A DNA stretch of 64,000 nt from Calvatia gigantea (lineage: Eukaryota; Basidiomycota; Agaricomycetes; Agaricales; Lycoperdaceae): NCBI GenBank assembly GCA_025093985.1, contig JACAAK010000021.1:1-64000 (forward strand), given 5' to 3'. Of this stretch, positions 1 through 64,000 are shown in pieces (position 1 is the first letter of the stretch; each line of letters starts with the position of its first letter). The notes under the pieces are model-generated. The model saw only the letters and a list, made by a program, of their open reading frames with translations, made no database searches and had not been told where the DNA came from. The translations under genes were made by a program, and so were the position numbers.

Positions 1-847
1 CAATTGGTAAAGTGACCGCGCGCGATACTTGTCGCCCGGACAATCTTAGTATCCTGCCTTTTATAATGTGGACCCCCTGCTGTGCTGTGCCTATCCCCTC
101 TTACGCTCTTTGTCATGACGAAATGGCTGGACTCTTTTTCGCTTTTTCATGTTATTTACCCCTTCCGCCCGGTACATGGGTTTCCTTTTGCCCTAGGTTC
201 CGTTATTGTTTGCCTCGTTTGGCGCTTGGTACGCATGCTCTGCTGCCGGCTATTTATTGTGCCTATATACACATTGCCTTTTTAGTGAAGTTTTATTCAT
301 TTGTGTTTTGTTCGTTTCGTGACGTCCAGCTGGTCTTAATTAGATTTGGATAGACCTTGTGGTTGTTCAACTTCAACTTCTGTCTGATGGAATGAATCTC
401 GTGCCTGGGGATCCTTTTCCGTATCTTTGTTTCTATATTCTTTAGGCTTGTCTTTGTTTTGGCATATATCTGTTTTGTGTATTGGTTGATATGATAGGAT
501 GCACATACAAATACACATGACAGAGATATAAGCTGGATGAAATGTCTACAATATAGAACTAGAACAATGAACATGTTTTTTGCCAATGGGTACTTGTACT
601 ACAGGGACATATCCCCATCTTATAATTGGATGGGCTAGTTTCTAATATGTGGGACTGCTGACTACCTTCTATGGTAGACAAATGTTATGTGCACAGTTAC
701 CTCCAGGGGTGATCATGACCAAAGGGCATCTATACAGACTTATTCCCAATGATATTTACAAGTGGTCCTAAGGGTATTGGCTGTCTATACAGACTTGGAC
801 CATACTTAGGATCTGAGGGTGGATAAGAGATGAGGAGATAAGAGGCT
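1..847. other. Unassigned leading sequence
   Basis: No LTR, PBS, transposase or reverse transcriptase signature is visible here. A 113-codon plus-strand frame (12-353) is rich in Cys, Pro and aromatic residues and resembles nothing I recognise. Bases 1-300 are richer in CpG than the AT-rich stretch that follows, so the two halves may differ in origin. A short direct repeat, CTATACAGACTT, occurs near 731 and 783. This is the only part of the window not clearly derived from a transposon, but no gene can be supported in it. Confidence 0.5.
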
Positions 848-852
848 GTAGC

Positions 853-1472
853 TGTTACAGCCTTAGTCTGATGAGACCTCAGGTTGCAACTTAGGCTAAG
901 ACTTGAGGGTAAGTAAGGGGGAAAGAACCAGATGATTAAGCATACCAAATACAGGTAGGGGTATGTACACTTATATACAGGAAGTCATCCAGTTGAATGG
1001 ATGGAGCTACTATTGTTGTGGATTTTACTGTCTTCACTGCATCACTGTGCCTGCCTCCTAACTCTGTATCTACCATGTACCTGTTTCACCTATTCTAGTG
1101 CCAGCAATCTCTGAGTACTGACTCACATACTACTGTGCCATAGTAATTGGACATTTCATGTAGTATCTCCATCCATTCAACTGGATGACTCTCTCTGTAT
1201 TTAAGCATACATACACCTCTCTGTATTCAGTACACTTAACCATCTCTAATTCTTCTCCCCTTACTTGCCCTCAAGTCTTAGCCAAGTGCAACCTGAGGTT
1301 CCATTAGACTAAGGTCATAACAACTATGTAAAATGTCCAATAGTAAAGGCACAGTAGTACATGAGTCAATACTCAGAGATCACTGGGCAGGAATAGGTGA
1401 AACAGTTACATAGATGGACATGGAGAATAAATGAAGGTAATGATGCAACAGGACCAGCAGGAAACTACAACA
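853..1472 (-). repeat. 3' LTR of element A, split by a solo LTR
   Basis: The LTR proper is 853-1013 plus 1328-1472, about 306 bases once the insert is removed. It matches the uninterrupted 7015-7320 LTR base for base over most of its length, including the string GAGCTACTATGTAAAATG that the insert splits. The polypurine tract of the minus strand lies immediately right of it (about 1473-1483, CCCCC on the plus strand). Confidence 0.92.
1014..1322 (+). repeat. Solo LTR of the A family nested in element A's 3' LTR
   Basis: This 309-base copy is in the opposite orientation to its host LTR, starting TGTTGTGGAT and ending GGTCATAACA. It is flanked by ACTAT at 1009-1013 and 1323-1327. The intact sister LTR at 7015-7320 shows the empty site. 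It has a TATA-like TATTTAAG at 1198-1205 and the self-priming string ACACTTAACCA at 1232-1242. No internal sequence remains, so it probably arose by LTR-LTR recombination. Confidence 0.94.
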
Positions 1473-1491
1473 TTACCCCCCCAGTTTAGCT

Positions 1492-1742
1492 TCATGCCTC
1501 AGGAAGCTCATTGAAGTCACCACACACCATGGCCATGGTGAGGGCTTTCTTGGTAATACCTATGAGGTATTTTCCATCATTGGATCACACAAAGAAAACA
1601 GGCAAGTGGCTTCAGCCATCTTGACAGATAGGGACTGGGACTCCTTGGTAGGGGAATTTGGTGGTCATGGAATCCTCCCAATAGTTCCTGATTATTGAGT
1701 TCCAATAGTGTTGGTCATGCTCTTGACCAGGCAGTACAGTGT
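1492..1742 (-). pseudogene. ORF3 C-terminal remnant of element A
   Basis: The minus-strand reading ends with TGA at 1492-1494, shortly before the polypurine tract. It encodes the same C-terminal segment as the ORF3 copies in C, E and F: an aromatic block around YW..IV.NY, then a segment ending near NSG.YLIG.TKKALA and DFN.LP. The upstream part was lost where the Copia LTR begins at 1743. Its function is unknown. The evidence for identity is collinearity with the other ORF3 copies and its position next to the LTR. Confidence 0.75.
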
Positions 1743-2147
1743 TGTTGAATCTCGATCTGTACCACTACATTGGTTCAGTCTATTTATAGCTGAAATGGAT
1801 TCTTGAGTACTTCACTCTTGAAGTGAGATAATGGACTACAGACACAGTACTAGACCACACTCTAGGTTGCTGGTTACATGGTCTATTAGATACATGTGTA
1901 GTATGCATTATGCTCTGTATATGCTACTGGCAGATAAGACCTTACCTGAATAGGTAGAATGGTGCACAGACCAGAGACATTAGATATATAAGCTCTATGT
2001 AGTATGCATACATTTCTTAGACAATTAAGTCTTTCTTTACTTAACTCTACTACTCTTAGCAACTACTAGCAGCATCTCTCAACATTTCCAGTGAGTATGA
2101 CTACCCTCCACCACTAGCATAGCTACTGTGGTATACTCATCTCAACA
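1743..2147 (+). repeat. Copia 5' LTR
   Basis: 405 bases starting TGTTGAATCT and ending CATCTCAACA, giving the short inverted terminal pair TGTTGA/TCAACA. A TATATAAG box lies near 1984-1991. The end is fixed by the PBS that follows directly. It does not match the LTR of Copia J elsewhere in the window, so it is another family. Confidence 0.85.
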
Positions 2148-2159
2148 GGTTATGGGCCC
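2148..2159 (+). promoter_or_regulatory. Copia primer-binding site (initiator tRNA-Met half)
   Basis: GGTTATGGGCCC starts directly after the LTR. As established knowledge, Drosophila copia has this same string after its LTR and is primed by a cleaved 5' half of initiator tRNA-Met. The identical string follows the LTR of Copia J at 48097. Confidence 0.85.
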
Positions 2160-2310
2160 TGACTACTGCTCACTCAGACCATGTTTAGTGATGCTGGTAG
2201 AGTGTAGGAGGCTACAGTCATATGCAACCTGGGAGATGGTGGTCCTATGGTCCACTTGATCCCTTGTCTGTCCCATGTTGTGATGCGTGCACTACACACA
2301 GTAGTCTTAC

Positions 2311-3843
2311 ATGATGCTAATGTGTGTTTACCCATTCTTAAATATGTCTAAGCTGAACTCTGCTCTGCTGGGGTTTGTTCAAACTCCTAGCAGACAGCTT
2401 CCCATCCTCTCTGGGATAGGTAATTATACCATTTGGTCCCTTCACCTTCACTCTGCACTTATGTGCATTTCCTTAAATGATTGTTCCTGGACCAGATGGG
2501 ATTTCTCTGGGGCTCCTGTGGAACTGCCATAGTATGAGCAGTTGTATGGTCCTGACCATCCCACAGTTGCAGTGACTGCCACTTTGCTGGCCTGTCCATC
2601 ATATCTAGGATCTCTGATCCCAATGACTGCAGATAAGTGCCACAGTGTCAGTATGGCTAACAACCTCTGGATGTGTACACTTGGGTTGATTGAGAGTACT
2701 CTCCCCAATAGCATACTGAAGTACTTTGCTTGTATTCTCTGGTCCCAGTTAGCCAGCTCTTATGGCTTACCTAGGCCAGCACAGGTCTACAATGAATTCA
2801 TTTGTGCAATTATGTTTGAAATTCCGCTCGGTGGTGATCCCTTGCTCAAGATAAGTGAGCTCCAGCAGATCTTCAGACAGCTTGATGCCATGGATAGTGG
2901 CATTGCCCCAGAGATCAAAACCATGATCCTTCTCCACTTCCTCCACCCATCTTTGAGCCATATAGCTCAGACACTCCTCACTTCAAACATGTCACTTCAT
3001 GAGCTGACGTGGGACAAGGCCTGAAGTGGCATTATTGCTGCTTATGTATTGAACCAGACCACCCACACACAACAAGTGCACTTCACTCCATATGAAGGAG
3101 GTGGGCAGCAACAGCAGCAGTGCAACCAGCAATAGGGTAGACAGTGGCTGCAAGGCCAACAGCAACCCTTGGGGTCTAAAAAGCCCCAGCAGCAGCAGCA
3201 GCAGTAGTAGTAGAAGCCCTCTGGTGGTGGTGGCAAGGATAAGAAATGTTGATGGTGTCCTTGTGGCAAGGGGAAGGGAAAGGGAAAGGAGGGTGTGCAG
3301 GCTCATGCTGCCACCTCCAGTTATATTCAGGATGTGGATTTTGCATTGCAGGCTCAAAATAAGCTGCTACAAGCCACTCGTACTCTCATGGAGGAAGCAT
3401 GTCAAGCCAAGATGTCTCCTGCTTCTTCCAGATCTGCTACCACAGACAGCAATGCCACTCCACTTGCATCGCACATTGCTGTACCTGAGCCCAAGAACCA
3501 TCACTGACCTTCAGTGAAAGCTAAGGTCACCACACTGAAGAAATAGGACGAATGTCTCAAAGCCACTTCTTCATCAGGCAAAAGTTTAGAGGAGATGTGG
3601 AAGAAATTCAATTTGATGGAAGCTGACACCCCAATGGGCCCTGTTGCACTGTCAACTATCATGAGAGAGGAAGATGTGATTACATGGCTAGCACCAAAGG
3701 TTTTGGAGTCTATCCTAGAGTCCGTCCTCATAGACAGTGACTCAAACACTGACTATGGTTCTGATGGAGGGTGTGGGTCAGTAACTTCATTTGACTACTT
3801 CTCTTTTGAAGATACTGATGAAGATGTACAGTCCTGTCAATAG
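2311..3843 (+). pseudogene. Copia gag remnant
   Basis: A decayed plus-strand coding region following the PBS. The early part contains GNYTIWSLHLHSAL, the usual Copia Gag opening of the type L.G.NY..W...L. Residues encoded around 2820-3020 (a helical stretch with LLKISELQQIF and the segment HFLHPSLSHIAQTLL) fit the middle of Copia Gag (UBN2/retrotran_gag type). It is split by several stops and frame changes. A CAG/TAG repeat tract (about 3186-3215) lies within it, so the poly-Gln tract has partly turned into stops. A basic Gly/Lys stretch follows near 3270. The end at 3843 is a stop and may not be the true Gag limit. Confidence 0.7.
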
Positions 3844-4212
3844 ATGGAACAGGGTGATCCAGATACAGGGTCTATCTACCTCAGAGTGGGATACCTTGGA
3901 AATTCTGTGGATAAGCTAGAATGAAGAGGTGGCTGCTGAAGTAGATGGCATGGCACCTATGCAGATGTAGCTGCACATCCGCTGCCTGTAGGACTACATC
4001 ATAGGCATCATTGTACAGACTTTGTGAATTGTAATACATGCTGGAAGTGCACTAGTAGTGCTTCAACTTCTTCTTATTCTGCTAGTGTGACTAAGCTGGA
4101 AAGTAAGATGCTTCTGCTGATTACACATTAGTATTCTGATAATGAAAAGGTCTACTTAAGAGCAGAGTGTGAAATACTTAATTCACTAGAGATATATCAT
4201 ATCTGTGATCTC

Positions 4213-4650
4213 ATGAAGTACTTAGTGTGTCAGAAGGAAGTGAATAAACACATTACGAAAGATGTAGATTGGCTCCTAGATTTAGGAGCATCATACTATA
4301 TTACTGGCTATCTCTCCAATTTTGCAGAAATTAAGATAGGCCACTTCAGCATAATTCAAGCTGCTGGCAACTGGAACTATGAAATGACAGGATGAGGATC
4401 TGTCATCTTTCAGCATGACATAATAGATGGGGGCAAAACCAGAAGCACTACTTCACATATTGTGCTGGTTTTTTATATCAAGGAAATAACAGAACAGTTA
4501 ATGTCCTCAGGCCAGATCCTTCAGACTGGACATACCCTAGAGGCAACTGTGGATGGGACTACCATCTGTGATAAGTCAGGACAAGCTGTATTGTCTGCCT
4601 GGCCTCATCAGTTGTTTAAAAACAACATACATATGGTGCACACATATGTA
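4213..4650 (+). pseudogene. Copia protease and start of the integrase linker, truncated
   Basis: Around 4267-4310 the plus strand encodes DWLLDLGASYYITG, matching the Copia aspartic protease motif W..D.GA..H.T; the catalytic DSGA or DTGA appears here as DLGA. The next 300 bases encode the beta-rich region that normally leads to the integrase zinc finger, with stops. The reading ends at the junction with minus-strand Gypsy DNA near 4650. The missing Ser/Thr next to the catalytic Asp would already inactivate the enzyme. Confidence 0.75.
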
Positions 4651-5781
4651 GTTCACAATATCTCCATTTTGTAGTAGGTCACAAAATATGCTTGTCATCA
4701 TGTGGGAGAATGTTCCAGGTGAGTTGCTTAAGCCAAAGTACATGACTGTGGGTTTGAAGAGTATTTCATTGGTAAGGAATGTGGCCTTCCATTCATCTCC
4801 TTCCTTGATCCTGACATTGTTGTATCCCCAAATAATGTCTAACTTGTTGAAGTATTTGGCTTTTTCCAGTTTGTCAATGACTTCTCTGATTCTTGGTAGT
4901 GGGGTTTTATCTTTGACTACCATGTCATTCAGTTGTTGGTAGTCCTGGATCAGCCTTTTTGGACCTGTCTTTCTTTGGAATGAAGAAGGTGGGGGCTGCA
5001 TATAGTGACTTTGATGGTCTTATTCATTCTGATTCAAGATTTTCTTTGATGAATGCTTGAAGTTTGTCTTGCTCCTTGACTGTCATGTTATATATACCAG
5101 CATTTATTTCTTTTGGGGCATCATCTGTCAGAACTATTTTGTGGTCCCATTCTGTTCATTCTGGGAGCTTGTCAAATGTCATTTTATTGAACAAGTGTGT
5201 GAATAGTTGGATGTAGTCTGGTAGGTCCTCTGGTTTGGTTGGGTCTGGCTTGTTTTCTTCCTCCTATAGGTCTTTGGTAATAGTCATGCTTCAGATTTTA
5301 TTGGTGATGCGAATGTTTTGGTGTGGAAATTGACAGGTTGATGGGCATCAGGTGAACTTGGTTTCTCCTGAGTTCCAATCTACTTCTAGATTGTGTTTAA
5401 CTAGCCAATCATGTCCTAGGAACACTTCTGCTCTGTCCTATAGCTGTATGACAGATGCTTTGATTTTTTTGTTGTATCTCTGGATATCCATTTCAATTGT
5501 TGCCATTTCAGTTACTTTTCCTCACTGATTCAGTGTTCTGTCTGCATTTAGTACCAGAACTTCTTGTTCTAATTTCCTTGTGGAGATACTTTCTTCATCA
5601 ACTAGTTTTTTGCTGATACTGCTGGTAGTGCACCTAGAGTTAATGATTGTATTTACTGTGATCATTTTTCCTTTTGTTTGGATTTTTCCTTTCAGGTTTG
5701 GTTTGCACTTTCATTTCTGAGAAATCATGTAGAATTTGTCTAATATCCTAGATACAAGTTTCTTGACTCTCAAGGCAGTAC
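4651..5781 (-). pseudogene. Gypsy pol of element A: protease and RT fingers/palm, truncated
   Basis: Read leftward, this is the -1 frame after gag. Protease is encoded about 5650-5400 and RT from about 5040. RT shows RLIQDYQQLND, PLPRIREVIDKLEKAKYFNKLD and FGLSNSPGTFS, the usual Gypsy RT blocks. It stops after GDIVNY, just before the catalytic YMDD block, where Copia sequence takes over. In-frame stops include TGA at the LPE-stop-TEWD position, which is also a stop in C, E and H. Confidence 0.85.
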
Positions 5782-6936
5782 CTACTCAGAGTCTTCAGGA
5801 AAATCCTTTTTCTCCTCTGGTTTAGCTTCTTTTACTTCTTGGATTTGTACTTTCTTGGATATAGTGTAGGCCTTGGCAATATGGCTAGTCTTGCCACAGT
5901 TATAGCAAGTTAGCCCCTTGGGTTTCTTGTAGTCCTTGGCTATATGTCTGAAGATGCCACAATTGTAGCACTTGAGTTCTCCTTTTGTGTTAAAGACATG
6001 GCACCTGCTTCCTATCTCCATAAGTTCTCCCATTCCTCTATATGTGGTTTCTGTGCTAGTCTTTTTGTCTCTGCAGTATTCTGATGCCTCATACCCTTGT
6101 CCAATAAAGAGTATTGCTTCTTTCCATTCTGCATAAGTGTCTGGTCTGGCAATGGATGAGTATCCTGTGATTGTGTGAATGATGTCTTGTTGGGCATTTT
6201 TTTTGAGTAAGAACATGGTGTGTTTGCTGTTAGTCTTGGCTTTACTTTTTAGTACTTCAAATTTGATGAGGTAGTCAGCAGTATTTCAGTTTCCTTGTTT
6301 GAATTTCTCAATTTGCCATTCTACCTTGCTGTTTGATACATCATCTGAGAAAGTTTTCCTGAAATCTTCTGAAAACACCTTCCAGTCAATTGAGTCTTCT
6401 CCTTCTAAGATTTACAGTGCTTTCATAGCCACATAGGCTTCTGCTGTTCCTCCTCACAGTCTGGCTAAGACTGCTATGGCCTTGTCATCAGCCATGCTGA
6501 TTTTATTGAATTTCATGAAAAGCATCATGGCTCTCTACCAGTTGTCAAATTTGGAGTGGATGCTATCAAAGAATCCAGAGTCTGGCACTAGGCCTTTTCC
6601 ACTGGAAACTGGTGCAGGTACTACAGTATTGTTGGTCATGTTTGAGTCAATGTCTAAGCTTGATTCCAATTCAGTTTCATCTAAGTCAGATTCCTCTTGT
6701 TCTTGTATTGGGTTCTCCTGATGCACTAACTCTTCTTCTGCTAAGTCAAGTTTATTTAGAAGCTCTAATAGTACTTCTTCTCCTGTTGGGTTTGCCCTAG
6801 GTTCATCATGTATTTGTTCTTCTGGTTCAGCAGGTACTTCGGGGTTCCCTGTTTCTTCTTTATCTGATGTTTCTGATTTATCATCTATGACTTTGAGGTT
6901 TAGTTCTCTATATTCATCTGGGTTCAAGCTTATATA
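5782..6936 (-). pseudogene. Gypsy gag of element A
   Basis: The reading is collinear with gag of E and H over its whole length. The order is an acidic N-terminal region, a W-rich capsid-like core (F..W.RAM.LFMKFNKI), then two zinc knuckles near the C-terminus (CYNCGIFRHIAKDY and CYNCGKTSHIAKAY). In both knuckles the last Cys has become Tyr. The expected ATG is ATA (ATATAAGC where E has ATATGAGC), so the start codon itself is lost by G to A. It ends with TAG, and pol follows in the -1 frame. Confidence 0.88.
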
Positions 6937-7001
6937 CTAGCTCTTGGGTTCATTGTTTGTTCAGGTCTATTTCAACCTACTCCTTGCAAGGTGAGATGGG
7001 G

Positions 7002-7012
7002 ATGCTTAACCA
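7002..7012 (-). promoter_or_regulatory. Primer-binding site of element A (putative self-priming)
   Basis: The minus strand reads TGGTTAAGCAT two bases after the 5' LTR. It complements the A-family LTR string ACGCTTAACCA (or its CpG-decayed forms). The LTR of this copy carries ACACTTAACCA, so this copy pairs at 9 of 11 positions. See the findings for the geometry. Confidence 0.7.
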
Positions 7013-7014
7013 AA

Positions 7015-7320
7015 TGTTACAGCCTTAGTCTGACAAAACCTCAGGTTGCAACTTAGGCTAAGACTTGAGGGCAAGTAAGGGGGGAAGAACCAGGTGGTTA
7101 AGTGTACTGAATACAGATAAGGGTATATACACTTATATACAGGAAGTCATCCAGTTGAATGGATGGAGCTACTATGTAAAATGTCCAATAGTAAAGGCAC
7201 AGTAGTACATGAGTCAATACTTGGAGATTGCTAGGCAGGAATAGGTGAAACAGTTACATAGATGGACATGGAGAATGAATGAAGGTAATGATGTGACAGG
7301 ACTGGCAGGAAACCACAACA
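7015..7320 (-). repeat. 5' LTR of element A
   Basis: 306 bases, TGTTACAGCC to CCACAACA, followed by the duplication GTAGC. It is uninterrupted, so it shows the empty site of the solo LTR at 1014-1322. On the minus strand the TATA-like TATATAAG precedes ACACTTAACCA (complement of 7095-7105). Confidence 0.93.
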
Positions 7321-7354
7321 GTAGCCAGTTCAAACTAAAGAATACATTGAGTAT

Positions 7355-8346
7355 CTACAGTAGTAATCAAAAGTATAGTATTTCCCTTTGTCACACATCA
7401 TCTTATGGAGTGCTTTTTTAAATGCCACAATCTTTCTATATAAAATATTAGACCTCCTAGCTACAATGCAGTATAGTTAAGATTTTTATCAGATTACACA
7501 TGAGTTCATAAGATGGGAAATAAAAAAGGGTGTATTTTTTAGCTTAGGAACTACTAGGCCCAAGGATCTAAAAATATTTGAGGGAATAGTCCTTGAGAAT
7601 GATATAAAGTTCTATTTTACAGAATAAAAATTGGTAGAGTGGTTTCAGAGATAATTGGGCCTAAAGTTGCTAAAAATTGCTTTTTTTGGCTATTTTTCAC
7701 AGATCTTAGTCATTTTTGACAACTTTAAGCCCAATTATCTCCTAAGCCACTCCACCAATTTTTATTCTGTAAAGTAGAACTTCATATGATTCCCAAGGAC
7801 TATTCCCTCAAATATTTTTAGATCTTTGGGCCTAGTGTGTTACGACCTTAGTCCGATAAGACCTCAGGTTGCAGCTTGGGCTAAGTCTTGAGGGTGAGTA
7901 AGGGGAGAAGAACTGGAGTGGTTAAGCATACCGAATACATGAGTATGTATGTACACTTAAGTACTATGAGAGCATCCAGTTGAATGGATGGGGAACTACA
8001 TGAAATGTCCAATAGGGATGGCATTGTAGCTAGTCAGAGTCATACTTGGAGATCGCTCAATAGGAAATAGCTGAAACAGGTACACAGGAGATAGGAATGT
8101 AGACGAATAAAGAACGCGATATGATCAGTGAAAGTTCACAACATAGTGGTTCCTGAGCTGAAAAACATATCCTTCTTTATTTCTCATCTTATGAACTCAT
8201 GTATAATATGATAAGAGTTTTAACTATCTTAGCCTATAGCCAGAAAGGTCTAGTATTTTTAGAAAAAGAGTTCATGGTGTTTGATGAAGTATTACATAAG
8301 GTGATAAGTGTCAAAGAGGGTGCAATACTTTTGATTGCTACTGTAA
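7355..8346. repeat. Long fold-back (inverted repeat) element
   Basis: Two arms of about 325 bases (7355-7679 and 7711-8346, the latter holding a 306-base solo LTR) are reverse complements of each other with moderate divergence, and the loop is about 31 bases. Well-paired blocks include GGGAATAGTCC against GGACTATTCCC, TTTTTATTCTGTA against TACAGAATAAAAA, and CATCTTATGAACTCATG against its complement in the left arm. No transposase is encoded. It could be a fold-back/MITE-type element or two inverted copies of an unknown repeat. The outer limits are approximate, and no terminal duplication was identified. Confidence 0.8.
7838..8143 (-). repeat. Solo LTR of the A family in the fold-back's right arm
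   Basis: 306 bases, TGTTACGACC to TTCACAACA, with TAGTG at 7833-7837 and 8144-8148. Removing the LTR and one TAGTG restores pairing of the right arm with the left arm, which confirms the insertion. Confidence 0.94.
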
Positions 8347-8638
8347 CTAGCTATTTATACAGTCCAATAAAAGTACAAAAGGAGGAACAGAAACTAGGTA
8401 AATAGAGTATGTGTTGAACATAAACTGTAAAGATTAAAAGACTAAAAGAGTGGAAGGAGACAAGTACAAGCCAAGAGACCAAAAAGGAAACAAAAGAGGA
8501 GAAACTAGAGTATACACATGTTAGTTAAATAAATGGAGGACTAAAGGAGTAGACCATTTATAAATGGGAAACTAGTTATAAGAAAGTCATAATATAATCC
8601 CCTACTAAGGTACATAGTCTCTATTTACTTAGCAGAAA
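8347..8638. other. AT-rich stretch without a recognised gene
   Basis: Purine-rich on the plus strand, with repeated AAAAG and GGAGA runs. On the minus strand it lies downstream of the G-family gag remnant and contains AGGGGAT, which could be part of a polypurine tract. It may therefore be the 3' part of that element, but no LTR match was found. Confidence 0.35.
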
Positions 8639-9149
8639 TCACTGAGAAATCATTAGGAATACCATTGTCAGCCATGTCCATATAGTCATCAAACAACTTT
8701 GATATTTGCTAATGGCACTTATTTTGGCTTCTTTTTTTATGAAAGTGATATAGTTGGGACAGTGCTTTTGATAGTGTTGGGCAGCAATAGTATTATAGTT
8801 GCAATAGTAGTAGAGGTTACATGTATAGGTGTAATGACCTGTGGCAAATTTCTTGTAAGCTTTGTAGGCTTGATTTGGGCATTTGGAGGTGTAATGTCTG
8901 AGGAAAAGTTTCTTAAGCATGTTGTTATGTATGTTACCTTACTTTGCAACCAGGGCTGGATTGTCTCCACTCAGGGAGAGGTTCAACACTATAGCCCAGG
9001 AGTGTACAACAAGTCTCAAAAACTTCTGTGCAGACTTTGGATCGCTCCCTTGAGTAGAAGCTTGCACTTGTCTGAGAAGTCCAAGTTAAATGTCACTGCA
9101 GTCCCCAAGGTTGTTAACCTTGTAGCAGATGAGTGAAGATAAAGAAGCT
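8639..9149 (-). pseudogene. G-family LTR element: gag remnant
   Basis: This follows the minus-strand LTR at 9150-9532, in the position expected for the leader and gag. The minus strand encodes a region with GHYTYTC and QHYQKHCPNY, spaced like two CCHC zinc knuckles in which several Cys positions read Tyr (TGT to TAT, G to A). The start and much of the reading frame are broken. The first part is homologous to 33333-33555 inside element F. No pol follows, so this is a fragment or a non-autonomous element. Confidence 0.55.
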
Positions 9150-9532
9150 TGTTACTAGAATAACCTAAGGTAATACAAGGTACTACTTAAGGTTTATATA
9201 CTAGCTACACATAAGAGATGGGAAATTATGTAGTAAAGAAAGATGAGTCAATGAGAGACTGCTATGGGTTAATTGGTAATTTACAGAGTTATAGGGATGA
9301 GTAAAAGAAGTGGTGTGAGTCATAAAGAAGATAGTGATGAGTAAATAGAAGTCCAATGAAGGTGGAACAGAAACATGATTCAAAACAAATCATAAGAAGC
9401 AAAAGATAGAAGTATATATGGTAATAAATAAAGAATGGACTGGGGTATAGGAAAGAAAAGAAAACAGAAAGTCTAAAAAAGGAAGTTAATATGTTAGTAG
9501 GGAGAGTCCAGGAGTGTGGTAAGTTTGTAACA
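9150..9532 (-). repeat. G-family LTR
   Basis: 383 bases with the terminal pair TGTTAC/GTAACA; the plus strand starts TGTTACTAGA and ends GTTTGTAACA. It aligns to 32958-33332 in the opposite orientation, including TAGTATATAAACCTTAAG (TATA box) and the AGTAACA end. The partner LTR is not present. Confidence 0.8.
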
Positions 9533-9554
9533 AGTCTCCCATTGACTCATACTC
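9533..9554 (+). repeat. Scrap of a G-family LTR in plus orientation
   Basis: AGTCTCCCATTGACTCATAC matches the G-family LTR near 33221-33240 in the same orientation. It abuts the LTR of element C, so C seems to have inserted into an older G-family LTR. The remainder of that LTR is not visible here. Confidence 0.6.
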
Positions 9555-9858
9555 TGTTATGACCTTAGTTTGAGTTTACCTCAGGTTGCAACTTAGGCTA
9601 AGACTTGAGGGTGAGTAAGGGGAGAGGAACAAAGGTGGTTAAGTGTACCGAATACAGGGGAAGTATGTATGCTTAAATACAAGAGGCATCTAGTTGAATG
9701 GATAGAGCTAGCTATCTAAAATGTCTGATGATAATAGTGTGATAGATGTATGAGTCATTACTCAGAGATCACTAGGACGTTAATAGATGAAACAGATATA
9801 TATATGATAGAATGAAGAAAACTGTAGAGCAGTGATGGAAATGGTGAAGATCACAACA
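9555..9858 (-). repeat. 3' LTR of element C
   Basis: 304 bases, TGTTATGACC to TCACAACA, preceded by TACTC (9550-9554), the probable left target duplication. The polypurine tract appears as ATACCCCC just to its right. Confidence 0.9.
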
Positions 9859-9876
9859 ATACCCCCTGATTAGGCT

Positions 9877-10874
9877 TTATGCCTTAGGAAGCTTGTTGAA
9901 GTCCCTATGGATGACCACTGTGGCAAGGGCTTTCTTGGTGGCACCTATGAGGTACCTTCCACTGTTGGACCACACGAAGAAGACAGGCAAGTGGCTTTGG
10001 CCATCTTGTTGGATAGGGACTGAGACTCCTTTGTATGGGAACTCAGTGATGGTTGAGCCTTCCTAGTAGTTCTTGACTATCGAGTGCCAGTAAGGTTGGC
10101 TGCATTCTTGGCCAGGCAACACAGTGTGGTAGTGGGTGGATGGCTGAAAAACCAAGATGATTTGAGGGGGTGTGATGGTTTTAATGAAGCAGCATAGGGC
10201 ATTGACTTCTTCTTTCATAGATACTGTGGTTTCTTCATCCATGGAGGTATCAGCATGGACAGCTGCTTGGAGTGGACTGATGGTGTCTCGGAGCTCTTTC
10301 AGGGTAGAGTGGATATGGTGGACAAGTTCTTTGGTACTGGTATCATTAGGGGTGGTGTCATGGCCTAGAAGGCTGGAGGCAATGTCTCCTAATTCTAGGA
10401 AGATTTCAGCAACATTAAGGCCTTTGAATATCTCAAGTGCAAGGTCAACTCGGCTTTGCAAGCTGTTGATGCAGGTTTGTTTAGATAGTGTAAGAGTCAA
10501 TTGGGAAAGGGTACAAAAGATGGCTGGGATGTGTTTGCTAGTGGATGCGGAGGCATTTTCAAGTCCTATGTACATGTCTGCAAATGTGATGCAGGCTGTA
10601 GTGAGGGTGATGAGGTGGTTGGTGTTCAGCCATTTGTTTTGGTTGGTAATGGTGACTAGTTCGGCATTGGTGGCATTGCTGATGTCTTTGAGCAAGTCTT
10701 CTAACAGTCCTTGGGCTGGGGATAGCATTATGGCCATGTTGAATCGAGTGCCACTGGGGGTTGGGGCTTTGCTATTGCCTGGTTTGGGCATTGGGACAGA
10801 AGAGATTTTAGTTGGGTTGGAGTGAACAAGCAAGGAGATTGCAATACAGTACAATTGGCTTGGGAGGCAGGCAT
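9877..10874 (-). pseudogene. ORF3 of element C (env-position accessory ORF)
   Basis: The most complete ORF3 copy, about 331 codons from ATG at 10874-10872 to TAA at 9879-9877. Its ATG lies 2 bases after the pol stop. A 2-base insertion near codon 8 shifts the start; the rest reads openly for about 290 codons, until one TAG near the C-terminus. Visible features are SPAQGLLEDLLKDISNATN (helical), several Leu-rich helices in the middle, SMKEEVNALCCFIKTITPPQ, an aromatic block YWHSIVKNY, and a C-terminal segment with HLPVFF, NSGRYLIGATKKALA and DFNKLP. I see no signal peptide, transmembrane segment or Cys cluster, so it does not look like an envelope protein. Collinear copies exist in A, E, F and H. 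Function unknown. Confidence 0.8.
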
Positions 10875-10876
10875 GT

Positions 10877-11109
10877 TTAGTGGATTTGTTTGTTGGCTGG
10901 TTTGCTGGATGCTTTTTTGGATTTTTTACCCCCCTTTTTATGGGCATCCTCCGGATGCCTTTCTAGGTAGTCCTGTATCACCTCCTTTGCATTTCCCAGG
11001 TTGGACTCCACTGTCCATGTATCTTCTTCATTGCCATACCCTTTCCAATGTACTAGGAACTGATATCCCCTTCTACATTTTCATTGTCCTCAGATTTCAT
11101 CCACTTCAT
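10877..11109 (-). pseudogene. Pol C-terminus of element C: end of the chromodomain and basic tail
   Basis: The minus strand encodes the end of the chromodomain (the WKGY region) and a Lys-rich tail ending with TAA at 10879-10877. It is interrupted at ACTCC (11110-11114) by element D, and the coding sequence resumes at 18617. The uninterrupted counterpart in E is 21894 to about 22145. Confidence 0.8.
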
Positions 11110-11114
11110 ACTCC

Positions 11115-11662
11115 TGTTACGATCGGGTTACGCGGGATATCGGCCGAGGTTAGCCACCAGGTGACATCGGGTGAGAACGTACGGAGTGGGTGAATTCAGA
11201 TGAGTACGAGATTTGGACTCAGCAGCTTCAACATATGTGTTGCACCTTCCTGCTGTCGTCGAAGTCCGTATTTCAGGAGGGAGTGGGGTCAGAGGGTCGG
11301 AGGAACAGAGACAGAGGGGAATAGAATCAGAGGGTGTAATCGTGGTCGATAATCAGACTAAGGATTTACAAGTGTGGGGACTAGGTTTATATACTAGTCT
11401 GAAAAGCGGGAAGTACGAAAGTAATGGTGAACAAAGAATGGACGGCCACTGAGGGCGGCCGGCTAACAAGACACTGGAATCAAGTTTTAACTATAAGGTG
11501 ATAGTGGAGAAGTTGAAGGGGATAGGGATTAATATAGAAAACAGGATATCGGACCGACTGACAGAAAGAATGAAGAGCAATCCAATGCAGCCGGACTAAG
11601 GTAATGATGACTACGAGCAGGGGAAGTGGGTGAGAGTGGGCGAACGTGCGCGGGTCATGACA
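11115..11662 (-). repeat. 3' LTR of element D
   Basis: 548 bases, TGTTACGATC to GGTCATGACA. A polypurine tract (CCCCCC on the plus strand) follows directly at about 11666-11671. Because the antisense gene starts 153 bases to the right, rightward transcription from this LTR would enter it. Confidence 0.95.
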
Positions 11663-11814
11663 GTATCCCCCCATTAGGGCTGAGCCCTCGAGGCCATGAA
11701 ATCAGACTGTGGGAATCTCCAATTAGACTTTTGATGGTACATGTAAATTTCATCACCTTGGAAATTTTACGGTCCCATTCTCTTACTCTAACCACCACCA
11801 CCTCAACCACTACC

Positions 11815-12908
11815 ATGTCCAGCCCTATCAAGAAAACTGCCACGGAGAAATGGGCCGAGCTAGAGGCCATGCGTGAACACAAGCGACTCGAACTGGAAAG
11901 GCAGGAGGAGGCGGAATGGCAGGCCGAACGCAAGCTGCGCGAATTGGAGGAGAACGAGGAGTGAGAGAGGCAAGAACGGGTGGAACGAGAAGCACGGGAA
12001 AAGAAGGAGCAAGAGGAGCGAGAGGAGCTGGTGCAGGTGAGCAGATGTGAAGGAAAGTGTAAGGCTGCTGATGAAGCGGATAAGAAGATAACGGCCGAGA
12101 AGCAACGTCAACGGAGGATCATGAAGGAGTGGGTTAGGAAGGTGCTGCCATCGTTGAAAAGGAGACACGTCGATAAAGAGTCAGATTTCGGGGGCAAGCC
12201 AGACCTGGACTGGAGGGAATCGGGCGAGGACGAGCCACCTGCAGTTGACGGAAAGAAGGTCAAGATGGGTGGCCATAATAAGTGCGAGCGATGTCTCAAC
12301 AACAGCGATCCTTGCACAATCAGGGAGTCAACATCAAGGTAAGTGGCACTTAGCTTCCCAGTGATTGTGCTAATGGCCGTTCTAGCTGCGAGGTCACCAA
12401 GTGCCTCGAATGTTCGCTGTCAAAGAAGGCTTGTCGCCTTCCATCCGCCTGTCGTCGGCCGATCACTGTTGCCACTCAAGTATCTCGGGTCAGCAATGAT
12501 CAACTCACGGCTCTCCTTACTCACCAAAACGATATCCTGGAGAGGATCGCGTCCATTATGGAGGATCAGGGGATGAGGATGGATAGGCTGATTGAGGTTG
12601 GAGAGGAGCAGTTGCTGCGGCTGGAGCGGGCGAATGAGCTCGGGAGGAATGTTGAGGCCGCAGTCATCAAGAATGGCAGGTATCAGTGTAGCATTGGACT
12701 AATGGTTCAGCAGGTGATGGATGCCCTGGGACTGGCTGATGATGATGATGACAACGAGGATGACAATGAGGAGGCCTGCGTGCCAGGTGAAACCCAGGAG
12801 GAAATGGAGGTAGTAATGGAGATGGAGGAAGACAATGGAAACAAGAGTGAAGAGGAAAAGGAGGAAGAAGTGGAGGAAGCGGCTGAGTCGGGTGAAACTG
12901 CCCAGTGA
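11815..12908 (+). pseudogene. Antisense coiled-coil / Zn2Cys6-like / acidic protein gene inside element D (one TGA)
   Basis: Plus-strand gene opposite to gag-pol. ATG at 11815 has a good context (CTACCATGTCC). Exon 1 is 11815-12338, the intron 12339-12385 and exon 2 12386-12908, giving 348 codons. Residues about 10-85 are dominated by Glu, Arg, Lys and Ala and are predicted coiled coil. Then Cys-x2-Cys-x6-Cys-x13-Cys-x2-Cys-x6-Cys spans the splice junction (CERC, ECSLSKKAC), close to the fungal Zn2Cys6 cluster. A helical segment follows, and the C-terminal 60 residues are very acidic. A single in-frame TGA (11962-11964) lies in ENEE-stop-ERQERVE and fits CGA decay. The gene ends 118 bases from the pol end, tail to tail. 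A DNA-binding or regulatory role is inference. Confidence 0.78.
12339..12385 (+). other. 47-base spliceosomal intron in the antisense gene
   Basis: Donor GTAAGT, a branch-like TGCTAAT, acceptor TTCTAG. Splicing joins AG to CTGC, restores one continuous frame to the stop at 12906-12908, and brings the two halves of the six-Cys pattern together. The unspliced reading terminates at 12342. Confidence 0.82.
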
Positions 12909-13025
12909 TCCGCGGCCATCTTCTCCTCATATTTTGGACATTACATAATTGTTGATAGTTGATAATGTGCAATAAACTGATTTGTCTGTGTGAATGAAGT
13001 GTGAAAGAAATTTAAGTAAAAAAAA

Positions 13026-14720
13026 TCATAGAGGGTTCAAAGGTCCAGGCTTAGAAAAATAAGAGGAATGAAAGTCTGCAAGAAGTTCAGCCGCATGTGC
13101 TAGCTCAGTAGCAGGTAACCAGGAAGACTCTTCTTCAGTGTCTTCATAACCTAACCAGATAACTTTGTACAAAAGCTTGCAAGTTCAATGGCAGTTGATT
13201 TTCGAGTCAACGACGCGAGCAATTTCGTACTCCAGTTCACCTTCAACTGCGACAGGCGGGGGAGGTGGCTCAGAGCAGCCGTCGAAGGTGTTGGGTGTGG
13301 CAGGTTCTAGCATAGAGACATGGAACACTGGGTGAACAGCGCGAAGTGAGTCAGGGAGTCTGAGAGTGAATGAAACGGAACTGGGTTGTGCTATAATCTT
13401 GTAAGGACCGAGATACTTCTCAGAGAGCTTTTTGGATGGCCGAGTCATGTGGAAGAACTTGGCCTTGACAAAGACTTTCTGACCGATAGTGAAGTCGGGC
13501 GAAGGAAGTCAGTGAGCATCAGCAGATGTCTGATAACGTCCTTGAGCAAGCTTGATCTCAGCCTTTAGTACGTTGTGGAGTTCGTCGAGGTCGACAATGA
13601 ATTGTCGGGCCCATCTAGAAGCTAAATCTCTCTCAGGGTATACTGTGATGTTCAGGTGATAACCCTTGTTAGCGAAGAATGGGGAAACACCAGTCGTGGC
13701 ACTAGGAGTGTTGTTGTAAGCGAACTCAGCTAGTGGAAGTAATTCTGCCCAGTTGTCCTGCTGATAATTGCAGTAGACACGAATGTATTGCTCGAGGGTC
13801 TGGTTGGTCCGTTCGGTCTGTCCGTCGCCTTCCGGGTGGTAACCTGAAGTGAAATGCAACTTCATGTCCAGTGCTTTTCCAAGCGACCGGAAGAAGTGCA
13901 AGACGAACTCAGAACCGCAATCAGATGTGATGTGTTCGGGAACACCGTGCTTTGAGAATACATGAATGACAAATAGTCGGGCCAACTCGGCCGATGTGAT
14001 CATGTCGTGGGTAGGAATGAACAGGGATTGTTTGGTGAGTCTGTTGACGATAACGAGGATAGTATCGAACTCGGAGGAGGTAGGGAGCTTCTCAATGAAG
14101 TCCATAGAGATAGAGTTCCAGGGTCGTTCAGGGATGGGGAGTTGCTTGAGAAGTCCGTATGGCCTGTGGCGCTGCGGTTTAGATCGCATACAAGTGACGC
14201 ATGACTTACAGAAGTCCTTGACAGCCAACCGGATGTCGGGCCAAGTGTAGTCTCTGCGGACGAGTTCAAGAGTCTTGTTCTGACCAAAGTGGCCGGAGAG
14301 GATGTGATCATGTTTGTACTGTAAGACTCAAAGTCGTAACTTGTTAGCATCAGGGACATAGATCCTGTCATCAAGGTAGAGAAAACCAGCCAAGTCTCCG
14401 GACCATCGTCCTTCTGGTTTAGCTATGTGAGCAGCTGTGGACGGGTCAAGCGGGAGAGCTGAGAGGATATCAGAGTGGAGTTGATCAAGGTCAATGATTG
14501 TGGCTGCACGAAGGGAAGGGGCATATAGGTATGTAGCACGGACAGAAGCTGAAAGCTGTTCATGAGTAAAGATGGGTCTGAAGTTGTGAGGATTGACCGT
14601 AGCATAGTCATTATTCCCCCCTTTAGGGTAGACGTCCCATCATCTAGTAAGAGCATCGGGTTTTGTCCCTAGTCAGCCGGGGCGAAAGCAAATCATGAGG
14701 TTGAACTGGGAGAGAAACTC
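13026..14720 (-). pseudogene. Element D integrase and chromodomain
   Basis: From 14720 leftward: the HHCC zinc finger (H..H region ending FCKSCVTCMRSKP), then the catalytic core with SMDFIEKLP, ITSDCGSEF and E in DGQTERTNQTLEQY. D, D and E are all present, although SDRG has become SDCG. Next come the GPY/F-type module (EKYLGPYKIIAQ) and a chromodomain starting ELEYEIARVVDSK and continuing WLGYEDTEEESSWLP. A TGA at 13185 separates the chromodomain halves. The zinc-finger part also carries stops. The frame is otherwise continuous, ending at 13026. Confidence 0.9.
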
Positions 14721-14723
14721 GGA

Positions 14724-15359
14724 CTAGCGGGCTTGTCGGTGGGTGAGGATTTTCGTGGTACAGAAGTATTCTAGATTCTTGTGATCAGTAACAACATCGA
14801 TCGCAAGAGGGGCACCTTCGAAGTAGTGCTGCCAAATCCTGAAAGCTTCAAATATAGCCAGGAGTTCCTTGTTGTGGGTATCATAATTCAGCTCGGCCGG
14901 ACTGAAGGTGCAGGAGTGGAATGCCATGGGGTGAACTTTACCATCCTCGGTAATGATGGAGAGGATGGCTGCTAGTGTGTAGTCAGATGCGTTGGTCTCA
15001 ACAATAATCTGAGCATCGGGTATCCAGTGAGTGAGGACAGGTGCTGAGATAAAGGTGTCCTTCAATGATCTGAAAGCTTCTCGACAGTCATTGCCGAACT
15101 TCCACACCATGCCCTTTTGGGTGAGGCGGGTCAGTGGGACGACGATGTCAGAGTAGTTGTAGATGAAGCGACGGTAGAAGTTGGCGAAGCCGAGGAAAGA
15201 CTGTATGTCCTTGACCTTCTTCGGTTCAGGCCAGTCCTGGATGATCTTGACCTTTTCCTCAGACATTCTGAGACCTTCGGGGGAGAGGACGTATCCAAGG
15301 TATTCAATGGTATCGGATTCGAACTCACACTTACATATCTGCGCGGGCGTAGAGGCCAT
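14724..15359 (-). pseudogene. Element D RT thumb and RNase H
   Basis: Encodes YLGYVLSPEGLRMSEEKV and the connection FLGFANFYRRFIYNYSDI, then RNase H with ETNASDYTLAAIL (D usually in the form D.SD), HNKELLAIFEAFRIWQHY and TDHKNLEYF. It is in a different frame from the RT segment because of a 4-base insertion (ATGT) just after LYARAD near 15340. It is followed by a stop before the integrase linker. Confidence 0.9.
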
Positions 15360-16221
15360 GTTTGCAGAGCCGCTTTAATACATCTTTAACCTGCTTGCAG
15401 TGGTTGCTGAGGTTGTCAGAGTAGATGAGGATATCGTCAAGATAGACCGTAACGCAAACATCTAGGAGATCCTTGAAGATATCATTCATGAACCACTGGA
15501 AAGCAGCAGGTGCGTTAGTGAGGCCGAAGGGCATAACAAGCCATTTGAACGAGCCGTAGTGGGTCTGAAAGGCTGTCTTCCATTCGTCACCAGCCGCGAT
15601 GCGAACGAGATGGTAAGCATGGTGGAGGTCGATCTTGGTGTAAATACAGGCTTTGCGTGGAGAGTCGAGTAGGTCAGATATGAGCAGAAGAGGATAGCGA
15701 TCCTTCTTTGTGATACGGTTGAGACCTTGGAAGTCGACACAGAGTCGGAGGGAGCCATCCTTCTTCTTGACAAAAAGGACTGGAGCTCCATGAGAGGAGT
15801 TGGAAGGGCGGATGAAGCCAATGGCAAGGTTTTCCTCTATGAATTCACGGAGGGCCTCCAGTTCAGTCCGGGACAGAGAGTAGATGGTACCAACGGGAGG
15901 TTGGCCACCTTCTTCCAGATTGATTTGGAGGTCATAGGGTCTATGTTCGGCAAGTATGTCGGCCTTTGCTTTACTGAAAACGTCAGCAAACTCGCGATAT
16001 GCTTTGGGGATGTTAGACCAATCATCGGGTTCCTCATTGATGGCAGCCGAAGCAGCTGACATCGATGGGTTGTTGAGGTTAAGACTGAATTGAACTGAAC
16101 CAGGAATGCACGTGGCGTGCAGGAATGCAACAGCATTCACCAGGGAAATGTGGGGATGTGTGGAGCCAGAGGGCAGAGAGGACTGTGGATCTATGGGAGC
16201 GGGTGCGGCCAAAATGGGCAC
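15331..16221 (-). pseudogene. Element D reverse transcriptase
   Basis: Contains the classical Gypsy RT blocks in order: [50 protein letters not shown] (usually DYR.LN), [28 protein letters not shown] and the catalytic [10 protein letters not shown]. All catalytic aspartates are intact. It runs out of frame after LYARADM because of the ATGT insertion. Confidence 0.93.
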
Positions 16222-16796
16222 CGAGGAATGTGTGGACGCAGCAGAGGCAGTCGCAACACAGGGAGGAGTGACAGGAATTTCGAGCTGTGGTGGTCAGAAA
16301 GTAATACTGCCCAAGGCCCAGTCAATCAACGGATTGTAGTGGGTGAGCCAGTTGTATCCCAGAACCACGGAGCAAGAAGAGTCGAGTCGAGTGACGAAGA
16401 AGTCCAGAGTCATAGATTCACCACAGCCAAAGGTGACAGGGATTTTCGCAAGTTCAGTAATAAAGGCACTAGAAGAACCATCGAAAAGACGGAGCTCAAC
16501 AGGAGGAATGGGCAAGGTCGGGAGGTCATAAGAGTGGATAAAGTCAATATCCACGAAGCAGTGTGTAGAGCCACTATCAATAAGGGCCTTGAAATGGGTA
16601 TCGGAGGGGGAGCAGATGAGCGAAGAGGAGATAGATAGTTGAAAGGAGTTGGGATCAGAAAGAGCAAACGCGTTGAGTCAGAAACACTCTGTGGCACAAG
16701 TGAGTACAATGCGGTCCTCAGCTAGTGCAGAGTCTCGAGGACCGCTACTTAGTTTCCCGAACTCTTATCAGAGTTCCTATCGACCGCCTCAGCGAG
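16222..16796 (-). pseudogene. Element D protease region
   Basis: The minus strand encodes [16 protein letters not shown], the retropepsin active site (DSG) intact, and later [17 protein letters not shown], the second conserved block (G..WL..H.P.IDW). The frame is -1 relative to gag and has stops upstream (near 16672 and 16770), so translation from gag would not reach it in this copy. Short stops also precede the RT segment. Confidence 0.85.
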
Positions 16797-18008
16797 TCAG
16801 GCCACAGCCTTTACGGCCGAGGCAGCTTTCTTCCTGCACTCACTCACCTTGTGTCCTGCATTTCTGCAGAACAGACAGAGGTTGTTGTCCTTGTTGCTGG
16901 TGTTGTTGGGCTTGTTGCTGGTGCTGCTGGTGTTGTAGGTGTTGTTGGTGGAAGAGGACGGGTTCTGGCCAGGCCTCCTGCTGATAGAAGCGGATGCTGT
17001 TTTGGCGGCCGACTTTGCCCGAGTCTTTTCGCGCTGACACTCCCAATAACGGTTATCAAAGAGGAGAGTAATCTCCCGCATCAGGACGAAGGTGGTGGGC
17101 TTACCAGTGGGGCGACTGGACAGGGAGTCCTGGAAATGATCTGGGAGCCCTTTGTAGTATCGGAGGCAGAGCACCTTGTCATTCCAATTGAGCTGTGATG
17201 ACAGCCGCATGAACTCGACGTTGTAGTTGGTGATTTTGTCAGAGTGTTTCATCTGAAGGTTGTCTAGAAGCTCGGCGGATTCGCTGCGCGGGTCTGCAAT
17301 CCCGAAATTGGTTTTCAGCTCTAGGACGAAAAGGTCCCAGTCGGAGGTCCATGGGTGGACAGTGCCAAGAGTCTCCTCTTGGTTGATAGCTGTTTTGAAC
17401 CATCGGAGAGCAGTATCAGTCAAGTAGGTGAGTGCGAAGTTCACCTTATTATTGTCAGTCGGGAAGAGCAAGGGGTTGGAGCGAAAGTAGAGCCAACATT
17501 GGAACAGGAACTGATGGAGTTCCTCAGGGTTAGCACCACTGAACGTGTTAGGTTCACGGGCCTTGGTGCGGGGGGTTCGGGGTACTTGGGGTGGCTGAGA
17601 ACGGGCCCGATCGTCTAACTTGTCGGCCAAAAGCGCAATGGCATCCGCCATTGTCAATCCTCGGCGTTGTGGATTTGGGGCACTGCCATCACCAGCATTA
17701 CTGTCAGGAGGGGCTTCACCATCGTCACCACCATCATCACCATCACCAGGATCTGGGGGTCCCTCGTCGAAAGGGTCCTGATTTTGGTTCTCACCTTGGT
17801 CGGGTAACCAGTCCTCCTCATTTTCATGATCGGGATCGGGCCCTTCCTGCAAGACCTCTTCAACGGGGGTTCTTTGGAGTGCTACTACAGGAGAAGCTTT
17901 GCATTGAGGGGTAACATAGGAAAGTGGTGTGGTGGCCTTCCGGCTTCTGGCAACAGAAACCTTCCGGGCTTTGGAAGCAGTTTGTGACCTGGTGGTCATA
18001 GTAGGCAT
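16797..18008 (-). CDS. Element D gag, intact
   Basis: 403 codons without interruption. The N-terminus is basic and Ser/Thr-rich (TTRSQTASKARKV), then comes an acidic Asp/Gly/Pro-rich stretch (residues about 60-110). The capsid-like core runs residues about 150-310 (REPNTFSGANPEELHQFLFQ, ALRWFKTAI, YYKGLPDHFQDSL). A Thr/Asn/Ser-rich linker is followed by one zinc knuckle, CLFCRNAGHKVSEC. The length and order are typical of fungal Ty3/Gypsy Gag. The AAC-rich linker is a low-complexity tract. Confidence 0.92.
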   Translation of the reverse strand: MPTMTTRSQTASKARKVSVARSRKATTPLSYVTPQCKASPVVALQRTPVEEVLQEGPDPDHENEEDWLPDQGENQNQDPFDEGPPDPGDGDDGGDDGEAPPDSNAGDGSAPNPQRRGLTMADAIALLADKLDDRARSQPPQVPRTPRTKAREPNTFSGANPEELHQFLFQCWLYFRSNPLLFPTDNNKVNFALTYLTDTALRWFKTAINQEETLGTVHPWTSDWDLFVLELKTNFGIADPRSESAELLDNLQMKHSDKITNYNVEFMRLSSQLNWNDKVLCLRYYKGLPDHFQDSLSSRPTGKPTTFVLMREITLLFDNRYWECQREKTRAKSAAKTASASISRRPGQNPSSSTNNTYNTSSTSNKPNNTSNKDNNLCLFCRNAGHKVSECRKKAASAVKAVA

Positions 18009-18050
18009 AGTAATCAGTGGTGAGGGGACAAAGGAACGACAGAGGAGTGG

Positions 18051-18061
18051 AGTCTGATTAT
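18051..18061 (-). promoter_or_regulatory. Primer-binding site of element D (putative self-priming)
   Basis: The minus strand reads ATAATCAGACT two bases after the LTR end. It is an exact 11-base complement of AGTCTGATTAT in the same LTR (plus-strand 18298-18308). It does not begin with TGG, as a site for the CCA end of a tRNA would. Confidence 0.75.
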
Positions 18062-18063
18062 AC

Positions 18064-18611
18064 TGTTACAATTGGGTTACACGGGATATCAGCCGAGGTT
18101 AGCCACCAGGTGACGTTGGGTGAGAATGTACGGAGCAGGTGAATTTGGACGAGTACGAGATTTGGACTCAGCGGCTTCAACATATGTGTTGCGCCTTCCT
18201 GCTGTCATCGAAGTCCATATTTCAGGAGGGAGTGGGGTCAGAGGGTCGGAGGAACAGAGACAGAGGGGAACAGAATCAGAGGGCGTAATCGTGGTCAATA
18301 ATCAGACTAAGGATTTACAAGTGTGGGGACTAGGTTTATATACTAGTCTGAAAAGCGGGAAGTACGAAAGTAATGGTGAATGAAGAATGGACAGCCACCG
18401 AGGGCAGCCGGCTAACAAGACACCGGAATCAAGTTTTAACTATAAGGTGATAGTGGAGAAGTTGAAGGGGATAGGGATTAATATAGAAAACAGGATATCG
18501 GACCGACTGACAGAAAGAATGAAGAGCAACCCAATGCAGCCGGACTAAGGTAACGATGACTACGAGCGGGGGAAGTGGGTGAGAGCGGGCGAACGTGCGC
18601 GGGTCATGACA
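18064..18611 (-). repeat. 5' LTR of element D
   Basis: 548 bases, TGTTACAATT to GGTCATGACA. Its minus strand carries the promoter described at 18298-18342. Confidence 0.95.
18298..18342 (-). promoter_or_regulatory. Core promoter and predicted transcript start of element D
   Basis: On the minus strand, TATATAAA (18342-18335) is followed 34 bases after its first T by AGTCTGATTAT (18308-18298), the complement of the PBS. Transcription about 30-35 bases after a TATA box would start at or next to this string. Confidence 0.7.
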
Positions 18612-18616
18612 ACTCC

Positions 18617-20565
18617 TCTTCATTATTGATGATTACCAGGTTGGGCACTGGTGCCCTTCTCTAGCTTGGGAACTTTGCTTCATATACTGGTGTCAGGAGT
18701 TACTCGTTAAAGACATTGTGGATGGCCCATCCCTCAGATAGGCCTAACCAATATGCCACTTCTTCTATTTTTTCCTTAATAAGAAAAGGGCCATACCATT
18801 TTTGGCCTAGCTTCTTTGATGTTTGATTGGTATGGATATTTGTGTTCTTTAGCCACACTCTGTTGCCAGTTTGGTATGTCTTGGCATGGAGGTTCCTGCA
18901 GTCATGTTGCTGTTTCATCTTTTCTTGGTACAGTCATAGCACTGATGAGGCGTTATCTTGGGCAGTCTGTAGCTTTTGTAGGAACTCTGTTGCAGCAGGG
19001 TTATTTGTTGCCTGATCGTTCTTGCCCTTCTATGGGTGTCTTCCATAGTTTAGGAAAAAAGGTGTTTCTTGTGTCCCTCTATGTTGCTTGTTATTGTAGT
19101 GGAATTCTGCCATTGGAAGCCATTCTGTCCAGTCATCCTGGTCATAGTTGCAATACAGGCAGATGTAGGTTTCCACTTCTTTGTTAATGTGCTCAGTTTG
19201 TCCATCTGTCTGTTGGTGGTATGCTGTTGATAGGTTTCAGTCTATGCTGAGTCCTCTGAATAGCTCCTTGGTGAATTCTGATGTGAATTGGGGTCCTCAG
19301 TCACTAAGTATTTTCCTCAGCAGTCTGTATAGTTTCCATATTTCATCCCAGTAGATTCGTGAGACATTCTTGGATGAAACGTCCATTGTTGTCACTATTA
19401 GTCATATTATTTTTGTAAAGCAATCAATAACAACTAGTATCGCATTCTTCTCCTTTGATTCTGGCAGTGGTCTGATGATATCGATGCTGATTTCTTCCCA
19501 AGGTCCATTTGGTATTGAGAGGGGATGTAGTGGTGATTTGAGTAGTGTTGTCCTTGTCTTGTTTCTCTGACAAGCTTGACACCCCTGGATGTACCTTTTT
19601 ACATTCTTGTATATTGTTGGCCACCAATAGTCACGATTGATTAGTTCTGTCATTCTATGTTGGCTGGGATGTCCTGTATCTGGGGCATCATGGTATTGTA
19701 GCAGGATTTCTTCTCATAGTTTCCAGTCTGGTGGTAGGTATGCACTGTTTTGTTTGTAGATTATTCCTTCTTATTCCATGAGTTCTGGTTTCTCTTTTTG
19801 TAATTCCATGAGGATCCCTATCTCCCACTGAGGTTCCTTTCATATTTTTTCTAAGAATGTTGGTTCAAGGAATAGTTCTGCTCATAACAGGACTGTATTA
19901 TCTGTGATTTCTGTTTGTAACCAACTTTTCCTGATCATGGTGACCAACTTATCCTTCTGTTCTTCTGGCATATGATGGATTCAGGACAGTAGGTCTGCCT
20001 TTGTGTTTGTTTTCCCTGGCACATATTGTAAGGTGAAGTTGTAGTCTTGTAGTCACAGATACCATTAGGCTTGGTGTCCGTTCAGTTTTTGTGGTTCTCA
20101 GTAATACTTCAGGTTTTCATGGTCAGTCCATATTTCAAATTTTTCTTCTGCATCTAGTAGATAGTGTCTCTATTCTTTCAGGGCATGGACAATGGCCAGT
20201 AATTCCTTGTCATAAATTTCATAGTTGCATTTGGCCAGTGTTAACATTCATGACGTAAAGGTGATCGGGTGCCACTTGTCTTTCTGTAGTTGTAATAGTA
20301 TGCCTCCTAGTGTATAGTCCGATGTGTCAACTTCTACTCGAAATTGGCCCTGTCTTTGTGGCAATGTCAGGACTGGCTCCTCGGTGATGTGTTTCTTTAG
20401 TTTGTCAAATGAGGCTTGGTGTTCTTGATTCCACTTCCAGGTGATTGCTCCCTTGAGCCTGTTTAGTAGTCCTGCAACTTTGCTAAAGTCCTTGATGAAG
20501 CATCTGTAGTAATTGGTGAAGCCCAAGAATCTTTCCACTCCCTTGGTGTTTTTTGGCTCAGGCCA
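18617..20565 (-). pseudogene. Element C pol middle: integrase and RNase H
   Basis: Continues C's pol after the D insertion. From the left: the GPF module (KWYGPFLIKEKIEEVAYWL), then the integrase core (IDIIRPLPE, TELINRDYWWPTIYKNV, CQACQRNK). RNase H and connection follow at about 20248-20538 (FLGFTNYYRCFIKDFSKVAG, EVDTSDYTLGGIL). In-frame stops are frequent, including TGA in place of Arg in the SDRGPQF motif. It is interrupted at GTTGC (20566-20570) by element E. Confidence 0.88.
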
Positions 20566-20570
20566 GTTGC

Positions 20571-20878
20571 TGTTACGACCTTAGTCTGATAAGACCTCAG
20601 GTTGCAGCTTAGGCTAAGTCTTGAGGGCAAGTAAGAGGAAAGAACCAGATGGTTAAGCGTACCAAATACAGGAGTATGTATGTACGCTTAAATACAGAAG
20701 GGAGCATCCAGTTGAATGGATGGAGATAACTACATGAAATGTCCGATGACTATGGCATAGTAGTTATGAGTCAGAGCTCAGGGATCGCGCAGGCAGGAAT
20801 AACTGAAACAAGTACACGGCTAGGAGGAAATGCAGACAAGTATGGAGCTGATACGAGAATAGACTATTGTTCACAACA
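20571..20878 (-). repeat. 3' LTR of element E
   Basis: 308 bases, TGTTACGACC to TTCACAACA. It retains the undecayed self-priming string ACGCTTAACCA on the minus strand and the uninterrupted AATACAGGAGTATG that is split in the other LTR. Confidence 0.95.
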
Positions 20879-20903
20879 ATACCCCCCGGTCAGGCTTCAT
20901 GTC

Positions 20904-21887
20904 TCAGGAAGCTTTGTCAAAGTCTCCATTTACCACAGCAGCAGCGAGTGCCTTCTTGGTGGATGTGATAAGGAATTCTCCACTGTTGGATTTTGTGAAG
21001 AAGACTGGCAAGTGGCTGCGACCGTCTTGATGGATAGGGACTGGGACACCATTGAAGGGGAACTCGGTGGTAGTGGAGCTCTCCCAGTAGTTCTTGACTA
21101 TCGATTTCCAGTAGTGTTGGTCTTTCTCTTGTCCTGGTAGTACAGTGCAGAACCTTGCAGGGGGGAGAAAAACTGATGCAAGTTGCAGTGGGGTGATGGT
21201 TTTTATGAAGTGTCGGAGGGTGTTGACTTCTTCCTTCATGGAGACCATGACTTCTTTGTCCATGGGGGTATTGGCACGGGATGGTGGGGAGGGATTAACT
21301 GTGTTATGTAGTTCAGAGAGGGTAATGTGAATTCTGTTCACTAGGGTGTTGATGTCAGGATCTTCATTTGTTTTGTCTCATCCGAGAAGTTTCATGGCTA
21401 CATCTGCAAGTTCGAGGAAGATGTTGGCGATATTGAGGTGATTGAAGACCTTGAGGCCTAAGTCGATTCGGCTTTGGAGTCCTTGGACTCAATCTCGTTC
21501 GTTGGGGGTAAGGGTGGACTGGTCTAGGGCTCAGAAGATGGCAGGAATGTGCTGGTTGGTGGAAGAAGATGCATTGGTGAACCCTGCATACATGTCAGCA
21601 AAGGTGATGCATGCAGTAGCAAGAGTGATGTGTCGGTTTACGACTAATTGTCAGTTTTGAGCAGAGATGTTCTCAATTTCGCTATTGGTTGCTTTGTCAA
21701 CATCCTTGAGTAGGGCTTCAAGGAGGCCTTGTGCTGGGGACGGTGTCTTCACAAGGTTATAGCAGGTTCCTTGGGGAGTAGGTGCTCGGCTGTTGTCTGG
21801 TTCGGGAAATGGGAGGGAGGAGATTCTGGTGGGAGTGGGGTGGATGAGGGAGTCGATGGTGATGCGGTTGGATTGGGAGGCAGGCAT
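20904..21887 (-). pseudogene. ORF3 of element E
   Basis: ATG at 21887-21885, six bases after the pol TAA and in the same frame (TAA ACA AAC ATG). About 327 codons with at least four in-frame stops, otherwise collinear with C's copy: MPASQSNRITIDSL, PSPAQGLLEALLKDVDKATN, PMDKEVMVSMKEEVNTL, FIKTITPLQ, YWKSIVKNYWES, SHLPVFFTKSNSGEFLI. A 1-base insertion near the end gives an early TGA. The N-terminal 40 residues are rich in Pro, Ser and Thr. No membrane segment or known fold was recognised. Confidence 0.82.
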
Positions 21888-21893
21888 GTTTGT

Positions 21894-24800
21894 TTAATTG
21901 CTTTGTCTGGGTTGCTTGTTCGATGCTTTTTTGTGTTTTCTACCCCCTCTTTTATGGGTATCCTCCAGATGCCTTTTCTGGTAATCCCTTATGGCGTCTT
22001 TTGCATTTTCCAGGCTGCACTCTGCTGTCCACGTATCTTCCTCATTGCTATACCCCTTCCAGTGGACCAGGAATTGATATCCCCTTCCTCGTTTTCGTCG
22101 TCCGCAGATCTCCTCTACTTCATATTCTTCCTCATTGTTGATGATCACTGAGTCAGGCGGTGAAGGCAGCTTTTGACTTGGGAACTCTGCCTCATGCACT
22201 GGTGACAGGAGCTGTTTGTTGAATACATCATGGATGGCCCATCCATCTGGTAGTGACAGCCAATATGCTGCTTCTCCTATCTTTTCCTTAATAAGGAAAG
22301 GTCCATACTGTTTTTGGCCTAGCTTCTTTGATGATTGATTGGTATGGATATTGGTGTTTTCTAACCATACTTTATCTCCTGTTTGATACATGTTAGCATG
22401 GGTTCTGCTGCGGTCATGTTATTGTTTCATCTTTTTTTGGTATGTTCGTAGTGCTGATGAGGCATTGTCTTGGGCACACTGTAGTTGTTCCAGGAATGCT
22501 GTAATGGCAGGATTGTTTGTTGTCAGCTCATTTTTGCCTTTCCATGGGTTCCTTCCATAGTTTAGGAAGAAAGGTGTCTCCTGTGTTCCTCCATGCTGCT
22601 TGTCATTGTACTGGAACTCTGCAATGGGGAGCCACTCCGCCCAGTCATCTTGGTCATAGTTGCAGTACAGGCGGATGTAGGTCTCCACTTCTCTGTTGAT
22701 GCATTCAGTTTGTCCATCCGTTTGGGGATGATATGCTGTTGATAGGTTTCATTCGATGCTGAGTCCCTTGAACAACTCCTTGGTAAATTCCAATGCGAAT
22801 TGAGGTCCTCAGTCACTAAGTACTTTTCTCGGCAATCCATGTAGCTTCCATATTTTGTCTCAGTATATCCTTGCAACGTCCTTAGATGACGCATCCGTGG
22901 TTGTCACTGAGAGTCGTATCATTTTTGTGAAGCGGTCCACGATGACTAATATTGCATCTTTTCCTTTCGATTCTGGCAGTGGCCCGATCATGTCAATGCT
23001 GATTTCTTCCCAAGGTCCATTTGGTATTGGGAGGGGATGTAGTGGCAATTTGAGTGGCGTTGTTCTTGACTTGTTCTTTTGGTAGGCTTGGCATCCTTGG
23101 ATATATCTTTTTACATCCTTTCGTATTGATGGCCACCAATAGTCTCGGCTGATTAGTTCTGTCATCCTGTGCTGTCCTGGGTGTCCTGCATCTGGCATGT
23201 CATGGTACTGTACTAGGATCTCTTCTCGTAGCTTCTGGTCAGGTGGGACATATGCACTGTTTTGTTTGTAGATAACTCCATTATCTTTGGTGAGCTGTGA
23301 TCCTTGCCTCTTTAGTTCGGTTAGGACTGTTGTTTCTCATTGGGTTTGGCTTCAAATTTGTCTTAGGAAGTTTGGTTCAATGAATAATTCTGCTTGTAAA
23401 AGTACCATGTTGTCAGTGCCTTCTGTCTGTAGCCAGCTTTCTCAGATCATAGTGACCAGTTTGTCTTCTTGTTCTTCTGGCATTTGGTGGATTCGGGATA
23501 GTAAGTCGGCTTTTGTGTTTGTCTTTCCTGGCATGTGTTATAGTGTAAAGTCATAGTCTTGCAGCCGCAGATACCATCATGCTTGTTGTCCATTTAGTTT
23601 TTGTGGCTCTCGGTAGTACTTGAGGTTTTTGTGGTCAGTCCAGATTTCAAATCATTCTTTGGCATCTAAAAGGTAGTGTCTCCATTCCTTCAAGGTGTAG
23701 ACAATGGCTAGTAATTTATTGTCATATATTTCATAGTTCCATTCTGCTGGTGACAGGGTTTGTGACATGAAGGTGATGGGGTGCCATTTGTCTTCTTGTA
23801 GTTGTGAAAGTACTTCCCCTAGTGCATAGTCCGATGCATTGACTTCTACTCTGAACTAGCCATGTCTTTGTGGCAACATCAGGACAGGTTCTTCAGTAAT
23901 GTGTTTCTTGAGTTGGTTAAAGGAGTCCTGGTGCTCTTGTGTCCATTCCCATGTGGCTGTTCCTTTGAGTTTGTTTAAGGGCCCCATGATCATACTGAAG
24001 TTCTTAATGAAATGACAATAGTAGTTTGCGAAGCCCAGGAACCTTTCTACCCCTTTGGTATTCTTGGGTTCAGGCCATTCCCATACTGATTTTACTTTGT
24101 CCTTTTCCATTTCAATTCGCCCATGTCCCACCTGAACTCCTAGCATTGGGATTTCTTCTGCATCAAAGATGCACTTGGTTTGCTTGAAGCATAGATTGTA
24201 CTGGGCCGCCCATTCCAGAAACCATACCGTTCATTCTTTTAGCTGCTCCTTAGTGTTCCCTGGGATGGCAAAGTTGTCCATGTAGTTTACAATGTCTCTG
24301 TTTTGTAAAAGGTCACGGAAGATGCTTGTCATCATTCTGGAGAATGTTCCTGGTGAGTTGCTTAGGCCAAAATACATGACCATCAGCTTGAAGAGTCCTT
24401 CATTGGTGAGGAAGGCAGCTTTCCATTCGTCTCCCTCTTTGATCCTGACATTGTTATATCCCCAGATGATATCCAACTTGTTGAAGTATTTCGCCTTCCC
24501 AAGCTTGTCAATTACTTCTCCAATTCTTGGCAATGGTGTTTTGTCTTTGACTACTACGTTGTTTAGTCATCTGTAGTCTTGGATCAGTCTTTTAGATCCA
24601 TCTTTCTTTGGGATGAAGAATGTTGGTGCTGCATATGGAGATTTCAATGGTCATATTCACCCTGATTCTAGGTTTTCCTTGATAAATGACTTGAGCTCAT
24701 CCTGTTCTTTAACTGTCATATTGTATGTTCCTGCACTTATTTCTTTCAGGGCATTTTCCATCAGGACTATCTCATGGTCCCATTCGGTTCATTTTGGAAG

Positions 24801-25414
24801 CTTATTGAATGTCATTTTGTTAAATAAGTGCATGAATGGTTGTACATAGTTTGGTAGGTCTTCCGGTTTGGTTAGATCTGGTTCATCTTCATCTTCTCAT
24901 AAGTCTTCCTTAGTGACTGTGCTCCGTATTCTTTTAGTGATAAGGATGTCCTGGTGGGGGAATTCGCAGTCTGGTGGGCATCAAGTGAACTTGATTTTTC
25001 CATTGTTCCAATCTACTTCTGGGTTATGCTTGACTAGCCAATCATGTCCTAGGAAGACTTCTGCTCTGTCTTGTAGTTGCACGACTGAGGCTTCGATTTG
25101 TTCTTTATGTCCCTGGATATCAATGTTGATTGTGGCGGTCTCCGTTACTCTTCCACCTTGGTTAGGTGTTCCATCTGTGTTTAATACCAAAACTTGTTGT
25201 TCCAATTTCTGGGTAGGGAGTCCTTCTTCGTCTACCAGTTTTTTGCTGATGCTGCTGGTTGTACATCCTGAGTCTATGATGGTGTTGATCGTTATCTCCT
25301 TCTTGGCCATTTGTATTTTTCCTTTTAGATTTAGTTTGCGCTTTCTTCTCTGAGAAATCGTGTAGAATTTGTCTGATATCCTAGATACAAGTTTTCTGAC
25401 TCTCGAGGTAGTGC
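21894..25414 (-). pseudogene. Element E pol: protease, RT, RNase H, integrase, chromodomain
   Basis: A single frame, -1 relative to gag, from about 25395 to TAA at 21896-21894. Protease: NTIIDSGCTTSSISKKLVD with DSG intact, then FLGHDWLVKHNPEVDW. RT: GSKRLIQDYR, KLDIIWGYNNVRI, FGLSNSPGTFS and YMDNFAIPG (second catalytic Asp changed to Asn). RNase H: FRVEVNASDYALG, YDNKLLAIV, WTDHKNLKYY. Integrase: HHCC finger near 23200-23080, SIDMIGPLPE, LSD-stop-[19 protein letters not shown] module, then a chromodomain (YEVEEICGRRKRGRGYQFLV, HWKGYSNEEDTW) and a Lys/Arg tail. About 20 stops, nearly all TGA or TAG explicable as CGA or TGG decay. Confidence 0.93.
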
Positions 25415-26530
25415 CTACTCGGAGTCTTCGGAAAAATCCTTCCCTTCTTCATTGGCGACCTCTTCTACTCCTCGGACTTGGATCTTCTTAGGTGCGGTAC
25501 AGGCTTTGGCTATGTGTCCCTTTTTACCACAGTTGTAGCATGTTATCCCCTTGGGCTTTTTGCAATCTTTGGCAATGTGACCAAAAATGCCACAATTGTA
25601 GCACTTTGGCTCTCCTTTGTCATTGAAGACATGACACCTGCTTCCTATCTCCATGGGTTCACCCATTCCTCCATAGGTGGTACCAGTGTTCATTTTCCTG
25701 TCTCCTCGGTATTCAGATGCTTCATACTCTTGTCCGATGGACAATATGGCTTCTTTCCATTCTGCATATGTGTCCGGCCTAGTGGAAGGTGGATAGCCTG
25801 TGATTGTGTGTATTATATTCTGTCAGGCATTTTTCCTAAGTAGGAACATCATGTGCTTGCTATTGGTCTTGGCTTTGCTTTTCAGTACTTCAAATTCAAT
25901 TAGGTAGTTGGCGGTGTTCTGGTTCCCTTGTTTGAATTTTTCGATCTGCCACTCTGCTTTGCTGTTTGAAGCATCATCTGAGAAGGTTCTTCTAAATTCC
26001 TTGGAGAAGACCTTCCAGTCCACTGAATCTTCAGATTCCAGGATGGCTGGTGCTCTCATAGCTGCATATGCTCCTGCAGTTCCTCCTCGCAGTCTGGCTA
26101 GAACTGCGATAACTTTGTTGTCTACTGAGACTATCTTGTTGAATTTCATGAAGAGCGTCATTGCTCTCCACCAGTTGTCGAACTTGGTGCAGGTGCCGTC
26201 GAAAAAACCCAGGTCTGGCACTAGGCCTTTCCCACTGGGCATTGTTGCAGGTACTACTGTGTTATCGGTCATATCGGAGTTGGTTTCTGACTCTGTTTCA
26301 TCTGAACTTGATTCATCTGATCTCTCCTGGTGTACTATCTCTTCCTCTGCTAGGTCGAGTTTGTTTAGAAGTTCTGATAACACTTCTTCTTCTGCTGGGT
26401 TTACTCCGGGTTTGTCGTGTATCTCTTCAGGTGCTTCGGAGTTCCCTGTTTCTTCTTTGTCTGATGTTTCTGATTCATTGTCAGTAACTTCAAGGTTTGG
26501 TTCTCTGTATTTGTCCAGGTTCAAGCTCAT
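25415..26530 (-). pseudogene. Element E gag
   Basis: 372 codons from ATG at 26530 to TAG at 25415, broken only by TGA at 25823-25825 in KNA-stop-QNII. H has TGA at this place, A has CAA and C has AGA. Domains: acidic Glu/Ser-rich N-terminal third, capsid-like core (FFDGTCTKFDNWWRAMTLFM, RLRGGTAGAYAAMRAP, SKEFRRTFSDDASNSKAEWQ), then two intact zinc knuckles CYNCGIFGHIAKDC and CYNCGKKGHIAKAC. Confidence 0.93.
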
Positions 26531-26596
26531 ATACTAGCTCCTGGGTTGCTTTTGTTCAGGCCTGTTTCAGCCTACTCCTTGCAAGGTGAGGTGGGG

Positions 26597-26607
26597 ATGC
26601 TTAACCA
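26597..26607 (-). promoter_or_regulatory. Primer-binding site of element E (putative self-priming)
   Basis: TGGTTAAGCAT on the minus strand, two bases after the LTR. It complements ATGCTTAACCA, which occurs 34 bases after the TATA box in the A-family solo LTR at 26712-27020, at 11 of 11 positions. Confidence 0.72.
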
Positions 26608-26609
26608 AA

Positions 26610-27231
26610 TGTTACGACCTTAGTCTGATAAGACCTCAGGTTGCAGCTTAGGCTAAGTCTTGAGGGCAAGTAAGGGGAAAGAACCAGATAGTTAAGCATA
26701 CCGAATACAGGTGTTGTGAACACTAGTCTACATATTCTTGTATCAGCTCCATGCTTATCTGTATTCCCCCTTGTCGTGTACCTGTTTCAGTTATTCCTGC
26801 CTGCACGATCCCTGAGCTCTGATTCATAACTACTACACCATAGTCGTCAGACGTTTCATGTAGTTATCCCCATCCATTCAACTGGATGCCCCTTCTGTAT
26901 TTAAGCGTACATACATACTCCTGTATTCGGTATGCTTAACCATCTAGCTCTTTTCCCTTACTCGCCCTCAAGACTTAGCCAAGCTGCAACCTGAGGTCTT
27001 ATCAGACTAAGGTCGTAACAACAGGAGTATGTATGTACGCTTAAATACAGAAGGGAGCATCCAGTTGAATGGATGGAGATAACTACATGAAACGTCCAAT
27101 GACTATGGCATAGTAGTTATGAGTTAGAGCTCGGGGATCGTGCAGGCAGGAATAACTGAAACAAGTACACAGCTAGGAGGAAATGCAGACAAGTATGGAG
27201 CTGATATGAGAATAGACTATTGTTCACAACA
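26610..27231 (-). repeat. 5' LTR of element E, split by a solo LTR
   Basis: LTR proper is 26610-26711 plus 27026-27231. The ACAGG at 26707-26711 is repeated at 27021-27025 around the nested copy. Confidence 0.94.
26712..27020 (+). repeat. Solo LTR nested in element E's 5' LTR
   Basis: 309 bases, TGTTGTGAAC to GGTCGTAACA, opposite to its host LTR, with duplication ACAGG. TATTTAAG at 26898-26905 and ATGCTTAACCA at 26932-26942 show the promoter and self-priming string clearly. It is the second case in this window of a solo LTR landing in an LTR of its own family in inverse orientation. Confidence 0.94.
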
Positions 27232-27236
27232 GTTGC

Positions 27237-28567
27237 ATACTGATTTGACTTTTTCTTTCTCCATCTTGATTTGTCCATGACCCACTTTGACTCCTAGCAT
27301 TGGGATTTCTTTGGCATTGAAGATGCATTTAGTTCGCTTAAAGCACAGGTTGTACTGGTTTGCTCATTCTAAGAACCATATCATCTGCTCTTTTAGTTGT
27401 TCTTTTGTGTCACCAGGAATTGCAAAGTTGTCCATGTAATTCACAACATCTCCATTTTGTAGGAGGTCATGGAAGATGCTTGTCATTATTCAAGAGAAGG
27501 TTCCTGGTGAGTTGCTAAGACTGAAATACATGACCATTGGTTCAAAGAGCCCTTCATTGGTAAGGAATGTGGCTTTCCATTTGTCTCCTTCTTTGATTCT
27601 GACATTGTTGTATCCCCAGATGATGTCCAGCTTGTTGAAATATTTCACTTTGCCTAGTTTGTTGATTACTTCACTAATCCTTGGCAGCAGGGTTTTGTCC
27701 TTGACTACCACGTTGTTAGCCATCTATAGTCTTGAATTAACCTCTTGGAGCTGTCTTTCTTGGGGATGAAGAAGGTTGGTGCTGCATATGGGGACTTTGA
27801 TGGTCTTATCTGTCCTGATTTGAGGTTTTCCCTGATGAATGCCTTCAGCTTGTCTTGTTCCTTAACTGTCATGTTATATGTTCTGGCACTTATTTCCTTT
27901 GGGGTATCTTCTGTCAGAATGATTTCATGATCCCACTCAGTCTATTCTGGGAGTTTGTTGAATGTTGTCTTGTTAAATAAGTGCGTAAATGGTTGCACAT
28001 AGTTGGGTAGATCTTCCAGTTTGGTTGGGTCTGGTTCATCTTCTTCTTCCCATAAATCTTCAGTAGTGGCCATGCTCCGTACTTTGTCTGTGATGTGAAT
28101 GTTTTGATGTGGGAACTGGCAGCTTGGTGGACATCAAGTGAATCTGATTTCTCCATTATTCCAGTTTACCTCCAGATTGTGTTTGACCAGCCAGTCATGC
28201 CCTAAGAAAATTTCTGCTCAGTCTTGTAATTGCATGATAGAGGCCTCAATTTTTTCTTTGTGTTCTTGGATGTCTATGTCAATAGTGGCTATTTCTGTTA
28301 CTTTCCCCCCTTCATTTGGTGTCCCATCTATATTTAGTACCAGGATTTGATGTGCTAGTTTTCACATAGGAATTCCTTCTTCATCAACCAATTTCCTACT
28401 AATGCTACTGGTGGTGCATCCTGAGTCTACGATCATGTTAACCATGATTTTCTTTTTTGCTGTTTGAATTTTTCCTTCCAGGTTTAGTTCACACTTTCAT
28501 TTCTGAGGAATTGTATAAAATTTGTCTGATATCCTAGATACAAGCTTTTTGACTCTCGAGTTAGCAC
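27237..28567 (-). pseudogene. Element C pol N-half: protease and RT
   Basis: Resumes C after E. RT at about 27240-27900 includes LLPRISEVINKLGKVKYFNKL, DIIWGYNNVRIKEGDKW and FSLSNSPGTFS. Protease lies near 28100-28460 with the SIVTS-type start degraded. Stops include TAG at the LPE-stop-TEWD position, where A, E and H have TGA. It joins 20565 without loss once E and one GTTGC are removed. Confidence 0.87.
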
Positions 28568-29538
28568 CTACTCAGAGTCTTTGGAAAAATCCTTCTTTTC
28601 TTCTGTGTCAACTTCCTCCACTTCCTGGACTTATATCTTCTTTGGTGTGGTGCAGGCTTTTGCTATGTAGCCTATCTTGCCACAGTTGTAGCAGATTAGT
28701 CCCTTAGGTTTCTTGCAATCCTTTGCTATATGTCTGAAGATGCTGCAGTTGTAGCATTTAGGTTTTCCTTCAGTATTGAAGATGTAACATTGGCTTCCTA
28801 TCTCCATGGGCTCTCCCATTCCCCCATATGTAGTGCCAGTGCTGGTTTTTCTATCCCCATAGTACTCAGATGCTTCATATCCTTGTCCAATGGAGAGTAT
28901 GGCCTCTTTCCACTCAGTGTAAGTGTCTGGCCTGGCAATGGGTGGATACCCTGTGATAGTGTGAATAATATCTTGTCTGGTGTTTTTTTTTGAGCAAGAA
29001 CATGGCATATTTACTGTCAGTTTTCGCCTTGCTTTGTAGGACTTCAAATTCAATTAAGTAGTCTGCCATGTTTTTGTTGCCTTGTTTGAATTTCTCAATT
29101 TACCATTCCGCTTTGCTGTTTGAGGCATCATTGGAGAAGGTCATTCTAAAGTCTTTGGAGAATGCCTTCCAATCTATGGAGTCTTCTCCATCTAAGATTT
29201 GTGGGGCTTTCATAGCTGCATAGGCTCCTGCTGTTCCTCTTTGTAGTCTGGCTAGGACTACTATGGCCTTGTCGTCTGCTGAGACTATCTTGTTAAACTT
29301 CATGAAGAGCATCATTGCTCTCCACCAATCATTGAATTTAGCATGGGTACCATCAAAGAACCCAGGATCTAGCACTAGGCCTTTTCCACTGGGTGTTGCT
29401 GCAGGTGCTACAGTATTGTCGGTCATGTCTGGATCAATCTCTGATTCTGTCTCTGTTTTGTCTGAGCTTGATTCATTAGATTTCTCCTGTTTTGGGTTTT
29501 CTTGGTGTATTAACTCTTCTTCTGCTAAGTCAAGTTTG
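28568..29538 (-). pseudogene. Element C gag, 5' truncated
   Basis: Contains the capsid-like core (GFFDGTHAKFNDWWRAMMLF, RLQRGTAGAYAAMKAP) and two zinc knuckles (CYNCSIFRHIAKDC, CYNCGKIGYIAKAC; the His of the second has become Tyr). The first 50 or so residues and the 5' LTR are missing, because the sequence switches to plus-strand element X near 29538. It ends in TAG, followed by pol in the -1 frame as in the sibling elements. Confidence 0.88.
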
Positions 29539-29540
29539 GA

Positions 29541-31690
29541 ATAGAAGAATGGCCCAAATTCCACACTACCCATAATGTCAGAAAATTTATGGGATTCTGC
29601 AACTTCTACAGGAAGTTTATACATTGCTATGCTAACATCTCTCGACTGCTTAATGCTCTTCTATCCAAAATGAAGAAGTTTGAATAGGAAATCAAAGCTA
29701 ACAAAGCCTTCAAACAACTAAAATCAGAATTCATGAAGAAACTAGTCTTACTAATGCCAGACCAAACAAGACCATTCTTCATTGAAACTAATGCCTTGAA
29801 ATATGCCTTAGAAGCTGTCTTATCCCAACAAGACACTAATGGAAACTACCATCCTATAGCTTTCCTATCCAAAGCATTCAACCCTACCCAGTGTAACTAC
29901 AAAATACACAACTGAGAACTCCTTGCCATAATCACTGCATTGGAAGAATGGCAACACTACCTAGAAGGAGCCCAATATTGTGTAACCATACAAACTGATC
30001 ACAAAAACCTTACCTTTTGGAGAAAACCCCAAAATATCTCCAGAAAACAAGCCCAATGGCTCAGATTCCTCACACACTTTGACTTTATAATTGAAGACAT
30101 CCCAGGAATGAAAATACCAGCTGCAAACACACTCTCATGAAGACCAGATCACACCCCAGATGACAACAATGACAATGAAAATGTTATTGTTCTACCAGAA
30201 GAGGTATTCCTCAGCAAAATCATTATACTACCCAATGAACTATTCATCTCCCTAGTCGACCAAGAATTATAAAACAATATCATGAAGTCATCTAAATATG
30301 ACAAAGTCACCATGGAAGCCATGAAATGACTTCTATCAGAATCACCAGAAGTAATCAACTTGAAATATGGAATCATTCCCAGGTCATCTGGACACTTCAT
30401 GACATATGAAGGAAAAATAGTCATCCCAGAAGATGTGAAACTCCACTGATGAATTATCCAATGATACCATGATCACCCTTCTGCTGGACACCCTGGAGAA
30501 CAAGAAACCTACCAAATGGCTAAAGCTGAAGTATACTGGCCAGGAATGAGTACCTTTGTATGAAATTATGTCAAAGGATGCAGCACATGTCAACAATTCA
30601 AAATTAACTGAAATCCTTCCCACCCACCATTGCAACCAATTGCACCACCAATATCTACCAGACCCTTTGCTCACATCACTATGGATCTGGTAACTAACTT
30701 GCCAAAATCCCATGGATTTGACTCAATTCTGTCCATAGTAAACCATGGACTTATAAAGGGGGTAATTCTTACTCTTTGTATGAAAGAAATCACCACCAAA
30801 GGAATTGCCAACATAATTATAGACAAGGTCTATACTAGATTTGGACTACCAAATAAGATAATCTCTGACCATGACTCCAGATTCTGAGCAAATTCCAGTC
30901 AAGCTCTCCTGAAATGCTTAGAAATCACTCAATCATTCTTATTAGCCTATCACCCTTAGTCTGATGGAACCACTAAATGATTCAACCAGGAAATCTCTGC
31001 ATACCTATCTATCTATTGCACAGGAAACCCCTCCACCTGGTCTGAAACACTCCCCATTCTTGAGTTCTCCCATAACTCAAGAACACACTCTAATCAAAAA
31101 CAAATACCTTTCGAACTTATGTATGGAACAAAACCCTATGGAATACCTACAATTCTTGAGGAATCAAACTTTATTACCACTGAGGAAAGAATAGAATCAC
31201 TGGACTATATATGAAGAGAAGCTATTGCTACCTACAAACTAGCTATGGAATGTATGGAACAATAAATCAGATATAAATTCAAACCCTTCACCCTAGGACA
31301 ACAAGTGTGGCTTGAATGAAGAAACCTGAAACTCCCATTCAAATTGAACAAGATAGTACTGAAATGCCTCAGACCATTTACAATCAAAGAAGTACTATCC
31401 CCACTCTCCTACCAACTCAATCTACCTAAAACATGGAAGATCTGCAATATATTCCATACCACTCTTCTCTCTAAATATACTGAAAATGATATCCACAGAC
31501 TGAACCTAGAACTACCCCTTCCTGATATAATAGAAGGAAAAGAAGAATACAAAATTGAAGGTATTCTGAACTATAGAACTAAAAACAGACAAAGGGAATA
31601 TTATATTAAATAAAAAGGTTATGACCATGAAGAAAACTCTTGGGAAAACAAAGCACAACTCTTACCACATGTCCAAGAACTTTTATGAAA
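29541..31690 (+). pseudogene. Element X: old Gypsy pol remnant (connection, RNase H, integrase, chromodomain)
   Basis: The plus strand encodes, in order, the RT-RNase H connection (NVRKFMGFCNFYRKFIHCYA), RNase H (FFIETNALKYALEAVLSQQD, LLAIITALEEWQHYLEG, TDHKNLTFWRKP), and the integrase finger and core (HPGEQETYQMAKAEVYWPGM, CSTCQQFK, ITMDLVTNLPKS, IISDHDSRF). Then come the GPF-like LRPFTIKEVLSPLSYQL and a chromodomain (EEYKIEGILNYRTKNRQREY). Many TGA codons replace Trp or Arg. It is not the A family; sequence choice is AT-rich, and it looks like the most decayed element. Its 5' half is cut where element C begins. 31691-31803 is its untranslated tail, with no LTR seen. Confidence 0.85.
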
Positions 31691-31803
31691 ATACCAATAA
31701 GAACACTGACTAAACATCACTCTACCTAAACAACAAAAAGGACATAAATCAGAACAAAGACTGAGTCACTTATCCTCCTAACTTACTCTGACATCTCCAC
31801 AAT

Positions 31804-32098
31804 TGTTATGGCCTTAGTCTAATGAGACCTTAGGTTGCAACATAGGCTAAGACTTAAGGGTGAGTAAGGGGGAAAAACCAGGTGGTTAAGCATACCAAAT
31901 ACAAGAGTATGTATGTACACTTAAGTATGAGAAAGCATCTAGTTGAATAGATGGGGTAACTACATGAAAGATTTGATAACTATGGCATAGTAGTGTATAT
32001 GAGTCAATACTTGGGGATTTCTTGACAGAAATAGATGAGGCAATATTGGGAGTGAAGATGAGCATGGCAATATGATGAGAATGATAAAAACCACAACA
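31804..32098 (-). repeat. 3' LTR of element F
   Basis: 295 bases, TGTTATGGCC to CCACAACA, followed by TTACCCCC (polypurine tract of the minus strand). Confidence 0.9.
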
Positions 32099-32116
32099 TT
32101 ACCCCCTAATTAGGCT

Positions 32117-33938
32117 TCATGCCTCAGGAAGCTTGTCAAAGTTACCATGGGCCATAGCTGTGGTGAGGGCTTTCTTGGTGGCTCTGATAAGATATTTTCC
32201 ATTGTTGGACCACACAAAGAAGACAGGTAAATGGCTTTGACCATCTTAATGGATAGGGACTGGGATGCCTTTGTAAGGAAATTCTGTAATGGTAGAATTC
32301 TCTCAATAGTTCTTGACTATTGAGCTCCAGTAGTGTTGGTCATGCTCTTGACCTGGTAGTACAGTGCAGAAATAGGCAGGTGGCTGAAAAACTAAGATGA
32401 TCTGTGGTGGGGTAATGGTTTTGATGAACCATCACAGTGCATTAACTTCTTCTTTCATAGAGACTATAGTTTCTTCATCCATGGAGGTATCAGCTCAGAT
32501 GGTAGTTGTAGTTTGGGGGTCTAACAGTGTCATGTAATTCCTTGAGAGTGGTATGGATTTTATAGATGAGTTCTTTGATACTGGAGTCATTAGAGGTAGT
32601 GTCTCAGCCAAGTAGATTAGAGGCAATGTCTCCCAACTTTAGGAAGATTTCAGCAATATCAAGGTTCTTGAATACTTCAAGGGTGAGGTCAATTCTGCTT
32701 TGTAGATTGTTGATGTGGGTTTGTTCAGCTGGGGTGAGGTGTTACAAACTCAACTGCAGACTAACCTTACTCTTCCTTAAATGTATTAACCTTCTACTTC
32801 AGACTTTTCCATTTTCCCTTCTGTATACCCCAGTTTGTTTTTTATTTATTTAACACATGTATTTCTACCTTTACTTCTTATGACTCCTTTTGAGTCATGT
32901 TCCTGTTTCACCTTCTCTATTCTCATCATCAGACTTCTATCTACTTGTCTCTGTCTCTGTTATGAACTTAACTGCAGACTAACCTTATTCCTCCTTAAAT
33001 GTATTAACCTTCTTTCCTTAGACTTTCCTATTTCCCCTTCTGTGTATACCCCAGTCTGTTCTTTATTTATTTATCACATGTATTTCTACCTTTACTTCTT
33101 ATGACTTATTCTGAGTCATATTCCTGTTTCACCTTCTCTATCTCATCTCTGTCTTCTTGTGACTCATATTGCTTCTTTTCTACTCCCTATGACTCCTTAG
33201 ATTACCAATTAACCTGTAGTAGTCTCCCATTGACTCATACTCCTTTACTACATAATTACTCATCCCTTATGTGTAGCTAGTATATAAACCTTAAGTAGTA
33301 CACTTGTATTACCTTATGTTATTCTAGTAACAAGCTTCCCTATCTTCACTCATCTGCTACAAGGTTAACAACCTTGGGGACTGCAGTGACATTTAACTCA
33401 GACTTCTCAGACAAGTGTGAGCTTTTACTTGAGGGAGCAATCCAAAGTCTGCACAGAAGTCATTGAAACTTGTCATATACTCCTGGGCTATAGTGTTGAA
33501 CCTCTTCCTGAGTGGAGATGATCTGGGCCTGGTTGTGAAGTAGGGTAATGCATGTAACATAAGGGATGATTGGTTGAGGGCATGGAAGATAGCAGGGATG
33601 TATTTGCTAGTTGATGTGGAGGTGTTCTCAAAGCTGGCATATATGTCAGCAAATGTAATGCATGCTGTGGAAAGTATGATTAATCAGTTGGTGTTCAGTT
33701 TTTTGTTTTGAGCCATAATAGTGATAAGCTCTGCATTGGTGGTGTTGCTGATGTCTCTGAGTAGGTCTTCAAGGAGGCCTTGGGCTGGAGATGGAGTTGT
33801 AGCCATATTGAAATAAATGCTACTTAGGGATGGGGCTTTATTGTTGCCTAGAGCAGGTAAAGGGATGGACAAGATTCTGGTAGGGTTGGGGTGGAGGAAA
33901 GAGGTGATAGTGATGCAGCTAGATTGGGAGACAGGCAT
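32117..33938 (-). pseudogene. ORF3 of element F, split by a G-family insertion
   Basis: ATG at 33938-33936, seven bases after pol TAA. The N-terminal part (33556-33938) encodes MPVSQSSCITITSFLH and SPAQGLLEDLLRDISNTTN; the C-terminal part (32117-32739) encodes the MKEEVNAL, FIKTITPPQIILVF and SHLPVFF-type segments and ends TGA at 32119-32117. Removing 32740-33555 aligns the two halves to the C copy without loss. Confidence 0.78.
32740..33555 (+). mobile_element. G-family insertion: partial LTR, full LTR and leader
   Basis: A partial LTR (32740-32957, TGTTACAAACTCAACTGCAG) is directly followed by a longer LTR (32958-33332, TGTTATGAAC to CTAGTAACA) and by leader/gag sequence to about 33555, homologous to 8930-9149. 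Flanks TGAGG and TAAGG may be a target duplication with one transition. No pol is present. Confidence 0.65.
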
Positions 33939-33945
33939 GTTTGTC

Positions 33946-35760
33946 TTAGGTGGCTGGTTTGTTGGATAGATTTTTGGGTTTTCTGCCCCTTCTTTTATGG
34001 ATATCCTCTAGATGCCTTTTCTAGTAATCTTGTATGGCTTCTTTTGCATTTCCTAAGTTGGATTCCACTGTCCATGTATTATCTTCATTGCCATATCCCT
34101 TCCAGTGTACAAAAAACTAATATCTCCATCCATGTTTTCATTATCCTCAGATCTCCTTGACTTTGTATTCTTCTTCATTGTTGATGATCACTGGCTTGGG
34201 CACTAGTGTGTGTAGTTGGCTTGTGAATTCTGCATTCTGTACCAGGGTTAGCAATTGTTTGTTGAACACATCATAGATAGCCCATCCCTCTGATAGGTCA
34301 AGCCAGTATGCCACTTCCCCTATCTTGTCCTTGATATGGAAAGGCCCATACCTTTTTTGGCCTAGCTTCTTTGATGCTTGATTGGTATGGATATTGGTAT
34401 TTCCAAGCCATACTTCATCACTAATTTGGTATAATATGGTATAGAGCTGGCTGTTGTCATGTTGTTGTTTTATCTTCTCCTGATATGACTGTAGTACTAA
34501 TATAGTATTATCTCAGGTGTGCTGTAGTCATTTCAGGAATTCTATGGCTGTGGGGTTGTTGGTGATGTTGCTGTTTTTTCCTTTCCATGAGTGTCTTCCA
34601 TAATTCAGGAAGAATGGTGTTTCCTCTGTCCCTCCATGTTGCTTGTCATTATATTGAAACTCTGTTATTAGGAGCCATTCTACCCAATTGTCTTGATTAT
34701 AGTTGCAGTATAATCAGAGATAGGTTTCTACTTCTTTATTAATGCATTCAGTCTATCCATCTATTTGTGGGTGGTAGGCTGTTGATAGGTTGTATTCTAT
34801 CCCGATTCCTTTGAATAGTTCTTTTGTGAATTCTGATGTGAATTGTGGTTCTCGGTTGCTGAGTATTTTCCTTGGTACTCCATATAGCTTCCATATTTCA
34901 TTTTGATAGATCCTTGCTATTTTCTTGGAGGAGGCATCTATTCTTGTCACTACAAGTTGTATCATTTTTGTGAACCAGTCAATAATAACTAATATTGCAT
35001 CTTTCCTTGCTGACTCTAGTAGTGGTCTGATCAAATTGACACTGATCTCTTCCCAAGGTCTGCTGGGTATGGGAAGAGGATGTAATAGTGACTTTAGTGG
35101 GGTTATCCATGCCTTGTTCCTTTGGCAGACTTGGCACCCTCAAATGTACTTCTGTACATCTTTCTGTATTATTGGCCACCAGTAGTTTTGAGCAATGAGT
35201 TCCCTCATTCTGTATTGGCCTGGGTGTCCTACATCTGGGGCATTGTGATATTGTTGTAGGATTTCTTCTCACAGCTTTGGGTTAGGTGGCACATATACAC
35301 TGTTCTCTCTGTAGACAATGTTGTTATATTCTGTAAGCCTTGTATCTTTCTTTTCTAACTCTGTGATGACTGTGGTTTCTCATTGAGGGTTCTTCCTTAT
35401 TCTGTCTATGAATGGTAGCTTCAGAAATAGTTCTGCTTGTAGTAGGACTATATCCTTGGTATTCCATTCTTTTGCTGTTTGCAGCCAGCTTTTTCTGATT
35501 ATGGTGACTAATTTGTCCTCTTGTTCCTCTGGTACTTGATGTATTCTGGATAGTAGATTGGCCTTCATGTTTGTCTTCCCAGGTACATGTTACAGAATGA
35601 AGTTATAGTCCTGTAGGTATAGGTACTATCTAGTCTGTCATCCATTGAGCTTCTGGGGTTTGTTGTAATATTTGAGGTTTTCATGGTCTGTCCATATTTC
35701 GAATTTCTCCTCAGCATCTAGAAGGTAATATCTCCACTCTTTTAGAGCATGTATAATGGC
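33946..35760 (-). pseudogene. Element F pol C-half: integrase and chromodomain
   Basis: Ends with TAA at 33948-33946. It encodes the RNase H end, the HHCC finger (about 35130-35270), the core with MIRPLLESA, ILSNREPQFTSEFTKELFKG (Arg retained as CGA where C, E and H have TGA) and HPQIDG, the GPF module and a degraded chromodomain (34050-34200). It is useful as the copy that preserves codons lost elsewhere. Confidence 0.85.
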
Positions 35761-35765
35761 TAGTA

Positions 35766-36069
35766 TGTTGTGAACTTCCATCTATTCGTGTCTACTCCAT
35801 ATTTATCTTCATTCTAATATATCCAATATCTGTTTCATCTATTTCAGTACCAGCGATCTCTAAGTATTGACTCATAGGACTACTATGCCATTATCATTGG
35901 ATGTTTCATATAGTTACCTCCATCTGTTCAACCAGATGTCTACTGTATTTAAGCATACATATATACTCCTGTATTCAGTATACTTAACTATCTAGTTCTC
36001 TCCCCTTACTTACCCTTAAGTCTTAGCCTAAGTTGCAACCTGAGGTTTACTCAGACTAAGGTTGTAACA
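35766..36069 (+). repeat. 5' LTR of element H
   Basis: 304 bases, TGTTGTGAAC to GGTTGTAACA. TATTTAAG at 35946-35953 and ATACTTAACTA at 35980-35990, again 34 bases from the first T of the TATA box. Confidence 0.93.
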
Positions 36070-36071
36070 TT

Positions 36072-36082
36072 TGGTTAAGTGT
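36072..36082 (+). promoter_or_regulatory. Primer-binding site of element H (putative self-priming)
   Basis: TGGTTAAGTGT, two bases after the LTR. It pairs with the LTR string ATACTTAACTA at all 11 positions if two G-U pairs are allowed, and perfectly with ACACTTAACCA of the solo LTR at 1232-1242. Confidence 0.72.
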
Positions 36083-36148
36083 CCCCACTTCACCTTGCAA
36101 GGAGTAGGCTGAAACAGGCCTGAACAAAGACAACCCAGGAGCTAGTAT

Positions 36149-37273
36149 ATGAGCTCGAACCCAGACAAATATAGAGAGCCAAATCTTGAAGTCATCAACA
36201 ACAAATCTGAAACATCAGATGAAGAAGAAACAGGAAACCCTGAAGTACCTGAAAAACCTACCAAAGGAGCACATGACGAACCTGGAGCAAACCCAGCAGA
36301 AGAAGTACTATCAGAACTTCTAAACGAACTCAACCTAGCAGAAGAAGAGTTAATCCATCAGGAGAAATCAGACGAATCAAGTTCAGATGAGACAGAATCA
36401 GAAACTGACTCTGATATGACTGACAATGCAGTAGTACCCACAGCAACACCCAGTGGGAAAGGCTTAGTGCCAGACCCAGGGTTCTTTGATGGCACCCGCA
36501 CTAAATTTGATGATTGGTGGAGAGCTATGATACTCTTTATGAAATTTAACAAAATTGCCTTGGCCGATGACCGAGCTATAGCAATCCTAGCCAGATTGCA
36601 AGGAGGAACAGCAGGAGCTTATGCAGCCATGAAGGCACCAACCATCCTAGAATCCAAAGACTCAGTAGACTGGAAGGTTTTCTCCAAGGATTTTAGAAGG
36701 ACCTTCTCAGACAATGCCTCAAATAGTAAAGCAGAATGGCAGATCAAGAAATTCAAACAAGGAAATCAAAACACCGCCAACTATCTAATCGAATTTGAAG
36801 TCTTGAAAAGCAAAGCTAAGACTGATAGTAAGCACACTATGTTCCTACTTAGGAAAAATGCCTGACAGGATATCATACACACAATCACTGGTTATTCACC
36901 TTCAGCCAGACCAGACACATATGCAGAATGGAAAGAAGCCATACTCTCTGTTGGACAAGGGTATGAAGCATCTGAGTACCGAGGAGATAGGAAGACAAAC
37001 ACTGGCACCACCTATGGAGGAATGGGTGAACCCATGGAGATAGGAAGTCGATGCCATGTCTTCAACGACAAAGGAGAACCGAAATGTTACAACTGTGGCA
37101 TTTTCGGACACATTGCCAAAGACTGCAAAAAACCCAAGGGGTTAATATGCTACAATTGCAGCAAGAAGGGACATATAGCCAAAACTTGCACCATGCCCAA
37201 AAAGATCCAAGTTTGGGGGATAAAAGAAACCACCAAAGAAGAAAGAAAGTATTTTTCTGAGGACTCCAAGTAG
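36149..37273 (+). pseudogene. Element H gag
   Basis: 375 codons, ATG to TAG, broken only by TGA at 36863-36865 in KNA-stop-QDIIH. Acidic N-terminus, capsid-like core (FFDGTRTKFDDWWRAMILFM), zinc knuckles CYNCGIFGHIAKDC and CYNCSKKGHIAKTC, both with all ligands. The stop falls before the knuckles. Same length class as E. Confidence 0.93.
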
Positions 37274-40200
37274 GCACTACCTTGAGAGTCAAAAAATTTA
37301 TATCTAGGATATTAGACAAATTCTACACAATTCCTCAGAGAAGAAAGTGCAAACTAAACCTGAAAGGGAAAATACAAACTACAAAAAAGGAAATCACAGT
37401 CAATACAATCATAGACTTGGGATGCACGACCAGCAGCATCAGTAAGAAACTAGTAGATGAAGAAGGACTCCCCACCTGAACATTAGAACAGCAAATTTTG
37501 GTCTTAAACATGGATAGGACACCAAACCAAGGCAGAAAAGTAACAGAAACAGCCACAATTAACATAGATATCCAAGGACACAAAGAACAAATTGAGGCAT
37601 CTGTTGTACAACTACAGGACAGGGCAGAAATCTTTCTAGGACATGACTGGCTAGTTAAACACAACCCAGAAGTGAATTGGGAAAATGGACAAATCAAATT
37701 CACCCAATGCCCACCAGGATGTCAATTCCCCCATCAGAATATACCTATCACAGGAAAAATATGAAGTATGGCCACTACAGAAGATCTATGGGAAGAAGAA
37801 GACAGACTAGACCCAACCAAGCCAGAAGACCTACCAGACTATGTACAACTGTTCACACACCTATTCAACAAGACAATGTTTGACAAGCTCCCAGAATGAA
37901 CCAAATGGGACCACAAGATAATCCTAACCAAGGATGCCCCAAAAGAAATAAGTGCAGGGATATATAACATGACAGTTAAAGAATAGGACAAACTTAAGGC
38001 ATTCATCAAAGAAAACCTAGAATCAGGACAAATACAACTATCAAAATCCCCATACACAGCACCAACATTCTTTATTCCAAAGAAAGACAGGTCCAAGAAA
38101 CTAATCCAAGACTACAGACAGTTGAACAATGTGGTGGTCAAAGATAAAACACCACTACCAAGAATCAGCGAGGTAATTGACAAACTCAGAAAAGCAAAAT
38201 ATTTCAACAAACTCAACATCATCTGGGGATACAACAATGTCAGGATCAAAGAAGGAGATGAATGGAAGGCAGCTTTCCTTACCAATGAAGGACTTTTCGA
38301 ACCAACAGTCATGTATTTTGGCCTAAGCAACTCACCAGGAACTTTCTCCAGAATGATGACAAGCATCTTCCAAGACCTACTATAAAATGGGGATATCATA
38401 AACTATATGGATGACTTTGCTATCCCAGGCGACAACAAAGAACAGCTGAAGGAACAAACAGTACAGTTCCTAGAATAAGCCACCCAATATAACCTGTACT
38501 TCAAACAGACTAAATGCATCTTTGATGCAGAAGAGATTCCAATGCTAGGAGTTAAAGTGGAGCACAGGTGAATCGAGATGGAAGAAGAAAAAGTGAAATC
38601 AGTACAGGAATGGCCTGAGCCAAAAAATACCAAAGGAGTAGAAAGATTCCTGGGCTTCACCAACTATTACCGACACTTCATCAAGGACTTCAGCAAAATT
38701 GCAGGACCACTGAACAAGCTCAAAGGGGGAGCTACATGGGGATGGACTGAAGAACATCAGACTGCCTTTGACCAACTTAAGAAATGTATCACTGAAGAAC
38801 CCGTCCTGACACTACTGCAAAGACAAGGCCAATTCAGGGTAGAAGTCGATGCATCAGATTATGCACTAGGAGGTATACTATCATAACAGCAAGAAGACAA
38901 ATGGCATCCCATCGCCTTCACTTCATGAACATTATCACCAGCTGAATGAAACTATGAAATATACAACAAAGAATTACTAGTGATCATTCATACCTTGAAA
39001 GAATGGAGACATTACCTCCTCAATGCTGAAGAAAAGTTTGAAATCTGGACTGATCACAAAAATCTGAAATACTACTGGGAGCCACAGAAACTGAATGGAT
39101 GACAAGCACAATGGTACCTGTGACTACAAGACTACGATTTCATACTACAACATATACCTGGAAAAATGAATACAAAAGCTGACCTACTATCCTGAATCCA
39201 TCAAATACTGGAAGGACAGGAAGATAAATTAGTCACCATGATCCGGGAAAACTGGCTACAGACCAACAGTGCAGACAGCATGATACTCCTACAAGCAGAA
39301 CTGTTCATCAAGCCAGACCTCCTAGAGAAAATTTGAAGCCAAACCCAACGAGAGACAACAGTCCTGGCCAAACTGAAAAAACAAGATTCCCAACTCGTTG
39401 AACACCACAAAGTAGTCTACAAACAAAACAGCGCATATGTTCCACCTGACCAAAGGTTACAAGAAGAAATCCTAACACAATATCACGATATCCCAGATGC
39501 AGGACACCCAGGCCAACACAGGATGATGGAACTAATCAGCTACAATTACTGGTGGGCAACAATGTGAAAAGACATAAAAAGATACATCCGAGGATGCCAA
39601 GCCTGCCAGAGGAACAAAACAAGAACAACACCACTCAAATTGCCATTACACCCCCTCCCAGTCCCAAATGGGCCTTGGGAAGAAATTAGCATTGATATGA
39701 TCAGACCACTACCAGAGTCAGAAGGAAAAGATGTAATACTGGTCATCATAGATTGCTTCACAAAAATGATACAGCTCACAGTGACTACCACAGATGTTTC
39801 ATCCAAAGATATTGCAAAGATATATCGAGACAAGATATGGAAGCTACACAGACTACCAAGAAAAGTACTCAGTGACTGAGGACCTCAGTTCACATCAGAA
39901 TTCACCAAAGAACTATTCAAAGGACTTGGCGTAGAATGAAATCTATCAACAGCATACCACCTACAAACAGACAGACAGACAGAACACATCAACAGAGAAG
40001 TAGAAACGTACATCTGCTTATACTGCAATTACAACCAGGACGACTGGGCAGAATGGCTGCCCATTGCAGAATTTTAGTATAATGACAAACAACATGGAGG
40101 AACATAGACAACACCATTCTTCCTAAACTATGGAAGAAACCCATGGAAAGGAAAAAATGAACTAACAACAAACAATCCAGTGGCCACAGATTTCCTAAAA

Positions 40201-40794
40201 GAACTTCAGACCACCCAAGACAATGCCTCATCAGCACTACATACATACCAAGAAAAGATGAAACAACAATATGACCACAACAAGACCTACACCAAAATGT
40301 ACCAAATAGGTGATGCAGTATGGCTGGAAAACACAAACATCCATACCAATCAAGCATCAAAGAAGCTAGGCCAAAAATGGTATGGACCTTTCCTCATCAA
40401 GAAAAAGATAGGAGAAGCAGCATACTGGCTAATGCTACCAGATGGATGGGCCATCCACAATATATTCAATGAACAGCTCCTGACGCCAGCACATCAGGCT
40501 GAGTTCCCAAGTCAAAAACAGCCACCGGCACCCACCCCAGTGATTATAAACAATAAAGAAGAGTATGAGGTAGAAGAAATCCATGGAAGAAGGAAACAGG
40601 GAAGGGGATATCAATTCCTAATCCACTGGAAGGGGTATAGCAATGAAGAAGATATGTGGACAGTGGAGTCCAACTTAGAGAATGCAAAAGACACCATATG
40701 AGACTACCTAAAAAGGCATCCAGAGGATACCCATAAAAGAGGGGGCAGAAAACACAAAAAAGCATCAAACAAACAACCTGGACAAAAAAACTAA
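37274..40794 (+). pseudogene. Element H pol: protease to chromodomain
   Basis: One uninterrupted frame (-1 relative to gag) with stops but no indel. Protease: NTIIDLGCTTSSISKKLVD (DSG changed to DLG) and FLGHDWLVKHNPEVNW. RT: KLIQDYRQLNN, KLNIIWGYNNVRI, FGLSNSPGTFS, YMDDFAIPGD (catalytic pair intact). RNase H: FRVEVDASDYALGGIL, WTDHKNLKYY. Integrase: CQACQRNK, SIDMIRPLPE, LSD-stop-[18 protein letters not shown] module KWYGPFLIKKKIGEAAYWL. Chromodomain: YEVEEIHGRRKQGRGYQFLI and HWKGYSNEED. It ends with TAA at 40792-40794. Confidence 0.93.
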
Positions 40795-40800
40795 ACAAAC

Positions 40801-40922
40801 ATGCCTGCCTCCCAACCCAACCGTATCACTATCGACTCCCTTGTACACCCCACCCCTACCAGAATTTCATCCCTACCATTCCCAGAACCAGGCAACAGCA
40901 GAGCACCAGCTCCCCAAGGAAC
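40801..40922 (+). pseudogene. ORF3 of element H, N-terminal 41 codons
   Basis: ATG six bases after the pol stop, same frame (TAA ACA AAC ATG), encoding MPASQPNRITIDSLVH and ending at APAPQGT where element I inserted after CCCCAAGGAAC. It matches E closely, so the start of ORF3 is well supported. Confidence 0.82.
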
Positions 40923-41260
40923 TGTAAGGGCAACCCGCAGTCCGAGCGGCTTGGGAATGCAAGGCTCTCATGAAGTGGGTGAGTGGATAACTGTGGGGGA
41001 ATCCTTAGTTGCATTACAAACGTGTGTACGGACTACATACCTGTGGGGGAATCCTTAGAGAATCGGATAAGGGTACCCTGCAGGTGTACAGGTTAATATA
41101 TACTACTCTTCTGTCCATTGTCCTATTGTTTCATTATATATGTAAGTCTGTCATTGTCCTTCAGGATCTCCAGTTGTTACTCATGTCCACGCGGCTGAGT
41201 GTGGGTGAGAGTGTGGGGTTGTGGGGTGGTCCAGGGGGACTGTCAGGGGTTGCCCTGACA
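40923..41260 (-). repeat. 3' LTR of element I
   Basis: 338 bases with a long terminal inverted pair: TGTAAGGGCAACC at the left and GGTTGCCCTGACA at the right. A polypurine tract follows (CCACCCCCC on the plus strand, 41262-41270). GTGGGGGAATCCTTAG occurs twice (about 40994 and 41043). Confidence 0.88.
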
Positions 41261-44200
41261 TCCACCCCCCTTCCAAAATCGCAGCATCTCGGTGTGTGGT
41301 GTTGGATTGGTTGGAAAGGAAGTGAGCTGAAAGTAAGTGTGCAGATGAGGTGAGGGGCGCCAGGATGTTTGTGGTAGAACTCCTGGACTAATTCCAGAGT
41401 GTGGACTCCATCTGCTAGCTCCCACGAGTTGTGTTCCATTCTGAAGCCTTTCCACTTGATGAGGTATTGAAGTCGTTTTCGGTGGATGCAGCTGTTAAGG
41501 ACTTCTTCAACCTTCCATTCCTCTTCTTTGTTAACGATGATGGGATTGGGTGGAGGTTTCATGCGGCAGTTCTTGATCGGATTGGGTAGTGTAGGTGTGA
41601 GTTTAACAACATTGAAAACCAGGTGGAGGCGTTGCATGGAGCAGAGGAGGTGAAGACAGTAGGTGTTAGTGTTGACCTGCTTGTCTATGATGTACAGTCC
41701 AAGGCATTGGTGCAAAAGCTTCCTCAATGGGCGGGTGGTCTGGATGTTGTCTGCTTCGAGGTAAACTCTGTCGCCTGGTTGGTATACAGGTGTGGGTGTA
41801 TGTCATTGGTTGTAGTAGCGGGTTATGTCATCTTTTGCCTTGACCAGTGCAGATTTTGCTTCCTCTAGTGTTGACTCCATTCACTTTGTAAACTTGTTCA
41901 CCGATTCGATCTTCAAGGGCGGCTAACGCTGCTCAAATCCCATGCATGGGTGACATCCAGTGTCTAAGAGGAAGGGGGAGTGTTGGGTAGAAGCATGGAC
42001 GTAGTTGTTGTGCTGGAATTCCACGAGTGGGAGGAGGTTGTGCCAGTCATTCTGTCACTCATTTACAAAGAGGTGGAGGTACTGATCAAGTTCCTGGTTC
42101 ACCTGCTCTGTCTGCCCATCAGTCTGCAGATGCCAGGCAGTTGAGGCAGCCATCTTGATCCCCAGGAGTCGGTAAAGCTCTTTTGTGAATGCAGTGATGA
42201 ACTGTGGTCTGTGGTCTGAAACAATGGCATTGGGGAGTCCATGGAGTTTCCAGACATTGTGTAGGAAGAGCCGTGCTGTGCCTTCGGCTGAGACAGTGGT
42301 GTGGGTTGGGATGAAGTGGGCTCGTTTAGAGACAGAGTCTACCACTGTCATGACAGCATCGTAGCCTGCAGATTCCGGGAGTTTGACTACAAAATCTACA
42401 CTCAGTGTGTCCCAGCAGGCTTCAGGGATGGGGAGTGGATGGAGTTCTCCTTGTGGGAAACGGCGGATGGGCTTGGTGCACATACAGAGATCACAGGTAG
42501 AGATGTACTGACCAATATATTGAGCCATCTGGGGCCACCAGTAGTTGTGGGAGATGAGTTCTAATGTTTTCCATTGCCCAGCATGTCCTGCGATCTTCAT
42601 GTCGTGGTGGAGAGCCACTATCCTTCACCTAAGATCAGAGCCCATTGGGACATAGATCTTCCCTCCTCGGAACAGGAGTAGACCATCCTGCTCTGTCCAT
42701 TCTGCACTCCTCACAGTCTTGGTGGATGACTGCTTAAGTTCCCATGCAGCTTTAGCGATTGCCTCCTCTTGTTCACCTACACAGTTTCCAGTGCAGATAT
42801 CCTTCAACAGGAGCTGCTCCTCTTCTTTCATCGAAATCCCTTCAAGTGCATGAATGGCAAAGAGTCCGTCAGGTAGGAGGGTGATGTTCTCATTGTCATG
42901 GGCTCCTGTGCCATAGTCAGCTCTGCAGGACAGCACGTCAGGTTTCCCCATAGTTTGGCCAGGACAATGGTGCAAGAGGAAATCAAAGCGGGAGAGTACA
43001 AGAGACCAGCAGGCTTGGTGATGGTTGAATTTCTTGGCAGACATAAAGTACTCTAGGTTTTTGTGGTCCATCCAGATCTCAATTTGGTGGCGCACACCTT
43101 CAAGGAAGTGTCTCCATTCTTCTAGTGCATGGATGATTGCCAGCATTTCCTTATTGTGGATCTCGTAATTTCATTTGACCACTGAGAGGAATTTCGAATA
43201 CAATGCCATCGGGTGCCATTGGTCCGAGTCCACTGCTTTCTGAGAGAGAACCATGCCCATTGCAAAGTCTGAGCTGTCTGCTTCGATACAGAAGGAAGCA
43301 GAGTTGTTGGGCAAGAGGAGAACTAGGGAGGAGGTGATTGTGTCCTTGAGTGCTTAGAAAGCCGTTTCTTCTGCAGCACCCCATTTCCACTTGGTATCTG
43401 CCTTGGTGAGGTCAAAGAGTGGGTGGGCTATGTAGGAGAAGTTACAGATGAAGTGGCAGTAGAAGTTAACAAACCCTAGGAATGCCTGTGTTTCCCCCAT
43501 GTTAGCCAGAGCAGGCCAGTCTCATACCCCTGTGACCTTGACTGGGTCCATCTCCACACTGTTCTCTGATATGATGAGGCCAAGATACTCAATGCAGGTC
43601 TTCTTGAACTCACACTTTTCAGGTTTAAGGAAAAGCTGGTGCTGTTCAAGAATTTGCAAGACCCAGTAGGTGACATCTCGGTGTTCTTCAATCATCTTCA
43701 TGAAGATCAGTATGTTGTCCATGTATACCACAATGACACCCTTCATGATGAGCTCACAGAAGATGTTGTTCATCATGGTTTGGAAGGTGGCTGGGCTATT
43801 GGTGAGGCTGAAGAACATGACCAGCGGCTTGAATAATCCACAATTTGTCCAGAATGCAGCCTTCCACTCATCACCCAGTTTAATCCATACATTATTGAAT
43901 CCCCATCAAACATCCAATTTAGTGAAGTACTTGGCTCCACAAAGCTGTGAAATAAGTTCGGGTATGAGCAGGAGAGGGTACTTGTTCTTCACTGTGATGG
44001 CATTGAGAGCGCGGTAGTCCTGGATGAGATGGAGGGATCCATCCTTCTTCTTGATGAAGAAGATAGGTGAGGCCATGGGGGATTTGGAGGGGTGGATGCG
44101 ACCAGATGAGAGGTTCTCCTGGATGAACTTGTCCAACTGCGACTACTCAGCAGATGAGAGCAGGTATACCTTGCAGCCCTTCGGATCAGTGCCTGGGATG

Positions 44201-45168
44201 AGCTCAATCATGTGGTCCCACAGTCAATGCTCTGGCAGTGTGTTGAAGGACTCCTTGGCGAACATGGTTTCAAAGTTGTGAAGGTAGGAGGGGACAATTT
44301 CCTTAAACCCAGTGGATGAGTCAGCTGACTGGGAGTTGCAGTGAAAGGCCTCAGCCAGCCGTTGGGATGTGGTACCCATTGCACGAATCTCTTCTGGACA
44401 TGGGAGGAGGTTGATAGTGAAGATTTGGTCATTGTCCTCATAGAGATCAGTGGGAGCGGGTGGCAGGATGGGTGAATCATCCTCTTCTTCCACTTCTTCT
44501 ACACAGGCAAGGAAGGAGCCCAGAGTGCAGACATGGATACAGTGGGTTTGGAGACAGCAGGTGCAGGCCTTGGCTTTAGCTTCAACTTTGCATTCTTCAC
44601 ACTTGGATGGGCATTGGGACATTTTGACTTCACCGGTCTGCCAGTTGATGTCAGGGTTGTGTAGTTTGAGCCAAGTGTATCCAAGGAGCAAGTCTTGGTG
44701 GCCAAGCCCAGTGACTGTGAGCAGGGAGCGTTCCGAGTGGTTGCAGTAGTGAAGGATGATGTCTACAACTTCCATTATCTGACTAGCCTCATTTTCCGAT
44801 CCATTGACATTGTAGACTATGAGCAGGCAAGAGAGTGTACAGGTGTTGAGTTTGTTGGTCCACACATAGTCTTGGTCAATAAAAGAGCCAGTTGCGCTGC
44901 TGTCCATGAGAGCACGTATGCTATGCCATTCTGCTGTGTCTGTAGTCTCCAGTTCCACTTGTAGCATAAGCGAGGTCCTGTGTTGGTCAAGTGTGGCTAT
45001 GATAGGTTTGAGCAGCAGGCATTTTTCCCATTTAGGACAGCAAGGTATTGAGGTTTTCTGTGGTACAGCTTTCAGTTTGGGTGCAGGTGAGGGCGAAGAG
45101 TTGTCTATTTCGTCTATGGGTAGTACACTGAACCTATTTACACTTTGTAGCGAGGGCACACATTCCAC
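41161..45168 (-). pseudogene. Element I pol
   Basis: Order from 45168 leftward. Protease: ALMDSSATGSFIDQDYV (active-site Gly changed to Ser) and LLLGYTWLKLHNPDINW. An unusual Cys-rich insert follows (KCEECKVEAKAKACTCCLQT). [22 protein letters not shown] and VYMDNILIF (Asp to Asn). RNase H: WMDHKNLEYFMSAKK. Integrase: HHCC finger (STCDLCMC), SVDFVVKLPES, IVSDHRPQF, QTEQVNQELDQY. Chromodomain: EEEWKVEEVLNSCIHRKRLQ and LIKWKGFRMEHNSWE. The frame is continuous apart from stops, and its last codons run through the polypurine tract into the LTR, ending at 41161. Confidence 0.9.
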
Positions 45169-45284
45169 TTGCTGCTTTACAGAAAATCTGCTTCCTCAGC
45201 TGCTTGAGCTGAGTCCGCTGCTTCTCTCACGTCCTTCTTGGCTAGGAGTCTCATCAGGAGGTCATCCTCCTCCTCTGCAGTCAG

Positions 45285-45595
45285 GTGGTAGACGTCATGT
45301 CAGAGAGGGCATTCAGATTTGACATGCCCAACCTTCTTGCAACAGTAGCAAGTGGGGGGGAGCAGAGTGGGTTGGTGAGAGGCATTTACCTCCATAGGTG
45401 TAGGAGTATTGGGAGACAGTGTGGGTCGAATGGGTGGAGGTGGAGCAGTGACCAGTGGGAATGGGAGGGAATGGAGGGGTCTAGCTTTCAAGAGTGTCAG
45501 GTTAGAGCAGGTGGTGGCTTGGAAGGTGTCGTTGGCAGCTCTCGCCTGGTCAATGTGCTGGGCTGCTGTGTACCAGCCCTCAGTGTTATTGTCTC
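45285..45595 (-). pseudogene. Element I gag C-terminal part
   Basis: Encodes a Pro/Thr-rich linker and one zinc knuckle, CYCCKKVGHVKSEC. It is in a different frame from pol, with pol -1 relative to it as in A and D. The N-terminal part is lost at the LINE junction. Confidence 0.8.
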
Positions 45596-47705
45596 TTTTT
45601 TTTTTTTTTTTAAATCAAGGCTTGCGCCAATTTATAACGCGGTGCCCGATCACAGTCCATGTGTAGCAAAGTACAAAGACCCCAACTACATTGTCCGATG
45701 AGTTAAGAGTAATCTACCTTTCACAGACAGCCCAACCCAGCCCAAGCTGTACTAACCGGAGCTTTCCAGCCCAGCCCAAACCAAGTTGCCCCCTACTGAA
45801 TAAACCACCCCAGTCGCCCAAAATGCCCATCACACTGAGGAAGACCCAGTCACCCAGGTCTTGTGGTGTACACCCAGTAATGCACCGTCGCAGAGCGACG
45901 GTGCCCTGATCATCCCTCAAGAGGTGGGCCCAGCGGCAACGGCGGCCGAGCGCCCTCAGGGGGACAGGTATAGTCAGGAGAGCCAGCGCGAGGAGCCCCC
46001 ACTTGGAGCCACCTTACCCCCAACTTCCCAGGTGAAAGGGTATCAGCCCAGGCCTGGTCTAGAGTGACACAGTAGGCAGGGTAGCAACTCGAAGCGTCGC
46101 CTAGACGGCACCCAAGGAAGCAGCTTAGCAGGACGAACCCGCACTGCCACCCAGGGACCCCACCCCCGTTGTTTACACCTTTGCCCCCCGCAAAGCCCCC
46201 AACCAGGCCCAGGAAAGGAGCACCACTAGCCAAAGCCAGAAGCACCCCCCAGGGACCCCACCCCTGTTGCCTTGTGACTTCTCCACCTAGTAGGTCAGAA
46301 GACCAGCGACACCGCAGGGACCCCCCACGTGCGCCAGCTCAACCGATCCCAGCATCATCTGGTCTGAACGCAAAAGCTCCAGGGTTTGCATTCAGGAAGT
46401 CAATCAGCTCACAAATGGTCTGAGGAGGTCTGTCAAGCTCCCTCTTGTGGTTGGGACACCTGACAAATATGTGATAGCACCCCTCGAGAGCGGCACCACA
46501 CGAGCAGCCAACGCCTTCGTTAGGAAAGAATCGTACCCGGTACGACCCAATTGGAGCATGACCTGTGACGGCACGCACGGCCCTCGCACATAGTGAGTTA
46601 GAGCCGCTAACATGAGGGAGCCAAGGCCCACCAGAAAGGTAGGTCAGCTTCCCCGGAATAAATGGGTCTGCCCCGGAGGCAAGATCCATGTTGCTACGCC
46701 CCTTGTAAGAAGAGGTGGAGTACAGCTGATGCCATGACTCCAGACAATTGTCGACCGCCTCTCTGTGGAGGCGGGCAATAGAGGTGAACGGCCTCAGGCC
46801 ATAGGCGACCTGAGGGAACGAGGTGACATGCCGGTGCACAGCATGGTGGAACTCCCACTTCTCGGAAGAAGGGACAGTGAGGAACTCAATGCTCCTCTGG
46901 GGATCCCCAGAGAACCATCGCTTAAGCGCCACACACACTCCTTGGGACAGCATCTGCCCGGAGTGTGTAGACGGATCAACTGTGAGCTTCATTGATACAA
47001 TAGAATCAGTGAAGACGCGTATAAGCCTGACGTCATCCTGCTTAAGGGCAAAATGAACTCCAAGCGCAATGGCCATAAGCTCAGCATCAGGTGCTGTGAC
47101 TTGGCCTACCACACGAGTAATTTCCCTGAGACACTTGCGTTGGCGGTAGACATGGGCAGACGACACTGCCTGGAACTTGCCATGAAGCAGAAGACTTGCG
47201 TCCGTCACCATATGGACAATCCTGGGGTCCTCTCTGCACTCCCTAAGGTGTGCGTTGAGAGCATACATATGCTCAGGGTCAGTATTACTCTCTACATTGA
47301 GTTTCACCTCCATGAACGACACCTGGTCAGGGTGGCAGTCCATCAGGCGGTATCCGGGCTGATTAATTGAGGCCATAGGCTCAAATTCCTCGATGAGATT
47401 TACCAGGTTGGTATCAGCCTGGATTAAGGAGCCTTTAGTCTTCCCACAAGTAGCGGGAGACATAAGACCGATGGAGTGAGTATGCAACTTAGCAGACCTG
47501 GAATACTCAGGGCTCATAAGGGCCCTGAGGGGATGATTGGGTGACAGGGTCTTAATCCTGTAGTCCGATCTGACAGCAAGCTTCTGTATGTGAAGCTGGA
47601 TGGGTATGAGACCCACGAATGACTCTGCAGCCCCAGTAGGGGCAGTCCGGAACACACCTGTAATCTACAGGGCCGCCCGTCTCTGCATGACATTCAGGCT
47701 CTTAA
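45596..47705 (-). mobile_element. LINE alpha: 3' part of a non-LTR retrotransposon
   Basis: A T-run at 45596-45611 is the poly(A) tail of a minus-strand LINE. About 730 bases of 3' untranslated region (45612-46338) follow and are almost repeated at 58900-59705. Then comes the C-terminal part of ORF2 up to the LTR of Copia J at 47706. It is inserted in gag of element I. No RT core is present. Confidence 0.88.
46339..47705 (-). pseudogene. LINE alpha ORF2 C-terminus: RNase H and CCHC
   Basis: RNase H with MVTDASLLLHGKFQAVSSA, DAELMAIALGVHFAL and RVFTDSIVSMKL, carrying the Asp, Glu and Asp expected. At the C-terminus a Cys/His motif CSCGAALEGCYHIFVRC is of the kind seen at the end of LINE ORF2. 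The RNase H plus final zinc motif fits the Tad1-type LINEs of fungi (family knowledge). It is open for 438 codons; the upstream 50 bases carry a stop before the Copia junction. Confidence 0.85.
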
Positions 47706-48096
47706 TGTCAGGAGTGCTCCAGACAGTGTTAGATGGACTCTCCTGAGTCAGGGCTCCAAGGTTTGGTAGGACACTTGTGGAGTTGTCCAAGGAGATATGG
47801 ACTTGTACATAGAGATGTGGACTTAGAGCCACAATGGACGCTTTTGTGATCATGTGACTTGGTCACATGATGGTTGAACTTAGTTAGAACACCTGTGGAC
47901 GCTTTCTGGCTCTTTAGCCTCTTACAACAGTCCACAGGTGAGTAGGACAATTTTCTGTTTTGTACTCAGCCTCTTACAACAGTCCACAGGACTAGTGTTC
48001 AATAAAACGCGTTTTTCTCGAGATTCTCCCTATCAAGTCGCGTTGTTTCTTCAGTGTTAGGACTGCCAGACGTTCCCCTATGCGCCCCCTTCAACA
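47706..48096 (+). repeat. Copia J 5' LTR
   Basis: Starts TGTCAGGAGT and ends CCCTTCAACA. Contains two copies of CCTCTTACAACAGTCCACAG (about 47921 and 47971), a short internal direct repeat. AATAAAACGCG near 48000 resembles a polyadenylation signal. Confidence 0.93.
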
Positions 48097-48108
48097 GGTT
48101 ATGGGCCC
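48097..48108 (+). promoter_or_regulatory. Copia J primer-binding site
   Basis: GGTTATGGGCCC follows the LTR directly and is identical to the site at 2148-2159 and to Drosophila copia, which uses a half initiator tRNA-Met. Confidence 0.85.
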
Positions 48109-48280
48109 CACGCTATAACGCTCAAAAATGACGTGTCTTTCTCTGGTATCCATCCCTTGGCAACAACTCCTCTCTTCCTTCCTTTCCCCTGGGCTCCCTG
48201 CTGTCCCCACTGTCCTCCTACTGTCACCACACCTTCCTTCCATCATCCTCTCACTGCCACCACCATCCTAAACCTCCATC

Positions 48281-51200
48281 ATGTCTGCCTCACCCTCTTT
48301 CCCCAAACTCTCCTCCACCAACTATTCTACATGGGCTGGTGAAATGGAGGCCTGGCTGAGGGCTTCAGGTCTCTGGAGGCTAGTCTCTGGTCAAAAATCT
48401 CCTCCCTCTCTCCCCAGTCCACCCACTGCCCCTCAGCAAGCTGCTTATGACTCCTGGTTGTCCAACTCTGACAGGGCAGCTGGTTGGCTGTATCTCATGG
48501 TGGAACCTGACCAGAGAATCTATTTCAATGGCATTCAGGATGACCCTGTGAAGATGTGGGCTGCTCTACAGTCCATACACCTCCAGAAGCGTCCTGGGAT
48601 GAGGTTTAATGCCTATGATGACCTCTTCTCCATCAGGAAGCTTGAGGATGAGTCTCTCCAGTCTCTCATCAACAGGGTGGAGGATGCAGTGAAGACCATC
48701 AAGGACCTCAGGCCAAAAGACTTCACTCTGGACAAGCTGGATGAGGAGCTAGCTTCCATGGCTCTTATTCGGTCTCTCCCCTCTGAGGAATTCTCCTCCT
48801 TCACCTCCTCTCTCCTCCTCATGGACAAGCTGGACAAGGCCGCTGTTCACCAGGCCCTTGTCACTGAGGACATCCAACGTCGCCGACGCATGCAGGACTC
48901 TTCCCCTTCCTCCACCGCCTTCTCTGCTTACTCCTGGCCTCCCATTTCATCCACCTCGTCCAAGTCCTGTGACTTCTGTAGCAGGCAAGGCCATGAACTC
49001 AAGAACTGCCGGACTTATGAGGCTGCTCAGAAGAAGGCTCAGGCTGATGCTGAACAGCAAAAGCTGAATTTCTCATCCAGGAAGCGTCAGAACTGCGCCA
49101 AACTTGCTCAGGACACTCCTCAGGACGGGTTCCCTTCACCCTCACTGGATGGCGCCCAACAGGCTCATGAATTCGCTGGAAATGCAAGTTCTTTGTCCAC
49201 ATCTCCCTCTTCCCCTCTCCAGCTCGATGCTGACTTCCACTGGATTGCAGATACGGGGGCCACTTCTCATATGACACCACATCGCCACTGGTTCAAGTCA
49301 TACTCCCCTTATCGTACTCCCATTCGCCTCGCCGATAATTCTATTGTCTATTCAGCTGGTGTGGGGTCCGTGATATTTCAGCCAATTGTAGGTGGAAAGA
49401 GGGTGAAAGCAGTTGAGTTTTCCAGAGTCCTACATGTCCCTGATTTGCGCAGCAACCTCCTCTCATGTTTATATCTCACTCGCCATTCTGGCTTTAATAT
49501 CACCATTTCTTCCTCATCCATGACCTTTGTGCGAGGAGGCCAAACTCTCTTTGTTGCATCCATTAGTCCAAGTAACTCTGCCTCTCTTGACGGCACCACC
49601 ATGGCTTCTGAGTCTGCTTTCTACATCTCCACTCTCCCTGTCGACCTCTCTCTCTGGCACTGTCGCTTCATCCATCACAACTATGCTAATGTGAAGAAGA
49701 TGATCTCTCAAGGCTTGGTTACTGGTCTCACTCTGGAGTCTGATGCTTCTCCTGATCCTATCTGTGAGCCCTGCTTGGCTGGTAAGATGCACGCCCATCC
49801 ATTCCCTCCCTCTCCCAACCACAATCGCTCTCCCCTCGAGCTCATACACACTGACCTTCATGGACCACTCCCAGCTGCTACAGCACAAGGCTACTGCTAC
49901 TGGATCACCTTCATCGACGACGCTACGTGCTTTCAAGCTGTCTATCTGCTGAAGTCCAAGTCTGGAGCATTTGATGCCTTTATGACTTACAAGGCCTGGA
50001 CTGAGAACCAACTGGGGGTGAAGATATGTGTACTACAGGATGACAAGGGTGGAGAGTACATGTCTAATGCCTTTTTGGAGTTTACTAGGCGCTGTGGCAT
50101 TGAACGGCGCCACTCTACACACAATCAGCCTCAGCAGAACGGTCTTGCTGAATGGGCCAACCAAACTATGGGTGAGCGCATCACTGCTATGCTCTCTGAA
50201 TCTAGGCTTCCTCTGTCTTTCTGGGGTGAATGTCTCGCTTCTATGGTTCATGTCTGGAATCGCCTCCCTACATCTACTCTCCCTCACTCTACACTCTTTG
50301 AGGCCTTCTACAGTCGCAAACCTGATGTCTCTCATCTCAGGGTGTGGGGGTGTACTGCCTATGTCCATGTCCAGCGTGACAAACGCCACTCTCTTGCTCC
50401 TCACTTTGAAAAGTGTGTCTTCATTGGCTATCCTGCTGGCTACAAGGGCTGGAAGTTCTACAATCCCACTACCAAGGCCACCAGGATCTGTGAGAGAGCT
50501 GACTTTGATGAGAGGTACTTTCCTGGGACTCACACTGTGAGGACAAATGTCATACCCTCCTTTGCTAACCCTCCACCATCCCCTTCACAATCCTCAACTT
50601 CATCATTGCATATCTCACCACCTCCTTTGCCTATGCCTTTGCTACCTTTACCAGATGAGGGGGGTGATCTTAACCACTATCCTGCGCAGTCAGAACCTGA
50701 TCTACCTCCTCCTGATGTCTCTACGGCTCCTACAACTCCGCCAGCTAGCTCTACTCATCTGCCAAAGAATGACACTCCCTTCCATACTCCTTCTCCTGAT
50801 CTACCTTCAACTCCACCAGCTCCTCCTCGCACTCCAGTCCCTCCTAACCGTCCCAGATGCAGTAGCCGAGCTAGGAAACCTCCTAGTGAGTGGTGGAAGG
50901 TCAAACCTCTCCCTGCTTTGGAGGTATAGCCTGAGGACAACTCTGATGCTGCAGAGTATGCCTTTGAGGATGTGGAGTTTGCTGGAAGTGTCTCTGGACC
51001 TGACCCTCGCACCTATAAGGCTGCCATGAAGTGCCCTGATGCCTAAGACTGGTCTACTGCCTGTGATGATGAGATCTTTGCTCTGGAGTCCAACAGGACC
51101 TGGGAGATTGTTGAGCTGCCTCCTGGGAAGAAGGTGATCAACTCTGGCTGGGTCTTCAAGGTCAAGCGCAATCCAGATGGCTCTGTGGAGCGCTACAAGG

Positions 51201-52555
51201 CCCGTCTTGTTGCAAAGGGCTATTCTCAGCGCCCTGGCTATGACTACACTGAAGTCTTTGCTCCCACCTTCCGTCCTGCCTCCCTTTGCCTCATTATTGC
51301 CTTAGCTGCAAAAGAGGGCTTCAAAATGCAATCAGTTGACATCTCCTCTGCCTTCACCTATGGAGAGCTTGATGAGGAGATCTACATGGCCCAGCCTGAG
51401 GGGTATCACCAGGGCAGTTCTAACCATGTCTGCAGACTTACCAAGTCCCTCTATGGCTTGAAGCAAGCTGCCCGGCAATGGAACAAGAAGCTTTACTCTG
51501 TCATGGTCTCTATGGGCTACTCTTGTCTCCAGTCTGACAACTCACTCTACATCTATTCTAAGGGATCAGTCAAGGTGATTGTCCCAGTCTTTATTGATGA
51601 CATCACTCTGGTGTCCAAGGATGACTCTGCCATGAACTTGGTAGTCAAGGAGCTCTCCAAACACTTCAAACTTCGAGATCTTGGCCCTACAAGCTGGCTA
51701 CTGGCTGTACAGGTGAAGCAGGACTTGGCCAACCACACCATCTCCCTTTCCCAGTCACAATACATACAGGAACTCCTTGAGCGCTTCAAGATGGATGACT
51801 GCAATCCTGTGAAGACTCCTCTCAGTCCTGGTCTTGACTTCTCTGCCGATGTTCCTACTCCAGATGAGCAACAGGAGATGAAGTCCATTCCCTATCTCTC
51901 AGCTGTAGGTTCACTTCAATACCTTGCCACCATGACTCGCCCCGACATTGCCTATGCTGTCTCCTACCTTGGGAGATTCAACCACAATCCCTCACCCCGT
52001 CACTGGGCTGCTGTCAAGCACCTACTTCGCTATCTCAAGGGCACCATGGACTACAAGCTTGTCTACAAGGGTAACAACAACTCTGAGTTGTTCCAGACCT
52101 ATTCTGATGCTTCCCATGGCTCATGCAAGGCTACTGGACGTGCTACAGGTAGTTATGTGACCAAAGTGAGTAGTGCGGCTGTTGGGTGGTCCTCAAAGTG
52201 TCAGAGCTTTGTCACCCTGTCTTCTACTGAAGCCGAGTATGTTGCTGCTGTTGAAGGAGGCAAGGAGATCATGTGGATGAGGAACATCCTAACTGAGTTT
52301 GGCTATCCCCCTTCCCTTTCTTCCACTCTCTTTGTTGACAACAAGTCTGGGATCAGTGTGGCGAAGAACCCAGAACACCATGGACGCATGAAGCACCTGG
52401 ACTTGCGGTACTACTGGCTCCGGGATGCAGTGGCTGAAGACATCATTGATCCTGTATACATTCCCACTGATGAGCAACTTGCCGATATTCTCACCAAGGC
52501 TGTCCAACCCAAAACGATCTCATTTGCTGTTCCTATGCTTGGTCTCACTTGTTAA
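48281..52555 (+). pseudogene. Copia J polyprotein (gag, protease, integrase, RT, RNase H) with two stops
   Basis: A single frame of 1424 sense codons interrupted by only two stops, TAG near 50927 and TAA near 51044; both fit C to T in a Gln codon. Gag: LSSTNYSTWAGEMEAWL and zinc knuckle CDFCSRQGHELKNC. Protease: WIADTGATSHMT. Integrase: HHCC from LWHCRFIHHNY to CEPCLAGK, HTDLHGPLP, DDKGGEYMS, QPQQNGLAEWANQTM. A Pro/Ser-rich linker follows. RT (after the stops): WVFKVKRNPDGSVERYKARL, VDISSAFTYGELDEEIYM, FIDDITLVSKD (catalytic pair present). RNase H: YSDASHGS, SSTEAEYVAA, HLDLRYYWLRDA, ILTKA. All catalytic residues are visible. Confidence 0.95.
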
Positions 52556-52578
52556 GGACTGTCTGGATCAGGGGGGTG

Positions 52579-52969
52579 TGTCAGGAGTGCTCCAGACAGT
52601 GTTAGATGGACTCTCCTGAGTCAGGGCTCCAAGGTTTGGTAGGACACTTGTGGAGTTGTCCAAGGAGATATGGACTTGTACATAGAGATGTGGACTTAGA
52701 GCCACAATGGACGCTTTTGTGATCATGTGACTTGGTCACATGATGGTTGAACTTAGTTAGAATACCTGTGGACGCTTTCTGGCTCTTTAGCCTCTTACAA
52801 CAGTCCACAGGTGAGTAGGACAATTTTCTGTTTTGTACTAAGCCTCTTACAACAGTCCACAGGACTGGTGTTCAATAAAACGCATTTTTCTCGAGATTCT
52901 CCCTATCAAGTCGCGTTGTTTCTTCAGTGTTAGGACCGCCAGACATTCCCCTACGCGCTCCCTTCAACA
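52579..52969 (+). repeat. Copia J 3' LTR
   Basis: Identical to the 5' LTR over roughly the first 190 bases, then 8 substitutions (7 transitions). It ends CCCTTCAACA, directly followed by LINE sequence TAACCGACAT. Confidence 0.95.
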
Positions 52970-54804
52970 TAACCGACATAAATTCTTTAAAATACTCCAG
53001 CCAGCAACCTAGACAAATACAGGCGCTAGCTAGATGTATGAAGACTGGTAGGGCATCCCCAAGCACGATCTGTTTGAGCATCCTCCACGTAACGTGGTCG
53101 GGGCCCGGCGCAGAGACCTTAGAGCAGGCAGACAGTGTGTCCACCAGCTCCTTGGCCGAGAAGTCCACCCATTCCCGCCGCAGTAGCATAGGGAGTGGAT
53201 CAATAACAGGAGTATCACACTCCCGCCCGGAAGCGGAGTTGTAGGTACCGTGAAGGGCCTCCCAAAGGGAGTCCATAGTGTGACAAGGTTCCCCCTGGTA
53301 GGAGATAGCCTTGCACGCAGGCAACTTGTGCGCCTTGACCCATTCCATAAGGTCCCAAGGGTGCTTGTTGGTCTCAGCAATTTCCTCAATCTTCTCATCA
53401 AAGAATTTGCGCTTCTTAGATGCCACAACACATCGAAATGCCTTCCAGTCAGCAGGGTCCGAGGAATCCCTGTGGGCCTGGAGGGCGACCCTGCAATCCT
53501 CATCCCACCAGGGCTGAGACTTCGCAGATATGTGCACCTCCACAGTGTGGCGGTGCCACACTGCAGAGAACACCAACCCAATAGCCGATGCCAGGACGTT
53601 AACATCCCGCGCTGAGGTAAGGGGATAATCCCGAAGATCATACACCCCTTCTCCGATCTCGTCAAGAAACTGCAATTCTGCAGTCGCTGCCGAGTTCTTG
53701 GGAAAAGCCCTTCTGACATTTGTGATGTCTTCAGGGTGGATAGGGATCGTGACAGACAGCGGATGGTGGTCCGATGGGCCTGTCAGATCTGATCTGATCT
53801 GGGGATGTGCAATGCGCCACCTGAGATCAGAGATAAAGATCAGATCAATCACCGATTGGTGCTTGGTCGGATCTCGGGGTACATGTTGTAAAGAGGTGCG
53901 CGTGGGGGACGTTGAGACGGTCCTAACAGTGGTGGAACGAAGTCTATTGGATTAATATTAAAGGAGGAAATCCACAATTACTGTGGACAACTGTAAGAGA
54001 CTAGATAATGAAGTTACAATACTTTGCTCACCTGTGGACAACTGTAAGAGACTAAAGGCTCTCAAAGCGTCCACAGGAAGCTACAAGTCCACCTGTGTCA
54101 CGTGACTCATCACCTGACTAAAACTCCGTCAGTGATAAGTCCCAATCTATCTATAGGACTGATGAGACCACATCTAACACATGTGTAGAAGCCCTAGAAT
54201 CTGGAAGCCAGATCCCAAGGCCGAGGTCATCGGCAGCTTCCAAGAGCTGCTGGGCGGGTCGGTGGTGATGTGGGACGCCGTCGTCCCACTCACATAAATG
54301 GCAATTAAAATCGCCTCCCATGTAGTGCATCTGGGGTAAAGAATCGCGCTTCTCATAGAGAAGCTTGATTGCAGTATGCTCATCATCAGAATAAACATTC
54401 ATGAAATGGCGCTCGTGGCCATGATTGAAGATGGTGAGAACCATCACATCTCGGTGGTCAACAAGGTCCTGCCTTAGCGAGGGCCTCAGTCTCTTGACCC
54501 GTGTGTGGACAAAAGTCATGACACGCGGTCGATTTCATTCCTCCGCAGTGGAGGCCAGCCTCACCATATACAACCACTCAGGGTGCTTAGGTGCTCCGAT
54601 GACAGGCTCACCCTTGGCATCAAGCGTCAAGGGGGCGGATCTAATCGTTTGCCAGGGTGGCTCCTGGATGAAGATGATGTTGAAGTTGTCTTTCTCAGAC
54701 TCTAGTAGTGTGTCCAATAACATGTAATTCTTTGCTACATTAAAAGACAATATACGTATTTTACCCTTCACGAAACGCCTCAACTCGTCATGCTCGGGGT
54801 TCAT
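52970..54804 (-). pseudogene. LINE beta ORF2: APE endonuclease and start of RT
   Basis: ATG at 54804 overlaps the ORF1b stop (ATGA). Endonuclease motifs in order: RILSFNVAKNY, IIFIQEPPW, YMGGDFNCHLCEWD, VIDLIFISDL and SDHHPLSV, the APE-type Asn, Glu, Asp-Asn and Ser-Asp-His set. The region before RT (KVSAPGPDHVTWRMLKQIV) is the usual LINE entry to the RT domain and ends at YFKEFMSV. Defects are TGA at 54535-54537 (CGA in LINE 2, CAA in LINE 3) and the solo LTR at 53887-54179. Confidence 0.9.
53887..54179 (-). repeat. Solo LTR of a Copia J-related family
   Basis: 293 bases, TGTAAAGAGG to CATCTAACA, flanked by CATGT at 53882-53886 and 54180-54184. LINE 3 shows the empty site GTACATGTGTAG. It shares GTCCTAACA, CTGTGGACAACTGTAAGAGA-type repeats and AGCGTCCACAGG with the reverse complement of J's LTR, hence a related family. 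Confidence 0.9.
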
Positions 54805-55784
54805 TGCGCGGATGCTGAATTGTTATCAGCGGATTGTGATGCCATTCTTGAGAGACAGCGTTCACTCACCTTTCTATAGTGCTCTTTGATCCACTTGGCC
54901 TCATACCGGTGGCGCCAAAGCTGGCACGAATGGGAGTCGGCACGGTGCTCGCCACCACAGTTCAGACACTTGAATTTGTGGGGACATGGTTGTCCCTCAG
55001 GGGTGGCCTTGTTGAGATCCTTAGGATGACAACAGCTGGCGACGGCGTGGTGGTTCTCAGAAGTGTGAGGCCCAGCGCAGATAGGGCACCTGTTCGACCG
55101 AGATCGACAGATAGCAGTGGGGTGGCCCCAGTACCAGCAACGCTGACACCAGGGGACCCCGGTACGGGCGGAGGCCTGCTGCACATGGCAGGAGTGCGTT
55201 CCAATCTGGACAGTGCGCCCCACAAGACGCTTCATCCGAGTGCCAGTCTTAGAGTTGGCTAGGTCGAGCCAAGCTGTGCATGTGTCAGAGCTGGTGGAGT
55301 TGCGCGAAATGCGTGGGGTATGAGACAGCATGGCAAAGTCCTCACGGTGCAGAGACTTCGACAAATGGCCCAGGAGTCGTTCGACAGTCATGGCTTTGCG
55401 GCCGAGTTCGTTGATAAATGGAATATCCACAATCCTGATGTAGAACGTGGAGTCGGGTACACGGAGCTGGAGCTTAACACCCTCAGCAACCGCCTTGTGG
55501 GCCCACTCGTCGATGATGGCAACATCCTTTGGAGTGGGGGCAAAGTTGGTGAGCAACGACCAAGCGTTGGCCATGCTCAAGCGAACGGACTCGATCCTGC
55601 AGCGGACACGAGCTTGAACAAGACCTCTGTTGATGACCTCAACAAAGTGGTTAGTCTGAGGGCGGGGGGCACCTTCCGGCACAGCGACCACTGTCATGAG
55701 GAGCTGTCGACGGTTGGGACCAGCCGTGACATTGTCGGGGCACTTGGACTTGCCTTGTGCCGAGGGTTCCACCTCGCGAGCCAT
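54801..55784 (-). CDS. LINE beta ORF1b: CCHC nucleic-acid-binding protein, intact
   Basis: 327 codons, ATG to TGA. The N-terminal half carries EVINRGLVQARVRCRIESV and VKLQLRVPDSTFYIRIVDIP, probably a folded RNA-binding domain. The C-terminal part has three Cys/His motifs (CQRCWYWGHPTAIC, CPICAGPHTSENHHAVASCC, CLNCGGEHRADSHSC), the usual ORF1p zinc knuckles of fungal and insect LINEs. The stop overlaps the ORF2 start as ATGA. Upstream, the ORF1a stop lies in the same frame only 9 bases away. Confidence 0.9.
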   Translation of the reverse strand: MAREVEPSAQGKSKCPDNVTAGPNRRQLLMTVVAVPEGAPRPQTNHFVEVINRGLVQARVRCRIESVRLSMANAWSLLTNFAPTPKDVAIIDEWAHKAVAEGVKLQLRVPDSTFYIRIVDIPFINELGRKAMTVERLLGHLSKSLHREDFAMLSHTPRISRNSTSSDTCTAWLDLANSKTGTRMKRLVGRTVQIGTHSCHVQQASARTGVPWCQRCWYWGHPTAICRSRSNRCPICAGPHTSENHHAVASCCHPKDLNKATPEGQPCPHKFKCLNCGGEHRADSHSCQLWRHRYEAKWIKEHYRKVSERCLSRMASQSADNNSASAQ

Positions 55785-55793
55785 AGCTACGAC

Positions 55794-56906
55794 TCACTTG
55801 GGTTCAAGCTCTGGGAACGACTGCGCAACACGCACAGCCATAACCACAGGGATTTGGGCAGACTTGCCCTTGCCAGAGGAAGATAGTGTCTGCACGTATG
55901 AGGACGGCACCGCCTTCTTCTTCTTGGTGATATTGAGGGGGCGCACCGGACCAGGTTGGACCGGCGCACTCCTTCGCTGCTGCTGCAGGGCAATCCGCTT
56001 TGCCTCTGCATTCTTTCAGATCGACTCAACGAGATCCCGCTCACAGCGAGCAGGACGGACGGGCTGAGGCGGAGGTGGTGGTGTGGGAGCTCTAACCGGC
56101 TTCGATCTACCGGATCTAGGCGTGGAGCCTCCCATATCAGTGTCAACATCGCCTGAGCCAGCCGGCCGAGGCGGAGGAGTAGCTCTCCTGGCTGGCAGGG
56201 GTTGAGCGTAGCGAGAGGCAATGTTGGCCACAGTGTGACCCCCGAGCCAACTCGGATTAGACTGACCAGTTGGAGAGCGATCCAACCAGCCATTGTTAGA
56301 CAGGGACTGGACAAACGCCAAGGCGGTGCCCAGTACCACTGTGGTAGATTCCGCGCTAAGCGGCATAGCATGCACGGACCTGAACCAGGAGGACAGGTTG
56401 TGCAGGGATTCAGCTGCACCCTGGACGTCCACAGCGAGGTGTTCTTCGTCACCTGCCAACGCCGCTATGGATGGAGCATACTCCAGATCGCCGAACGACT
56501 CCACTGACATATCTCTGCCAGTAGAGCTCCCAGGGGGATCGGTGGCGATTGCAGAAGCAGCAGCCCCAGGGGCCACCACCTCATCCTCGTCACCATCGAA
56601 AGGGTCCTCCGTCTCCATTGGCGCAGGAGAGGGGGAGGTAGCACGAGAGGGAGCATGGGACTGAGGTCGTGCGGTTCCACTCAAGGAGGCTGTCGATGGC
56701 GGCCGTGCCATAATCGGAACGGCAGCGTACCATTGGCACGTGCCCTCCCCAGAAGATGCCTGGGTCGAGGCGCGGGTTTGGTAGCGGGGCTGTGGCTGCT
56801 GAGAGCCCACACCCGGAATACGAGAGATCGGGTCGGGGGACGATTGTGGCAGGACCGGGTCGTCAGCCCACGGGTCGTGTGATGAGCTGGGTGGCTTGCG
56901 GCTCAT
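55794..56906 (-). pseudogene. LINE beta ORF1a with one internal TGA
   Basis: 370 codons in the intact sister (57214-58326). Here a TGA at 56016-56018 replaces Arg in SIRKNAE. Pro/Ser/Thr-rich N-terminus (SSSHDPWADDP), an acidic middle (DPFDGDEDEVV), a helical region (AAESLHNLSSWFRSVHAM, LGTALAFVQSLSNNGWLD), then a Pro/Arg-rich part (RATPPPRPAG) and a Lys-rich end (NITKKKKA). No known domain recognised. It ends with TGA, followed by GTC GTA GCT ATG. Confidence 0.85.
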
Positions 56907-57030
56907 ACCAGTGAGTAGTTCAGCAACTAGGGACGTGCCCTAGCCAAGAGTTGGGGTTGCGGTGTATTCAATATGACTAGATTACAGTAACCGCCCCGTT
57001 GGTAGTGGTGGTTGCTGGAAAAGGAAGGTG

Positions 57031-57089
57031 GCTGTAAAGCACTTATTTCGCTATCTGAAGGGAACTGTTGAGTACAAGCTTGTCTACAA
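57031..57089 (+). pseudogene. Copia RNase H scrap between two head-to-head LINEs
   Basis: 59 bases encoding AVKHLFRYLKGTVEYKLVYN, matching Copia J RNase H (AVKHLLRYLKGTMDYKLVYK) in protein and partly in DNA. It is the only remnant of the target into which the two LINE 5' ends were placed. Confidence 0.85.
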
Positions 57090-57213
57090 CACCTTCCTTT
57101 TCCAGCAACCACCACCATCAATGGGGCGGTTACTGTAGTCTAGTCGAATTGAACACACCGCAACCCCAACGTTTGGCTAGGGTACATCCCTAGTTGCTGA
57201 ATCACTCGCTGGT

Positions 57214-58326
57214 ATGAGCCGTAGGCCACCCAGCTCATCTAACGACCCGTGGGCCGATGATCCGGTTCCGCCGCAATTGTCCTCAGACCCGATCGCTCGT
57301 ATCCCGGGTATGGGCTCCCAGCAGCCACAACCTTGCTACCAGACCCGCGCCTTAACCCAGGCATCCGCTGGGGAGGGCACACGCCAATGGTACACCGCCG
57401 TCCCAATCATGGCATGGCCGCCATCAACAACCTCCTCAAGTGGAACTGCCCGATCTCGGTCCCATGCTCCCTCTCGTGCTACCTCCCCCTCTCCTACACC
57501 AATGGAGATGGCAGACCCTTTCGATGACAACAAGGATGAGGTGGTGGCCCCTGGGGCTGCTGCTTCTGCGATTGTCACTGATCCCCCTGGGAGCTCCGCT
57601 GGCAGAGGCATGTCAGTGGAGTCGTTCGGTGATTTGGAGTATGCTCCATCCGTAGCGGCACTGGCAGGTGATGAAGAACACCTCGCTGTGGATGTCCAAG
57701 GCGCAGCCGAATCCCTGCACAACCTGGCCTCCTGGTTCAGGTCTGTGTATGCTATGCTGCTTAACGCGGAATCTACCACAGTGGTACTGGGTGCCGCCTT
57801 GGCATTTGTCCAGTCCCTGTCTAACAATGGCTGGTTGGATCACTCTCCAACTGGTCAGTCTAATCCGAGTTGGCTTGGAGGTCACACTGTGGCCAACATT
57901 GCCTCTCGCTATGCTCATCCCCTGCCAGCCAGGAGAGCTACTCCTCCGCCTCGGCCATCTGGCTCAGGTGATGTTGATGCTGATATGGGAGGCTCCATGC
58001 CTAGATCCGGTAGATCAAAGCCGGCCAGAGCTCCCGCACCACCACCTCCATTTCAGCCTGTCCGTCCTGCTCGTTGTGAGTGGGATCTCGTCAAGTCGAT
58101 CCGAAAGAATGCAGAGGCAAAGCACCTTGCCCTGCAGCAGCAGCGGAGGAGTGCGCCGGTCCAACCTGGTCCGGTGCGCCCTCTTAACATCACCAAGAAG
58201 AAGAAGGCAGTGCTGTCCTCGTACGCGCAGATGCTATCTTCCTCTGGCAAGGGCAAGTCTGCCCAAATCCCTGTGGTCACGGCGGTGCATGTTGCGCAGT
58301 CGTTCCCAGAGCTTGAACCCAAGTGA
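57214..58326 (+). CDS. LINE 2 ORF1a, intact
   Basis: 370 codons. Same architecture as the beta copy: disordered Pro/Ser/Gln N-terminus, acidic stretch DPFDDNKDEVV, helical block LHNLASWFRSVYAM and LGAALAFVQSLSNNG, Pro-rich and Lys-rich C-terminus (SIRKNAEAKHLALQQQRRS, NITKKKKAVLS). It ends TGA; nine bases later and in frame is the ORF1b ATG. Function unknown; the basic end suggests RNA binding. Confidence 0.88.
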   Translation: MSRRPPSSSNDPWADDPVPPQLSSDPIARIPGMGSQQPQPCYQTRALTQASAGEGTRQWYTAVPIMAWPPSTTSSSGTARSRSHAPSRATSPSPTPMEMADPFDDNKDEVVAPGAAASAIVTDPPGSSAGRGMSVESFGDLEYAPSVAALAGDEEHLAVDVQGAAESLHNLASWFRSVYAMLLNAESTTVVLGAALAFVQSLSNNGWLDHSPTGQSNPSWLGGHTVANIASRYAHPLPARRATPPPRPSGSGDVDADMGGSMPRSGRSKPARAPAPPPPFQPVRPARCEWDLVKSIRKNAEAKHLALQQQRRSAPVQPGPVRPLNITKKKKAVLSSYAQMLSSSGKGKSAQIPVVTAVHVAQSFPELEPK

Positions 58327-58335
58327 GTCGTAGCT

Positions 58336-60143
58336 ATGGCTCATGAGGCTGAACCCTTGGCGCAAGGCAAGTCCAAGCGCCCCGACAATGTCACAGCTGG
58401 TCCCAACCGTTGGCAGCTCCTCATGACCGCAGTTGCCCGCCCTCAGACTAATCACTTTGTTGAAGTCATCAACAGAGGCCTTGTACAAGCTCGTGTCCGC
58501 TACAGGATCAAGTCGGTTCACTCGAGCACGGCCAACTCTTGGTCGTTGCTCACTAACTACGCCCCCACTCCGAAGGATGTTGCCATCATCGACGAGTGGG
58601 CCCACAAGGTGGTTGCTGAGGGCGTTAAGCTCCAGCTCCGTGTCCCCGACTCCACGTCCTACATCAGGATTGTGGATGTCCCATTCATCAATGAACTTGG
58701 CCGCAAAGCCATGACCATCGAATGGCTCCTGGGCCATCTGTCGAAGTCTCCGCATCGCGAGGACTTTGCCATGCTGTCTCACACCCCGTGCATCTCGCGC
58801 AACTCCACCAGCTCTGACACCTGCACAGCTTGGCTCGACTTAGCCGACTCTAAGACTGGCACCCAGATGAAGCGTCTTTTTATTTTTTTATTTTTTTTAT
58901 TTCATGGCTTGCGCCAATTTATAACACGGTGCCCGATCGCAGTCCGCGTGTAGCTAAGTACAAAGCCCCAACTACAAGGTCCAATGAGTTAAGAGTAATC
59001 TACTGTTCAGAAGGAGCCCAACCCAACCCAAGCCAGGCGCAATGCCCACCCAGACCAAACCAGACCCCCCTTACTTGCTAAACCCCCCGGTCACCCGAAA
59101 TGCCCATCACACTGAAGAAGACCCAGTTGCCCAGGTCTTGTGGTGTACACCCAGTGACGCATTGTCGCAGCGCGACGGTGCCCTGATCATCCCTCAAGCA
59201 GCGGACCCAGCGGCAGCGGCGGCCGGGTGCCCTCAGGGGGACAGGTGTAGTCAGGAGAGCCAGCGCAAGGAGCCCCCACTTGGAGCCGCCTTACCCCCAA
59301 CTTCCCAAGTGAAAGGGTATCAGCCCAGACCTGACCCAGAACAACACAGTAGGCAGGGTAGCAACTCGAAGCGCCGCCTAGACGGTGCCCAAGAAAGCAG
59401 CTTAGCAGGACGAACCCGCACCACCACCCGGGGACCCCACCCCCGTTGTTTTACGCCTCCGCCCCCCACGAAGCCCCTAACCAGGCCCAGGAAAGGAGCA
59501 CCACTAGCCAAGGCCAGAAGCACCCCCCAGGGACCCAACCCCTGTTGCCTTGCGACTTCTCCACCTAGTAGGTCAGAAGACCAGCGGCACCGTAGGGACC
59601 CCCCACGCGCGCCAGCTCAGCCGATCCCAGCATCATCTGGTCTGAACGCAAAAGCACCAGGGTTCGCGTTCAGGAAGTCAATCAGCTCACGGATGGTCTG
59701 AGGAGCAGATGAAGCGTCTTGTGGGGCGCACCGTCCAGATCGGAACGCACTCCTGCTGCGTGCAGCAGGCCTCCGCCCGTACCAGGGTCCCCTAGTGTCA
59801 GCATTGCTGGTACTGGGGCCACCCCACTGCTATCTGTCGATCCCGGTCGAACAGGTGCCCTATCTGTGCTGGGCCTCACACCTTTGAGAACCACTGCGCT
59901 GTCGCCGGCTGTTGTCATCCCAAGGATCTCAACAAGGCTACCCCCAAGGGACAACCGTGTCCCCACAAATTCAAATGTCTTAACTGCGGTGGGGAACACT
60001 GTGCCAACTCCCATTCGTGCCAGCTTTGGCGCCACCGGTATGAGGCCAAGTGGATCAAAGAGCACTATAGAAAGGTGAGTGAACGCCGTCTCTCAAGGAT
60101 GGCATCACGATCCGCTGATAACACTTCAGCATCCGCGCAATGA
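58336..60143 (+). pseudogene. LINE 2 ORF1b, split by a LINE fragment
   Basis: Coding parts 58336-58878 and 59721-60143. The first encodes the domain ending DSKTGTQMKRL; the second resumes at LVGRTVQIGTH and contains the zinc motifs (one TAG before CQHCWYWGHPTAIC, then CPICAGPHTFENH and CLNCGGEHCANSHSC). The insertion duplicated 15 bases of this gene. The stop overlaps the ORF2 ATG as ATGA. Confidence 0.88.
58879..59705 (-). mobile_element. 5'-truncated LINE fragment with a 15-base target duplication
   Basis: 827 bases of the same LINE family's 3' end on the minus strand, with an A-rich tail (T-rich TTTATTTTTTTATTTTTTTT on the plus strand). It is flanked by CAGATGAAGCGTCTT at 58864-58878 and 59706-59720. 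It covers the 3' untranslated region and the last codons of ORF2, like 45596-46430. A textbook target-primed insertion. Confidence 0.95.
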
Positions 60144-60715
60144 ACCCCGAACCTGACGAGTTGAAGTGTTTCGTGAAGGGTAGATTACGTATACTGTCTT
60201 TTAATGTAGCCAAAAACTATGCATTATTGGACACTCTACTAGAATCTGAGAAAGATAACTTCGACATCGTGTTCGTCCAGGAACCTCCCTGGTGAATGAT
60301 AAGATCTGCCCCCTCAACACTTGACGCCGAGGGTAAGCCCGTCATCGGAGCACCTAAGCACCCTGAGTGGTTGTACATGGTGAGGCTGGCCTCCTTTGGG
60401 GAGGAACGAGATCGACCCCGTGTTATGGCTTATGTCCACACACAGATCAAGAGACTGAGGCCCTCGTTAAGGAGGGACCTTATTGACCACCGGGATGTGA
60501 TGGTTGTTACCATCTTCAATCACGGCCATGAACGCCATCTCATGAATGTCTATTCTGACGATGAGCACACTGTGATCAGGCTTCTCTATGAGAAGCGTGA
60601 TTCTTTACCCCAGATGCATTACATGGGAGGCGATTTCAATTGCCATTTGCGTGAGTGGGACGATAACATCCCGCATCACCACTGACCTGCCCAGCAGCTC
60701 ATGGAAGCTGCCGAC
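60140..60715 (+). pseudogene. LINE 2 ORF2 endonuclease, truncated
   Basis: Encodes RILSFNVAKNYALLD, IVFVQEPPW, VYSDDEH and YMGGDFNCHLREWD. Stops: TGA at 60293-60295 (CAA in LINE beta and LINE 3) and TGA after HHH. It ends where LINE 3 begins. Confidence 0.87.
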
Positions 60716-61678
60716 TCGGTGCAAGGCAAGTCCAAGTGCCTGGACAATGTCACGGCTGGTCCCAACCGCCGACAGCTTCTCATGACAGCGGTCGCTGTGC
60801 CAGAAGGTGCCCCCCGCCCTCAGACTAACCACTTTGTTGAAGTCATCAACAGAGGTCTTGTTCAAGCTCGTGTCCGCTGCAGGATCGAGTCCGTTCGCTC
60901 GAGCACGGCCAACTCCTGGTCGTTGCTCACTAACTTTGCCCCCACTCCAAAGGATGTCACCATCATCGATGAGTGGGCCCACAAGACGGTTGCTGAGGGT
61001 GTTAAGCTCCAGCTCCATGTCCCTGACTCCACGTCCTATATCAGGATTGTGGACATTCCATTTATCGACAAACTCAGCCGCAAAGCCATGACCGTCGAAC
61101 GGCTCCTGGGCCATTTGTCGAAGTCTCCGCACCGCGAGGACTTTGCCATGTTGTCTCATACCCCGCGCATTTCGCGCAACTCCACCAGCTCTGACACCTG
61201 CACAGCTTGGCTCGACTTAGCCAACTCTAAGACTGGCACCCGGATGAAGCGTCTTGTGGGGCGCACCGTCCAGATTGGAATGCACTCCTGCCGTGTGCAG
61301 CAGGCCTCCGCTCGTACCGGGGTCCCCTGGTGTCAGCGTTGCTGGTACTGGGGCCACCCCACCACTATCTGTCAATCTCAGTCAAACAGGTGCCCTATCT
61401 ATGCTGGGCCTCACACCTCTGAGAACTACCACGCTGTCACCGGCTGTTGTCATCCCAAGGATCTCAACAAGGCTACCCCCAAGGGACAGCCGTGTCCCCA
61501 CAAATTCAAGTGTCTTAACTGCGGTGGCGAGCACCGCACCGACTCCCATTCGTGCCAGCTTTGGTGCCACCGGTATGAGGCCAAGTGGATTAAAGAGCAC
61601 TATAGAAAGGTGAGTGAACACTGTCTCTCAAGAATGGCGTCACAATCCGCTGATAACACTTCAGCATCTGCGCAATGA
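60701..61678 (+). CDS. LINE 3 ORF1b with five residues of LINE 2 ORF2 at its front
   Basis: 325 codons. The ATG and MEAAD come from LINE 2 ORF2; from SVQGKSK on it is ORF1b, complete to TGA, with zinc motifs CQRCWYWGHPTTIC, CPIYAGPHTSENYHAVTGCC (one Cys changed to Tyr) and CLNCGGEHRTDSHSC. The junction keeps the frame, so a start codon was regained by chance. The stop overlaps the ORF2 start as ATGA. Confidence 0.88.
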   Translation: MEAADSVQGKSKCLDNVTAGPNRRQLLMTAVAVPEGAPRPQTNHFVEVINRGLVQARVRCRIESVRSSTANSWSLLTNFAPTPKDVTIIDEWAHKTVAEGVKLQLHVPDSTSYIRIVDIPFIDKLSRKAMTVERLLGHLSKSPHREDFAMLSHTPRISRNSTSSDTCTAWLDLANSKTGTRMKRLVGRTVQIGMHSCRVQQASARTGVPWCQRCWYWGHPTTICQSQSNRCPIYAGPHTSENYHAVTGCCHPKDLNKATPKGQPCPHKFKCLNCGGEHRTDSHSCQLWCHRYEAKWIKEHYRKVSEHCLSRMASQSADNTSASAQ

Positions 61679-64000
61679 ACCCCGAGCCTGACGAGTTGAG
61701 GCATTTCGTGAAGGGTAAAATACGTATACTGTCATTTAACATAGCAAAGAATTACATGTTATTGGACACATTGCTAGAGTCTGAGAAAGACAACTTCGAC
61801 ATCATCTTCGTCCAGGAGCCGCCCTGGCAAATGATTAGATCCGCCCCCTCGATGCTTGACGCCGAGGGTGAGCCTGTCATCGGAGCACTGAAGCACCCTG
61901 AGTGGTTGTATATGGTGAGGCTGGCCTCCACTGCGGAGGAACAAGATCGACTGTGTGTCATGGCTTTTGTCCACACATGGATCAAGAGACTGAGGCCCTC
62001 ACTAAGGCAGGACCTCGTTGATCACCGGGATGTGATGGTTGTCACCATCTTCAATCACGGCCGCGAGTGCCATTTCATGAATGTTTATTCTGATGATGAG
62101 CACACTGCGATCAAGCTTCTCTATGAGAAGTGCGATTCTCTACCCCAGATGCACTACATGGGAGGCGATTTAAATTGCCATTTGCGTGAGTGGGACGACG
62201 GCATCCCGCATCACTGCTGACCCGCCCAGCAGCTCTTGGAAGCTGCCGACGACCTCGGCCTTGGGATCTGGCTTCCAGATGCTAGGGCTTCTACACATGT
62301 ACCTCGAGATCCGACCAAGCGCCAATCGGTGATTGATCTGATCTTTATCTCTGATCTCAGGTGGCGCATCGCGCATCCCCAGATCAGATCGGATCTGACA
62401 GGCCCATCGGACCACCATCCGCTGTCTGTCACAATCCCTATCCGCCCTGAGGACATCACGAATGTCAGAAGGGCTTTTCCCAAGAACTCGGCAGCAACTG
62501 TAGAATTGCAGTTCCTTGACAAGATCAGAGAAGGGGTGTATGATCTCCGGGATCATCCCCTTACTTCAGCATAGGATGTTAATGTCCTGGTATCGGCTAT
62601 TGGGTCGGTGTTCTCTGCAGCGTGGCACCGCCACACTGTGGAGGTGCACATATCTGCGAAGTCTCAGCCCTGGTGGGATGAGGATTGCAGGGTCGCCCTC
62701 CAGGCCCACAGGGATTCTTCGGACCCTGCTAACTGGAAGGCATTTCGATGCGTTGTGGCGTCTAAGAAGCACAAATTCTTTGATGAGAAGATTGAGGAAA
62801 TTGCTGAGACCAACAAGCGCCCTTGGGACCTTATGGAATGGGTCAAGGCGCACAAGTTGCCCGCATGCAAGGCTATCTCCTACCAGGGGGAACCTTGTCA
62901 CACTATGGACTCCCTTTGGGAGGCCCTTCACGGTACCTACAACTCCGCTTCCAGGCGTGAGTGTGATACCCCCATTATTGATCCGCTCCCTATGCTACCA
63001 CGGCGGGAATGGGTGGACTTCTCAGCCAAGGAGCTAGTGGACGCACTGTCTGCCTGCTCTAAGGTCTCTGCACCAGGCCCTGACCATGTTACGTGGAGGA
63101 TGCTCAAACAGATCGTGCTTGGGGATGCCCTGCCGGTCTTCGTACATCTAGCTAGCGCCTGTATTCATCTAGGTTGCTGGCTGGAGTATTTTAAAGAATC
63201 TATGTCAGTTATTATCCCTAAGCCGGGTAAGCCTGCATACTCTACACCCAAGGCCTTTAGGCCTATAGTTCTTCTCAACACGCTGGGTAAGCTGTTTGAG
63301 AAAATGATCGCGACTAGGCTCCAGTTTGACTCTGTCAAATTTGGGGTCTTTCACCCTAATCAGCTCGGAGGTGTGATCCAATGATCCACTGAAGATGCTG
63401 GCCTGATGCTGACCCACATCGTAAGAGTGGGTTGGGCTAAGGGCCTCAGGACTAGTATTGTGGCATTTGACATAGCGCAGTTCTTTCTGTCATTGCACCA
63501 CGATATGCTGGTTGCAATACTTCGCAAGCAAGGATTCGCCCCTGAGCTGGTTGAGTTCTTTGCGCATTATCTGGTAGGACGAAAGACCCAGTACTGCTGG
63601 GATTCTTTCAAGTCCGAACCGTTTCCATTGGATGTGGGGGTAGGGCAGGGATCTGCCCTCTCTCCCATCCTGTCAGCCTTATACATAGCTCCGCTAATGT
63701 GGCTTTTCGACAGGGAGGTGTCACGTCTAGGGACGACCCTTCTGTCATACGTCGATGATGGCACCATCATTGCCCAGTCGAAAGACTGGGGATCTAACCT
63801 TGTGGCTCTTAAAGAGGCATATGGTATTATATTCAGGCTCTTTGAGCGCTTTGCCTTGGTACTTGAACATGACAAGTCTGAGGTCTTTCACTTCTCCCAT
63901 AAGCACGGGGATGACAATCCACCAATAGACCTGGGCTTTGCCCCGTTCACTGGTGATACACCTCTTTGGCCCAAGCCCTACTGGAGGTACTTGGGTTTCT
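60716..64000 (+). mobile_element. LINE 3: 5'-truncated LINE running off the window
   Basis: Starts inside ORF1b (codon about 7) and continues through ORF2 endonuclease and RT beyond 64000. It is fused in frame to the end of LINE 2 ORF2. Confidence 0.92.
61675..64000 (+). pseudogene. LINE 3 ORF2: endonuclease and reverse transcriptase, partial
   Basis: One continuous frame with stops at 62218-62220, 62572-62574 and 63382-63384. Endonuclease: RILSFNIAKNY, IIFVQEPPW, YMGGDLNCHLREWD (GDFN changed to GDLN), VIDLIFISDL, SDHHPLSV. RT: APGPDHVTWRMLKQIV, IIPKPGKP, FRPIVLLNTLGKLFEKMI, AFDIAQFFLSL, GQGSALSPILSALYIAP and the catalytic SYVDDGTII. It runs past the window end before RNase H. Confidence 0.92.

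Follow-up and report, generated by a model that had tools for sequence, protein, structure and literature searches.

An intron-containing antisense gene, predicted to encode a six-cysteine protein, in a Gypsy retrotransposon lineage of Calvatia gigantea

Here, we describe an antisense accessory gene that is a standing part of a lineage of Ty3/Gypsy LTR retrotransposons in Calvatia gigantea, and not of one element copy. Its predicted product begins with a charged, coiled-coil-like segment, continues with six cysteines in a Zn2Cys6-like cluster and with a helical region, and ends in an acidic tail. By analogy with antisense genes of other retroelements, we lean towards the view that this product is a nuclear regulator, encoded by the element and acting on the element's own expression.

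The antisense gene and its host element in the window

The window, that is the whole stretch of 64,000 nucleotides that was analysed, contains a chromovirus-like Ty3/Gypsy LTR retrotransposon copy on the minus strand (11115..18611), recognised by its LTR pair and its Pfam domains. LTR-LTR alignment delimits a 3' LTR (11115..11662) and a 5' LTR (18064..18611), both of 548 bp and on the minus strand, and ACTCC flanks both outer LTR sides as a 5-bp target duplication. The domains Retrotrans_gag, RVT_1, RNase H, Integrase_H2C2 and SH3_Tf2-1 (67.4 bits) score above their Pfam cut-offs, while the integrase core (rve, 31.0 bits against a cut-off of 32.6) and the C-terminal Chromo domain of pol (13029-13184; 23.3 bits, E 6.2e-5, against a cut-off of 25.1) fall slightly short. 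The gag-pol region of this copy has decayed and its pol frame is interrupted. The two LTRs differ by 29 transitions and 0 transversions over 549 aligned columns, one end column being taken as a chance match of the flanks. Since transitions dominate the decay of the window LTRs as well as that of the related antisense genes described below (clade 1), this nearly pure transition pattern suggests methylation-driven or RIP-like mutation in Calvatia gigantea.

The antisense gene occupies positions 11815-12908 of the plus strand, with its ATG at 11815 and the last base of its stop codon at 12908. The coordinates and the LTRs agree with the initial description of a gene opposite gag-pol, tail to tail with pol (minus strand) and near the 3' LTR, from whose inner edge the ATG is 152 nt away. 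Exon 1 (11815..12338) covers a charged, coiled-coil-like N-terminus and the first CX2CX6C half of the cysteine cluster. A spliceosomal-type intron of 47 nt (12339..12385) then interrupts the cluster in phase 2, and its GTAAGT, TGCTAAT and TTCTAG signals are present in the sequence as claimed. Exon 2 (12386..12908) brings the second CX2CX6C half, a long helix, the acidic C-terminus and the stop, downstream of which an AATAAA can be read from the sequence (12971..12976); all these features lie on the plus strand. The spliced translation of the window copy has an N-terminus rich in E, K and R and bears out both the proposed cysteine spacing (CX2CX6CX13CX2CX6C) and the acidic C-terminus. The single open frame of 348 codons did not hold up for the window copy, since a single TGA interrupts the spliced frame at codon 50 (11962-11964). 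Exon 1 is also 57 nt (19 codons) below the length of 581 nt seen in 25 of 41 copies. No second pair of CX2CX6C motifs, on one strand and 36-220 nt apart, was found in the window besides that of the antisense gene.

We also modelled exon 2 (12387-12905) with single-sequence AF2. The model places a helix at residues 29-95, with block-mean pLDDT values of 79-89 over residues 41-90, an overall mean of 61.7 and a pTM of 0.26; as a prediction it is too weak to serve as the basis for a fold search.

Elsewhere in the window, a 294-codon ORF on the minus strand (10063-10947), with no Pfam match at cut-off, partly overlaps a repeat, D1, which occurs at four window sites (1448-1747, 9833-10132, 20854-21153 and 32073-32372). 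The region 45800-63400 contains, as judged by eye, non-LTR-like retroelement ORFs in several diverged and partly inverted copies.

Gene copies, intron and linkage to the element lineage

A search of the 45.95-Mb, 77-contig assembly of the same genome with the window antisense protein gave 86 matches, which merge into 41 copies (clade 1). The 47-nt intron is present in each of the 39 copies that extend to its site; two copies end earlier. The ends of the intron are GTAAGT...TTCTAG in 37 copies, with ATAAGT in one and TTTTAG in another. No intron-less copy was found among 39 sites that match the junction pattern with at most 2 mismatches, the intron acceptor being in place at every one. This is consistent with the explanation offered in the sequence-only reading, namely that the intron survives retrotransposition owing to the antisense orientation of the gene. 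As the splice signals lie only on the antisense strand, the conserved intron would mark a true antisense mRNA. The gene also shows how an intron can persist over many rounds of retrotransposition.

Of 37 copies examined, five retain an open frame from ATG to stop, namely three in subfamily A, one in subfamily B and one A/B mosaic; the remaining 32 are not open. Plain spliced translation yields the full 2-6-13-2-6 spacing in 26 of the 41 copies, the rest being frameshifted, cut or changed. The window copy has a seventh cysteine in the X13 spacer; among the 26 copies with full spacing, this place is taken by an Arg (12 copies), a Cys (9, the window copy included), a His (4) or a Tyr (1). The six cysteine codons are retained in 92.5-100% of clade-1 copies, a level that is not striking by itself within the clade, since the median codon is retained in 94.7%. 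Long stop-free stretches also occur on the pol strand (up to 271 codons in L033). One copy (L046) has an insertion of ~300 nt in exon 1 (about 7090-7382), directly before the intron and within the cysteine cluster.

Certain elements whose RT is 79-85% identical to that of the window element, and which have long open pol frames, initially gave no gene match. The 3' end of the element L058, the single clade-2 copy that was read, carries a diverged antisense gene of the same plan: a charged N-terminus, CX2CX6C, an intron, a second CX2CX6C 13 residues on, an alignable stretch, an acidic tail and AATAAA. The intron is again 47 nt long, in phase 2 and in the same codon as in clade 1, and the cysteines keep the 2-6-13-2-6 spacing, so that this spacing, whose conservation the initial account had made a point to check, is kept in both clades. 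A TATA-like box, GGGTATAAG, lies upstream of the antisense ATG. Exon 1 of L058 holds two in-frame stops; long open exons occur elsewhere in clade 2. When the L058 exons were searched against their own genome, 40 clade-2 copies were found, of which 35 are represented by at least two match pieces. The intron length deduced from these 35 exon pairs is 47 nt for 33 of them and 48 nt for one, the last pair not being measurable. Eight weak extra matches of exon 1 (E 0.002-0.09) all fall on clade-1 gene copies. The RT of clade 2 is 69-85% identical to that of the window overall, and 85% for the element of L058.

The gene is thus present in 41 copies and in 40 diverged ones, which settles the concern, raised at the outset, that a lone capture had been seen. 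One may suppose that a host Zn2Cys6 regulator gene was recently captured by a single element copy, and the genome does contain Zn_clus genes from which to draw (27 rows over the curated cut-off of 21 bits for Pfam PF00172, of which two derive from a single frame and none is an antisense copy). Copy numbers of this size in two diverged clades refute a recent single capture, to which we give next to no credence. Searches of the own genome revealed no recognisable host homologue of the antisense gene, save a chance-level match at C2:1329199 (E 0.6). An ancient host capture is possible.

Next to the gene copies themselves, the reverse transcriptases of the genome were compared with that of the window element. 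This comparison scored 150 of 1063 RT candidates and used 147 rows, 3 second pieces having been dropped. Among the matches listed with at least 69% RT identity, 70 of 76 have an antisense gene downstream, on the opposite strand and within 14 kb; these 70 correspond to 69 distinct genes, 50 of which lie at 2.40-2.53 kb, and one gene copy and two RT matches are maybe counted twice, as contig C69 likely duplicates part of C6. Distances beyond 4 kb may reflect an interrupted element or a neighbour's gene. No antisense gene was found downstream of the 71 listed matches with RT identity of 47% or less; since clade 2 had escaped the first searches, such distant families could hold antisense genes whose divergence puts them beyond the reach of these searches. 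For 12 of the 81 gene copies, there is no listed RT within 14 kb. Contig C69 gave scores identical to those of a stretch of C6 (about 1609971-1619261) in several searches, as a duplicate or haplotype of it would.

Divergence and selection

The contrast between the clades is provided by one pair of copies, L031 of clade 1 and L058 of clade 2. Their proteins are identical at 112 of 328 aligned residues (34%), with an alignment score of 295.5 against a shuffled mean of 39.8 (sd 19.5, max 92.5, 300 shuffles), and the core region on its own scores 126 against a shuffled maximum of 73 (500 shuffles). Identity at codon positions 1, 2 and 3 is 48, 54 and 31%, respectively, and the intron, with 15 of 47 ungapped positions identical (32%), is no better conserved than exon third positions. 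Because third positions are the least conserved and the intron does no better, selection acts on the protein, and the between-clade pattern in this pair of copies is what constraint on a protein leaves behind.

The same comparison bears on the proposal that the antisense RNA, as a lncRNA or a dsRNA trigger, is the functional product and the frame is incidental. Regulatory antisense transcripts are discussed in the available text of PMC7264820, and the decay of frames is widespread here, as such a proposal would allow. It does not account for third codon positions being the least conserved with an intron that does no better, nor for a splice position, an intron phase and a cysteine spacing that are all kept at 34% protein identity, and we regard a purely RNA product as improbable.

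Inside clade 1, the signal is modest. The dN/dS values of open copies are 0.24-0.31 between subfamilies and 0.30-0.50 within them, two ranges that overlap; RT dN/dS in three of the open copies is 0.41-0.58. Fixed differences between clade-1 groups, given as nonsynonymous to synonymous counts, are 28:27 for A-B, 23:25 for B-C and 33:20 for A-C, against within-group counts of 351:199, 402:224 and 369:227 (Fisher p 0.08, 0.03 and 1.0, respectively). Pooled, the odds ratio is 0.68 (p 0.026), a value for which the same groups are reused. In comparison to simulated neutral changes, the fixed differences gave p values of 0.001-0.007 for A-B, 0.0003-0.003 for B-C and 0.12-0.24 for A-C. Within-family transversions, counted over 39 of the 41 copies (L032 and L046 left out), show no clear codon-position bias.

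In the pairs of elements compared, the antisense gene has diverged more at silent sites than RT has (0.29 vs 0.064 for L031-L033; 0.25 vs 0.091 for L031-L050), which indicates recombination or module exchange. By eye, the antisense genes of L016 and L050 appear to be A/B subfamily mosaics, and template switching is a possible origin.

The proposed role, the cysteine cluster and the U3 repeat array

In the reading that we favour, the gene is probably driven by an antisense promoter of its own, located within the 3' LTR or next to its inner edge, and the transcript, spliced once, probably yields a protein some 370 residues long. This protein would work in the nucleus and control the expression of its own element, as HBZ does in HTLV-1. 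We infer transcription, splicing, zinc binding, nuclear location, the DNA target and the sign of regulation alike.

Several known systems resemble this arrangement. HBZ of HTLV-1 derives from a spliced antisense transcript that comes from the 3' LTR and is a nuclear protein which lowers expression from the 5' LTR; together with APH-2 it represents the spliced antisense nuclear-regulator genes of deltaretroviruses (PMC10186651). HBZ is a bZIP protein and APH-2, APH-3 and APH-4 lack the bZIP domain, whereas the fungal protein has a cysteine cluster; the likeness proposed is one of function. In plants, antisense ORFs that sit in the gap from pol to the 3' LTR are kept across families; examples are maize Grande gene23, rice RIRE2 and Retand TRP28. 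Of these, Grande gene23 is driven by a promoter of its own and encodes a nuclear protein (PMC7264820, in part), and TRP28 is predicted to bind DNA (PMC11963269, in part). These plant genes are like the fungal one in position, although they belong to a different kingdom and the accessible parts of their descriptions contain neither a cysteine cluster nor an intron, the word intron being absent from the main text of either paper. By analogy, HBZ and Grande gene23 may be taken as the nearest functional parallels. Among fungi, the Gypsy element Boty of Botrytis cinerea carries an extra gene, brtn, which lies antisense in the interval from pol to the 3' LTR (PMC7264820, in part) and is mentioned in PMC4227169 and PMC8365987 as well. 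It shares the antisense position and, by description, would be the nearest fungal parallel. Given spliced antisense regulators in deltaretroviruses and extra antisense genes in plants and Boty, at least as these sources present them, the initial suggestion that a DNA-binding-type protein with a spliceosomal intron would be "a different case" was too strong.

Among the best-ranked papers of a literature search that most subscription journals lie outside, we recognised none that describes an antisense gene for a Zn-cluster protein in a Gypsy element of a fungus, and an earlier account elsewhere is possible. Protein databases gave no credible homologue outside the own genome, an absence which says little as their fungal coverage is uncertain; one match (P0001, E 0.71) was set aside on inspection as a chance coiled-coil match. 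The PDB likewise offered no credible relative (the best match was a designed coiled-coil-like repeat protein, E 0.0047, and otherwise the best E was 0.38), and scans of viral contigs confirmed nothing. The fungal lineage offers many copies in two clades, some of them open, with a metal-cluster-like motif, the intron and a candidate LTR target array (below), and thus splicing, DNA binding and reporter response are directly testable in it.

The general motif of the Zn_clus domain is six cysteines arranged as CX2CX6C-Xn-CX2CX6C, of which the basic, DNA-contacting half comes first; hypothetical proteins with two such halves occur in mushroom-forming fungi. The antisense protein has the six cysteines in this arrangement, and to that extent it was rightly called Zn2Cys6-like, but every Zn_clus score of an antisense copy stays under the cut-off. 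No Pfam family matched the antisense protein at cut-off, Zn_clus being the best match. Isolated clusters scored 17.7 bits (L058), 17.0 bits (L050, E 0.0064) and 17.9 bits (L033, E 0.0033), and a Zn_clus search of the own genome listed 11 antisense copies, all of clade 1, at 16.9-18.2 bits. Of five longer antisense proteins, three matched Zn_clus, with a best E of 0.16, and the window protein gave no Zn_clus match in Pfam. The first CX2CX6C of the protein aligns to positions 15-36 or 19-37 of the 39 positions of the model, which is its second half. The protein thus shares both halves with the fungal Zn2Cys6 regulators (PF00172) while their order looks swapped relative to the textbook domain; from the alignments, this permutation is a lead and not a proof.

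Scores of this kind leave room for a product that acts outside transcription, in nuclear import of the pre-integration complex, in RNA packaging or in integration targeting, with a cluster that binds RNA or protein. The sub-cut-off cluster would fit such a role, as would the segment between Cys2 and Cys3, which is not basic in most clade-1 copies, and a protein that is largely charged and probably a coiled coil; moreover, accessory functions of the retroviral type have been raised for plant antisense ORFs in the available text of PMC7264820. A role of this sort leaves the repeat array that the two clades share in U3 unexplained, though the array may be unrelated to the gene, and we consider the role unlikely while giving it more weight than an RNA product.

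This array of CCCGCT repeats lies at the start of U3. In the window, the 3' LTR copy (11617..11641, minus strand) is partly decayed, shares its register with the intact arrays of other copies and of clade 2 and comprises putative regulator sites, and the 5' LTR copy is found at 18566..18590 (minus strand; pattern match at 18564-18581 with 1 mismatch). CCCGCT occurs at LTR positions 22, 32 and 41 in L050 of clade 1 and at 25, 34 and 84 in L058 of clade 2. Between clades, the first 60 nt of U3 align with a score of 45 against a shuffled maximum of 32 (200 shuffles), and the rest of the available 205 nt does not align (score 41, where shuffling gave a mean of 37.6 and a maximum of 65); the sharing may owe something to the closeness of the LTR end. 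The pattern CCCGCTN{3,4}CCCGCT has 91 matches in the genome against 14 for the reversed control; 26 of the 91 occupy the 3' LTR position of an antisense gene, 24 fall within the 5' LTR range and 41 lie elsewhere. With a longer pattern that was fitted to both clades, 119 matches were obtained, and 0 with its control; the 100 matches listed fall at the 3' LTR position (34, namely 19 in clade 1 and 15 in clade 2), in the 5' LTR range (30) and elsewhere (36), and with strands flipped these numbers become 0, 5 and 95. As the patterns were drawn from these LTRs, their presence there is circular and only the sharing between clades is informative.

The array may serve as an enhancer for a host factor, independently of the antisense protein, which is compatible with the product being a regulator. 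We hold such independence to be possible, on the doubtful side; that array and gene persist together in both clades speaks against it, in a suggestive way only. Within the regulator reading, a more specific and equally tentative version is that a permuted Zn2Cys6-type factor, made from the spliced antisense gene, would bind the AGCGGG array in the U3 of both LTRs and so form a private circuit for each element family. If true, such a circuit diverges faster than the polymerase, for the RT of the L058 element is 85% identical to that of the window and its antisense protein only 34% identical to one of clade 1. With regard to position, the LTR of L050 has a TATATAA box about 220-245 nt downstream of the array, and in the window the antisense ATG follows the array at a distance of about 175-200 nt.
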